A stretch of DNA of 64,000 nucleotides, taken from assembly GCA_030280995.1 (NCBI GenBank), contig JASXTE010000017.1, positions 25,060,498 to 25,124,497 on the forward strand, written 5' to 3'. Shown here piece after piece: positions 1-64,000 of this stretch. The notes beneath the pieces are model-generated. The model saw only the letters and a list, made by a program, of their open reading frames with translations. It was not told the DNA's origin and did not search any database. The stretch's first letter is position 1. Each line of letters starts with the position of its first letter. A program made the position numbers and the translations under genes. This DNA is from Hemileia vastatrix. Its lineage: Eukaryota > Basidiomycota > Pucciniomycetes > Pucciniales > Zaghouaniaceae.

Positions 1-819
1 GATTTAACAATATTTATTTTTGTTAAAAAAATCAAAACATTGTTAAGTTTGCTTGTTATAATAATGTTAAAATCCACTAAACATTATCTAAAGGTGGTAA
101 AATATGTTAAAAATAAGTTGAATTTTATGAGATATAAATCAACAATTTTGTATCATTTCCTGTTGTGCTATGACTTTATTCCACCCTTTTTATCTGATTC
201 TTCCAGTATTACTTTGCTATGATCACTAGTTTTCAAGTTAAAGTTTACAAATGTTCATTATACTTGATAATATGAAAAATAACTCAAACTTTTATAACTA
301 CAAAATAAGATTTTGTAACTCCTTCTTTCAATCAATATTTGAAGAAATTTTTAGTTTATTTGAGTAATGATTTTAAGAATAACAAAAAATTTGAAATTCA
401 CAAGGAATTATTTCCAGAGACTATAATTATTTACTTGTGTAATGCATGAGCTACTTATCAATGATGTAAAACATCAGAAAAGTAATTTATAGTTATAAAT
501 CTAAAGATTATACTGTTTCTGGTATATATATCTTCAATAAATCTTTTAAACTTATCTTAGCCTACATACCACACAATAGAAAATCATTATATTAAAAAAG
601 GAAAAAATTCTATGATAATATCATAAAGAATGATAACCATGGATTAATATTCCATAAAAATGGTTAATAATATTTTAAGAGAACCTAAATCAGTATTCTT
701 TCATCAAAATATATCCTTTTTGTCTTTGTAATTTATTCCAAACAAATTTTTTGAAAGTTGAATCTATATATCTAATGCCAAAACCACTATTAAGTTCCCT
801 CTTAGACTTTTTAAGAAAT

Positions 820-850
<31 letters not shown>

Positions 851-2455
851 TATTTATCAAAAATTGAAATAAAGAATAAAAACATAATTTTATTTACCTT
901 TAATTATTTAAATATAGAGTATTTTCAGAATGCATTGTGGTTACTTGTGAAGGTTAGAAGATTTGAAGTTGGATTTATGAGTTTTTAGAAGGGCAAATAT
1001 TGTACAATTCTTTCATAAATATTTATTTCATAGTTTCAAATGTTGAAATCTACAAACTAATGGGATTTAAAATTATATTGAGATTTAAAATCTGTTTTCT
1101 ACTCAAGTAAAATAAAATAAAATGATGATATCAAAATTGAAATTAAGTTTAAACTTTTGATATGCTCTATCTTCAATTTTATTGATAGTGCATCAAAAAT
1201 TTAATAATATTTTTTTTCCTTCATCACTTTTTACATAAAAGATAGTTTTATCATTTTATGAATTAAAGATTGCTTATATAAATTTAACATCTATGTCAAC
1301 TGTTTATGACTATTAAACTATATAATAAGTTTTTTAGAAGAAAAAATAACATCAGTATATACTGACTTTGAAATTATTCAATTTAAAATAGTTTACAGGT
1401 AGATAATGAAGGGTGATATCATTTTTGAATATGAATTATAGAAGTCTTATTTTATCAATTTTAATTCTTTTTGAGCTCAAATGTATCCACCGCAACTTAT
1501 GTAAGAATAAAAATTATTTTTATTGAAATTTACATGATAAAGTATGCCTATTATTCAAAATCAAACTTGCTCTAATGGAGTTTTTCAATCATTATTTCCA
1601 TTCATAACAATAAAAAACATTTCAATTTGCTGATGTTTTAGTTTTTGATATCCCCAAGTTTATATCTCAGGTGTACTATTCACAAAATTATTAAAAATAT
1701 AATTTTCGAAATACATGATAAACTTGAAAGTGAGGGGGCATTAAATTTTTAAAAATGAATTCTAAATTCAGGATGGATAGTATATTTTCTATTTTCACAA
1801 ATGAACAATTTTTTGTTTCAATTAATCCAGAAAGAAAATTTTGTTGTAAGCATATTATATTATATTTATTATGATTTTAAATACTATATTTTCAAGATTT
1901 GTGTTTAATATTTCCTGTGAAAGTTAATGTTAATGTGAATTTAAAGTAAGCTTGAAGAAATTTAATCAATAGGCATATTGGATATTTAAAATAATATTTT
2001 GCTCCAATCTTGAATCATCCTGGGCTAAAAAATATCCCAAATAAGGTTTTTGTGGGTCAATTTGGATTTAAGTAGGATTAAGTGAGGTTTAATAAAGGAC
2101 AGATAAAAGGCTAAATTCATTACTAGTGACTTTTTTCTCAAAATAGTTATAAAATATGTATCATTCTGGAATCAAGCTTCAATAAAGTTGAATTGAAACA
2201 GAGATAATTTCTAGCAGCACAACACCATATTTACAAAGGTGTAAAATACCATTATATTATGCTCAATTTAATTGTATATAAAAATATATATCACCAATAA
2301 ATTTAATGTAACATTTGTATATAATAAAATTCTTATATAATTTCATTATGTAATAAAATATTAAGTTATATTCATTAAATACAAGTCTTACTCACTCTTT
2401 AAGGTTTTATAATTTATATATCATTTACTGGACTCCTGGAATAGCCTGGCTGACA
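1..2455. other. AT-rich non-coding stretch, no gene seen
   Basis: No reading frame with a recognisable domain or convincing composition is present on either strand. The only structured sequence is a TA microsatellite near 819-850. The stretch ends where chromovirus LTR sequence starts at about 2456, so it is the flank left of the nested transposon cluster. Confidence 0.6.
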
Positions 2456-2501
2456 GATTTAATGAGCTACTTTTACCTCGAGTGTCATGTGGCATGTGAC
2501 A
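2456..2501 (-). repeat. Truncated 3' LTR of the chromovirus
   Basis: About 46 bp match the distal end of the 803-bp LTR at 56276-57078, including the tract around the CTCGAG site and the terminal GTGACA (plus strand; TGTCAC as the LTR start in element sense). The rest of the LTR is missing at about 2456, where unrelated AT-rich DNA begins. The sequence after 2501 equals that after the intact LTR at 57079, so it is internal element sequence and not host flank. Confidence 0.7.
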
Positions 2502-2606
2502 GATGCCCGGGTATAAGAACGCGAGCTCCATTGAGCGTAAAACATATTTCCCACACTAATTTCCCTTTCTGTTTACTTAATTATTATTTCATCACTTTAA
2601 TTTATT
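2502..2606 (+). promoter_or_regulatory. Antisense promoter/leader with TATA box
   Basis: The stretch between the LTR edge and the ATG at 2607 has TATAAG at 2512-2517, about 90 bp before the ATG, followed by a pyrimidine-rich leader. The same leader recurs at 57079-57183, also ending in ATG ACG GAC. Its place directly inside the 3' LTR and its orientation suggest it drives the antisense zinc-cluster gene. Promoter function is inferred from layout and the TATA box only. Confidence 0.5.
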
Positions 2607-3567
2607 ATGACGGACTTTCCTACACCAACTCCCACGCTTCCACACCCTAAAGCGTATGGGGGTGTTGTCACACAGCAATTTTCGAAGACTTGCACGGCTT
2701 GCAAGTCGATGGAGTATTTCTGCATGGAGAGCACGGCGACACGAGGGCCTCACCAGAAGTGCAAGTTTTGCCGATGGAGAAGAGTGGCGTGTGACGCCTT
2801 AGCGAAGAATGCGGACATTGAGAGTCGGTTTACTAAGATGAAGTATTGGGTGATCCCTAAAACAAAGGAAGTAGTCGAGGACATCTGGGATGTGTCCATT
2901 GGGGACGATCAATCGGTGGGATGGAATGAGGAAGAAGTCGAAGATGATGTGAACATCTGGGTGGCAGGGCTGGGAACAAGAGGGGGGTCATCGAGGAGGA
3001 AGTTGATGAATTGGTCGAAGAGGAGGAGGAAATTCCCATCTTGAGGAAAACCCCGAAAAAAAGACGGGTGGTCATCGAAGATGACGAAGAGGAAAGGGAG
3101 GTGGCAGAGAAGGTCACTCCTAGATTATTTTTGGATCCTGACCCAATCTTCGAAGTAAGTTCACTCTTTTATAATTTATAAATTTAATTACTGATGTTTC
3201 TGTTTTTAGAATTCAGACATCATCATCGAGGCCCCTACGACAGAAGCTTCAAATGTGGAAGCGACCCTTGTGGGACCCATTGCGGTGGAAGTGGCAGTGG
3301 AGGATAGATTACCAACTGTTACCTCGAGGGAGGAAAATGAAGAAACCTTGTCACATTCGACGAGCGAAATATATTGAAGAATTCAGCAGCGAGATTGATA
3401 ACATTATTGATGCTGCTTCCTTCGATGTAGCTGAGGAGTTACTTGAGCTTGGGGAGTTGATTCCGGTAGGAGAGGGGGAGAATTTTGAGAAATGTAGAAA
3501 GGAGATAAGGGAAAGTTTGGAGAAGATGAGGGGATTGGTTGGGGAGAAGATAAAAGAGAAAATTTAA
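2607..3567 (+). pseudogene. Antisense Zn2Cys6-like protein gene of the chromovirus (frameshifted)
   Basis: The N-terminus begins MTDFPTPTPTLPHPK and then has six cysteines spaced CX2CX6CX12CX2CX6C, with basic residues (CRWRR) in the second half. This is the spacing of a fungal Zn2Cys6 binuclear cluster, which normally binds DNA. An acidic region follows. The frame shifts at a six-G run (2982-2987), consistent with loss of one G, and continues into a Glu-rich segment. A canonical 55-nt intron lies at 3155-3209 (GTAAGT, branch CTGAT at 3191-3195, TTTTTAG) and joins in phase. That frame stops at 3375-3377, and a helical, coding-like tail continues in another frame to 3567. The gene is antisense to the retrotransposon, between chromodomain and 3' LTR. 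Binding activity is not shown. Confidence 0.6.
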
Positions 3568-3927
3568 AATAAAAAGAGAAAAGAAGAAAAAGAATGTAAA
3601 AACAATTTGTATTTAATTATTTTACTTTGTTATTTTATTTAGAATTTTATTTTATTTTTATTTTATTTTTTTATATGAGATTTTGAGAGAAAGAAGGAAA
3701 AGACAGAATAAAAGATTTAAATTTGTTTTAAGATTTTGAAAGAAGAAGTTTAAATGAGAAAAAGAAAAAAAAGAATATTTGATTGAAGGAGTTTTAGTTT
3801 TAAAGTTCAAAAAGAAATGAATTAAGTAAGAAGAAAGAAATAAGAAAGAAATAATTAATTGAGATAATTTAGGGGAAAAAAATGTTATTTAAGTTTGTTA
3901 ATTGAAGATTTGAGGGATTTTAGTTAT

Positions 3928-3961
<34 letters not shown>

Positions 3962-4396
3962 GAGACAAAATAAAATTTCTAAGAGGATTTTGAAGAAAGA
4001 AGTAATTTGTTTCGAAGAATTTAAAAAGGTGATTTAGAAGATAAAATGAAGTTCCAAAAAGATGGTCGTGAAATGTTCGTGAAGAATTTTGATAGTTCGA
4101 GGAAAATAAAATTTTAAAGAAAAAATGTATATAGAAAATTGAGATAAAAAAAATTATTATTTTTTTTTTATATTTAATTTGTTTTATTTTTATTTTATTT
4201 TAATTTGGTTTTTATTTTATTTTTTACTTTAATTTAATTTTATTTTATTTTATTTTATTTTAAAAGAAGATTGAAACATTTTGAAAAGAGAAAGAATAAA
4301 GAAGAAAACAAAAGAATTTTTTAGAAATAAAAATGTTTTAGATTGTAAAAGAAAGAAGAAAAAAAAACAGGGAAAAGAAAAAAGAAAAAGAGAGTT
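3568..4396. other. AT-rich spacer with strong strand asymmetry
   Basis: No gene. From the antisense gene's stop to about 4140 the plus strand is nearly all purine plus T (GAAAGAAG-type tracts, poly-A near 3931). From about 4145 to 4260 it becomes TTTTATTT repeats. The spacer separates the converging antisense gene (ends 3567) and pol (ends 4397), so it probably holds both 3' ends. No defined terminator can be assigned. Confidence 0.4.
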
Positions 4397-6085
4397 TTAA
4401 GGTTTTGGTTTTAAAGGGTATTTAAGATGAAAAGATTTTAGGAGTTCAGGGGTGTTAGAAACATTGATGGCTGGCTCCCAGGATGTTTTGCCTGAGTCAT
4501 CGAGGAAGCCTTCCCATTCCACGAGGTATTGAAGTTTCCCCTTGCGCTTTCTTGAATCAAGGATACGGCTTACTTCCCACTCTAGATGGTCTTCTACTTC
4601 AACCTGTTCCAGAGGAGGTTGGTTCTTGCCCGGGTATGTTTCTCGAGCCAGTTCCAGGAGAGATACGTGAAAAACAGGGTGAATAGCCCGCCATTTAGGA
4701 GGTAGCTTGAGTCGAAATGCAGTTTTAGAGACTTCAGAGTCAATTTCGAATGGCCCCAAGCAGTTTTCAGCCAGTTTCTTTGATGGTCGAGTCGTTCAAA
4801 TGTTCCGTGCGTCGAGCCATACTTTGTCACCTGGTTTAAAAGGAGGAGCAGTTTGTCGATGTTTGTCAGCCTGTTCCTTGTACCTTTGAACCGCTAATTC
4901 TAGATTTGATTTAAGTTCCTCTTGGAGTCGTGATATTGTTCGAAGATAATGTTCCGCAGGATGATTAGTTCCTACATGGATTGAATTGAATCGAGGATGT
5001 CTTCCATAAACAGTTTCAAAAAGAGATTGTTGTGTCAAAGAATGAGTCAAGTTATTATAAGCAAATTCGGCCAATGGTAGCAATGTGGTCTAATCGTCTT
5101 GTTGGTAACTGACATACAGTCGAAGGTATTGTTTGAGGATTTGGTTGACCCTTTCTGTTTGCCCATGGGTTTCGGGATGATAGGCTGTGGAGAGGTTCCT
5201 CGTGATATTGAGTTGTCAACACAGTTGAGTCCAGAATGTGGATACAAACAATGAGCCTCTATCTGAAATAATATCATTAGGTAAGCCGTGTTTGGAAAAT
5301 ACTTATTCTAGAAACAATTTTGACAGATCTTCTGCAGTAGCAGTAGTAGTGGTTTTAATGAAAATAGACATTTTTGAGAATCTATCTACTATTACTAATA
5401 TAGCATCAAAATGATTAGAAAGAGGAAGTTGAGAAATAAAATCCATCGATAAAGATTCCCAAGGTTTAGAGGGAATAGGAAGTAGTTGAAGCAACCCATA
5501 CTTCCGGTGACGAGGAGCCTTATTCCTATTACATTCGTAACAAGCTTTTATATAGGCCTTGATTTCCCTGGTCATACCTGGCCAGAAAAAATCCCTCGCT
5601 ATTAACTGGTTGGTTTTATCAACACCAAAATGACCAGCTAATGGAGAATCATGTCGACTGTTGAAAATCCATAATTTTATCTCATTGTTGTCGGGTATGA
5701 CTACTCTACCTTCGAAGAATAATAGACCTGATTCAATACTAAATCTTTTGGCCCCTTGCTTCGAGAGTATTTTGTCTTTTAACCCTAAACAATAATCGTC
5801 CTTTGACTGAGCTTTGAGGATGTTGGATAGTGGATTTTGAAAAGATTGAATTGTCATTGAATTAAGTTGATGAGTCGTTAACATTGATTCGTTGAAGATT
5901 GATTTCACATTTTCTGGATTTTTGTCAGAAAATGTGTCCCCCCGCTGTGGGTAAATGTTGTCCCGACGTGACAAGATATCTGGGAAAATGCAGTTCTTAC
6001 CTGGGCGATAGGAAATAGAAAAGGGAAATTCAGACAGAAATTCAGCCCACCTGGCTTGACACCTGGTTAACACTTTGGAAGACAT
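4397..6085 (-). pseudogene. Chromovirus integrase with C-terminal chromodomain
   Basis: Four disrupted frames together encode a Gypsy integrase. The zinc-binding part has histidines in HDSPLAGHFG and cysteines in CYECNRNK. The core begins near MDFISQLP with the catalytic Asp region. The distal part includes LPLAEFAYNN, the KPGDKVWL strand, and HPVFHVSLLE just before the chromodomain (VEDHLEWEVSRILDSR through LVEWEGF to SWEP, stop at 4397). Chromodomains of chromoviruses are known to bias integration toward modified chromatin. Stops and frame changes near 5303, 5083 and 4796 make this copy inactive. Confidence 0.85.
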
Positions 6086-6089
6086 AAAG

Positions 6090-7170
6090 TGTTTTAAAGC
6101 ATTATGGTCTGTTAAAATTTGAAAAGGACTATCTAGGCTGAGAAGAAAAGAGCGCCATTTTTAAGACAGTGAATAATAGCTAAAAGCTCTTTGTCATGAA
6201 TTTCATAGTTTAACTCTGCTGCAATGAGTTTTCTTGACTCAAAAGCAACAGGATGAAACAGTTTTGTTTCTGGATTCAATTGAGAGATGACCCCTGCGAT
6301 AGCATAATCGCTCGCATCTGTCACAACTATTGTCAAAACAGTAGGATCAAAGTGTCAAAGAATTAGAGCTGTGGTGAACGCCGTCTTCAATGCTTCGAAT
6401 TCCTTTTGCGCTGTAGAAGTAAAAACAAAAGGAATATCTTTTCTAAGAAGAGAAGTAAGATTGGAAATAGTTTTAGAGTAATCTTTAATAAATCTTCTAT
6501 AAAAATTTGCAAAACCCAAAAATCCTTGGAGGGATTTAACAGATTTGGGCTCAGGCAATTCCAGGACTTTTTGAACTTTTTTGTTGTCCATGACTAAACC
6601 ATCAGTGGATAATGTAAAACCCAAAAAATCAATAGATTTAAGATGGAATTCGCATTTATTATGCTTGGCCTAGAGTCCATGATCTCGAAGTGGATTTAAA
6701 ACCTGTCGATCATGATGAATATGTTCATCCAGTGTCTTCAAGAAAGTTAAAATATCATCTAAATTGGCGACAACAAATTGTTTGACAACATCTTGAAAGA
6801 TGTCATTGACAAAAGTTTGAAAAGTAGATGGTGCGTTACACAATCCAAAAGTCATTACTAAATATTCAAAACTACCAAATCTAGTGCGCATTGCAGTCAG
6901 TGGTTGATGACCTTCCGCAATGCAAATAAGATTGGAAGCGCCTCTAAGATCAATTTTAGAAAATAAATTAGAACCATTAAAAAGGGTAAGAAGCAATGAC
7001 ATAGGAGGAACAGGATATGCATTCTTCTTAGTGACTGTGTTGAGCTTTCTATAGTCAACACACAACCTAAGACTACCATCCTTCTTTTTTACAAAGAGGA
7101 CAGGGGAGCCGGTTGGAGATTTACTGGCTTTGATGAACCTTTGGCTACATTCTCTGCAATGTAGTCTCAA
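6090..7170 (-). pseudogene. Chromovirus reverse transcriptase and RNase H
   Basis: RT motifs appear in order: SPVLFVKKKDGSLRLCVDYR, FSKIDLRGA, and the catalytic block near 6770, which reads NLDDIL where Gypsy RTs usually have YLDD. The thumb/connection follows (GFLGFANFYRRFI), then RNase H from 6336 ([24 protein letters not shown]). Stops at about 6670, 6355 and 6133 split it. The Tyr-to-Asn change before the paired Asp, plus the stops, argue against activity. Confidence 0.85.
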
Positions 7171-8027
7171 AGAACTTGAGATTTGTCCTTTGACAAAGAA
7201 TAGACAGGACCTGCTGGAGGTACTGGACCTATTAACTCTATCTGATGGTCGTAGGGTCGATGAGGTGGTAACTTATTGGCCTTGCGGATTGAAAAAACAT
7301 CGAGGAAATCATGATAGATTTCTGGTAGAGTCAATTTAATGGCTTCAACGTCAATTTGGTTGTCCTCATCATCTTCGAGAGAATCTGTTGAGGGAAGACC
7401 AGAATTGAGAGAGCATAATTTTATTACTTTGAGGCAATTTAAATCCTCTTCGAGTGAAGTCATTGAGCTAGAAGGGTTAGCCAATTGCTCATTTAAAGAA
7501 AGATCAGATGCTTGCAAGTCATCTGGCAGAGTTTTGTCCTCTAGCAGGACATTGTCAGGCGGGTTGTTTAACTCCCTATTGACATGCATTGAAGAATTAG
7601 AAATATACTTAGTCCGTAAGGTGATCAATCCCCGTGTCCAGTAAATTTCAGGATTCCAATGCATTAAAAAGTCATGGCCAGGAATGGTATCGTCCATCCT
7701 TAAGGTGTCCAAGACTGTAAGTTCCCACTTGAAGGGGGGAAAAATCGGAAAGTTGAAAACCCATAAAACTTTCTTACTGACCCAATATTTGGGTTCCTCT
7801 GATTCGACCAAATAAATTGGAGTTCGATCAATATCTGTAAATGTCAGCTGTAACTTCTTGGCAAAAGATAAACTGGCAAAAGAAATTGAAGCTCCAGAGT
7901 CTATAAGACAACTGAAGGGGATACCCTCCTTAAAAAGAATGAATCTCAAGCCGTTTAAGGCAACTCCAGTCCTTAAGACATGGAGGTTCTGTGCACTGGG
8001 AGATATAAGATAGTTTGCTTTGCACAC
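7167..8027 (-). pseudogene. Chromovirus aspartic protease region and pol linker
   Basis: An open 286-codon frame starts near 8027. Its N-terminal half holds the retropepsin motif CLIDSGASISFA, with an intact DSG catalytic triad motif. The C-terminal half is an acidic linker (LEDDEDNQIDVE) leading to the conserved RT entry sequence (PPHRPYDHQIEL). It overlaps the RT frame by a few bases in another frame, so a frameshift separates PR from RT in this copy. Confidence 0.75.
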
Positions 8028-8039
8028 AAGTAGACTATC

Positions 8040-9229
8040 TACTAGTTTTTTGGCTTCGAACTAGTACCTTCTCTTTCCTTCAACTTTACACAATCTTCCA
8101 GCTTGTGCTTACCCCCACAATTCATACATAACCCATTATCTGTTCGCCTCTTCCTCTCATCTTCCTTAAGTTCCCCTTTAGGATCCAGTACTTTACTGAT
8201 ATCGCCTGGGGTCGAGCTTTTCTGTCAAGGTTTGTCCTTTCCCTTAATAGGTTTGGATTGAGTCGAGGAGGATTGAGTTTTTCGTGGGTGGGAAGAAGGT
8301 CCCGATTTGAAATTTAAGCCTTGAGATTTGTTGGCGTATCAACAATGTTGAAGTCGTCCTTGGTAAACGCCGTCAAGTTCGAGGGATCAATCCATTAAAT
8401 CTGTTAAAGTAGTCATCTTCTGACCGTGAAGATTTAACTGATCCAGAATCCTCGAAGGAAGTCCTTTTTTGAAATGATACTTAAAGGCAGCATCATTCCA
8501 ACCTACTCGAGTTTGAAGCGCTCTTAAGTTTGAGAGATATTCAGAGGATTTCCCATTATCACTCATGCGAAGGAAATCAAGTTCAATTTCTGCATTGTCA
8601 GTTTCATTAGGGTCACCAAACAACGTGAAGAGTTGGTCTTCGAACTTTTCCCAGTTATGAATAAGTAAGTGGGTTTCGGTTGAAGAGAGCATGAGAAGAT
8701 AAGGTTCGAACCATCTTGCTGCTTTTCCAGCCAGGAATGAAGAAGCATAAAAGACTTTTGATTGGTGGTTATTGAAGGTTCGAGGGTCATTATGGAACAG
8801 GAGCTTGCAGGTTTGCAAGAAGGGTCGCAATCTGTCTGGATGTTCTCCATCGAATTTATCAGGAGATTTCATAGAAGGAGTTTTGAATTTAGATCCCTCT
8901 GAAGACGTTGAATTTGAAAGGTTCTTCATGAAAAGTCTCATGAATTCTTCCAGAGAATTGGATGGTCCAGGTTCTGAAGGTTGACCAGAAGGGTGGTTAG
9001 CAGGGGCGGATGGTGCCTCGTGCATTGTATCCTCTCCTTCTTCATCATCACTAGAATCATCAAAGTCTTGTGGGATGTCTTCTACCAATTGGACTGAATG
9101 TTGCCGTTCCCTAAGGTCAAGTGGCTCCAAGGAGTGAGTGCGGGAAACAGACCTAGTGGCTGTTGGCCTGCCTCTGGCGCGAGCTCTAGTAGTAGCGCCT
9201 GTAGAAGGAGTGCGTTGAACAGGTGCCAT
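8040..9229 (-). pseudogene. Chromovirus Gag with zinc knuckle
   Basis: The ATG at 9229 begins an Arg/Thr/Ser-rich tail, then an acidic stretch (SSDDEEGEDT), then a Gag core with KFDGEHPDRLRPFLQTC and AARWFEPYL, typical of Ty3/Gypsy retrotransposon gag. This frame stops at 8387. A cysteine knuckle (CMNCGGKHKLEDC) lies in another frame at about 8090-8125, so the Gag C-terminus has been frameshifted. Gag would form the virus-like particle. The ATG is 78 bp inside the 5' LTR edge. Confidence 0.75.
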
Positions 9230-9306
9230 TTTAAGAATTTAGAGAAAACACCTGAAAAGGGATGTAGTAGTTCAAAGAATGAGAACTATGGAGAATTAAA
9301 TTATAC

Positions 9307-9614
9307 TGTCACCGGAAGACCTACGCACAAGGTTGAGGATGTTCCTGCAAGTGAGATAAAAGGTTCAGATACTTCTTCAAAGCACAGAGGGATAGTTCGA
9401 GGAAGTGGTTCAAAGATGTCTCGAAGAAAGAACTACTGCTTCCAGTTATGTTCGAAAAGGATTCTAATATAATTGAACGGTAATATTAAAATTCTTAAGA
9501 TCTCACGAAGGGTTGGAAAACTCAACAATCAAAGATTTATGATTTAGATATGATTATTGAGAAAATAAAGAAAGATACAATAATAATGATTTTCACTTAG
9601 AATTTTATCACTAT
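9307..9614 (-). repeat. Chromovirus 5' LTR, inner part
   Basis: Begins TGTCACCGG on the plus strand (LTR 3' end ...GGTGACA in element sense) and matches 56276-56585 closely. It is cut after CACTAT at 9614 by the TIR element. The LTR resumes at 20516. Both parts together give 803 bp, equal to the uninterrupted copy at 56276-57078. Confidence 0.85.
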
Positions 9615-9663
9615 CACCACGAGAAATCTAGGGGTGAATTGCTAGCAATCCCCTCTCTTGAAA
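9615..9663 (+). repeat. Left terminal inverted repeat of the 10.9-kb element
   Basis: It aligns with the reverse complement of 20464-20512: shared CACCAC, GAAATCT, GGGGTGAA, CTAGCA and CCCTC...TTGAAA blocks with scattered mismatches. A third related end is at 37630. Confidence 0.7.
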
Positions 9664-10194
9664 TTTAGAGTGTCCCTTAATTATGCCAGGTTTATGAATA
9701 CTTTATAAACATAAGTAAATTAGAGTTAGATTTACATTTATTCTCAGATTGATTATAGACAGAATATCAACTGATTCCAAATTATGCACAAGTTGATCCT
9801 CCAGAACTTGATTTTGGTCCTCTGATGAGAACAAATTGAGCACAAATTGATCTAACCTAAGCTTATGCATATATAATAATTCAGGATACTTGCTCTATTA
9901 AATTTGATAATAAAAAAAATATTGATGAATTTATATAAAAAAAATTATTATGTAAGATATTAAATTATAAATTTAGGCATCATAGGAGGGCATGTAATAG
10001 AACTTAATTATACTATGTGACACCTTAATACTGTATCACACAGTTTGAAACATTTAAAACAAAATGAGTCATAATGGGCAATGAAATTGCTTGGAGAGAC
10101 TCTTTCAAAATTAATACTGACCATAATACACAAGTATGAAACCTTGGCATCTATCCAATAAAAGATTTTCCTTCTGATAAATGGATTTTTCTGA
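9664..10194. other. Left subterminal DNA of the 10.9-kb element
   Basis: AT-rich, no gene. Short repeats of the type ACAAATTGATC / ACAAGTTGATCC occur at about 9785-9870. It joins the first divergent satellite modules at about 10195. Confidence 0.4.
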
Positions 10195-11180
10195 GTTACT
10201 ACCTGCTAAAAAGTGTCCTTCTGTGGTTTGTATGACCTTCAGGGGGGTAATTTGGCCACATCACACTACTTCTATTTCCATGATTGACCAAAACATCATC
10301 CTCATTCCCATCTAAAGAGTTGATCTCATCTGACTGTGGCTGATCAAAGGGGTCCACCACAAGTTTAGCCAAAATTTTGGTGAACACTTTTTCGATGGAT
10401 AGTGACTAACTGGTGCTTTCCGAAATTGTCCACCTCAAGTTAGGATAAACCTCAGGAGGATAAATGTATTATGAATACCAAATTAACTGAAGAATACTTT
10501 TGCCCTAGCTACTCTGCATCATAAAAGTGTCCAACTGAGGTTTAGCCAAAATTCAGGCAGACACTTTTGGAAAGGCACAGTCTGATGGGTTTAATATCTA
10601 TATATGGCAATAAGTATCAGTTTTTTATCAACATGGAGCTAGAATTAATTTAATATGGCCAAAGTGTCCACCTGAAGTTTGGCCAAAATACATGTGGAAA
10701 TTTTTATGAGGATTACTTGATGAAATGAAGAAGACTTGCAATTACTTTCCATCATAAAATTTTCAAACTTAAGTTTATCAAAAATTGTGGTGACACTTTT
10801 TCCAGATCCAGTCATATGGGATCAACTCTCTATATTGCAATGAGAATTAATTTTTAGTCAATCATGGCATTAGAAGTAATTTTATATGGAAAAACTTTCC
10901 ACCTGATTTTTGGCCAAAAATAAGTTTGAAATGTTTATGAGGAATACTAGATTAACTAAAGAAGACTTGCACCCTACTACTGTCCATCATAAAAGTGTCC
11001 ACCAGAAGAATTCTCAAACTTGTGGTTGAAACCTTTGGCCTGGTCCAGCCATATGGGATCAATTCTGCATATGGAATTGAGGATTTAATTTTGTCAATCA
11101 TGGTAATAGTAGTAATTTGATATAGATAAAGTGTCCAACTAAATATTGGAAAAAAATCAGTTGAAAACTTCATTTAGTTT
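10195..11180. repeat. Divergent modules of the satellite, the first one inverted
   Basis: Four diverged copies of the satellite core are packed at about 230-250 bp spacing. The one at 10205-10393 runs on the minus strand: read in reverse it gives GTGTTCACC, GTCAGATGAGATCAA, ATGGGAATGAG and GGCCAAA in the same order as the main units. The others (about 10527, 10755 and 10990) run on the plus strand and keep CAGTC..ATGGGATCAA and GTCAATCATGG. They lack the ~360-bp AT-rich part found in each main unit. They look like an older or ancestral short form. Confidence 0.6.
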
Positions 11181-11603
11181 TTCAAAAAATCAAATTAAGT
11201 AAAATTTTATTCCTGATGATGCCCATTTTATCCAACACCTCTTCTGAGCCTTGAAAGTAGGCATTTAGCTTGAATTTTGAATTTCATATAAAATCCCTAT
11301 TATTCAACCTATTTCTTTTTATCCCTTTTTTTCTTTTAGATATCAATTAATTTTATGTAAAACAAATCATTTTCATAATATTTTACCTGTATTTAATAGA
11401 ATTATTAAAGGTTTAACATCACCCTGTAAGCATTTGGCACATGTTTTTTTGCTATAATAATAAAAATAATAATATACTGGTAACAAAAAATTGATCAAAT
11501 GATAAAATATTAATAAAACAGAAAAATCAAATACCAGTGTATATTTTTTAAGAAAATACCAGTTGCACTGAAGAAGAGCAGAACCCTAGATACTATTCAT
11601 CAA

Positions 11604-14600
11604 AAAAGTGTCCAGCACAAGTTCGGCCGAGCTTGTGCTGGACACTTTTGGTCAGTTGCAGTCATATGAGATCAATTCTTGCTATGGCAATGAAAAAAAA
11701 TTTTTGGATAAAAAACTTCACTAGAAGTAGTTTTACATAGCCAAATTTTCTACCTAGATTTCATCCAAACCACAGCTGCACAATTTTTAATCTTTGAAAA
11801 AAAGTCAATTTAGTACAATTTATCCCTGATGGCTCTCATTTGCTTCAACACCTCTACTGGCCTTTGATAGTAGGAATATTACTTGGATTTCTTTTTTCAT
11901 ATCTGATCCCTTTAACTTAATTTTTTATTCCTAATATTGCTTTTGGATATCAATTAATAATTTATATAATAAATTATTTTCATATTTTTATACATTTATT
12001 TAATAATATTATAAATCGCATAAAATCACCTGGTATGCATTTTGCACATGAGTTTTTTCTATACTTATAAAATTAATAATATAATGGCGACCAAAAATTA
12101 ATCAAATGATATTAATGAGTGAGGAACAAATATAAAATACCAGTAGACATGTTTGTAAGAAATACTAGGTAAACTGAAGAAAAATTCTACCCTAGCTACT
12201 CTACATTAAAAAAGTGTCCAGCACAAGTTCGGCCAAACTTGTGCTGGACACTTATGGTCAGGTGCAGTCAGATGGGAGCAATTCTCTCTATGGAAATGAA
12301 GATAAATTTTTGATAAAAAATTACACTAGAAGTAGTTTGATATGGCAAAATTTTCATGCTGAAGTTTTGGTAAAGCTCAAGTGGATTTTTTTTTATTTTT
12401 ACAAAAAAAAAAATTTAGTGCAAGTTTAGCCCTGATTGTTCTAATTTAATTCAACATCTCTTTTTTCGGTTTATGGCAGGAATTTAACTTGGATTTTAAT
12501 TTTTATCTTTGATTTCTTTTATTTTACTTTATTCCTCTCATATTGCTTTTGGATAGAAGTTTATTTTTTGTAAAATAAATCATTTTCATATTTTTTTACC
12601 TTTATTTAATAATATTATAAAAGGTGTAACATCACCCAGTATTCATTTGGCACACAATTTTTTGCTATACTGATAATATTAATAATATAATGGTGACAAA
12701 AAATTAATCAATTGATAAATATGAGTGAGGCAAAAAGATTTAATAACAGTGGAAATGTTTATAAGAAATTTCAGATGATTAAAAATGACTTGCACCCTGG
12801 ATACTCTTCATGATAAAAGTGTCCAGCACAAGTTTTGCCAAACTTGTGATGGACATTTTTGGTTGCATGCCGTCAGACGCAACCAATTCTTTTTATGGAA
12901 ATGAGACTGAATTATCACTCCATCATTGCACTGAAAGTAGTTTTACATAGACAAATTGTCCCCTGGAAGTTTTTCCAAACCTAAGGTAGACAATTTTTTC
13001 CTTTGGTAAAAAGTAAATTTTATCCATGTTAATCTATGATGGTGCCCATTTTTTCTAAAGCCTCTACTGGCTCATGATAGCAGAAATTATACTTAATATC
13101 TTTATTTCATGTTTGATCTCTTTAATTTTAATCTTACCCTTTTATTTATCCTTTAGCTTTTAAATATCAATTTTATTTTGGTAAAACTGATAACTTTCAC
13201 ATTTTTTTATATTTATTATATTATATTATTAAAGTTGTAAAATCATCCAGTGTACATTCATTACACATTTTTTTGCTATACTAAAAACATTAATAATATA
13301 ATGGTGACTAAAAAACAATCAAATAATAAATATGGATGACACAGAAAGATCAAATACCCATAGACATTTTTAAAATGAATATAAGATTAACTGAAGAAGA
13401 CTTGCACCCTAGCTACTCTCCATCATAAAAGTGTCCAGCACAATTTCAGCTGAGCTTGTGCTGGACACTTTTGGTTGCATGCAGTCAGATGGGATAATTT
13501 TTTCAATGGAAGTTAAAATGAATTTTTGCTCAATCATTGCACAAGAAGTAGCTTTATACTGCTATACTATCCTCCTGATTTTTTGGAAAACATCAGGTGG
13601 ACACTTTTATTAATTTTAAAAAAAAAGAAAAAATATTCCAAATCTAGAACTGGTGGTGCAAATGTGGTCTGAAAACTCAAATTATCTTTGATGGCAGAAA
13701 TTTTATTTGAATGTTTAATTTAATATTTAATCACTTTTATTTTACTTTTTTATTCCTGTTTTTGCTTTCAAATATCAATATATTTATTGTAAAACTAATA
13801 ATTTTCATATTTTTTTTACTTTTATTTAATAAGATTATGAAAGATGTAGCATCTGCCAGTATCCATTTGGCTTACAAATTTTTTCAATACTAATAACATT
13901 AATATTATAATGGTGAAAAACAATGAATCAAATGATAAATATGAATGACACAGAAAGATCATATACAAGTGGATTTGTTTATAAGGAATACCTGAGGAAC
14001 TGAAGAAGACCTGCACCCTAGATACTCACCATCATAAAAGTGTCCAGCATAAGTTCGGCCGAACTTGTGCTGGACACTTTTGGTTGCATGCAGTCAGATG
14101 GGATAAATTACTCTATGGAAATGAAAATGACATTTTGCTCAATCATTGCACAATAAGTAGTTTGATATTGCCAAAATGTCCTCCTGATGAATTTTCAAAA
14201 CTCATCAGGACACTTTCTTTGGTTTAACAAAAAAGAAAATATAGTCCAAGTTTAGCCCTGGTGGTGCACATTTGATCTAACACCTCTACTTGTTATTGAT
14301 AGTGGGAATTTTCCTTATATTTTTTTTTCTTATTTTATCCCTTTTATTTTACTTTTTTATTGATAATATTGCTTTGGATATCAATTTTTAATTTTTAGAA
14401 TAAATAATTTTCATACTCTTATACCTTTATTTAATAATATATGATTAAAGGTGAAACACCACCTGGTATGCATTTTTCACACAAGTTATTACTATAGTAA
14501 TAACGTTAACAATATAATGATGACAAAAAATTAATCAAATGGTAAATTTAAATGACACAGAAAGATCAAATTCCAGTGGAAATGTTTATAAGAAATCCTT

Positions 14601-17600
14601 TTGAGTTTAAGAAGATTTGCTGTATGCCTACTCTCAATTATAAAAGTGTCCAGCACAAGTTTGGCCCAACTTGTGCTGGACACTTTTGGTTGCATGAAGT
14701 TATATGAGATAAATTCTCTCTATGGCAATAAAAAATTATATTTCACTCAATTATTGAAGTAAAGAATGTTTAATATTGTAAAATTGTCTCCTGGATGTCT
14801 GTCCAAACCTCAGTTCAAAATTTGTTAGCTATACATAAAAGTAAGTTTAGACCAAGTCTTGACCTAGGGGTCCCCAACTGTCCCAACACCACTTCTGGCT
14901 CTTGATAGTAAAAATTTTACTTGTATTTTTTATTTCGTATTTGATCCCATTTATTTTCATTTTACTTTTCTATTACTCTTTTTAATTTTAAATATTAATT
15001 TATTTTTTTAAAAACTAAACATATTCATATTTTTTTAACTTTATATAATAATATTATTGAAGTTGTAACATCACCAATTTTGTATTTGGCATGCAGGTTT
15101 TTGCTATACTAGAAACATTAATAATATATATGGTGACAAAAAATTAATTATATGATAAATATGAATGATAAAAAAAAGTTAAAAACCCAATAGAAATGTG
15201 AAAAACAAAAAACTGATGTACTGAGAAACACTTCCACCCTAGCTACTCTCCATCATAAAAGTGTCCAGCACAAGTTCGGCCGAACTTGTGCTGGACACTT
15301 TTGTTCAGGTGCAGTCAGATGGGATCAATTCTCTCTGTGGAAATTAAATTAAAAAAATTCTAAATAATTACATTAGAAGTAGTTTGGTATGCCTGAATTA
15401 TCCACCTTGAGTTTTTCAAAACCTCAGGTGAAAAATTTTTTATCTTTAAAAAAAATTAAATTTTATCAAATTTAGCCCTGATGGCACCCATTTGTTTCAA
15501 CACCTCTACTGGCTCTTGAAGGAAGGAATTTTTCTTGAATTTTTTTTTTCATATTTGATCTCTTTTACTTTACTTTTTTATCACTCATGTTACATTTGGA
15601 TATTAATTTATAATTTTGGAAAAGAAATCATTTTCATATTTTTTTAACATTTTTTAATAATATTATAAAAGGTGTAATATAACATGGCATGCATTTGGCG
15701 CACAAGTTTTTTCTGTACTAATAAAATTAATAAAATTCTAATGACAAAAAATTAATCAGATAATAAAATATGAATAACACAGAAAGATCAAATACCATTT
15801 GACATGTTTTAAAAAAATAACAGTTGCACTGAAGAAGACCTGCACCCTAGCTACTCTCCATCATAAAAGTGTCCAGCACAAGTTTGGCAAAACTTGTTCT
15901 GGACACTTTTGGTCAGGTGCAGTCAGATGGGATCGATTCTCTCTATGGAAATGAAAAAAATTATTTGATAAGAAACTTCACTAGATGTAGTTTGATATAG
16001 CTGAATTATCCACCTAGAGTTCATCCAAACCACAGGTACACAATTTTTTATCTTTAAAAAACAATCAATTAAGTACAATTTATCCCTGACGGCTCTCATT
16101 TGCTTCAACATCTCTACTGGCCTTTGATATTAGCAATAATACTTAAATTTCTTTTTTCATATTTGATCGCTTTAAATTAATTATTTATTCCTCATATTGC
16201 TCTTGGATATCAATTAATAAATTTTAAAATAAATTATTTTAATATTTTTATACATTTTTTAAATAATATTATAAAATGTGTAACATCACTCAGTATGGAT
16301 TTGGCACATGATTTTTTGCTATACTTATATAATTAATAATATAATTAAGACAAAAAATTAATCAAACAATATGTATGAGTGAGGCACAAAGATAAAATAC
16401 CAGTAGACATGTTTGTAAGAAATGCCAGATGAACTGAAGAAATTTTCTACCCCAGCCGCTCTCCATCATAGAAGTGTCCAGCACAAGTTCGGCCAAACTT
16501 GTGCTGGACACTTTTGGTCATGTGCAGTCAGATGGGATCAATTCTCTGTATGGCAACAAAAAAATCTTTTTATCAAATTTCACTAGAAGTAGTTTGGTTT
16601 AGCTGAATCATCCACCTGCTGTTCTGCCCAATATCAGGTGTATAATTTTTTATCTTTAAAGAAAAGGTCACTTATTACAATTAAGCCCTGATGGATCCCA
16701 TTTTCTTTAACACCTCTACTGGCTCTTGATAGAAGGAATTTTACCAGTATTTTTTTCATATTTTAACTCATTGACTTTTATTTTACTCTTTTATTCCTCT
16801 TTTTACTTTTAAATTTCAATTTAATTTTTGTAAAACTATTCCTTTCCATATTTCTTTACATCTATTTTAAAAAATTATTGAAGGTATAACTTCACATGGT
16901 ATGCATTTGGCACACAAGTTTTTGCTATACTAATAACATTAATAATATAATGGTGATAAAATATTAATTGGATGATAAATATGAAAGATACAGACTGATC
17001 AAATACCAGTAGACATGTTTATGAGAAATACAAGATGAATGAACTGAAGAAAATTTCCACCCAAGCTACTCTCCATCATAAAAGTGTCCAGCACAAGTTC
17101 GGCCGAACTTGTGCTGGACACTTTTAGTCACGTGCAGTCAGATGGGATCAATTCTCTATATGGCAACAAAAAAACATTTTTTTATTAAACTTCACTACAA
17201 GCAGTTTTGTTTAGCTGAATCATCCACCTGTTGTTCTTCCCAACCTCAGGTGTATAATTTTTTATCTTTAAAAAAAGGTCACTTATTACAATTTAGCCCT
17301 GATGGCTCCCATTTTTTTCAACACTTCTACTGGCTCTTGAGAGCAAGAATTTTACTAGTATTTCGTTTTTCATAATTAATCTCTTTGAGATTAATTTTAC
17401 CTTTTTATCCCTCATATTGCTTTTGTATATCAATTTATTTTTTGTAAAACAAATCATTTTCATATTTTTTTACCTTTATTTAATAATATTATAAAAGGTG
17501 TAACATCACCCGGTATGCATTTGGCACACGAGTTTTTCATATACTTATAATATTAATAATATAATGGTGACAATAAATTAATCAAATGATATATATGAGT

Positions 17601-18815
17601 GAGGCACAAAGATCAAGTACCAATGGACACGTTTATAAGAAATACCAGATTAACTGAAGAAAAATTCTACCCTAGCTACTCTCTGTCATAAATGTGTCCA
17701 GCACAAGTTTGGCCAAACTTGTGCTGGACACTTTTTGTCACATGCAGTCTGGTGTGATCAATTCTCTCTCAATCATTGAACTAGAAGTTGTTTGATATGG
17801 CTAAATGGTTATGCTGAAGTTTATTTAAACCTCAGATTGGCACTTTTTTGTTTTTCAAAAAAGCAATTATAGTCCAAGTTTAGCCTCACTGATGGACATT
17901 TGCCCCAACATGTCTACTTGCTCTTGATGGAAGTATATTTATTTTAATTTTTTATTTCATATTTGATTCCTTTAATTTTACCTTTTTATCCCTCATATTG
18001 CTTTTGTATATCAATTTATTTTTTGTAAAACAAATCATTTTCATATTTTTTTACCTTTATTTAATAATATTATAAAAGGTGTAACATCACCCGGTATGCA
18101 TTTGGCACACGAGTTTTTGCTATACTTATAATATTAAGACATAATGGTGACAAAAAATCAATCAAATGATAAATATGAGTGAGACACAAAGATCAAATAC
18201 CAGTGGACATGTTTATAAGAAATACCAGATGAACTGAAGAAAAATTCCACCCTAGCTAACCTCCATCATAAAAGTGTCCAGCACAAGTTCGGCCGAACTT
18301 GTGCTGGACACTTTTGGTCACATGCAGTCTGATGTGATCAATTCTCTCTATTGCAATGAAGTTGAATTTTTCTTCAATAATTGCACTAGAAGTTGTTTGA
18401 TATGGCAAAATTGTCATCCTGAAGTTTTGGTAAAGGTCCAGTGGATTTTTTTTATTTTTACAAAAAAGAAATTATAGTCCAAGTTTAGTGCCACTGGTGG
18501 GCATTCACTCCATCATGTCTACTTGCTTTTGATGGGAGGAATTTCACTTTAATTTTTTATTTCATATTTGATCCCTTTAATTTTACCTTTTTATCCCTCA
18601 TATTGCTTTTGGATATCAATTTATTTTTTGTAAAACAAATCATTTTCATATTTTTTTACCTTTATTTAATAATATTATAAAAGGTGTAACATCACCTGGT
18701 ATGCATTTGGCACACGAGTTTTTGCTATACTTATAATATTAATAACATAATGGTGACAAAAATCAATCAAATGATAAATATGAGTGAGGCACAAAGGTCA
18801 AATACCAATTAATCA
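11604..18815 (+). repeat. Tandem satellite, 12 units of ~607 bp, each with a ~46-bp palindrome
   Basis: Palindromes start at 11604, 12211, 12815, 13427, 14036, 14642, 15257, 15865, 16470, 17080, 17690 and 18270 (steps 607, 604, 612, 609, 606, 615, 608, 605, 610, 610, 580). Left arm consensus is AAAAGTGTCCAGCACAAG, centre TTCGGCCGAA, right arm CTTGTGCTGGACACTTTT. After each palindrome come GCAGTCAGATGGGATCAATT and CTATGGAAATGA, then about 130 bp on a second, weaker inverted repeat (TCCACCTGA ... TCAGGTGGA type), then a ~360-bp AT-rich tail containing CACCTCTACTGGC, a TTTTTTACCTTTATTTAATA block and GGTATGCATTTGGCACAC. Units differ by point changes, so the array is not newly amplified. Confidence 0.9.
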
Positions 18816-19341
18816 ATAGTTCTTTTTAATATTATAAATTTTTTGATTAAATAAAATGGTAATAATGAATTATATTTTTTATCCACAATTCCACTCTACT
18901 TATTCCCACTGCACAAAAAGGGTTCACTTGGTCCTTTCTTTACTGCTTGTGCATATATTTTATTGCCCACAGTGCTACAATTTTTTGTAGTGATTATCCC
19001 ACATCTGATTCAGGAATACTTTTAAATAATATAAGTTTTTTTTAAAAAAGACCTTATCATATCCAATATCCCACAAAAAAATACAACCTGTTTTTGTATT
19101 AAAGCCCGTTAATTATTAAGAAATTGTTAAAATAATAAGATTAGACCCTGGCACAGCTAGATCCATACCAACCGACCTAAAGTCTTTTCAATATTGAAAA
19201 CAATTAAATAAAATTATGATATCATACTAAATTATGGGCACCAACCATAATTCAGCACTTCTCATTTGCTCTGCTACAAAATGAGTGCATGTAGCATTTT
19301 TCTAATGTCGGACTGTTTTTCTTCCTTCCCTCACACCTTTA
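18816..19341. other. Unique AT-rich DNA after the satellite
   Basis: No gene or repeat recognised. The last satellite unit breaks off after AAATACCAAT at about 18810. A near-palindromic tract around ACTACAAAAAATTGTAG-like sequence (18970-18990) is the only local structure. Confidence 0.35.
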
Positions 19342-19795
19342 CACTACGCACCTAGTAAGATATCCCTGATGGGGATATCCAGCACGAGTTAGGGATATTT
19401 TAGGGAGGGACATAAGGTCAGAAAAATAAATGTAAGAAAAGTAAGTGCAAGAAAAATAAGTGCGAGAAACGCAAGTGTAAGAAAAATCATTTGTGACCAT
19501 GAGAATATTTTTTTTCAAAAAAAAAATTGTAAAAAAACAGAAAAAAATAAAAAATGAAATAAAAAATCTTTTTTTTGGAGAAAACAAAAGTACAAAACAA
19601 AATTTCCCATGGTTGCAAGATATTTTTCTTACATTTATTATCCTCACATCTTTTTTTTGAACATATTTTCCTGACAAATATTTATCTCGAACATATTTTT
19701 CTTGCACATATTTTTCTATCCTTTTGTCCCTCACTAAAATATCCCTAACTCCTGCCAGATATCCCCACCAGGGATATCTTACTTAGTGCGTAGTG
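19342..19795. mobile_element. CACTA-like MITE, 454 bp
   Basis: The left end reads CACTACGCACCTAGTAAGAT and the right end, reverse-complemented, CACTACGCACTAAGTAAGAT. Similarity then continues through GATATCCCTG.TGGGGATATC and TTAGGGATATTTTAG for roughly 70 bp, with weaker similarity beyond. The flanks carry a 3-bp duplication TTA (19339-19341 and 19796-19798). A CACTA terminus with a 3-bp duplication is the hallmark of the CACTA (EnSpm) superfamily. The interior has short GTAAGAAAAATAAGTGC-type repeats and no transposase. Confidence 0.85.
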
Positions 19796-19798
19796 TTA

Positions 19799-20260
19799 GT
19801 CCAGAATGAAAATTTAGTATGAGTTTTGGTCAAAATGGTTTGCCAGTGTTATCTGTATGCAATATGAATTCATATTGCATATTTCTATTTATGCATAAAA
19901 TATACTCGTTAAGCATCATTTTTTTTGCATTTTTCAATCATTATGCATATTTATGCATATTCATATGCATATTCATTATAAAGATTTATATGCATATTAA
20001 TATATTTTATTCATATACGTATATGCACCTTTTTTTTGCATATTCAATATGCATATTTTTATGCATATTTTTTATGCATATTTTTATGCATATTTTTTAT
20101 GCATATTTATTCTTCATAGTCATTATGCATAAAGTTTGGATAGGCAATTCACATCAATTTTTAGCATGCAATAAGTATCCACCATGCAAATTCAAATGCA
20201 TATGCATCTATATCATACACGCAACATATATTCAAGTTTAATATTTGAATATTAAGGTAT
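19799..20260. repeat. TATGCAT-rich imperfect repeat tract
   Basis: Between about 19855 and 20230 the heptamer TATGCAT or ATGCATAT occurs more than fifteen times, densest at 19935-20105 (units such as ATGCATATTTTT). Each unit is palindromic around ATGCAT. The 140-codon frame across it is a by-product of the repeat. No gene. Confidence 0.6.
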
Positions 20261-20463
20261 GCTAAGTGATGTTGTTCAACCTTTTGCCAAACCTGAGATT
20301 AACTGATGTTCAATGTGGTTCTTAAGCTCTACTCAAGGAGGGATTGTTCTGGATCCAATCTGTGACAGTTTATTTTTTCAATGTTTTTTCATCAGATTTA
20401 AAAACAACTTTCTGAAAGTTTCAGGATGGTTTCCCAACAGTTTCCTGACAAATTCCTAATAGT

Positions 20464-20512
20464 TTCAAAAAGAGGGAACTGCTAGTGGTTCACCCCCAGA
20501 TTTCCTGTGGTG
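20464..20512 (-). repeat. Right terminal inverted repeat of the 10.9-kb element
   Basis: Reverse complement of the left end, ending GTGGTG at 20512 before the TAT duplication. The adjoining ~180 bp (20280-20463) match the DNA next to the related terminus at 37630, so the subterminal region is conserved within the family. Confidence 0.7.
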
Positions 20513-20515
20513 TAT

Positions 20516-21010
20516 TAACTATAAATACGTTTTATAATTTAATTCTAAGGAATATCGAACCAAAAACCCCGCCCCTTTTATATCCTTTACTCCTCCTCGC
20601 ATTGACCTCATACTCATCCACTATTCCGCACACCACAAACCATTTAAAATATATCCGTTACACCTGGACCCTCCTCACTAACATCCGTTAACCCCTTAAT
20701 CCTTCACTAACCATTCTGTCCATGCTCACTACCCCTTAATAATCCACAGATATTTCATAAACTTTTTAATGTACTATTATATTAACTATTGCGCTGTGCG
20801 TCGCTTATTGGGAAAAAACTAAGACACACTATTGAGAGATTGACTAATTTAGATTTAGAGTTTTAGGCTAGCGCAATTTAATAGCGAGTACACAAAGGAA
20901 AGTCGCAGTTGCTATGGAGAGTTGCTTTCTGCGCCTTGAGTATGGATATGAACCCTTTAGTATTGATTTAATGAGCTACTTTTACCTCGAGTGTCACGTG
21001 GCGCGTGACA
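20516..21010 (-). repeat. Chromovirus 5' LTR, outer part
   Basis: Resumes the LTR after the 10.9-kb insertion and matches 56586-57078 with few, mostly C/T or G/A, differences. It ends in the 19-bp inverted repeat TGTCACGTGGCGCGTGACA, which includes a CACGTG E-box and forms the LTR edge. CCAAG at 21011-21015 is the 5-bp target duplication. Confidence 0.85.
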
Positions 21011-21015
21011 CCAAG

Positions 21016-21800
21016 GTAATGTTTTTGAAAGGTATAGAAGAAACCCTAGTGGTGTACAATTGGGAGGACTTACTTTTACACCCCAATCTCACCACTCCAA
21101 AACTTTTCCGCAATTCCACATCTTCATCCTCACTTCCAACTTCCAAATCTTCAAATCTTGATTCATCTTCTGAATCACATCTTCTAAAATTGTGCAGTTT
21201 ATCCTCATGCTGGAGGCCCAAAAATCGATCTTGAGAATCTTCTCTCTTCATAATTTTCTGCAGTTTAACCTTATGCTGGAGGCCCAAAAATAGATCTTGA
21301 CGATCTTCAAAAAAATATTTTGCATCTTCTTTCTTCATTATCTTCAGATTTTTTTCTTGATTTTCATGAATTATCTTGAAATTTTTATTTTCTTTTCTTG
21401 AGTTTTCTTCTGACCTACAAAAATAACCAGGGGTTTCCCCAATGCTCACAGGTGTGGCCCAGGTAATGTTTTTGAAGGGTGTAGAAGAAACCCTAGCGGT
21501 GCACAATTGGGAGGACTTACTTTTAGACCCCAATCTTACCGCCCCAAAACTTTTCCGCATATCTTTCAATAAAAATATATAACCAATCTTTGTCCTTGAA
21601 CTTGAATTAAAAATAATTAAGAATCTTGAGAGAGAACAGAGACTTGATAAAAAACTTGATGAATACTTGCAGAGAAGAGAAACATTAAAAAGAGAAAGTT
21701 GAAAATCCACTTAGTATATCTCCAAGGGAGCTGACCTACTACAACCTGGTATTTCCTCATCTCGGGGAGAGGTTGTAGCACTAGGGTGATCAGCCCTCAT
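21016..21800 (-). pseudogene. Family-2 Pol N-terminal region, copy A
   Basis: The ATG at 21800-21798 overlaps the Gag-PR stop (21802-21800) by one base. The frame is open except for a stop after PLEIY (TAC CAA to TAC TAA) at about 21715, then runs through a hydrophobic stretch, a Glu/Lys-rich region, two LGLQHxxKL repeats and two copies of a KSFGxVRLG ... PFKNIT block. It breaks off at the chromovirus insertion. No known domain; it precedes RT in copies C and D and is probably a linker or spacer of the polyprotein. Confidence 0.6.
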
Positions 21801-21802
21801 TA
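21728..21802 (-). promoter_or_regulatory. TAATG overlap and downstream hairpin, copy A
   Basis: On the element strand, Gag-PR stop and Pol start share one base (TAATG, 21802-21798). An outer stem (GGCTGA with TCAGCTC, allowing G-U) encloses an inner 9-bp stem CTACAACCT/AGGTTGTAG around a loop containing CTCCCCGAGATGAGG (with ATACC instead of ATCCC near the 3' side). Likely a translational coupling element; see copies B, C and D for conservation. Confidence 0.6.
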
Positions 21803-24182
21803 CTCTAAAAAAGACAGACTCTCAATAGAGCCTGAGCTGCACTCCAAAAAACCAGAGGCAGCACCCACTTCCTTCCTTCTCCTGCAGCAGTCCATGCACT
21901 GGCAAATTGAAGATAAACCAGGCCTGGTCTCCCAACCATCCTCTCCAGGGGATGACAACCTCATGTGAAGTCTCCTTTCATCTTCACCAGTAAACTCCAA
22001 ACTGATTCCCAAATTAAATTGATAACCAATTCTTGCCTAAAAATCCATCAAGAATGGCCCACCCAAAACTGATTTTACATTACCTTTAGCAATGTAAAAA
22101 TGAACCTTTCCTGAGGCTCCTCCAACATCTAACTTCACAAACTCTCAAGTTCCAACCAATTCAGTGACATGGCCACCGATACCTCTCAATTTTCCACCAA
22201 TACCAGTTTTGATATGGAGGCCCATATAAGTTGCCTCAAACAAAGAAATAAGGTTTATCTGAGAACCTGAATCCACCAATGCCCTTGCCTCTCTGCCATT
22301 CAGAGTGACATTGACATATCCCAGAGGAGCAGAAAAATGAGTTTCCAACCCCTCACCAAACTTTTCAGCAGAATCACAAATGTATTCTACCTCACCAGAA
22401 GAAACTCTTCTCCTGGTCAAAAACCTTTTCTGTCTATCAGCCAACCCTGGACTGATAGCATACAATTCCCAATAAGATAGGGAAACCTGACCCTAAGTTA
22501 ATCCTTTCCAGGACCGAGTCCATAACATTAACTTGACCAGACACTACTGGCCTCTCAAAGTGAGCCCTTGGCTTCACCACCTTGGTCCTAAAAGCTTCTT
22601 GAGGACCAGCACCACCAACAGATTTACCATTAACAGGAACCAAACCAGATCCCTCACCAGAACCTCTGACTCCAGCAGGCTTTGGAAATGAAGCCAAAGG
22701 GACATCCTCCTCAGAGTCAGAATTAACCTCCATTGGCATTGGCTCACCATTCATGTACAATGCACCAAAACTTGGGGGGCCCATGTCAGCCATACCCTTC
22801 TGCATCTTGTACAGCTCCTCTTTGCTGTACCTCTTCTTAGCTGCACTCAGCTTAGGGTCCACCTTTGAAGAATTTGGCTTTGGTTGGGCCTGAAAACTGA
22901 TCTTAGGCCTTCCCACCTTTCCTGCTTCCACATCATAAACACCAGCCAAGCTTTCACCACTTGACTGTCCACCACAAGAATACAACTCCAAACCACCAAA
23001 GGAAGTAGAAAAAGAGACCTTATTGACCTCCTTCCCCTTTCCCTTAGTATCCTCATTCTCCTTACCAGAAGACTTCCCTTGATCAGGAATCTCCTCAAAC
23101 CTTGGCCTCCTTTGATTGAGACCTCTCCTTCTCCTGACCAAATCAACAGGAGACTGCCCCTCACTAGGCTTAACAAAAGAACCATCAGGGAACTTGAAAA
23201 CCCTGCCATCAAATTCCACCTTTCCTTCAGACACATCTCTGTTCATTGCCCAACAATCATATGACCTGTGCCCCCTCCTGCTGGAATAAGAGCAGACCCA
23301 AGGATAACTCCTACCAGCCCTCCTATCAAAATATCTAGGCTGAGAAGGTGCCTTAATGACCTTCTTAGCCTCCTGAACAAAAATATGCAGCTGCTTTGTA
23401 AGATCAGCCAACTGCTCCACCATTGGGTCCCTCTCCTGTTTGGGAACATGCACCAAATTTTTCTCCTCCTTCTTCTCCCTAACTTCCTCTTCAGCCAAAG
23501 CCTCACTTACTTTGCTGACATACTTGGCACACCCCTCCTGAAAGGTGTTCACAGCCAATAACTTCAAATGGGCCTCAAAAGCCTGCTTCACCTTATCCAA
23601 GGCAGGCAACTTCTGGTCCCCATTAGAAAGAGTCTTCATCAATTCCTTTCTTGACAACTCCTTCAACACATACATCCTGACATCTTTAGCCAGGGCAGAC
23701 CAAAAAACATCCTTGGCAGCATTTTCATGTGCCAGATCCTCCACTTCCACCAAGTATTCCACCACAGGATCAAACTGTAGCAGAAACTTTCTGTAGCTAT
23801 GTAAGTTACCAACACCACCATAAGATTGCCATTCACTGACAACCTTGTTCAGATCCGCCATAGTGAACCTGACACCCCACCTATCCACCATCTCCCTACA
23901 CAACAATTTCCAATCCCTCTTCTTGTAGCCAGACATGGCCACAATCTCCTTCTCCACTGACCTATCACCAATATAGAAGATAATCTGCTTCACCATGTCC
24001 AGGTAGGAAGCACCATCCACTCCAGCAGCAGTTTCATACTTCTCTAGAAACCACTTGACATCCTCCCCATTAAACTTGGTACCATCCCATGTTTTAATCC
24101 TCACACACTCTCTAACCATCACAGAAGGAAGATCATCCCCCCCACTGACAGTCACCACAGGAATAGAGGAACCAGAAGCCAT
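21800..24182 (-). pseudogene. Family-2 Gag-protease, copy A
   Basis: The ATG at 24182-24180 gives MASGSSIPVVTV; an upstream in-frame ATG at 24203 is not shared with copy C. Domains: N-terminal Gag core (WDGTKFNGEDVKWFLEKYE, KKRDWKLLCREMVDRWG), coiled Lys/Glu region, a zinc knuckle at about 23270-23320 that reads CSYSSRRGHRSYDC (second Cys of CX2CX4HX4C changed to Ser), a disordered middle, and a retropepsin motif ALVDSGSQINLIS near 22260-22300. A frameshift near 22465 separates Gag from PR and a stop follows at 22145. The tail ends GSIESLSFLE at 21803. Gag builds the particle and PR cleaves it; this copy is inactive. Confidence 0.8.
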
Positions 24183-24252
24183 TCCTCCAGACCAAAACAC
24201 CAAAAAGAGCCAACCAAAGAAAACAGAGATTCCAAAGAACTAGCAAGTTCTA

Positions 24253-24269
24253 CCCCACGTTGGGCGCCA
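24253..24269 (-). promoter_or_regulatory. Primer-binding site, tRNA-Lys(CUU)-like
   Basis: On the element strand TGGCGCCCAACGTGGGG lies 4 nt inside the LTR. It is complementary to a tRNA 3' end of the form CCCCACGTTGGGCGCCA, which as I recall it is that of eukaryotic (vertebrate) tRNA-Lys(CUU). The tRNA of this organism was not checked. Copies B and C have the same site with one G-to-A change. Confidence 0.75.
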
Positions 24270-24273
24270 GAAA

Positions 24274-25365
24274 TTTAGACAATCCTATAGTACTAGCTAT
24301 AGGCCTTGACCAAGGGAGTTGGAGAAAAACCAGAGAGTAAATCCCCTGTCCCTTTAGAAAAATAGAGTGAGATCTACTTGCTAAAGTAAGTTGGTTCCTG
24401 TTTTGCTAAAGCTCCTTTTCAACACACTTGACTGCTTGATGAGCTAAGAAATTAGTCCCCAGATTGACTACCAGACCAAAGAACTTAAATGTAGAACAAA
24501 GTCCACACCAGAGACAGCAATGATACTTGATGTAGGCTGCAAATCCACACCAGAGACAGAAATAATACTTGCTATAGCTTGCAAGACTATAACAGAGAAA
24601 ACAGTTTCCAAAGTTAAGTTAAATGAAGAACTCACTTGCAACAAACACAGCCAATTGTGGCCAGAAAACAGTAAAACTGAGTGAGGAACAATGATATCAC
24701 CTCTGGATGGTTGTATGATGATTAAGGTTGCCCCAAACTGTCTTATTCACTATGTACACACAGACCACTAACTAAGAGCCCATGCGCACCCACCAATCTG
24801 GCGCCTGTACCCTCCAAATTGCATAAAAAACCCTCCTAAAGCGCTCCCCAACCTCCTAAAACAAAGGCGGGTGGGCCGCCCGACATCGAAGATGCCGCCT
24901 GAAGCGGCCCGGCCTCCCTGAAGCCAGAAAACCAATAAAAACAACTAATCTACTTAGAAAAATTAGCTACAACTACTAAAATGTTTGAAACACGGAATTT
25001 CACTATAACAACGTTGTGACATGAAATATAGAGTAAAATTAGCTCTATCCAATGGTACTAAGCACTTAACCCTAAGACTTAAGGTTAGCCCATTAAACAC
25101 AAAAAACAAAATTAAACAGCAATCTTTTATATATGAAAAATGAGGAAAAGACCCCTTAAAACTCAGAATATGAAAAATGTCTACAAGACATAAAATATAG
25201 AGAAAAACCAGGGCTAACCAATGATAGTACCCACATACCCGCAGACCCAATATCCACGGAATAAAACCAGAAAAATACCTAATTCCTTAACAGATGTCAA
25301 TTAAGACATGCACAAACGGCGCCAAATCACACAACAAAGGTCCGTGCCAATGTTGGAAGACCACA
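24274..25365 (-). repeat. Family-2 5' LTR, copy A (1092 bp)
   Basis: In element sense it starts TGTGGTCTTCCAAC and ends GGATTGTCTAAA (canonical CA end mutated). Length equals the 5' LTR of copy C. Contains a GC-rich island (about 24850-24920) in otherwise AT-rich DNA. Confidence 0.85.
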
Positions 25366-26471
25366 GCAGTCATTCAACATCTCTTCTTGATGAATGGAGC
25401 AAGGGCAATTAAGTTGCAGCTAATCTTTGGTACGTGCAGACAACCAGATAGAAGGATGGCTTCATTGTTATCATTTGTGAGTTGAACCGAGCCAACCCCT
25501 CTGGCAATAATTGTTGCCCCATTACTGACTCTAATAGAGACGTGAATTTGGCGATATGTGGCAAATGATTTATTATCCAAGAACATGTGAGACGATGCCC
25601 CTGAATCAAATATAAATTGTGGAGCATTTGGTCTACTTGCAATGATTGCTGAATAGAGTTGCAGTATTTCATGACATATGTTGGCGACTTCAAAATTAGG
25701 GGATTCGAGCTTTGATTTTACTTTTGCATTATGACGTAATTTGGGGTGCAGGGTCCAGCACTGGTCTTTGGTATGTGGGCATTTGGGGTTATGCTTTTCA
25801 TTAGAGCAATACTCTCTCTTTCTGCCTGAGCTCCCTTTTTCTTTCTTGGTGGTGACAAGAGCTGTTTCAGATGAGTCAAGTCGGTCTGCAATTAATCCGA
25901 GATTCTTGAGGACAATTTTGACAGTAAGTGGCTTCCCAGTATCCTCTGAAGTGTTAATGATCATTGCACGATGCATCTCCAATGATTCAGGAAGCTTGTC
26001 TAGGATGAAATACGGGTAATGCTGATCCTCAAATTTTTGTCCAATAAGTGTAAGCTCATTGATTGATAATTGCAGTTCTGTGAGGAAACCACAAATGTTT
26101 CCTTCATTACACTTGATGGCACTAAATTGTGTATAAGCAGCTGCCACATTGGTTGGTCCTGTTGCTGAGTATCTTTCTTCCAGCTTTTTCCATAATCCCA
26201 TAGAATTTGACCATTCAGTTTTGTCAACTCAAGTATTGAGATTGGTGTCGTCCAACTTTTGGACTATGATATTTGCGGCTTGTCGACATTTTGAGAGATA
26301 TGCTGATTTGTCGTCACTATCACCAGGGATCGGGACCTTTCCTTCGACCAGGTCATCCAACTCGCATTGAGAAAGGTAAAATATCATTTTTCCTCTCCAT
26401 GTTAAGTAGTTGGATGAGTTGAGGATTGGGATGTCCTGAAGCAGGTGCCCTGACTGACTTGTAGTCTCCAT
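25366..26471 (-). pseudogene. Copia-type Gag-protease, copy 1
   Basis: The ATG at 26471 starts METTSQSGHLLQDIPILNSS, a Ty1/Copia Gag N-terminus (SNYLTWRGKMIFYLSQCELD). One in-frame TGA near 26229 interrupts Gag. The frame then continues with KKLEERYSATG, the UBN2-like Gag core, a Cys/His cluster (CSNEKHNPKCPHTKDQC) and the protease motif FIFDSGASSHMFLDN. It ends at 25374 within a few bases of the family-2 LTR; no integrase or RT remains. Confidence 0.8.
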
Positions 26472-27435
26472 GTCGGCGTGGCGTAGTGAGAGATTCAGAC
26501 TTTTAATCTATGGACTTTTATAATACAAATAAGATCTTGTGAGTTACAAGATCAGACGGAGTTGGAAAATGCTGATGAGCCAACCTGTGATTGATTGTAA
26601 CGGAGAATTACAAGTAATGCGTAATCAGTGATTAATGTTGGTTATTAATAGTATTGCGATAACAATCAATCATTATATAATGTCTATTTACAAATGGAAG
26701 TCTAACCTTTTATAAGACAAATAAGATCTTGTGAGTTACAAGATCAGACGGAGTTGGCGAATGCTGATGAGCCATCCTAATATATAAACAGTTTATAATC
26801 AACAAAACAATTGAAACAGTGTGGATGATGAAAGACACCTGTGATTTATTGTAACAGAGAATTACAAGTAATGCGTAATCAGTGATTAATTTTGGTTATT
26901 GATAGTATTGCAATAACAATCAATGATTGTATCATAGTAATGACAAGCAATATGTATTTAGTTGTTATCACATTATTTAACCTATCTCTATAACCTATCA
27001 ATAAAGTATGTAGTACACATTATAAAAATAGGTATTAAGCAGTAGTAAGATAGTGTGAGAAAATGAAAAATATGTGTAGTTGATGTATTGTTGAGTTAGG
27101 AAGCACAATCGCTAGAAACTTGACAGTATCCTGCCAAAACTATACTTTGGTTTTTTGTACTTTGTTTTTTTTTCTGAAAAATTGCAAAGAAACTGTTTAA
27201 GTTGTTTAAAAATATGTATTTATTAGAATAATTTGGGTGTAGTCTACACTGTCTTATAACTTATATAAAAAAATTTCGTTCTTCATATCTCAAGATTTTT
27301 TCAAAGTATTATTACATATGCTTCATTAAATTTTCAAGTTGTATTCATGTTGAGTTCACCACAATGTCATTTTTTTTCTTGGTGTTTTTATCCCTGCCTT
27401 AATGTTTGCTCAAAAATATATGAATCAGGGTTCAA
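26472..27435 (-). repeat. Copia LTR-like DNA with a ~195-bp direct duplication
   Basis: Two direct copies at about 26509-26700 and 26704-26930 share TAAGATCTTGTGAGTTACAA, GACGGAGTTGG, GCTGATGAGCCA, GAATTACAAGTAATGCGTAA and GTATTGC.ATAACAATCAAT. The second copy has extra DNA after the first ~85 bp. The stretch lies directly upstream of the Copia Gag start, where a 5' LTR is expected. The rest (26930-27435) is AT-rich with a GACAGTATCCTGCCAAA tract that resembles 30165-30180. No gene. Confidence 0.5.
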
Positions 27436-27500
27436 TGTTGGGGACCTGCTAGAAAGTCCACCCCCCATATTGCATGGTGTATGTTTTGTGGTGTAGTATT
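27436..27500 (-). repeat. Terminus-like motif related to the 10.9-kb element end
   Basis: Reverse-complemented it reads TACACCATGCAATATGGGGG, then GTGGAC..TCTAGCAGGTCCCC, resembling the CACCAC..GAAATC / GGGGGTGAAC / CTAGCAGTTCCC layout of the 20512 end. A close relative is at 31024-31070. Similarity is partial, so common origin is tentative. Confidence 0.35.
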
Positions 27501-27699
27501 TCTAGTCAAACAATACTCCCAAAACCTCTTGGTACACCCCAAGTTTTCATCATCTGGAGTTTCAATGCTATCTGGTTATTTTTCATCATGGCTTCATTTG
27601 GTAACTTATGGGATGTCCTTGTGACCACTAGGAAGTGCATCTGAGAACCTTCCAGGTTCCTCATCAACAAATAGATTGGCACAGGTAATCTTTGGTTTT

Positions 27700-29762
27700 G
27701 GAGTTAGTGATGATGGAAACACATCCTTGTTAAAAACAAAGTTGTGTGTATAAAAAGGACTGTTATTTTCAAGGTTTAGTAATTAATAAGAGTTATGCTC
27801 CTCATGAAAACCTAGAAAATTTGCTTTGACATCATTTTTACTAAGTTTCCTTGAGTGTACCCTCTTTTCAATTAATGCAAATGCAAGGCAACCAAAAGTT
27901 TTGATATTATGGACTTTTGGTTTGAGATTAAACATTCTTTCTTAGGGGGACTTCATTTTTGGGTTAGATTTAGTTGGAATGTGATTTTTGATAAATATTT
28001 CTGTTTTGATCACTTTGCCCCACACATTTTTTGGCATATTGGCTTTGAATAGCATGGATTTAACCATCTGGATGAAAGTTCAATTGCTTCTTTCAGAGAT
28101 TGGGTTTTTCTGGGGAATGTGTGGAGAGGTAAAAATTATTTTGAATCCCTCACTGGCTGAAAAATCATAGAAATTTTTTTTGATAAATTTCCCCCACCAT
28201 CATATACAAGGTTATGGATCTTATTTTTAGTGAGTTTTTTTGAGAATCTCTTAAATTGCACAAAACAATCAAATGCATCTGATTTATTTTAAGTAGGTAT
28301 ACAAATCTGTATGAGGAGTAGGTATCAGTTAATTTGAAATAGTATTCATTTACAGAATCAGTAGCAATAAGTTTACCACTAAAATCACAATTTGCATATT
28401 ACAGAGGTCTAAAAGCAGTAAGAAAATGCCCAGTAAATGGCAGTCTGTCTAATTTAGCATTAACACAATGCTCTCAAAAGAAGGAATCACTTGATTCATT
28501 AAAATAGATATTCAAACTTTTGAGAAGATTTTTAAGGTAATCCAAGTTTACATGTCCAAGCCATTCATGCCAACATATTAGGTTAGATTTCTTGATGGAT
28601 GCAATCAGAGAGAGATTAGAATCTGGTGGCTTACAGTGTTTGGCATGGATTTGATATAAATTGGAGCCAGGAATCAATGCACCAGATAGCACAGTCTTTC
28701 TGTTGTTTTCAATTAGGATTGATCCATCATTTTGAGATTTATGCCCTCATTCTTGCTGTTGATCAGGTCTACCAAGCCAATTCATTGGGTGTAAATCATT
28801 TCCCCATTACCAATCTTGATTGGTAATTTCACTTGATTGTAAGATGAGACAATTTTCTTTTTTGGGAACATGTCAAATAACGCACCAGAGTCAAATATGA
28901 ATTTGTTGGGGTCAGGCAGTTTAGAGGTAGTGGTTGAGTAAAGATGTAGGATCTTGTGGGTGAAGTTTATAGATTTGGCGCTTGTTGTTTTAGGTTTCAA
29001 ATTTGGACAAAGCTCTGGGTGAAGAGCCCAGCATTGATCCTCTGAATGAGGACACTTGTCATTGTGTTTTCCGTTAGAACAGTATTCACATTTTTTACTT
29101 TGAGTTCCTTTTCCTTTCTTGGTGGTGAGGAATGCAGTTTCTGATGAATCCAAACAATCAGCAATAAGGTTTAACTTTTTAAGCATGATGTCAACAGTCA
29201 ATGGCTTCTTGGTGTCTTCAGAGGTTTTAATAATCATTTCACAATGCATTTCAAGAGAATCTGGGAGCTTTTTGAGGATGAAGTAGGGATAGTGTTGATC
29301 CTCAAATTTTTGTCTGATCAAGGTGAGTTCATTGATTGATTGTTGAAGCTCCATTAAAAATCCATGGACATTTCCATCAGTACTTCTGATGGCGCTGAAG
29401 TGGGTGTAAGCGGCTGCAACATTGGTTGGTCCTGTGGCTGAAAATTGTTTGGAAAGTTTGTGCCACAGACCAATTGGGTTAGCTCAGTCAGTTTTTTCCA
29501 CAAGGGAATTCAGATTGGTTTCATTTAGTTTCTGAACTATGATATTGGAAGATCGTTGACAACAGATTGTACAGGCAGCTTTGGCTTCTGCTGTTGCAGG
29601 TACAGGGATTTCGCCTTCAACCAGGTTGTCCAGGTCACATAGAGAAAGATAAAAGATCATTTTCCTATGCCATGTTAGGTAATTAGACAATTTTAAGATA
29701 GGGATGTCTTGGAGAAGCTGGCCAGTGTTATTTGATGGTTCCACGTCTGCAAGAAAAGTCAT
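27700..29762 (-). pseudogene. Copia-type Gag-PR-integrase, copy 2
   Basis: Gag begins at 29762 (SNYLTWHRKMIFYLSLCDLD) and, after a stop at 29484, continues 29354-28782 with the Gag core, a Cys/His cluster and a protease motif FIFDSGALFDMF. The GAG-pre-integrase block follows at 28692-28474 (CWHEWLGHVNLDYL). From about 28470 to 27780 the reading is broken by stops, but integrase pieces are visible (CVNAKLDRLPF, LTDTYSSYRFVYLL, MLFKANMPKNVWG, KNHIPTKSN). No RT or RNase H is recognisable below about 27780. The family is related to copy 1 but clearly diverged. Confidence 0.75.
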
Positions 29763-30180
29763 TTCAGACTTATAATCTGTAAGAGTTTTAGAGCCCTATT
29801 TAAATATTAATATTGATTTTGTTAGTTACAATAATCACTGCTAGTTGGTGGAACTCAGCGGAGCCAACCTAGGTGCGAGTGTAACGAGGCGAAACAATGT
29901 ATCGGATAGCGGATAGCGCAATGTGATTGATTTTGTGGAATAGTAATAGGAAAATCAATGTAGAAGATAACGGTACATTTTTCTATTTAACACTGTGTAA
30001 CACTATCACTATTATTAACCTAATCTACATCTAACCTATCAGCTAATGGTATGAAAACGTCTCGTATTCAAGTTACGTATATATATATATATGTGTGTTT
30101 AAGTAGAAAATGGTTGAACTGGCGCATAGTCATGATGAGTTAGGAAGTATTTGTTTTTGAAGTCTGACACTTCCTGGGGC
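29763..30180 (-). repeat. Probable Copia LTR debris upstream of copy 2
   Basis: The stretch between the Gag start and about 30180 shares the ordered short blocks of the copy-1 upstream DNA: CTTATAATCTGTAAGA, GTTAGTTACAA, GCGGAGCCAACCT, GTAACGAGGC, then a TAGGAAG...CTGACAC...CCTG end. A TA/TG microsatellite is at about 30078-30100. No gene. Confidence 0.45.
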
Positions 30181-31023
30181 CACTAAACTTATAAACTAAC
30201 TATTAACAGGTAAACTCCTTATTTCTTTCTCCTTATCTTGTTCTTTCCATAACGTCCCTAGTCCATCTGAGTCCACTGTCCTTGTCCCTCCTGAGTCCAC
30301 TAAACTTATAAACTAATTATTAACAGATTAATCTTAACCTTGATTCAAAAACATTCTATCAGTAAGACTCAATTATCTTTTGAAATGAGACCAGCTCAAC
30401 CTGCTTTATGAAAGGTTAAGGTAGTAATGTAAGTGTAAGTGAAGAGGGACTTGGACAAAAATGGACAGGGACTGTAAAGAACTAATAAAATAAAAGAGTG
30501 AAGAGAGATGAAAAAAATTTAGGCGAATTGTGGGTAAGAGTGGGTAACAAAAAAGATGAGGAAACGAAGCAGACTAACCACTAGTATTTATAACCAACAA
30601 GAAATTCTATAACTCAAAGTGAGTACTGCTGGGGTTATCAATGAAGTATAAGAGAAATCAATTAGAGAAGAGATAGAAATTTTTAACAGCGTTGTATTTT
30701 ATGATTGAATTTATGTGGTAGGTGTGTAATGAAATAACTTAGATAACTTATTTTGGTAACTTAATTGTAACAGAAAAGTAATATATCCTCTAATCTTATA
30801 ATAGTAGTCTATTTTTCTAATCTCATAAAAGTAGTCTATTGGGATTCACAAACTATCTCAATTCATAGTAAATGGAGTCTTACGAAGATGGGGTATATTT
30901 CAACTCACCAGTTTAATGCAAAATCTAGCTTCAATTCAAGGTCACCAAAGGTTTATCTTTTTTTCAAAAATGCTTCATCAGTACCTGATTGGGTGCTTAA
31001 CCTTGGGGTGAATTGAGGTTCAG
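30181..31023. other. AT-rich DNA with a 118-bp-spaced direct repeat, no gene
   Basis: CCACTAAACTTATAAACTA followed by TTAACAG occurs at about 30179 and 30297. TGAGTCCACT also recurs between them. Nothing else is recognised; no reading frame of note. Confidence 0.4.
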
Positions 31024-31065
31024 GGTTGCAGACATGCTAGCAAGTTTCCTCCCATATTGCGTGAT

Positions 31066-31099
<34 letters not shown>

Positions 31100-31570
31100 G
31101 TGTGTGTATATATATATTCGTGTGAGCCTTTAAAATAAATAACCAAATCTTTTTAGCTACAAGATTGAGTTGAGTTGTCGATTCTGAATGAGCCAACTTA
31201 TGTGACAAAAATAAAATATTGAGAAGGAAGAAATTAATAGCTAAATAAATAAAGAAAACAATAACGGGACAATACTTAATCACATTTGTAACGAGGAGTT
31301 ACAATTATGCTGAGTGCGCATTTAAGGCCAAAGAATAATATGATCGAGAAATGTGAGTGGAAGAACAATCGATGGGGAATAAAAGACTAGGTCCATGACA
31401 TATATATATTCTGTTATTACCATCGATAAACTACGATCAACATCTACATTTCTAAGTTGTCACGCTTACTCAGAGATAAATCAATACTGTTGATATAGAT
31501 ATTTATGAGAACCATAGAATGTCTATGGTGATTTAGCAAGCATTGGCTTGCTAGTTCTGACACTTAGGGA
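31024..31570 (-). repeat. Third Copia-LTR-like segment with microsatellite
   Basis: Starts with the terminus-like motif (GCTAGCAAGTTTCCTCCC..ATTGCGTGATACAC), then a CA/TA/TG microsatellite at 31062-31118. After that come blocks shared with 26509 and 29790: CTACAAGAT.GAGTTGAGTTG, CTGAATGAGCCAACTTATG, TAACGAGGAGTTACAA. It ends near GTTCTGACACTTAGG. No coding DNA is attached, so it may be a solo LTR. Confidence 0.45.
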
Positions 31571-32227
31571 AAAGAGGATCATAGATTTTAGGAGTAAAAG
31601 AGAAGGGAAGTCGGGAGCTAGGGGTGCAGAGAAGGAGGTGGGCAGGGACGCAGAGAGACAGAAGGAGGTAGTCAAACAAGATTATCTTTTTTTTTAAAGG
31701 TGGAGGTAATTACTCCCATTTTACAAAAATTAAGACTCAGTGAGCATCACATTAACTTAAGAAATCCTAAAAAACATCACTATGATCAATTATTGTTTTT
31801 CTTACCCTCAAATATTTTTCCCCTTCTTGATTTAATTATAAAGATTTTTTAAAAAAAAATATATTCATCTCAATATAAGTCTCGATGTAATTTCACTTCT
31901 ACATTAGTTCAATTACATTTTATTGAACGCCATTCGTCCGGGTAAATATCCTTGCAACACATGAATTTTAATTTCAAAATATTTACTCCGGCTTTTATCC
32001 TTACAAACATGATAAGGATCACCAAAAAAATGAGTGAAAGAAACGAAGCAAGTGTATATGAATAAGCTTTAAGTAAGGATTTACTCTGTGAATTCGACTT
32101 GAAAAAATGAAGTTTATTGGCTTTACCACTAGAAAAAAAAAAAAAAAAAAAAAAAAAAGGGATCTTGAAAAAAAGAGAAAAAAATATTGAATTAAACAAT
32201 ATTTTAAGTGTCAGATCTCAATCAATT
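31571..32227. other. Non-coding spacer downstream of the esterase gene
   Basis: Purine-rich plus strand at 31574-31680, then AT-rich DNA with a ~27-nt poly-A tract near 32131-32158. No gene. The esterase transcript would end here, but no clear polyadenylation signal stands out. Confidence 0.4.
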
Positions 32228-33767
32228 TTATTTCGAAGATCCACAAGTTAATAAACCCTGGATGACCCATTGTGCTATCAATTGATGCGTAGTTTCAGAA
32301 GGGTGATGGGGAAGGTAGTACTGTAATTTTTTTTAGTATTTTTTCATTCAGATAAATAACGATGGTTCGTATATATATTGATACAAATTATGATAAAGAG
32401 AAATGCTCACTAAAGTCTTTTTAGGGTTCGAACACATTCCGACGGTAGAGTTGGGGCTTTTAAGGCAGGAATCACAACTATCGAATCTGTTAAAAACATA
32501 TACTTGATTAAATTAATTTTCTACTCTTTTTGAAGGAAATTGAAAGGTAGGTAAAAAAATACAGCTACTTACCCAAAATGATCACAGTTTTCAGAAATTT
32601 TATTAAAAAGTTCGCTTAAATCAATATAAGCCAAGTTTATTTCACAATTTGTTTGATGTAGATGTATAAACTTTTGAAAAATATCCAGATTGAAATTTAA
32701 TAAATTTGGTTCGGTAGTAGCGTGCGGATGAGCTAGAAGAAAAATAAATAAATAAAAGGAAGGGGAAAGGGAAAGGGGAAAACAGTTAAGACCAGACGTT
32801 GTGAAATGTGGATCTCGTCATCACATTCTCTCATTTATATATCATGAAAAGGAAGACTAAACTTACAAATCACAAGAAATTGTTTAATGCCTTTTTCTAT
32901 CAATTTTCCAGTTAAAGACATCATTTCTTGGGCAGCACGTTCAAGTGCTTCTACCCCTCCCGTTTTTTTTGAGGCAATAAAATCATTTATACCATAGAAT
33001 ATGACTCCAAGAGAGCTGCATTAACCATCCCCAAAAAATTTTTATCAGTTACCGCTCTTTTATTCAAAGGAAAAGATTAATCAGGATGATTTCGAAAATA
33101 AAGGACCTGTTTGAGTCAATATTTGTGTTTTCGTTTTTTTTTAAAAAACTTGCGACGTGATCTTTCATAGAAGTTTTATTTTTCTAAAAAGAGGGACATA
33201 GTTAGGTTATCATAGATATATATGGATCCAATATTAATGAATATAATGGCGATGTGTTATCTAAAAAAAGCGATCAGCCTCTTACATAATTGGGATAGAG
33301 TTCTAGATCAATGACGGCACCCCCAATAGCATAATCTTCTAAAGTCATATTATACATTGCTTGCAAAGCTTCAATCCAGACTTTGCCATTGCTAGCTCGA
33401 CCTCCTGCTTTAATCCCATTGTCACTTATCACAAGTTTCGGAGCTTCACCACCTTTAGAGTTTCCATTCGCACTCCAACTGTCTCCAAACATGTAAAGAA
33501 CCTTATATAACCATATCCATAAGAGAAACCAATTCACAATAAATACAAGGATGACAAGTCATGATAAAAAGTATTGCTCACTTTGATTTTATTGAGGACG
33601 ATGCCATAATTGAAACTTGCTAGCTTTGATTGATCTTGATCATTATAACAGGTTGGTTTGACGGGTGTATCACCCGGGCCACAACCTTCTTGGGTACAAC
33701 CACGCACAAGTAATATGATGTTGGATAAAGATGCGATAGAAAAAGTGATTGCGGTGATTAGATGCAT
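32228..33767 (-). CDS. Secreted SGNH/GDSL esterase, CE16-like, seven exons
   Basis: Exons on the minus strand: 33767-33582, 33501-33286, 33183-33107, 33015-32867, 32732-32573, 32486-32411, 32320-32228. All introns are GT-AG, phases agree, and the sum is 957 nt (318 aa). Residues 1-23 form a signal peptide (MHLITAITFSIASLSNIILL...). SGNH blocks: GDSW at 68-71 with nucleophile Ser70; Gly in YAIGGAV (119-125); GIND at 168-171 with Asn170; HHPSETTH at 293-300 with His294. The usual block V is DxxH, but the residue three before His294 is Leu291, not Asp. CE16-type enzymes deacetylate sugars or polysaccharides outside the cell. The neighbours are transposon debris, so this is the only apparent host gene. 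Splicing is predicted from sequence only. Confidence 0.8.
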
Positions 33768-35488
33768 TTCAATGTAAGTTTTTTCTCTCTTTTGAATTTT
33801 AGGAAGATTAAAAAAGAGCCTATGTTTTCCCGAAAGAAAAATTACAAAAGGGTGAAAAAGGATGAAGAAATAGTAATGTGAGGGTAGTGAGACTTCAGAA
33901 TGGGATGGGAATTTGAGTCTTATCGCTATGTTGTCAAGATGAGAGAAGAAGATCAGATTAACGGTGCGAAGTTCTCAAATTATATATATGAGTGCTTGTG
34001 GAAAGATATCTCTTAATATAAGTACTCTATCCATGAGCTTCAGCTGATTCATTTATGCTCGATGCAATGCTTCTTGGAAACGCCCAGTTTACAAGACAGC
34101 ATGTTCTTGTTTAAAAAATATTCCATCAGAACCATGAAGTTCAGAAAATGGAAGCCCTGGTGTTTTAGCCTCTATTTGTATGTTGTAATATAATCTCGCC
34201 AATATTGTGCCATTAGGGAAGAGAGGCAATCAAGTATGTATATGTAAAGTATAAAAGACTTGTACGTTCCGAATGAGTTTTAAAGCCGTTGTGAGAAGTT
34301 TCTAGACAAAGAATTAGAATATAAATGTGGGGAAGACAGTGGGAAACCTACGCATTTACTTCAGTAGGCAACTACCAAACAAAAAAAAATAAGACTTTAG
34401 TGTTTACAGGCACCTTAACAAAGAAAGTGCGCTGAAGTGGGCAACATGACAGAAGAAAAGACATCCAGTCATTTATACTCTTTTTTTAAGTATGAGATAA
34501 CGATTGGAAAAAGTGGAATTTCAATCTTAGAACAGACTTTTGTGTCACTCGCAACTTCAAACTTCAATATTTTGAATTTCTTCATACTGTCATTCTGTTT
34601 GGAAATGGATAACGAAATGGGGTAAGCAAAAAAGAATGGCTTAAACGCCTTGAGGTAAAAAAAAAAAACCACTAGAAATTGTGGTTGGTCAGTCTGGTCT
34701 TGAAAACTAAAGTCTCATGGGAAAAAGGTATTCATCACCGGCACATGTTCACCGACAAGATAATCATTTTATATTTGTGTTTCAGGTTCCAAGGTGCTGA
34801 TTTGAAACAATTATAACTACAAGAAAGCCATGTCATGCTTTCTAACATGTCGTTAAGTTCATATTTGAGGCAGTGCATCAATCATGATCCATAGCCCACG
34901 CTGCAAGTTTTGTAGGTTTTCATGTCCTGTTTGGTAAGCAGGACGCTATTTTAAACAGTGGCTGGAAAAAAAAATTGTCACCTCTCATTTTTTTTCCTGC
35001 TCACACCAAAATGAATATTTCACATTGCGACCATATACCAAGGTTAAGCAAGACCTCTAGATTACAAAATTACAATCAAAACTACAATGCAATAAACATA
35101 TTACTTCTAATTTACGTTTTTTGCACAAGTACCACCCTTGAAATCTTTATACATAAGTTTTTATGTGCTGTGAAAATCACCATTGGATAGCCAAGCTACC
35201 ACAAGAGGTCTAGTAGTTTTTTATTTTTTTGGTTTATTGCATCAATTTTGTGCGTGATTCTGGCAACAATATTGACAGAGCTTGGTACATCCTTTTGTGA
35301 GACAAATGGAGGGGACGGGCTCAACCAAAGTCATTCCATGCATGGTTCAGACAAGAATCATGGACTGTACTCAAAAAGGGACCAAAAAAACTACTAGATG
35401 TCTAGTGCTTTGTTTTTTCCTGCTGAGTGCCTTATTTGAAAAAACTATGAAAAAAATTGGAAATGTAAAAATGTCTTTTCTATGTTGG
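33768..35488. other. Upstream region of the esterase and spacer, no gene
   Basis: The stretch is AT-rich with short accidental frames only (for example 34437-34625 and 34975-35190, neither with recognisable features). The esterase promoter must lie just above 33767; the local sequence is T-rich with no clear TATA box. At 34918-34965 GTCCTG...CAGGAC and ACAGTGGCTGG could be a transposon end belonging to the Tc1-like relic at 35489, but I cannot pair it. Confidence 0.4.
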
Positions 35489-36400
35489 TCACCAATGAGT
35501 AGGTCCAACAGCAGTTTCATTGACAGCCCTCCTTCTTTGAGACATTGATTCACTAATATTTTTTATTATGGCTGCAGATAATTCATTTCATACAGTTTGT
35601 AAAACTGAGTCCGTCTCTATCTTGTTATTCTGATTATAAAACTGATAGATACTTTTCATTATTTCCTTCCACAGATTCTCAGCAGGCTTGACGTCTGGTG
35701 ACTGAGCCAGCCAGTCTTCAATTTTTAAAAATCAATTTTATTCTTGGCTATATAAACAGACGCCTTGTTCTCCATGAGGATCAATTTGTTGTGTTTTTGG
35801 GTTTTCCATAAAAAGGAGAAGTTCCCTTTCATAGATATATTCAATCATTATAGCTGCATATTGATATAGGCTAGAATAACAACTAAAGGTATTTCTGTTT
35901 AATTTAAAAAAGCTGCCCAATACCATCACAGAGAACCTACCACTCTTGAGAGAAGGCCTCATAAATTATTCGTTGTATTTTTTATCCTTTGTGTGCTATA
36001 AATCTACAATGCTGATTACTTCCCAATTTTTAAAGATGGTATGTTACTTCCAAAGGTGATTTAACAGTCTTTTACAGTCCAGTGAAGATGGTTTTGAGAA
36101 GAACTGAGATTGTGTTGTCAGTGAAAATCTGATGCAAAGGACTTTTTTTTTGCTGTGACCTTACTGTAGAGGCTGCTTTCATAAGCATGTTTGTAGAGTG
36201 TTTGAGGTGGTCCTGAGTGGTAACAATATCAAAAAAAAAAATTCTAATGTGTCCTTGCAATTTTTTTACATGATTTGAATTATTTCCTTGATGTCTGGCT
36301 AATTTAATTTGTAAGGGATTCCAGAACTTTTGGCTTTCCGGACAGTGTCCAGATTTCAGTATTATCAAATGATGGAGCAAAGCATGATAAAAGGAAGAAC
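35489..36400 (-). pseudogene. Tc1/mariner-like transposase relic 1
   Basis: Minus-strand frames, broken by stops and shifts, carry the C-terminal half of a Tc1-type DDE transposase. Seen are LLFMENPKTQ (degenerate second-Asp region, normally QDNA), DWLAQSPDVKPAENLW at about 35665-35715 (degenerate SPDLNPIENLW signature), KEIMKSIYQFYNQN, and the end SMSQRRRAVNETAVGPTHW with a stop at 35489-35491. N-terminal DNA-binding parts between about 36072 and 36380 are only weakly recognisable. Inactive. Confidence 0.7.
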
Positions 36401-37061
36401 TAGTAAACAGTAAACTTTGGACTGGTTACTTCCACACATGGAAATACCCACTAGCAAGTCTTATTTTAAATGCTGAGTTAAGATTGTCAAGGTCTAGAAA
36501 CAGTCCTTTTTGGTGGAAAGAAAAATAGAATTCTGTAGCATTTTTTAGCTTAAAAAAACAAGGGAAAAAAACAGAACAAAACAAAAAAATTACCTACTTA
36601 GTGTAGAGAACAGAAAAATCAACCTTGATTAAGGGTAACTTGAGTGTTGGTAAGAATGTGATGGTGTAGAAGGAGAAAGTGAAAAACCATTTTATCTGGG
36701 AATTTAAGGGATGAATATTTGGTTCCAAAAACTTTACATATGCATCTAATGTGGCCTAAAACAATTCTCAGACTGATGTTTTTATAAAGCTACTCTCTCA
36801 ATAAATATCAGAAAGATTTTTTGTTTTTTATTCTGGTGTGAAAACATCTTTCCAATCCATCAAACATATTATAAATACAAAAAACTACAATAGAACAAAG
36901 TAAAAATTGAAATCCAAAAATAAATTTTTCAGCTTCCAGAAATAATTTTTTTTAGCCAGATGAAATACATAACATTAGATAGACCAGAAATTATTGATTT
37001 TCTCCCCAAAAGGAATTAGAAAAAAAAATTCAAAAATTGCCCCCTATACCCCTGCTAAAGT
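36401..37061. other. AT-rich DNA between two transposase relics, no gene
   Basis: No frame with recognisable content. It may contain the left terminus of the second relic, but no inverted repeat was identified. Confidence 0.35.
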
Positions 37062-37400
37062 TTACCAATGAGTTGATTCACCATGATTATCCATAACCAT
37101 TTTGATATTTGAGAACATTTAAGCAATAATATTTTCCAATTCAGAGACTGGGAAGCTTTCCCAAGCCTGTAGCAATGCCTCTTGCATCTCTGTGACATTT
37201 TGAGGTTAATATTTCTCTAGCACATCACACTTGGGGCTTTTCCAAACATTTCCAATAGGGATAAGATCTGGATATTTTGGTGATGACTCTAGTCTCTTGA
37301 TGTTTTTTCCTAATAAAAACAAATTTTTAATATCAGCTTTATGAATGGGTGAATTCTCCTCCATTCTTGTCAACTTGTGTCATGGTGTGGTCATCCAGCG
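37062..37400 (-). pseudogene. Tc1/mariner-like transposase relic 2 (C-terminal third)
   Basis: The minus strand reads ENSPIHKADIKNLFLL, then KRLESSPKYPDLIPIGNVWK (a degenerate SPDLNPIENVW block), then TEMQEALLQAWESFP and MDNHGESTHW with a stop at 37062-37064. In-frame stops and lost catalytic residues make it a relic. It has the same orientation as relic 1 but diverges from it, so it is a separate old insertion. Confidence 0.7.
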
Positions 37401-37629
37401 TTTGGATGGGCTTTTTTTGTGATGTTTAAAGATTTTTTGTGATTTCTTAGGTGGAATTATTATGTTGATCATTAGTTTATCTAGATCTCTCAGATGAGTA
37501 CTTAGACCCTAAGTATGCGACTATCACCATTGGAAAGCCCTGGTTTTTATCTACATTTTATGTCTTGATGACATTTTTTATATTCTAAGGTTTAAGGGGT
37601 CTTTTGGTCATTTTTTACTTTTCACTATA
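37401..37629. other. AT-rich DNA, no gene seen
   Basis: It runs from the relic to the next transposon terminus. Ends CACTATA just before CACCAC at 37630. Confidence 0.3.
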
Positions 37630-37850
37630 CACCACAGGAAATCAGGGGTAAACTTTAAGCAGTTCCCTCTCTTTGAAACTTTCAGGAAGAGGTTAAGAGA
37701 ACATTGGGGGAATTTTGTGAAAGTGTTGGAAACTGATTTTAAATTAGATGAAAAAAGTTTGAAAAAAAAGTTGGCCCTAAATTGAGCCTCAATCTATCCC
37801 TTCTTGAGCAGAGCTTCATATTCAATTTGAGAATAAGCTGGACCAAATTT
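37630..37850 (+). mobile_element. Second terminus of the satellite-bearing TIR element family
   Basis: CACCACAGGAAATCAGGGGT at 37630 and the following ~200 bp match the reverse complement of 20280-20512: CAGTTCCCTCT, TTTGAAACT.T.AGGAA, GAAAC.TTT.A.A...GATGAAAAAA.TTTGAAAAAA, then CCCTTCTTGAGCAGAGCTT. No opposite terminus or satellite repeat is seen to the right, so this is a truncated or satellite-free member. Confidence 0.6.
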
Positions 37851-39059
37851 GAGCAATGGTTGAGCCACAACACTTAACATACCATAATATTCAATTTTAT
37901 ATCTAGATACATTTAATGTTGGAAGGTCAGGTTTGATATTAGTAGAATATCTTAAATGACACATAGTATACTAGGTCTGGAATATTATTTCAATTATCAA
38001 TTTTATTTCCACAAATATATAAAAAAGCATACTATTCAAGTCCTTTTTAAAATTTATATTAATAAAAATATAACTCTGTAAAAATATTTGCACATAATTT
38101 TAAATTTTCTAGACAAAAGTTGATATTGAGCACTTATTAATAGAAATTTCTTATTATTCCTTGAAGTAAAAAAATATAAGACAATTTTCAAAAAATTCAA
38201 TGTAGGAGAATATATATATATATATTTTATAAGAGGAAAAAATAGTAATGATTTTTTTTTACATTTACGCTATTGAAGAAACTAATTTAAATATATTTAC
38301 ACAAAACTTAGGCTCTAAAATAATGCACATCCTTCAGTTATCTATCTGTATATAGTTATTATTAAAATGTGAGTCAAAATTAATTATTAACATAAATGAA
38401 AAATTCAATTTTGAATATTCATCCAATATTATATATATTATCTACTTTATTCTCTTTCAAAACTTTGCTCTCATTATCTCATTATTTAAAATACCACCAT
38501 CACCATAAAATTCATTTAATTAAAATTTAAAATTTAAGATGCATTGGAAAATTCTCTTTAAATTTTAAACCAATTTTTCCAAGGGAAAGATCAGTATTTA
38601 ATGAAGTCTCCACTCCAGTTATTATGCAGCAAGAAAGATCTTTAGTTCATGTTTTTGGATTATTAAAAGAAGGAGAAGAAACACCTATTGGTAATCTTTC
38701 TAATGAGAAGAGCTGCCAAATTGGACAACTACTTGGAGAAATTGGATCTGGATCTCAAATTTTAACTGAGGAAAGGGCTTTAAATCCCCAAATACCTTAT
38801 TATTTTTCCTGTACTTGGTTCTACTTTTAAACAGGAAGTATAGAATTTTTGGCCTCCTTTTTTTTTGACTGATTTTATTATTCAGTGTAAAGAAGTATTT
38901 CTAAACGCTCAAATTGATTTGACACTGATTTGACACTAAAATCCAACCATCTTCTTCAATATTTCTCATTCTTGTATTAACAAAAATTCTGAAATTTCTT
39001 GGACAAGGGATAATTAAATGGCAAATCTATCTATACTTTTTGGCATTCCAAATCTGGGT
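37851..39059. other. AT-rich DNA with one short unassigned frame
   Basis: Mostly AT-rich non-coding. A 68-codon frame at 38624-38830 (MQQERSLVHVFGLLKEGEET...) has a more gene-like composition than its surroundings but no recognisable domain, and I cannot say whether it is expressed. A TA run is at 38214-38226. Confidence 0.3.
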
Positions 39060-40064
39060 AGGCCACTTAGTTGAAAATTTGATTGTAACTTGGTTGTAAG
39101 AAGATCATTGTGTTACCAGGTGTTAATTTGGTTGAAGGGAGTTAACTGGATTTTTTTGGGTTGATTTTTGGTGTTTTGGAATGGTTATATGTGGTATTTT
39201 TTTTGTGATTTGATGGTTTTATGGATTTATATTTTTGGTGAATGAAGTGTGCTCTTGGAATGACCACTTTTTTTCTGGTGCGCTCTGGTGCGCTCTGGTT
39301 TGCTCCGGTGATTTTCTGGTGCAAAAGCGAAGTGTACTGGAAAAATTCTGTCATTGTGGCCAAGTTTGGTCATGGTGAAAACAGTGCAAAGTTTGGTCAC
39401 TGCAGAAAAGTTTGGCTATTGTGGCAAAATTTGTTTAGAATTTATTATGCTTGTTAGATCAATAGTTTATTGTAGATCCTATGCATGTAGGGTATTGTTG
39501 GAAAAGTCTGGAATAGGAGAATGAGATAGAAGGGAGGGAATCTTAGTCTGATACAGGTTTTTGGTCTTTAGTTTCGATTAGAAGGGTCTTTTTGAATAAT
39601 TAACAACCACCTTCATATTTTTCATTACTCAAAAAAAAAATTAATCATTTATAATAACGTTATAAAATAACAATTTTACATAACAAGTTAAATATTTTAC
39701 TCAACAACTCTTAAACATTAACATATAGGGTATCATTAGAAAGGTCTCAACTCCAGGGACTCATTTATAGTATCTGTTTTCAAAAATTATTAAAATCTAA
39801 AAACGTTAAAACTTCTATCTTTTAAAATATTGTTTCTGGTGTAACTTTATTGTTGCATTTCAGTTGTTTTGCACAGAAGAACCGCTCAATCATCCTAAAA
39901 AGCGTTTATTAGACAGGGTTTCATTCTTTATTATTATCAAATAGAATTTTAAGCTTATTGATCTAAAAAACTCAAAAATTCATTTAGAGGGACAGGGTTT
40001 TCTCTGATTATCCAACTCCTTTGGATTCTGCTTACAGCAAGGTGACTGTAAGAGTCTACCTACA
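39060..40064 (+). repeat. Diverged family-2 5' LTR, copy B (left edge uncertain)
   Basis: The right edge (CTACCTACA, 40064) is 4 nt before the primer-binding site. The last ~100 bp resemble the family LTR end: GGGACAGGGTTTTCTCTGA, CCAACTCCTTTGG, GTCTAC. The left edge cannot be fixed by eye; 39060 is a guess from the usual LTR length. Confidence 0.45.
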
Positions 40065-40068
40065 TATT

Positions 40069-40085
40069 TGGCGCCCAACATGGGG
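40069..40085 (+). promoter_or_regulatory. Primer-binding site, copy B
   Basis: TGGCGCCCAACATGGGG, same as copy C and one base different from copy A; 4 nt inside the LTR edge. Confidence 0.75.
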
Positions 40086-40239
40086 TAATCAATTTCTCTA
40101 GCTTTTAAAAGAACTATCTTGATTGTTGGAATTTTAGCCTGCAAGAGGCTTGTTTTCTGAAACTCTTATTAATTTATTTATCTTAGCCTGAAAGAGGCTC
40201 ACTAATTGGAATGCTTTATCTTTAATCTAATCTATTAGG

Positions 40240-42730
40240 ATGTCTTCTGCTGCTGGATCTGGTGTGTCTCTTCCTATGAAACCATCAGTTAGGATTGTTT
40301 CTTGGGATGGGCCCAAGTTTAATGGGGAAGAAGTTAAATGGTTTTTGAGAAGATTTGAGGTTTCTGCTTTGGTGGATGGAGATACTAACCTGGATATGGT
40401 AAAGCAGATCAGGTTTTTTATTTTTGACAGAGAGGTGGAAAAGGAGGTCATTGCTATGGAGGGTTATAAAAGGTTTGATTGGATAAGGTTTTCAAAAGAG
40501 ATGGTTGATTGATGGGGTGTCAGGTATACTATGGTGGATCTCAATAAGATTGTCAGTGATTGGCAAGCTAAAAGTGGTGTTTCTAATATGGTGGACTTCA
40601 AACAATTATGTGGACAATTTGATGAAGTGGTGGAATATCTGATTTTGGTGGAGTAATTGGGTCATTAAAATCAGGCCAAGGATCTATTCTGGTCTTCTTT
40701 TAGTAGGGGTATTAAGATGGATGTGTTAAAAGAACTCTCTAGGAAAAATTTGATGAAGGATCTGCCTAATGGTGAACAGAAACTGCTAGCTTTAGAGATG
40801 ATCAAGGAGAATATTCAAGGCTACTTAAAACTCATGGCACTGCACAAATATCAAGAATCTTGTACTCAATATGTTAGAAAGGTTAGAGAAGTATTGGCTG
40901 AAAATAACAATATCATGATTCAAGCTCAAGAAGCCAAGAAGGCTCAGATGGGAAAGCATGTTGCTAAAGATGAGGGAAATGCAGACAACAAGATGGTCGA
41001 TCACTTGGCCGATTTAACTAAACAATTAAAAATATTTTTCCAAGAGACTAAGAAAGCATATAGGGCCCCAATTGCTTATTAATCAACTTCAACTTCTTAT
41101 CAATCTAGAGGATATGAATGTCAAAATTATAATGACAATGGCCATGGAAATCGCTTCTCAGGAAATGGTAGGAATGGGAATGGTAATGGTGGAAATTGTT
41201 TTAGAGGTGGCTATGATGAGCCAAAGGTGTTCTCCTATTGTAATAGGAAGGGGAACAGAGTGTTTTACTGTAGATAAATATTTGGATGCTGGGAGAGATT
41301 TATTTTATGGAAAGGTTTATAGATTTTGTGATAGATCGTTCATCAAGCCTAGCGATGGAAAAGCTCCTTCTGATTTGGTTAGAAAGAATATGGCTTCTGA
41401 AAGAGGAGCCCGGTTTGAAGAATTGAAGGATGATGATGATAATGCCAAGGGTGGAAAAAATGGTGATGGTAAAAGCGGTGGTAAAGCTGATAAAGATAAA
41501 GAGAAAGAGGTCAGTAAGGCCACATTTTCAACTTCTTTTGGTGTTTTGGGGCTGGCAACGGTTTCTAGAGTGGAAGGTAACTGTATGGCTGGTGAATATG
41601 ATGTCAATGCTGCTAGAAGAGCAGCTGCTTCTAAATCTAAAAGTAGCATTCAGAGCCAACTAATGGCTAAATCTTGAAAGGCAATTAAAAAGTCAAGACC
41701 TTACTCTAAGGACAAAATTTATAATATGCAGAAGGGGATGGCTGATATGGGGCCTCCTAGTTATGGAAAATTTGATTTAAATGGTGAGCCTATGACAGAA
41801 GATGATTTGGATTCTGAGGAGGACGTACCATTGGTGTCACTACCCAGACCTAGTTTTAGTGGTCAAATTCCGATGGAGGGTGTAAGAAGGACCAGTGATG
41901 GATCAGGTTTAGTGAAAGAAGCTGGTGATGGAGCTAGGGTTATCAGTAGTGAAGATGTTATTATGGGGGGTGAAGATGGAAATGTGGGTCCTCAAGGAGT
42001 TTCCAGGGCCAAGGTAATTAAATCTCAAGTCCAGTACAAACGGCCAGTAGTATCCAGTCAAGAGAATGAGATGGAAGATATTTTAAATAGGGTGAATCAA
42101 CATAAGATTACCTTATCTTTAGGCAAGCTTTTCACAATTAGTCCAGCACTTTCAGAGAAGCAAAAAAAGCATCTGATAAGCCAACAGGTTTCCGCTGGAG
42201 AGGTGGAATATATATATGAAAATTCTGAGAAGTTTGGGGAAGATGTTGAAACACATTTTTCTGCTCCTCTGGGCTACCTGGTGGTAACTCTTAATGGTAA
42301 AGAGGTAAAGGCCTTGGTTGATTCAGAGTCTCAAATTAATTTGATTTCTTTAGAGAAAACAAAGATTATAGGCTTGCCAATTAAAACTGGTACTGGGGGA
42401 AACCTCAGAGGTATTGGAGGGCATGAAACAGAGATGATGGGTACGGCTGAGCATGTCAAATTAGGTATTGGTGGATCTATTGGTAAGGTTCAATTTTATG
42501 AGGCCAGAGGGGCAGTTAAAACTGCTCTTGGTGGTCCTTTTTTAATGGATTTTGAGGACTGGATTGGATATTAAGCTGGAATGGGTATTAGTTTGAAGAT
42601 AACTGGTGAGGATATGAGGAGGCTACATATGCAGTTGGCACCTCCTGGAGATGAAGGTTGGGAGACATGGCCAGGTATCACTACTCTGTGTCAGTGTTGT
42701 ACTTGAATCAAGAAGCGGCGTATTAAACAG
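40240..42730 (+). pseudogene. Family-2 Gag-protease, copy B (old, many stops)
   Basis: The ATG at 40240 gives MSSAAGSGVSLPMK and the Gag core WDGPKFNGEEVKWFLRRFE. Stops follow at 40510, about 40655, 41080 and 41675. Gag continues in pieces to GMADMGPPSYGKFDLNGEP (41735-41790), then the protease region with ALVDSESQINLIS near 42310-42350, where the DSG catalytic Gly is Glu. The last frame stops at 42574, and tail sequence similar to the other copies runs to about 42730. Divergence from A, C and D is much larger than among them, so this is the oldest copy. Confidence 0.75.
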
Positions 42731-42794
42731 ATGGCTTCTGGTGAATTATGTTTAGAGGGTAATTTTGGAGACCCCCATTTTTTGGGGTAGCTGG

Positions 42795-42859
42795 GGCTGA
42801 TCATTCTAATGTTGCAATCTCTCCCCAGGATGAGATCACAGATTGCAATAGGTCAGCTC
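42795..42859 (+). promoter_or_regulatory. Gag/Pol junction hairpin, copy B
   Basis: Outer GGCTGA/TCAGCT and inner 9-bp stem TTGCAATCT (42812-42820) with AGATTGCAA (42840-42848). Relative to the other copies three stem pairs have changed on both sides (C-G to T-A, A-T to G-C, C-G to T-A) while pairing is preserved. The stop/start here has decayed to TAGCTG. Confidence 0.7.
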
Positions 42860-42976
42860 ACTAGGAGATAATTCAAGTGGATTGTCAATTATTTTCTGTT
42901 AATAATACGTTAAATTGTTATTATATCTTCAAATTTTTGCTTTGTCTCACTTCTCTGTCAAGTTTTTCGATCATGT

Positions 42977-44046
42977 TGTAGAAATTCCTATAGTACTAGC
43001 TATAGGCCTTGACCAAGGGAGTTGGAGAAAAACCAGAGAGAAAATCCCCTGTCCCTTTAAAATAGAGTGAGATTTACTTGCTAAAGTAAGTTGGTTCCTG
43101 TTTTTCTAAAGCTCCTTTTTAACACACTTTACTGCTTGATGAGCCAAGAAAGTATTCACCAGATAGACGACCAGACCAAAGATCTGAAATGTAGAACAGA
43201 GTCCACACCAGAGACAGCAAAGATACTTGATGTAGGCTACAAATCCACACCAGAGACAGCAATAATACTTGCTATAGCTTGCAAGACTATAACAGAGAAA
43301 ACAGTTGCCAAAGTTAAGTTAAATGAAGAACTTACTTGCAACAAACACAGCCAATCGTGACCAGAAAAAAGTGAAAACTGAGTGAGGAACAATGATATCA
43401 CCTCTGGATGGTTGTATGATGATTAAGGTTGCCCCAAACTGTCTTATTCACTATGTACACACAGACCACTAACTAAGAGCCCATGTGCACCCACCAATCT
43501 GGCGCCTGAACCCACCAAATTGCATAATAAACCCTCCTGGAGCGCTCCCCAACCTCCTAAAACAGAGGCGGGCAGGCCGCCCGACGTCAGAGATGCCTCC
43601 TGAAGCCAGAAAACCAATAAAAACAACTAATCTACTTAGAAAATTAGCTACAACTACTAAAACCTTTAAAACACGGAATTTCACTATAGCAACATTGGGA
43701 CATGAAATATAGAGAAAAATTAGCTCTATCCAATGGTACTAAGCACTTAACCATAAGGCTTAAGGTTAGCCCTTAAAACATGAAAAACAAAATTAAACAG
43801 CAATCTTTTATAAATGAAAAATGAGGAAATGACCCCTTAAAACTAAGAATTTGAAAAATGTCTACAAGACATAAAATATAGAGAAAAACCAGGGCTATCC
43901 AATGAAAGTACCCACATACCCGCAGAACCAATATCCACGGAATAAAACCAGAAAAATAACCAATTCCTTAACAGATGTCAATTAAGACATGCACAAACAG
44001 CGCCAAATCACACAACAAAGGCCCCTGCCAATGTTGGAAGACCACA
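42977..44046 (-). repeat. Family-2 3' LTR, copy C (1070 bp)
   Basis: On the plus strand from TGTAGAAATTCC to GGAAGACCACA, i.e. TG...CA in element sense. It lacks an ~18-bp GC-rich part (around 43592) that A and the 5' LTR of C have. Plus-strand (antisense) CCAAT at about 44029 lies 65 bp before the antisense gene's ATG. Confidence 0.85.
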
Positions 44047-44054
44047 TCCTCCCT
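44047..44054 (-). promoter_or_regulatory. Polypurine tract
   Basis: AGGGAGGA on the element strand abuts the TG of the 3' LTR exactly, as expected for the plus-strand DNA primer of an LTR retrotransposon. This supports assigning 44047 and beyond to the inside of the element. Confidence 0.65.
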
Positions 44055-44094
44055 GAAATTGAGAATGTCCACATTCTTTCTTCATCCAACCACC

Positions 44095-44735
44095 ATGTTT
44101 AACCTTCTTCCCAAATCTGCCTCTGAAACAGGCCCCTGCCAATACTGCATTGACAATAATTTAATCTGCACCATGACACCACCTGTCCATCCATACAGAA
44201 CGTCCTGCGATGTCTGCCAATCCAGAATGAAGACCTGCCATAGACCTGGTCCACTTTCTTCCACAACATATTCACCTCCACCTCAACCTGGTCCTTCTTC
44301 TGCCAGCACCAAAAGATCTAGGCCATCCATCCTGATACCCAGATTAATCAAAAGGCTCCACCCTTCCCAGAAGAGTGCCACAACCCATAAAACAACTAGT
44401 TCCCCCATCCCTGGTCCATCTGATGGTAAAGAACATTCATTTCTTCCTTCAACTTTAAAACTGATAACTTCTCAGTTCCTCCCTCTTCTGATAGTGATGA
44501 TAACAATGTAGGATCCATTGCACCACCAACACCAACGCACTTGCCCACTATCAAGGCCAAGTTCCAACAACACACATCTCAACAGAAACAACTTCTGCTT
44601 CACTACTTCCAATCCACTCCTTCTAGAGATCCACAGGACATTGAGAACAGAAGACACCTCATTCACCAGTTCAAGGCTAATTCTGAACACTTCATTTCAT
44701 CTCTTGATTCCCTCTGTAATTCCACTAGTACTTGA
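44095..44735 (+). CDS. Antisense Zn2Cys6-like protein, gene 2 of copy C
   Basis: The ATG at 44095 starts MFNLLPKSASETGPCQYC. Six cysteines are spaced CX2CX6CX12CX2CX6C, followed by Pro/Ser-rich sequence and a basic patch (STKRSRPS). Exon 1 is 44095-44425 and exon 2 is 44476-44735. The 50-nt intron has GTAAAG, branch CTGAT at 44461-44465 and CTCAG, and restores an acidic Ser/Asp stretch and a helical C-terminus (QFKANSEHFISSLDSL). 196 aa, no stop inside. A bare six-frame reading would end at 44511 in the intron-retained form. It lies antisense to the retrotransposon, 48 bp from the 3' LTR, so its promoter is probably inside that LTR. Function is inferred from the Cys pattern: a small DNA-binding regulator or Gag-like accessory; unproven. 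Confidence 0.65.
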
Positions 44736-44799
44736 TTTTGATTCAGAAAAGAAAAATTGACCACACCCTCTATAGGATGTAACCACAAACAACCCTCAG

Positions 44800-45345
44800 C
44801 TTTAAGTCTTGGGGGACCATCCTCATTTTATAGTCTTGGGGGACTCAAAAAACCTCAGTTTAAAGTCTTGAGGGACTCAAAAACCTAAATCATAAACCCA
44901 GAACCAGAGATCAACCACATTAAGAAACAGAGAAAAAACTAAAATTCTGGGGTAATTGTAAATAGAGCTGCCAGCCCATCAACTACCCCCAAACTTGCCA
45001 TTGCTGAATTCGGAGGCTCCCCCTGTGGATACCCTCCACCAATCTTTCAAAACCAACTCCAACAACAAAAACTTTTGCCTCAGTATATAGTCTTGGGGGA
45101 CTTACAACACTCAGTTTAAAGACTTGGGGGACTAACACAGTGTTCAGTTTAAAGTCTTGATGGACTAGTCTTGATAAAATATTGAAACCATCCAGTTTAA
45201 AGTATTGGAGGACTAACAGAAACCAGATTTCAGTTTAAAGTCTTGAAGGACTGCCTTGATACCATAGCTTTTTCAGTTTAGAGTCTTGATGGACTGACTT
45301 GATAATATAGCTTTTTCGGTTTAGAGTCTTGATGGACTGACGGAA
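44800..45345 (+). repeat. Cluster of ten ~22-bp boxes
   Basis: Copies of CAGTTTAAAGTCTTG followed by RKGGACT occur at about 44802, 44832, 44858, 45080, 45110, 45142, 45190, 45229, 45273 and 45317, all in the same direction with irregular spacing. Single copies recur in the 3' region at about 47782 and 48040, and in copy D at 63030 and 63305 (reverse orientation, same element sense). The cluster sits between the two antisense genes, upstream of gene 1. A GGGGTAATTG...CAACTACCCC hairpin module lies at about 44950-44990. Confidence 0.7.
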
Positions 45346-45489
45346 TTTCGCATAAAATAGACGCAGCCAATTTCATGCAGCACACCTCTACAGCCAAACT
45401 GTTGAACTTTCACCTTCACTTCATCATCTACCCATCACTGACAAAAATCTCCTCCTATCCCTTTTTATCATCTTTTCTCACCACGGATC
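45346..45489 (+). promoter_or_regulatory. Probable promoter of antisense gene 1
   Basis: CATAAAATAG at 45350, CCAAT at about 45368, then a C/T-rich leader to the ATG at 45490, as in fungal promoters without a strong TATA box. Inferred from position and composition. Confidence 0.35.
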
Positions 45490-46973
45490 ATGGCTGGATC
45501 TCCTTATGTTAACCCTTCTACTCTCCCTTGCTTCACTGCTCCCAAGGACTATGCCTGCAAACAGTGCATCCACATGTGCAGACCTTGCACATTCACTCTT
45601 CCAAATCCTGAATCCAAATTCTACTACAGGGCTTGTGACTCTTGCTATTCCAAAAAGAAAAGATGTGACAGAGACCCCAACTACCCTATTCCTCCTCCTT
45701 CACCTTTCAACAAATACATCTCCAGATCCCCTACCAGATCCCCAGAGCTTGGTCCTTCCTCTTCCTCTCTATCTTCTGCTCCTTCCAGAAGATCCAGAAG
45801 CTCAGCTTCCCACACTCTTCCCAAAAGACCAGCCTTAGCTTCCCAAGAAACTGCTTTTATCTCTGCCAAATTAGCTCCAAAAGCTTCAAGATTATTTTCC
45901 AGGATTCTAGACTGCGTCCAGTCGTCCCGGCCAACGTCGGGCGGCCTGCCCGCCTCACCAAACAGTGAAAATTAGGGCCAAAACCTCCAAAAACGGCCAG
46001 AATAGAGCCAAATTCATTCAGACAACAACAACAACTCAACCCAACTACCTCCTACTGCTCCCAGAGCAATGCAATCCACCCTTCCAAAGTCCAAAAGCAC
46101 CAAAATTTCTCAGATTTCTAAGAGACCTGCCAGAGAATCCCAAGAAGAAACCAGAACACCTCACACTGCTCCACAACAACAACTTTGTCCCCAACTAAGA
46201 CAAAGAAACTACACCTCTCCTCTTTCATCCAACTACTCTTCTGACAGTTCCATCTCTTCAAAATCTCCATCCAGAAGAGATCAATCTGCTTCCAAATCCC
46301 CCTCTCCTGCTCCATCCTTTAACAACCCTGGTACTCCATTACCAGCACCTCCTCCAGCTGAATCTAACAGAAATAACAACCACAACAACAACAACAATCT
46401 CACTGCTCTAACTAGGCCCCAGGAACATCAGCATCCCAGTTCAACTTCTCAGGATCCTTCAGAGGAAGACAATGAAAATCCATATCTTTCCCTAGTTGAT
46501 CCACCCACTATGAACATTACAAAATTGTCAGAGATCTATATCCCAGCTGCTTACAGATTTGATGAGCTTCCAATCAGTAAGTACCAAATTAATTATTCCA
46601 TTTCTTCAACAAAAATAATTACTGATCCAATTCTTCTTGTCTAGTTGGCACCCCTCCTCCTGACTCTATTATTGGAGTTGGCCAACCTCTTGAAACTTCT
46701 TTGACCCTGGATTATGGAGACATGAAGAAACAGCTAAGCACCATGTGTTCCAACATGCTAAAAGCCTTTGCCCTCCATGGACCTTTGAATGACTTTGTAA
46801 AATCCCTGAGAATGTGCCTGTTAGACGACCACTGGAAAATGTCTAGGATAATTAAACACACCCTCAAGCACTCCATTCCTGCCTCTTCTTCTTCCTCCTC
46901 TGAACTTCCCTCTAATCCAATTCCTGACCATTACAATCCCTATAATCTCTCCAGCAGGATGCACTTCAAATAA
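45490..46973 (+). CDS. Antisense Zn2Cys6-like protein, gene 1 of copy C
   Basis: The ATG at 45490 starts MAGSPYVNPSTLPC. Cysteines are spaced CX2CX6CX15CX2CX6C, the second half with YSKKKRC as in zinc-cluster activators. Proposed exons are 45490-45964, 46022-46576 and 46645-46973 (452 aa). Intron 2 (46577-46644) is strong: GTAAGT, branch ACTGAT, TCTAG, phase kept. Intron 1 (45965-46021, GTGAAA to TTCAG) is weaker but removes two in-frame TAGs. The middle is Ser/Pro/Asn/Gln-rich and disordered, with an Asn run. The C-terminal ~100 residues (LDYGDMKKQLSTMCSNMLKA...) look folded and helical. Antisense to the element. A transcription-factor-like role is inference from the Cys array and activator-like composition. 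Confidence 0.65.
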
Positions 46974-48309
46974 CACAGTGCTTCCCACAATCCCAACAAA
47001 AAACAAAAACGTCATCACAATCCAGACCAGCCTCCAGAAGCTTCAACATCCAGACAATGAGCTCCTGCAAAAGATTAGAAACATAATAATAATATAAAAC
47101 AATTAATGATAATAAATTCAAATTTTTTTTTTATGTAAGATACTAATATATTAAAATTAAAAATTTATAAATAAAATAAAATAAAATAAAATAAATGAAA
47201 TAAAATAAAATATAAAAAATAATACAAATGGTATCCCCCAGCCAATTAATTTGCTGATCCCCTGATACCTTACCCACATCCAAGTGCCCCTTGATGTGGA
47301 TACACAATTAATTCTTTTAAATGGTTAACTGAAAACAAAATTCAAAAAATTTAGAAATTCAGAAAATTATAAAAAATAATGAAACACAGAAACACATGAA
47401 ATAAATAATAAATAAAAAGAAAATAGCATTGCCCGGCCAATTGATGAGCCTTTCCCCACCAATGCTTGCCCACATCCAGGTGATCCTGAGGTGGTAACAC
47501 CTTATATTTTTGATTTTATAATTTTAAACAACCCCCATTAAAAAATTAAAAGAAAAAAAAAGAGAAAAAAGAAAATAATCTAAAACTGCTATCTAGCAAA
47601 AACATAAATGCAAAATCAAAGACAGTCCAGCTCCATAGATGGTCCAATAAGAGAAAGTCCGGTCCATAGAAATAATCACTGGGTGGGCTCTCTCCAATAA
47701 GTAAAAATGATGGGAGACCACCAGTGATCCACCACCAATCTGAAAGAACCAAAGATAAAGAATCAAGTCCCAAACCAGTATAAAGTCATAGTGGACTTGA
47801 AACCTGAAAAATAAACAACAGAAATAGAATTCAACTAGGCAAAACAAAAGACTTGAGACAGACATTCTGGGGTAACTGTTCTACAGAGCAGCCAGCTCAT
47901 CAGTTACCCCCACACTTGCCACAATAAAATCTAGAAGCCCCCCCTGGATACCTTCTAACCAACAAATCACAACATCCAACACAATAAAGCAAAACCAATA
48001 AAATTGAAGAGTCCGGCACTTGAAAACCAAAGGAATTACCAGTTTAAAGTCATAGAGGACTAAAACCTGTGAAAAGAAACCAATACTAGGATTCAACCAA
48101 ATTAAGAGAAAGGGTTGGAAACAGACAATCTGGGGTAACTGTTGATAGAGCCGCCAGCCCATCAGTCACCCCCACACTTGCCAAGACAAAATCTAGAGGC
48201 CCCACCCATGGGTACCCTCTAACAAAAGTTTCCAACAAACAGATGCATAGCATCACCACAAAAAAAACCAAGATTAAAGAATGATCAGTAGTTTATCCTC
48301 ATTGCGGAG
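46974..48309 (-). other. 3' region of copy C between Pol and the antisense genes
   Basis: No gene. In element sense it holds two hairpin modules (GGGGTAACTG ... CAGTTACCCC type) at about 48131-48173 and 47871-47911, each followed by CTTGCCA and a TCTAGA-GCCC tract. It also has two CAGTTTAAAGTC boxes, and two ~190-bp-spaced copies of a GATGTGGG..AAG ... CAATTGGC block (about 47430-47500 and 47230-47300). It ends in AAATA repeats near 47170-47215. All of these are repeated in copy D at 62791-64000. Confidence 0.6.
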
Positions 48310-51300
48310 TCAATCTTCTTCATGCCTAGTGCCTCTGGGATAAAACCTCTTCACTTGGTCTTCAGCCACCCTCTTTTTTAAGACTGCACCATCCAACTCT
48401 TCTAAAACATAAGAACCTTTAAACACCTGAGATCTGACTCTGTACGGTCCATTCCATCTGTCAGTAAACATTTTCCCCCACTGACTCTCCAAACTTCTAT
48501 TATACACCAAAACCAAACAAACAGGTTTCAAGGGATTCCTGAGTATATGAGCCAACTTCTTGTCCCAGTATCTGACTGATTTTTTCCTAATCTTCATCAT
48601 TCTAGAGTATGCCTTCTCCTGACATTCCTCTCTACATTCCAACTGTTGCATCCTGGCACAGAGAAAATCTTCTGTTGAGTGCACGTCATCCCAATCAATT
48701 CAAAGATAAGAGACAGCTTCCAAGTCCAGTGGTAGAACCGCTTTCTGACCAAAAATTAACTCATAAGGAGAATAGCCAGTTGTCCTCTTCACAGTGACCC
48801 TATCAGCAAATAACACCAAGGGTAAATAATGCCTCCACTTTTCAGCACTATCTCCGCACATCTTCACCAAAGCATTCTTGATAACTTGATGGCCTCTTTT
48901 GACCATGCCTTCAGCTTCAGGATAATACGGTGTAGCCACTCTAACTTTAGAACCAACAATAGCCACAGCTTCATTAAATTCGCCACCAAACTCTGGCTCG
49001 CCATCAACAGTCACCAACTTCATTAACCCATACCTATAAATCTACTCCTTCTTCAAAAACTCTGCCACATTCTTGGCAGTCAAAATAACCAGAGGCACTG
49101 CCTCAACCCAACCAGACAAATCATCCCTAGCAACAATCAAGTATTTATACCTGCCTTCTTTTATATGGACAGCATCCAGACTGACTCTTCCAAAAACAGT
49201 TGATTCTCCAGTAGCACAGCCCACCTCTTTAGGTTTCAAGTGACTTCTTCTTTGAAATTCTTCACAAGATTGAACCCAACCCTGCACAGCCAACTTCATA
49301 CCTGGCCACCAAAATCTGTCTTCTAATCTTCTATAAGTCTCACCAAAGCCTCTATGACCAAGGTCTTCATGCAAAGACTTCAAAACCAATTCTTGACCCT
49401 TCTTCTGAGTCACCACCACTTGAGGATCCTCATCAACCGCCTTCCTGACACATAAAATCCAGGAATTTTCTTCATGATTGCCAACCAAGTATCATCATCA
49501 CAACTATCTGGCCTCTCCAAGGGAACCAGAAATTCCACCAAAATAAAATAAAACCCAGACTGACCCCAGGTCTCATCTTCAAAATCTACCAAAACAACAG
49601 TCAAGGGTACAATTCTATCACCAAAATCACCAGTATGAAAATGAGCTAATTGAGCAGCCCAACCACAACACCAATCCTTAAATTTCGGCACGTCCTTCTC
49701 TTTCCACTGAACCTTGTGAGAATCCAGTTCACTAACAAAAACACCCTTTTCCAATTTTGAGCTGTCCCAAACAACAACCCCATCTTCATCAACAAAAACA
49801 TCCTGATCACCAGAATCAGGATCAGATCCAGCCAGTTTAACCTATTGAGGGAGGTCAGAAAAATCTTTAGCACCCTTTGTGCTGGCCCTAACCACTGGAA
49901 CATCATGGTCAAACTCTTCAGCCTCAGAATCTTCATCTGTAGGTGGCCTCCTTTATAATCCATCAGGCATAGTAAAAGTTTTACCTGGTTTGTGTACCAG
50001 GTCAAAAGAAGAATGTTGAATAAATGCCACCCATCTAGTCATTGGAGCATTTGGAAGACTAGGTGTATTGATCATCTGAACCAAAGATTTTGCATCCACC
50101 TGCAGCTCAAAATGCTGCCCGCACAAAACTGTCTGTAGCTTCTTTAAAACTTTAGCTACGCCACACAATTCCAACTTAGGTTGAGAATACCTAGATTCCA
50201 CCACATTAAACACCACAGACTCATATCTTACTGGCCTGACCCTCCCAGTCTTATCCTCCTGAGATCAAACAGCGCCAGCAGCAATATAACTTGAGTCCAC
50301 TGCCAGATAAATTTTTCCAGTACCAACACCATAATCCAACTTGTGAAGAACAATATCTTCACCAACAACCTTTTTCAACTTCTGATAAGCCTCTTCGCAC
50401 TCTTCAGTCCATTCCCAATCTGCATCTTTTTTGGTCAACCTCCTTAAAGGTGAAGCCAACAAAGAAAAATCCTTAATAAAAATCCTGACATATACACATA
50501 CACCCAAAAATCCCCTGACTTCAGTAGTACTTTTAGGCCTTGGCCATGACTGGATATTATTAATCTTCTTCTTTGCCATAATCCTTCCCTCTTTACATAC
50601 CACATGACCCAGAATTTCCAAAGCAGGAACACAACAACAGAATTTTGACCCTGAAATGGTCAAACCAGCCTCTTCAATCCTAAACAACACTCTCTCTAGA
50701 GTTATTGCATATTCCCACACAAACCTCCTTATGCCAGGGTTCTCTGCTAACACCTCATTACCATAATCAGTGGATGGTCCTTTAATTCAACCATCATCAA
50801 TAAAAATACCAGCATGATTAGGAACCTCATCCTGCAAAATCCAAGCCATCTGTGCTTGATAAACTGCCACTGAATTAGTTGCTCCTTGAGGCAACCTAGT
50901 GAGCTGAAATCTTCCCAAAGGAGTCTCAAAAGTTGTGAGAGGCCTTGAATCCGTATGTAGTTACCTCCCATCATAACCACCCATAATATCACCCAAACCA
51001 TAACACACCCTTCCAGCAAACGCTTCAACAAAATCCTCTGCACTTGGTGGAATACCAGCGTCCTTGATAGTGACTCCATTCAAGGCTCTAAGATCATGAA
51101 CCACCTGCAACTTTCCATTCTGCTTCTTTACACAGAACACCGGACTTGAGTAACTGGATGTTGACTGTTTGTATAACCCAGTCCTGACTCTTTCCCTAAC
51201 AATCTCCACAAAATCCTCTCTGATAGCGGCTGGAATCGGAATAGGTTTTATTTGCCAAGGTTCATGGCAAACCACAGGAATCAAGTAAGGTTCCCCATAA

Positions 51301-52480
51301 GAGTGCTTCAATACACCCCTTTCCTCCTAAACAAACGCCACAGCTTTTTCCCTTAGCACAATAACGTGCAACAACAACTTCTTTTCTTCTTCAGACAACC
51401 ACCCATTAGGACCAATATTAACAACTTTCAATCTTTCCACAGTCACCCTAGCCGTCTCTACAAATTCTGGAGTATTCTTCACCAAAGGAGTACAGTGCAG
51501 ATCTCTCAACAAAGGAGGTCTCTTCAAGGGCGGATTCAAACCCACAGGCATAGGCTCATTGACAGGCCTAATCTTCTGTGCTACCTTCTTATACTTTGCC
51601 GCTCCACCTTCAACTTGAGGGATCTTCAGAAATTCTTCATCACCAGACCTGGAACAAAAACCAAGGGTTTCCCCATTGCTCACATATGTGGCCAAGGTAA
51701 TGTTTTTGAAAGGTGTAGAAGAAACCCTAGCAGTGCACAATTGGGAGGACTTACTTTTACACCCCAATCTCACCACTTCAAAACTTTTCCGCAATTCCAC
51801 ATCTTCATCCTTGCTTCCAACTTCCAAATCTTCAAATCTTGATTCATTTTCTGAATCACATCTTCTAAAATTGTGCAGTTTATCCTCATGCTGGAGGCCC
51901 AAAAATTGATCATGATGATCTTCTCTCTTCAAAATTTTCTGCAGTATAACCTCATGCTGGAGGCTCAAAAATAGATCTTGATGATCTTCACAAAAATATT
52001 TTGCATCTTCTTTCTTCATTATCTTCAGATTTTTTTCTTGATTTTCATGAATTATCTTGAAATTTTTATTTTCTTTTCTTGAGTTTTCTTCTTACCTACA
52101 AAAATAACCAGGGGTTTCCCCAATGCTCACAGGTGTGGCCCAGGTAATGTTTTTGAAGGGTGTAGAAGAAACCCTAGAGGTGCACAATTGGGAGGACTTA
52201 CTTTTACACCCCAATCTCACCGCCCCAAATCTTTTCCGCATATCTTTCAATAAAGATATATAACCAATCTTCTTCCTTGAACTTGAATTAAAAATAATTA
52301 AGAATCTTGAGAGAGAACAGAGACTTGATAAAAAACTTGATGAATACTTTCAAAGAAGAGAAACAGTAAAAAGAGAAAGATGAAAATCCACTTGGTATAT
52401 CTCCAAGGGAGCTGACCTACTACAACCTGGGATTTCCTCATCTCGGGGAGAGGTTGTAGCACTAGGGTGATCAGCCCTTA
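48310..52480 (-). pseudogene. Family-2 Pol (RT-RNase H-integrase), copy C
   Basis: Order on the minus strand: N-terminal linker with repeats (to ~51600), RT (SSPVFCVKKQNGKLQVVHDL at ~51140; active site IFIDDG at ~50790), a TGA directly after it, connection (RGFLGVCVYVRIFIKDF), RNase H (YLAVDSSYIAAGAV; QVDAKSLVQM), integrase zinc part (HEDLGHRGFGETYRR ... CEEFQRRSH, with one Cys changed to Phe), integrase core (LDAVHIKEGRY; KLVTVDGEPEFG; PEAEGMVKRGHQ), C-terminal YPRGTRHEED, stop at 48310. The start codon in the junction is ATA instead of ATG. Stops at about 51327, 50265, 49042 and others inactivate it. No chromodomain. Confidence 0.85.
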
Positions 52481-52483
52481 TTA
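52409..52483 (-). promoter_or_regulatory. Gag/Pol junction hairpin, copy C
   Basis: Same outer and inner stems as copies A and D (inner CTACAACCT/AGGTTGTAG). The overlap reads TAATA, so the Pol ATG has been lost in this copy. Confidence 0.7.
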
Positions 52484-54862
52484 CTCTAAAAAAGACAGAC
52501 TCTCAATAGAGTCTGAGCCGCGCTCCAAAAAACCAGAGGCAGCACCCACTTCCTTCCTTCTCCTTCAGCATTCCATGCACTGGCACATTGAAGAGAAACC
52601 AGGCCTAGTCTCCCAACCATCTTCTCCAGGGGATGACAACCTCATGTGAAGCCTCCTTTCGTCTTCACCAGTCAACTCCAAATTGATTCCCAAATCAAAT
52701 TGATAACCAATTCTTGCCTGAAAAGCCATCAAGAATGGTCCACCCAAAACTGCTTTTACATTACCTTTAGCAATGTAAAAATGAACCTTCCCTGAGGCTC
52801 CTCCAACATCTAACTTCACAAATTCTGAAGTTCCAACCAATTCAGTGACATGGCCATCGATCCCTCTCAAATTCCCACCAATACCAGTTTTGATGGGGAG
52901 GCCCATATGAGTTGCCTCAAACAAAGAAATCAGGTTTATCTGAGAACCTGAATCCACCAATGCCCTTGCCTCCCTGTCATTCAGAGTGACATTGACATAT
53001 CCCAGAGGAGCAGAAAAATGAGTTTCCAACCCCTCACCAAACTTTTCAGCAGAATCACAAATGTATTCCACCTCACCAGAAGAAACTCTTCTCCTGGTCA
53101 ACAACTTCTTCTGCCTATCAGCCAACCCTGGACTGATAGCATACAATTCCCCATAAGATAGGGAAACCTGACCCTGATTCATCCTTTCCAGGAAAGAGTC
53201 CATATCATTAACTTGACCAGACACTACTTGCCTCTCAAATTGAGCTCTTTGCTTCAACACCTTGGTCCTAGAAGCTTCTTGAGGACCAGCACCACCAACA
53301 GATTTACCATTAACAGGAACCAAACCAGATCCCTCAGCAGAACCTCTGACTCCAAAAAGCTTTGGCAATGAAGCCAAAGGGAAATCCTCCTCAGAGTCAG
53401 AATACACCTCCATTGGCATTGGATCACCATTCAGATCCAATGCACCAAAACTAGGGGGGCCCATATCAGCCATACCCTTCTGCATCTTGTACAGCTCCTC
53501 TTTGCTGTACCTCTTCCTAGCTGCACTCAACTTAGGATCCCCCTTTAAAGCATTTGGCTTTGGTTGGGCCTGAGAACTGCTCTTATGCCTACCCACCTTC
53601 CCTGCTTCCACATCATAAACACCAGCCAAGCATTCACCACTTGACTGTCCACCACAAGAATACAACTCCAAACCACCAAAGGAAGTAGAAAAAGAGACCT
53701 TATTGACCTCCTTCACCTTTCCCTTGACGTCCTCATCTACCTTAACAGAAGACTTCCCCTGATCAGGAATCTCCTCAAACCTTGGCCTCCTTTGATTGAG
53801 ACCACCCCTTCTCCTGACCAAATCAACAGGAGCCTGCCCCTCACTGGGCTTCACAAAAGAACTGTCAGGGAACTTAAAAACTTTGCCATCAAACTCCAAT
53901 TTTCCTTCAGACACATCTCTGTTCAGTGCCCAACAATCATATGACCTGTGCCCCCTCCTACTGCAATAAGAGCAAACCCAAGGATCACTCCTACCAGCCC
54001 TCCTTTTAAAATCTCTTGGCTGAGAAGGTGCCTTATTAACCTTCTTGGCCTCCTGAACAAAAATGTGCAGCTGTTTTGTAAGATCAGTCAACTGCTCCAC
54101 CATTGGGTCCCTCTCCTGTTTGGGAACCTGCACCAAATTCTTCTCCTCCTTCTTCTCTCTAACTTCCTCTTCAGCCAAAGCCTCACTGACTTTGCTGACA
54201 TACTTTGCACACCCCTCCTGATAGGTGTCCACAGCCAATAACTTCAAATGGGCCTTAACAGCCTCCTTCACCATATCCAAGGCAGGCAATTTCTGATCCC
54301 CATTACAAAGAGTATTCATCAATTCCTTTCTTGACAACTCCTTCAACACATCCATCCTGACATCTCTAGCCAGGGCAGACCAAAAAACATCCTTGGCAGC
54401 AATTTCATGTGCCAGCTCCTCCACTTCCACCAAGTATTCCACCACATGATCAAACTGTAGCAAAAACTTCTTGTAACTATGTAAGTTACCAACACCACCA
54501 TAAGATTGCCATTCACTGACAACCTTGTTCAGATCCACCATAGTGAACCTGACCCCCCATCTATCCACCATCTCCCTACACAAAAATTTCCAATCCCTCT
54601 TCTTGTAGCCAGACATGGCCACAATCTCCTTCTCCACTGACCTATCACCAATAAAGAAGGTAATCTGCTTCACCATGTCCAGGTAGGAAGCACCATCCAC
54701 TCCAGAAGCAGTTTCTTACTTCTCTAGAAACCACTTGACATCCTCCCCATTAAACTTGGTACCATCCCAAGTTTTAATTCTCACACACTCCCTCACCATC
54801 ACAGAAGGAGGACCATCCCCCCCACTGACAGTCACCACAGGAATAGCAGAACCAGAAGCCAT
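52481..54862 (-). pseudogene. Family-2 Gag-protease, copy C
   Basis: The ATG at 54862-54860 (MASGS..). Codon 49 is TAA (54718-54716) where copy A has TAT. After it the frame is open for 711 codons: Gag core, intact zinc knuckle CSYCSRRGHRSYDC, disordered middle, KRYSKEELYKMQKGMADMGP, protease motif ALVDSGSQINLIS (DSG intact) and a GGNLRGIDGH flap-like segment. A TGA replaces the last Cys of CQCMEC at about 52565; the family stop is at 52481. Only two nonsense changes separate it from a full frame, making it the best preserved Gag-PR here. Confidence 0.85.
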
Positions 54863-54932
54863 TCCTCCTGACCAAAACACCAAAAAGAGCCAACCAAAGA
54901 AAACAGAGATTCCAAAGAACTAGCAAGTTCTA

Positions 54933-54949
54933 CCCCATGTTGGGCGCCA
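54933..54949 (-). promoter_or_regulatory. Primer-binding site, copy C
   Basis: TGGCGCCCAACATGGGG on the element strand, 4 nt inside the LTR end GGATTGTCTACA. Confidence 0.75.
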
Positions 54950-54953
54950 GAAA

Positions 54954-56045
54954 TGTAGACAATCCTTAGTACTAGCTATAGGCCTTGACCAAGGGAGTTG
55001 GAGAAAAACCAGAGAGAAAATCCCCTGTTCCTTTAGAAAAATAGAGTGAGATTTACTTGCTAAAGTAAGTTGGTTCCTGTTTTGCTAAAGCTCCTTTTTA
55101 ACACACTTGACTGCTTGATGAGCCAAGAAAGTAGTCGCCAGATAGACTACCAGACCAAAGAACTGAAATGTAGAACAAATTCTTCAATAGAGAGAGAAAA
55201 GATACTTGATGTAAGCTGAAAATCCACACCAGAGACAGCAATAATACTTGCTATAGCTTGCAAGACTATAACAGAGAAAACAGTTGCCAAAGTTAAGTTA
55301 AATGAAGAACTTACTTGCAACAAACACAGCCAATTGTGGCCAGAAAAAAGTGAAAACTGAGTGAGGAACAGTGATATCACCTCCGGATGGTTGTATGATG
55401 ATTAAGGTTGCCCCAAACTGTCTTATTCACTATGTACACACAGACCACTAACTAAGAGCCCAAGCGCACCCACCAATCTGGCGCCTGTACCCGCCAAATT
55501 TCATAAAAAACCCTCCTGGAGCGCTCCCCAACCTCCTAAAACAGAGGCGGGCGGGCCACCCGACGTCGGAGATGCCGCCTGAAGCGGCCCGGCCTCCCTG
55601 AAGCTAGAAAACCAATAAAAACAACTAATCTACTTAGAAAAATTAGCTACAACTACTAAAACCTTTAAAACACGGAATTTCACTATAACAACATTGGGAC
55701 ATGAAATATAGAGAAAAATTAGCTCTATCCAATGGTACTAAGCACTTAACCCTAAGACTTGAGGTTAGCCCATAAAACACGAAAAACAAAATTAAACAGC
55801 AATCTTTTATAAATGAAAAATGAGGAAATGACCCCTTAAAACTTAGAATATGAAAAATGTCTACAAGACATAAAATATAGAGAAAAACCAGGGCTATCCA
55901 ATGATAGTACCCACATACCCGCAGACCCAATATCCACAGGATAAAACCAGAAAAATACCAAATTTCTTAACAGATGTCAATTAAGACATGCACAAACAGC
56001 GCCAAATCACACAACAAAGGCCCCTGCCAATGTTGGAAGACCACA
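54954..56045 (-). repeat. Family-2 5' LTR, copy C (1092 bp)
   Basis: Canonical TG...CA ends in element sense (TGTGGTCTTCC ... GATTGTCTACA). Equal in length to the LTR of copy A. Flanked on the right by family-2 pol DNA at 56046. Confidence 0.9.
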
Positions 56046-56275
56046 CCGTCTCTATAAATTCTGGAGGATTCTTCACCAAAGGAGTACAGTACAGATCTCT
56101 GGACAAAGGCGGATTCCAGCCCACAGGCATAGGCTCATTGACAGGCCTAATCTTCTGCGCTACCTTCTTATACTTTGCCGCTCCACCTTCAACTTCCGAG
56201 ATCTTCAGGAAATCTTCACCACCAGACCTGGAACAAAAACCAAGGGTTTCCCCATTGCTCACATGTGTGGCCAAG
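56046..56275 (-). pseudogene. Family-2 Pol fragment next to the chromovirus LTR
   Basis: The minus strand encodes the piece ATHVSNGETLGFCSRSGG ... KIRPVNEPMPVGWNPP ... PPEFIET, which corresponds to copy D 59280-59530. The end at 56275 is CCAAG, directly followed by the chromovirus LTR; copy A resumes with CCAAG GTAATG at 21011 after the same LTR. The other end is cut by the copy C LTR. Confidence 0.8.
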
Positions 56276-57078
56276 TGTCACCGGACAACCTACGCACAAG
56301 GTCGAGGATGTTCCTGCAAGTGAGATAAAAGGTTCAGATACTTCTTCGAAGCACAGAGGGATAGTTCAAGGAAGTGGTTCGAAGATGTCTCGAAGGAAGA
56401 ACTACTGCTTCCAGTTATGTTCGAAAAGGATTCTAATATAATTGAGCGGTAATATTAAAATTCTCAAGATCTCACAAAGGGTTGGAAAACTCAACAATCA
56501 AAGATTTAGGATTTAGATATGATTATTGAGAAAATAAAGAAAGATACAATAATAATGATTTTAACTTAGAGTTTTATCACTATTAACTATAAATACATTT
56601 TATAATTTAATTCTAAGGAATATCGAGCCAAAAACCCCACCCCTTTTATATCCTTTACTCCTCCTCGCATTGACCTCATACTCATCCACTATTCTGCACA
56701 CCACAAACCATTTAAAATATATCCGTTACACCTGGACCCTCCTCATTAACATCCGTTAACCCCTTAATCCTTCACTAACCGTTCCGTCCATGCTCACTAC
56801 CCCTTAATAATCCACAGATATTTCATAAACTTTTTAATGTACTATTATATTAACTATTGCGCTGTGCGTCGCTTATTGGGAAAAAACTAAGACACACTAT
56901 TGAGAGATTGACTAATTTAGATTTAGAGTTTTAGGCTAGCGCGATTGAATAGCGAGTACACAAAGGAAAGTTGCAGTTGCTATGGAGAGTTGCTTTCTGC
57001 GCCTCGAGTATGGATTTGAATGCTTTAGTATTGATTTAATGAGCTACTTTTACCTCGAGTGTCACGTGGCGCGTGACA
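56276..57078 (-). repeat. Uninterrupted chromovirus LTR (803 bp)
   Basis: Plus strand starts TGTCACCGG and ends GGCGCGTGACA. It matches 9307-9614 plus 20516-21010 and proves the TAT duplication of the 10.9-kb element. Since internal chromovirus DNA follows at 57079, it is the 3' LTR of another chromovirus copy. Confidence 0.9.
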
Positions 57079-57192
57079 AATGCCCGGGTATAAGAACGCA
57101 AGCTCCGTTGAGCGTAAAACATATTTCCCACACTAATTTCCCTTTCTGTTTACTTAATTATTATTTCATCACTTTAATTCATTATGACGGAC
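57079..57192 (+). promoter_or_regulatory. Second copy of the antisense promoter/leader, ending in ATG ACG GAC
   Basis: Matches 2502-2615: TATAAG at about 57090, pyrimidine-rich leader, ATG at 57184. After the third codon the sequence switches to family-2 gag at 57193, so the promoter now points into copy D. Confidence 0.7.
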
Positions 57193-58499
57193 AGGCCAAG
57201 GTTTGAGGAGATTCCTGATCAACGGAAGTCTTCTGGTAAGAAGATTGAGGATACTAAGGGAAAGGGGAAGGAGGTCAATAAGGTCTCTTTTTCTACTTCC
57301 TTTGATGGTTTGGAGTTGTATTCTTGTGGTGGACAGTCAAGTGGTGAATGCTTGACTGGTGTTTATGATGTGGAAGCAGGAAAGGTGGGTAGGCCTAAGA
57401 GCAGTTCTCAGGCCCAACCAAAGCCAAATGCTTCAAAGGGGGATCCTAAGCTGAGTGCAGATAGGAAGAGGTACAGCAAAGAGGAGCTGTACAAGATGCA
57501 GAAGGGTATGGCTGACATGGGCCCCCCTAGTTTTGGTGCATTGGACCTGCATGGTGAGCCAATGCCAATGGAGGTGGATTCTGACTCTGAGAAGGATGTC
57601 CCTTTGGTTCATTGCCAAAGCCTGTTGGAGTCAGAGGTTCTGGTGAGGGATCTGGTTTGGTTCCTGTTAATGGTAAATCTGTTGGTGGTGCTGGTCCTCA
57701 AGAATCTTCTAGGACCAAGGTGGTGAAGCCAAGGGCTCACTTTGAGAGGCTAGTAGTGTCTGGTCAAGTTAATGTTATGGACTCTGTCCTGGAAAGGATG
57801 AATCAGGGTCAGGTTTCCCTATCTTATGGGGAATTGTATGCTATCAGTCCAGGGTTGGCTGATAGGCAGAAGAAGTTGTTTACCAGGAGAAGAGTTTCTT
57901 CTGGTGAGGTAGAATACATTTGTGATTCTGCTGAAAAGTTTGGTGAGGGGTTGGAAACTCCTTTTTCTGCTCCTCTGGGATATGTCAGTGTCACTCTGAA
58001 TGGCAGGGAGGCAAGGGAATTGGTGGATTCATGTTCTCAGAAAAACCTGATTTCTTTGTTTGAGGCAACTCATATGGGCCTCCCCATCAAAACTGGTATT
58101 GGTGGGAATTTGAGAGTGATTGGTGGACATGTCACTGAATTGGTTGGAACTTCAGAGTTTTTGAAGTTAGATGTTGGAGGAGCCTCAGGGAAGGTTCATT
58201 TTTACATTTCTAAAGGTAATGTAAAAGAAGTTTTGGGTGGGCCATTCTTGATGGATTTTCAGGCAATGATTGGTTATCAATTTGATCTGTGAATCAGTTT
58301 GGAGTTGACTGGTGAAGACGAAAGGAGGCTTCACATGAGGTTATCATCCCCTGGAGAGGATGGTTGGGAGACTAGGCCTGGTTTATCTTCAATGTGCCAG
58401 TGCATGGACTGCTGCAGGAGAAGGAAGGAAGTGGGTGCTGCCTCTGGTTTTTTGGAGTGTGGCTCAGGCTCTATTGAGAGTCTGTCTTTTTTAAAGTAA
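57184..58499 (+). pseudogene. Family-2 Gag (C-terminal)-protease, copy D, fused to MTD leader
   Basis: The frame from ATG 57184 reads MTD then RPRFEEIPDQ of Gag in phase. One-base loss near 57608 shifts the frame, which resumes as PKPVGVRGSGEGSG. The protease motif is LVDSCSQKNLIS at about 58020-58055, so the catalytic DSG Gly is Cys. A TGA at 58290-58292 replaces a Gly codon, and the tail runs to the TAA at 58497-58499. It cannot make active protease, but the fused leader could allow a truncated Gag to be expressed. Confidence 0.8.
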
Positions 58500-58571
58500 T
58501 GAGAGCTGATCACCCTAGTGCTACAACCTCTCCCCGAGATGAGGAAATCCCAGGTTGTAGTAGGTCAGCTC
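58497..58571 (+). promoter_or_regulatory. TAATG overlap and hairpin, copy D
   Basis: TAA (58497-58499) and ATG (58499-58501) share one base. Two bases later comes the outer stem GAGCTGA (58503-58509) with TCAGCTC (58565-58571), and inner stem CTACAACCT (58521-58529) with AGGTTGTAG (58552-58560). Such overlaps permit termination-reinitiation, making Pol from the same RNA at lower level. Confidence 0.7.
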
Positions 58572-61500
58572 CCTTGGAGATATACCAACTGGATTTTCAA
58601 CTTTCTCTTTTTAATGTTTCTCTTCTCTGCAAGTATTCATCAAGTTTTTTATCAAGTCTCTGTTCTCTCTTAAGATTTTTAATTATTTTTAATTCAAGTT
58701 CAAAGAAAAGATTGGTTATATATCTTTATTGAAAGATATGCGGAAAAGTTTTGGAGTGGTGAGATTGGGGTGTAAAAGTAAGTCCTCCCAATTGTGCACC
58801 GCTAGGGTTTCTTCTACACCTTTCAAAAACATTACCTGGGCCACACCTGTGAGCATTGGGGAAACCCCTGGGTATTTTTGTAGGTCAGAAGAAAACTCAA
58901 GAAAAGAAGATAAAAATTTCAAGATAATTCATGAAAATCAAGAAAAAAATCTGAAGATAATGAATAAAGAAAACGCAAAATATTTCTGTGAAGATTGTCA
59001 AGATCTATTTTTGGGCCTCCAGCATGAGGTTAAACTGCAGAAAATTTTGAAGAGAGAAGATCATCAAGATCGATTTTTGGGCCTCCAGCATGAGGATAAA
59101 CTGCACAATTTTAGAAGATGTGATTCAGAAGATGAATCAAGATTTGAAGATTTGGAAGTTGGAAGTGAGGATGAAGATGTGGAATTGCGGAAAAGTTTTG
59201 GAGTGGTGAGATTTGGGTGTAAAAGTAAGTCCTCCCAATTGTGCACCGCTAGGGTTTCTTCTACACCTTTCAAAAACATTACCTTGGCCACACATGTGAG
59301 CAATGGGGAAACCCTTGGTTTTTGTTCCAGGTCTGGTGGTGAAGAATTCCTGAAGATCCCTCAAGTTGAAGGTGGAGCGGCAAAGTATAAGATGGTAGCG
59401 CAGAAGATTAGGCCTGTCAATGAGCCTATGCCTGTGGGTTTGAATCCGCCTTTGAAGAGACCTCCTTTGTCAAGAGATCCGTACTGTACTCCTTTGGTGA
59501 AGAATCCTCCAGAATTTGTAGAGACGGCTAGGGTGACTGTGGAAAGATTGAAAGTTGTTAATTTTGGTCCTGATGGGTGGTTTTCTGAAGAAGAAAAGAA
59601 GTTGTTTTTGCACATTATTGTGCTAAGGGAAAAAGCTGTGGCGTTTGTTGAGGAGGAAAGGGGTGTATTGAAGCACTCTTATGGGGAATCTTACTTGATT
59701 CCTGTTGTTTATCATGAGCCTTGGCAAATCAAACCTATTCCGATTCCAGACACTATTAGAGAAGACTTTTTAGAGATTGTTAAGGAAAGAGTCAGGACTG
59801 GGTTATATGAACAATTAACATCCAGTTACTCAAGTCTGGTGTTCTGTGTAAAGAAGCAGAATGGAAAGTTAAGGGTGGTTCATGATCTTAGAGCCTTGAA
59901 TAAAGTCACTATCAAGGACGCTGGTATGCTGCCAAGTGCAGAGGATTTTGTTGAAGCTTTTGCTGGAAGGGTGTGTTATGGCTTGGGTGATATTATGGGT
60001 GGTTATGATGAGAGGGAACTACATACAGACTCAAGGCCTCATACAACTTTTGAGACTCCTTTGGGAAGATTTCAGCTCACTAGGTTGCCTCAAGGAGCAA
60101 CTAATTCAGTGGCAGTTTATCAAGCACAGATGGCTTGGATTTTGCAGGATGAGGTTCCTAATCATGCTGGTATTTTTATTGATGATGGTTGAATTAAAGG
60201 ACCATCCACTGATTATGGTAATTAGGTGTTAGCGGAGAACCCTGGCATAAGGAGGTTTGTGTGGGAATATGCAATAACTCTAGAGAGAGTGTTGTTCAGG
60301 ATTGAAGAGGCTGGTTTGACCATTTCAGGGTCAAAATTCTGTTGTTGTGTTCCTGCTTTGGAAATTCTGGGTCATGTGGTATGTAAAGAGGGAAGGATTA
60401 TGGCAAAGAAGAAGATTAATAAAATTCAGTCATGGCCAAGGCCTAAAAATACTACTGAAGTCAGAGGATTTTTGGGTGTATGTGTATATGTCAGGATTTT
60501 TATTAAGGATTTTTCTTTGTTGGCTTCACCTTTAAGGAGGTTGACCAGAAAAGATGCAGATTGGGAATGGACGGAAGAGTGTGAAGAAGCTTTTCAGAAG
60601 CTGAAAAAGGTTGTTGGTGAAGATATAATTCTTCACAAGTTAGATTATGGTGTTGGAGCTGGAAAGATTTATCTGGCAGTGGACTCAAGTTATATTGCTG
60701 CTGGTGCTGTTTTGTCTCAGGAGGATAAGACTGGGAGGGTCAGGCCAGTAAGGTATGAGTCTGTGGTGTTTAATGAGGTGGAATATAGTTATTCTCAACC
60801 TAAGTTGGAATTGTGTGGCGTAGCTAAAGTTTTAAAGAAGCTACAGACGGTTTTGTGGGGGCAGCATTTTGAGCTTCAGGTGGATGCAAAATCTTTGGCT
60901 CAGATGATCAACACACGTAGTCTTCCAAATGCTCCAATGACTAGGTGGGTGGCATTTATTCAACATTTTTCTTTTGACCTGGTACACAAACCAGGTAAAA
61001 GTTTTACTATGCCTGATGGATTATCAAGGAGGCCACCTACAGATGATGATTCAGATTCTGAAGAGTTTGATGAAGATGTTCCAGTGGTTAGGGCCAGCAC
61101 AAAGGGTGCTGAGGATTTATCTCTCCTCCTCCATGAGGCTAAACTGGATGATTGTTCTGTCCTCCCCCATGAGGCTAAACTGGATGATTGTTCTGACCTC
61201 CCCCATGAGGCTAAACTGGATGATTGTTCTGACCTCCCCCAAGAGGCTAAACTGGATGGATCTGATCTTGATTCTGGTGATCAGGATGTTTTTGTTGATG
61301 AAGATGGAGTTGTTGTTTGGGACAGTTAAAAATTGGAAAAGGGTGTTTTTGTTAGTGAACTGGATTCTCACAAGGTTCAGTGGAAAGAGAAGGATATGGC
61401 AAAATTAAAGGATTGGTGTCCTGGTTGGGCTGCTCAATTGGCTCATGTTCACACTGGTGATTTTGATGACAGAGTTGTACCCTTGGATGTTGTTTTGTTG

Positions 61501-62790
61501 GATTTTGAAGATGAGACCTGGGGTCAGTCTGGGTTTTATTTTATTTTGGTGGAATATCTGGTGACCTTGGAGAGGCCAGATAGTTGTGATTATGATACTT
61601 GGTTGGCAATCAAGAAGAAGAGTCCTGGATTTTATGTGTCAGGAAGGTGCTTGATGAGAAGGAGACATCCTTATCCTCAAGTGGTGGTGACTCAGAAGAA
61701 GGGTCAAGAATTGGTTTTGAAGTCTTTGCATGAAGACCGTGGTCATAGAGGCTTTGGGGAGACTTATAGAAGAGTAGCAGACAGATTTTGGTGGCCGGGT
61801 ATGAAGTTGGCTGTGCAGGGTTGGGTTCAATCTTGTGAAGAATGTCAAAGAAGAAGTCACTTGAAACCTAAGGAGGTGGGCCGTGCTACTGGTGAATCAA
61901 CTGTTTTTGGAAGAGTCAGTCTGGATGCTGTCAATATTAATGAGGGCAGGTATAAATACTTGATTGTTGCTAGGGATGATTTGTCTGGTTGGGTTGAGGC
62001 AGTGCCTCTGGTTAATTTGACTGTCAAGAATGTGGCAGAGGTTTTGAAGAAGGAGTGGATTTATAGGTATGGGTTTATGAAGTTGGTGACAGTTGATGGT
62101 GGGCCAGATTTTGGTGCCAAATTTAAAGAAGTTGTAGCTAGTGTTAGTTCTAGGGTTAGAGTGGCTACACCATATTATCCTGAAGCTGAAGGCATGGTTG
62201 AAAGAGGCCATCAAGTTATCAAGAATGCTTTGGTGAAGATGTGCGGAGATAGTGCTGAAAAGTGGAGGCATTATTTACCTTTGGTTTTATTTGCTGATAG
62301 GGTCACTGTGAAGAGGACAACTGGCTATTCTCCTTATGAGTTAATGTTTGGTCAGAAAGACGTTCTACCAGTGGACTTGGAGGCTGTCTCTTATCTTTGA
62401 ATTGATTGGGATGACGTGCACTCAACAGAAGATTTGCTCTGTGCCAGGATGCAACAGTTGGAATGTAGAGAGGAATGTCAAGAGAAGGCATACTCTAGAA
62501 TGATGAAGATTAGGAATCAATCAGTCAGGTACTGGGACAAGAAGTTGGCTCATAGACTCAGGAATCCCTTGAAACCTGGTTGTTTGGTTTTGGTATATAA
62601 TAGAAGTTTGGAGAGTCAGTGGGGGAAAATGTTTGCTGACAGATGGAATAGACCTTACAGAGTCAGATCTCAGGTGTCTGGAGGCTCTTATGTTTTGGAA
62701 GAGTTGGATGGTGCAGTCTTGAAAAAGAGGGTGGCTGCAGACCAAGTAAAGAGGTTTTATCCCAGAGGCACTAGGCATGAAGAAGATTGA
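58499..62790 (+). pseudogene. Family-2 Pol (RT-RNase H-integrase), copy D
   Basis: The ATG at 58499 opens a 77-codon frame. A one-base loss near 58700 (compare copies A and C) shifts it, and Pol continues in the 58729 frame. RT: FCVKKQNGKLRVVHDLRALN (~59840), GRFQLTRLPQGATNS, active site IFIDDG (60174-60191) followed by TGA at 60190-60192 and a TAG at 60223. The next frame (60226-61329) has the connection, RNase H (YLAVDSSYIAAGAVLSQ; QVDAKSLAQM) and an acidic linker with four 12-residue repeats. Integrase (61333-62400) has the zinc part HEDRGHRGFGETYRR...CEECQRR intact and catalytic residues in VSLDAV, TVDGGPDFG and EAEGMVERGHQ. The C-terminal part ends at 62790. Best preserved integrase in the window. 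Confidence 0.85.
61126..61260 (+). repeat. 36-bp minisatellite inside Pol, ~4 units
   Basis: Units at 61126, 61162, 61198 and 61234 (last partial) encode LPHEAKLDDCSD-like 12-mers in frame. Copy C has a single unit at the same place (about 49845), so the array arose in the D lineage. Confidence 0.85.
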
Positions 62791-64000
62791 CTCCTCAATG
62801 AGGATAAACTACGGACTATTCTTTAATTTTGGTTTTTTTGTGGTGATGCTATGCATTTGTTTGTTGGAAAATTTTGTTAGAGGGTACCCATGGGTGGGGC
62901 CTCTAGATTTTGTCTTGGCAAGTGTGGGGGTGACTGATGGGCTGGCTGCTCTATCAACAGTTACCCCAGATTGTCTGTTTCCAACCCTTTTTCTTAATTT
63001 GGTTGAACCCTAGTATTGGTTTCTTTTCACAGGTTTTAGTCCTCTATGACTTTAAAATGGAAATTGCTTTGGGTTTCAATTGCCGTACTCTTCACTCTTA
63101 TTGATTTTGGTTTTTTTGTGTTGGACGTTGTGTTTTTTTTAGAAGGTACCCAGGGGGGGGCTTCTAGATTTTATTTTGGCAAGTGTGGGGGTAACTGATG
63201 AGCTGGCTGCTCTGTAGAACAGTTACCCCAGAATGTCTGTCTCAAGTCTTTTTTTTTTTCCTAGTTGAATTCTAGTTCTGTTGTTTATTATTCAGGTTTC
63301 AAGTCCGCTATGACTTTAAACTGTTTTGGGACTGGCTTCTTTATCTTTGGTTCTTTCAGTTTGGTGGTGGATCACTGGTGGTCTCCCATCATTTTTTCTT
63401 ATTGGAGGGAGCCCACCCAGTGATTATTTCTATGGACCGGACTTTCTCTTATTGGGCCATCTATGGAGCTGGACTTTCTTTGATTTTGCAGTTATGTTTT
63501 TGCTAGATAGCAGTTTTAGATTATTTTCTTTTTTCTCTTTTTTTCTTTTAATTTTTTTATGGGGGTTGTTTAAAATTATAAAATCAAAATTATAGGGTGT
63601 TACCACATCAGGGTAACCTGGATGTGGGCAAGCATTGGTGGGGAAAGGCTCATCAATTGGCTTGGCAATGCTATTTTCTTTTTTTATTTATTATTTATTT
63701 CATGTGTTTCTGTGTTCATTATTTTTTATTATTTTCTGAATTTCTAAATTTTTTTGAATTTTGTTTTCTGTTAACCATTTAAAAGAATTAATTGTGTATC
63801 CACATCAAGGTGCACTTGGATGTGGGTAAGGTATCAGGGGATCAGCTCGTCAATTGGCTGGGGGATACCATTTTAATTATTTTTTATATTATATTTTATT
63901 TCAATTTATTTATTAATTTTTAATTTTAGTATATTAGTAGATATAAAAAATTAAAAAAAAAATTCTGAAATTATTTTTTTTATTATTTGTTTTATATTAT
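62791..64000 (+). other. 3' region of copy D
   Basis: No gene. Contains hairpin modules at about 62925-62970 and 63189-63230 (CAGTTACCCC partner arms), two GTCC..TATGACTTTAAA boxes (63030 and 63305), the paired GATGTGGG.AAG ... CAATTGGCT blocks at 63619-63670 and 63817-63870, then T-rich DNA to the window end. Collinear with 48309-47085 in copy C. Confidence 0.65.

Follow-up and report, generated by a model that had tools for sequence, protein, structure and literature searches.

Two conserved, intron-bearing antisense genes with Zn2Cys6-like domains in Gypsy-type retrotransposons from the Hemileia vastatrix assembly

The stretch of contig JASXTE010000017.1 analysed here (64,000 nucleotides, hereafter the window, from an assembly of 747.6 Mb in 791 contigs) contains a retrotransposon copy, designated C, in which 4263 bases separate the end of pol (48310) from the 3′ LTR (inner edge at 44046). 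This interval is read in frames on the + strand, antisense to the element. A first-pass annotation of the locus had placed two intron-containing genes here, each beginning with six cysteines, and we did find two + strand frames at these places. The locus thus raises the question of whether the frames are genes at all, whether they belong to the element, and what their products might do. Our preferred answer, to which we give a probability of roughly one half, is that they are standing accessory genes of a Gypsy family, transcribed antisense and spliced, whose products regulate the element's own transcription.

Copy C occupies positions 42977-56045, its sense strand being the minus strand. It is bounded by a 5′ LTR (54954-56045) and a 3′ LTR (42977-44046), which share 1020 of 1093 positions and have TG...CA ends. 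Between them lies gag-pol (48310-54715), with frames broken in the window copy: the gag-protease frame runs from 54715 to 52565, the protease being located in the gag frame, and is followed by reverse transcriptase, RNase H and integrase down to 48310. Domain matches were obtained for gag/protease, RNase H and the zinc-binding domain of integrase; the reverse transcriptase piece, which had no Pfam match, was named from its translation. The LTR pair, gag and the pol order PR-RT-RH-INT identify copy C as a Ty3/Gypsy-type element, and its location on the minus strand bears out the claimed antisense orientation of the two genes. A target-site duplication was not found, since the flanks of 42977 and 56045 differ; copy C is nested and may be of recombinant origin. 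An Rfam search of the window gave no match, and a protein search with gag found no relative.

The first gene, ORF1, begins with an ATG 48 bases from the inner edge of the 3′ LTR and consists of exon 1 (44095-44425), a 50-nt GT-AG intron with a CTGAT branch site (44426-44475) and exon 2 (44476-44735), giving a spliced product of 196 aa. We considered a start inside the LTR, where the upstream frame is open in many copies of the family, but rejected it because a stop closes the frame in locus L061. ORF2 consists of exon 1 (45490-46576), a 68-nt intron of the form GTAAGT...TACTGAT...TAG (46577-46644) and exon 2, which starts at 46645. In the window, in-frame stops interrupt exon 1 of ORF2, which is open in other copies. 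The first-pass annotation had ended this gene at 46973; this proved to be an early stop of the window copy, the frame being conserved to about 47060. Both introns with CTGAT branch sites were confirmed, while another one proposed in the middle of ORF2 was rejected: the stretch is coding, and the frame is open across it in 11 of 20 copies of the family. The frame is kept as far as the real donor at 46577 in 6 of these 20.

Only on the antisense RNA do these introns read GT-AG, and transcription must therefore be antisense for splicing to occur. In the sense genomic RNA, by contrast, they are present as their reverse complement; they are consequently not removed in retrotransposition and survive. 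The short CTGAT introns, together with our own reading of the locus, make it likely that copy C is fungal.

To define the family, the genome was searched with positions 45490-46580. Besides the window, at least 39 places with 94-95% identity were obtained from 4419 candidates at first look, making at least 40 in all. The sample of family C (n = 20) comprised 19 places from this search and L028, the neighbouring element of the window. Both ORF1 and ORF2 were matched in all 20 copies, ORF2 partially in L021 and L025; as 19 of the copies had been found by the ORF2 query, independent evidence of presence comes from ORF1 and from L028 only. All fetched copies were found by such queries, which copies devoid of ORF2 escape, except for L028 and the copies of a further element, B. 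A second, diverged family (E) was first met in locus L037 while the neighbouring element B was being examined, and a search with a part of the E ORF2 gave at least 40 places. The part of family E that can be aligned with the window extends from ORF1 exon 2 across ORF2 as far as the pol end, and in copies L061-L063 it also includes the LTR and ORF1; L060 is other sequence, without ORF1. The occurrence of both genes across family C, and in family E as well, means that they are not a foreign insertion confined to one copy, an outcome by which the first-pass annotation had proposed to refute its reading.

Nor did another refuting outcome named there occur, a lack of conservation of the cysteines and splice sites. 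In family C, the six Cys codons of ORF1 are each present in 18-20 of 20 copies, and the eight of ORF2 each in 18-19 of 19. The Cys array is uninterrupted in 17 (ORF1) and 15 (ORF2) of the 20 copies of family C, and in family E at 7 of 20 loci for ORF2 and in one of three copies for ORF1; many E copies are decayed. The strict donor-branch-acceptor pattern was found for ORF1 in 20/20 copies of family C and 2/3 of family E, and for ORF2 in 17/20 and 13/20, respectively. Splice and branch sites are thus mostly conserved in both families.

The divergence between C and E is uneven along the element. It amounts to 0.12-0.15 over most of the LTR and 0.21 in its inner 170 bases (three copies), 0.20-0.28 in ORF1, 0.18-0.24 between the genes and 0.17-0.30 in the ORF2 exons, then to 0.11-0.17 at 47200-48309 and 0.10-0.14 at the pol end (one to six copies for pol); the introns differ by 0.26 (ORF1) and 0.135 (ORF2). 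Loci L040, L051 and L060 stood outside this comparison. The pS was 0.53 in ORF2 (given for L040) and 0.23 in pol (given for L037), the two values being reported as those of one and the same copy. The simplest reading of these values is that the antisense cassette has a history older than that of the backbone, as a result of recombination between families.

Both Cys arrays have the form CX2CX6C-loop-CX2CX6C, with the spacing previously claimed: C15-X2-C-X6-C-X12-C-X2-C-X6-C48 in ORF1 (44137-44238) and C23-X2-C-X6-C-X15-C-X2-C-X6-C59 in ORF2 (45556-45666). They possess the six cysteines of the fungal Zn_clus domain (Pfam PF00172), in two CX2CX6C triples of which one half is basic, just as in the Gal4-type Zn2Cys6 domain. 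The two domains are related to each other: 16 of 39 positions are identical between one E-family ORF1 and one C-family ORF2 (E 2e-5), and the window's own two domains share 36% identity. An HMM search, which the first-pass annotation had suggested as a check of its Zn2Cys6-like assignment, gave weak and piecemeal matches. The ORF1 and ORF2 proteins of the window scored 14.3 bits each, below the cut-off of 21 bits, and the C and E ORF2 pieces scored 12.8-17.0 bits; one E-family ORF1 reached 22.5 bits, above the cut-off and in two stretches, when submitted as a piece of 58 aa, and 19.6 bits as 118 aa.

The alignments behind these scores are out of order. In ORF1 it is the first triple that aligns to the Zn_clus profile, at positions 17-36 (its second half), and in ORF2 it is the second triple, at positions 1-16 (its first half); the remaining triple of each domain, searched alone against Pfam, gave no match. 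The order of halves is thus not that of Gal4, and plain membership in Zn_clus is not established. The natural reading of the sequences is that the domain is Zn2Cys6-like with its halves swapped, as if circularly permuted. Since the Gal4-type cluster is pseudo-symmetric, a permuted cluster could still hold two zinc ions. An AlphaFold model of the two window domains was uninformative (pLDDT 54), and PDB sequence searches gave nothing useful. A protein search with ORF2 exon 1 (161 aa and 378 aa) likewise found nothing, which says little because gag itself was without a relative there.

AGTC-N6-GACT palindromes form an array between the two genes, with seven exact sites at 44832-45338 and two more at 47784 and 48048. 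The window contains 12 such sites against 0.52 expected, nine of them within copy C; its LTR has none. Over 20 C and 19 E loci we counted 337 sites with a spacer of 6, as against 0-20 with spacers of 2-5 and 7-10, and, with the spacer fixed at 6, the runner-up among the 256 possible four-base half-sites had 47. When repeat units of 22 bases were picked blind to the arms, the arms were kept at 0.95 in C and 0.94 in E, slightly ahead of the left flank of the unit (0.92 and 0.90); when they were picked blind to the spacer, two spacer positions dropped to 0.31-0.68. The units are tandem repeats of common descent, so that the conservation of the arms is suggestive only. The palindromes are present also in B copies, which are devoid of ORF1 and ORF2, and there the arms (0.75) are kept less well than the left flank (0.94). 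Palindromes of fixed spacing are typical targets of Gal4-type Zn2Cys6 domains.

Taken together, these data are consistent with the following mechanism, in which we infer both the antisense transcription of ORF1 and ORF2 and the binding of DNA by their products. The two accessory genes would be read antisense from a candidate promoter in or beside the 3′ LTR, and the host would splice their transcripts. Both products would be small zinc-cluster proteins of the nucleus whose Cys domains are related; they might bind DNA, perhaps as dimers on AGTC-N6-GACT, and so regulate transcription of the element; such feedback could balance the antisense expression of the regulators against the sense expression of gag-pol. 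The working mode may be likened to that of HBZ of HTLV-1 or to that proposed for the TRP28 proteins of plant Retand elements. A fuller form of the same idea we hold only tentatively and consider doubtful. It postulates a complete self-regulating circuit of two related, spliced antisense factors with a permuted zinc cluster and their own operator array, in cassettes that are older than the shared LTR/gag-pol backbone and recombine onto it like specificity modules, with families such as B, which have the array and lack the genes, responding in trans.

If the proteins are real, their targets might instead be RNA or particles and not promoters: they could serve in export as Rev does, act as a chaperone in the manner of nucleocapsid or counter a host factor, and the Cys cluster would then be an RNA-binding or structural module. 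The weak Zn_clus match with swapped halves and the lack of palindromes in the LTR are in line with such a role, and Rev-like proteins are listed among retroviral accessory proteins in a review (PMC7264820). What makes us regard it as unlikely is that the palindrome array adjoins the genes and that the Lys/Arg-rich C-terminal triple resembles the half of Zn_clus that contacts DNA.

Another explanation is that the genes were captured from a zinc-cluster gene of the host and travel as passengers, selected at most for a benefit to the host. The combination of short, fungal-type introns with a Zn_clus-like domain does give them the look of ordinary genes, and B elements do without them: the copies of B at three loci (L037, L038 and L039) have no Cys array of the ORF1/ORF2 kind, and tblastn found no credible ORF match at L038 and L039, the sole match at L037 being a nested E copy. 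Nevertheless, the genes are kept in two families and in many copies, and selection has acted on the variants transmitted between copies (see below), which renders a passenger status quite improbable. Capture as the ancient origin of the genes is a different matter and is possible.

The first-pass annotation had called for a test of purifying selection on both frames. The alignments of family C had 21 rows for ORF1 and 20 for ORF2, the window included; L021, whose match is not full length, was left out of the ORF2 alignment. Variants shared by at least two copies had N/S ratios of 0.42 (ORF1) and 0.52 (ORF2) of expectation, as against 0.90 and 0.83 for singletons. Shared variants must have gone through replication, while singletons are mostly mutations that followed insertion. 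In a control with the two other + strand frames, limited to exon 1, the shared-variant N/S was 0.80-1.18. The difference between shared and singleton variants had p = 0.014 with both genes pooled, and 0.077 and 0.071 singly; taken alone, this test is modest.

The comparison between families gave a strong signal, with dN/dS below 1 for both frames. For ORF2, dN/dS was 0.23-0.30 in all 20 E copies, with dS near 0.9-1.1, which makes the exact values rough. For ORF1, the three usable copies (L061-L063) gave 0.18, 0.21 and 0.22; nine loci among L043-L059 were set aside since the Cys region of ORF1 lies outside them, and what matched the Cys domain there was the related domain of ORF2. Along ORF2 (19 copies pooled, without L040, which is broken by another insertion), the values were 0.20 at the N-terminus, 0.06 in the Cys domain (45541-45690), then 0.29, 0.76, 0.35, 0.31 and 0.20, and 0.09 at the C-terminus, the near-neutral value of 0.76 belonging to the middle of the gene (45901-46200). 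By the same method and with one copy each, pol against L037 gave 0.35 and gag-pol against B gave 0.27. Judged by these yardsticks, purifying selection on the antisense genes is as strong as on gag-pol.

This constraint bears on the proposal that the antisense RNA itself is the functional product, through double-stranded RNA or control by silencing, and that the proteins are of little weight. According to PMC7264820, other retroelements are known to produce antisense transcripts that are non-coding. Such a role is highly improbable here, as the conserved introns and the constraint at the codon level, with dN/dS falling to 0.06 (Cys domain) and 0.09 (C-terminus), already disfavour it. Chance open frames in a low-complexity stretch rich in P, S and N, to which the value of 0.76 in the middle of ORF2 might point, can be dismissed, being refuted by the between-family dN/dS of both genes and opposed also by the shared-variant N/S and the conserved splice sites.

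ORF1 and ORF2 resemble the aORF-3R genes of plant elements in that they occupy the interval from pol to the 3′ LTR, run antisense to gag-pol, are present in most copies (among those found by ORF2 or adjacent to the window) and are conserved like other proteins of the element. As the first-pass annotation had stated, antisense genes are found in some plant Gypsy elements; these include maize Grande, rice RIRE2 and Silene Retand. The annotation had omitted a fungal precedent at the same place, brtn of the Boty-like Gypsy elements of Botrytis cinerea and Sclerotinia (PMC7264820, PMC11963269, PMC8365987). In these sources, the Grande antisense gene is credited with its own promoter (PMC7264820) and its protein with nuclear location (PMC11963269), and the function of antisense genes in LTR retrotransposons is described as unknown (PMC7264820, PMC11963269). 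Element C differs from Retand, Grande and RIRE2 in having two genes with one intron each and a six-Cys, Zn2Cys6-like domain, and in being non-plant, TRP28 of Retand having been compared by description. For Boty, PMC8365987 describes one gene, as against two in element C, also a comparison by description.

The likeness to HBZ, a spliced bZIP protein of a human retrovirus, implies no homology. HBZ, too, is antisense; it is expressed from the 3′ LTR and acts as a nuclear regulator (PMC11963269 and PMC7264820). From the Gal4-type Zn2Cys6 domain (PF00172), those of ORF1 and ORF2 differ in the swapped order of their halves and in being encoded antisense in a retroelement.

Although antisense genes at this place were already known, a pair that has introns and resembles zinc-cluster genes seems to be a novel form. 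In a literature search at the level of titles and abstracts, with few subscription papers, no retrotransposon was described as carrying a zinc-cluster gene, and the part of the matching literature that was covered did not mention a permuted Zn2Cys6 domain; priority is therefore uncertain. The word "intron" is absent from the main text of both PMC7264820 and PMC11963269, and the former, a 2020 review, calls for the study of antisense, spliced transcripts. In the present family, the conserved introns fix the coding strand, and codon-level selection, a metal-binding motif and a candidate binding site make the question of function testable. The family also shows how introns can last in a retrotransposon, provides what may be a circularly permuted zinc cluster and suggests an abundant mobile element that brings its own regulators.

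Finally, Zn_clus itself was sought in the same genome, and at least 13 matches were recorded among the 150 candidates scored out of 3255. These may be contamination or unplaced pieces and speak neither for nor firmly against a fungus as the source; twelve of them lie at positions below 111 kb on contigs not otherwise met in this work, and one lies on a 33-Mb contig.

When the two diverged families that carry the antisense genes ORF1 and ORF2 were compared, that of the Ty3/Gypsy-type copy C and that of element E, the divergence was about twice as high over these genes (44095-47060) as in the flanks. Within one copy, pS reached 0.53 for ORF2 vs. 0.23 for pol. The doubled divergence and this contrast between ORF2 and pol suggest that the element is a mosaic. 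The intron of ORF2 (46577-46644) showed a C-E divergence of 0.135, which is lower than that of the surrounding exons (0.26-0.29).

Several repeats were found in and around copy C. The GC-rich LTR stretch GGGCnGGCCnCCCGACGTC is located at 43570 and 55549, and we read its reverse complement from the window sequence at about 45934, within the central part of ORF2, where constraint is weak; copies differ at its CG steps. The antisense genes are surrounded by three occurrences (44956, 47870 and 48135, likewise read from the window) of a roughly 100-base block, CTGGGGTAA...CAGCC...ACCCCCA, and AGTC-N6-GACT palindromes lie beside them at 44832-45338, 47784 and 48048.

In the whole host genome, Zn_clus gave 13 matches, with 150 of the 3255 candidates scored. 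All but one (12 of 13) fell at positions below 111 kb on contigs otherwise not encountered in the analysis, which may represent contamination or unplaced pieces.

The window also bears an AT-rich tandem array (11309-18836), in which a unit some 607 bases long occurs 13 times with a mutual likeness of 63-88%; Rfam gave no match anywhere in the window, this array included. Another Gypsy element with gag, protease, RT and integrase domains and a set of Copia-type gag/pol frames lie at 5303-9238 and 25374-29483. The diverged Gypsy element B (38900-42860, + strand) is truncated where copy C inserted, and its family is present in at least 40 places in the genome at 90-91% identity.
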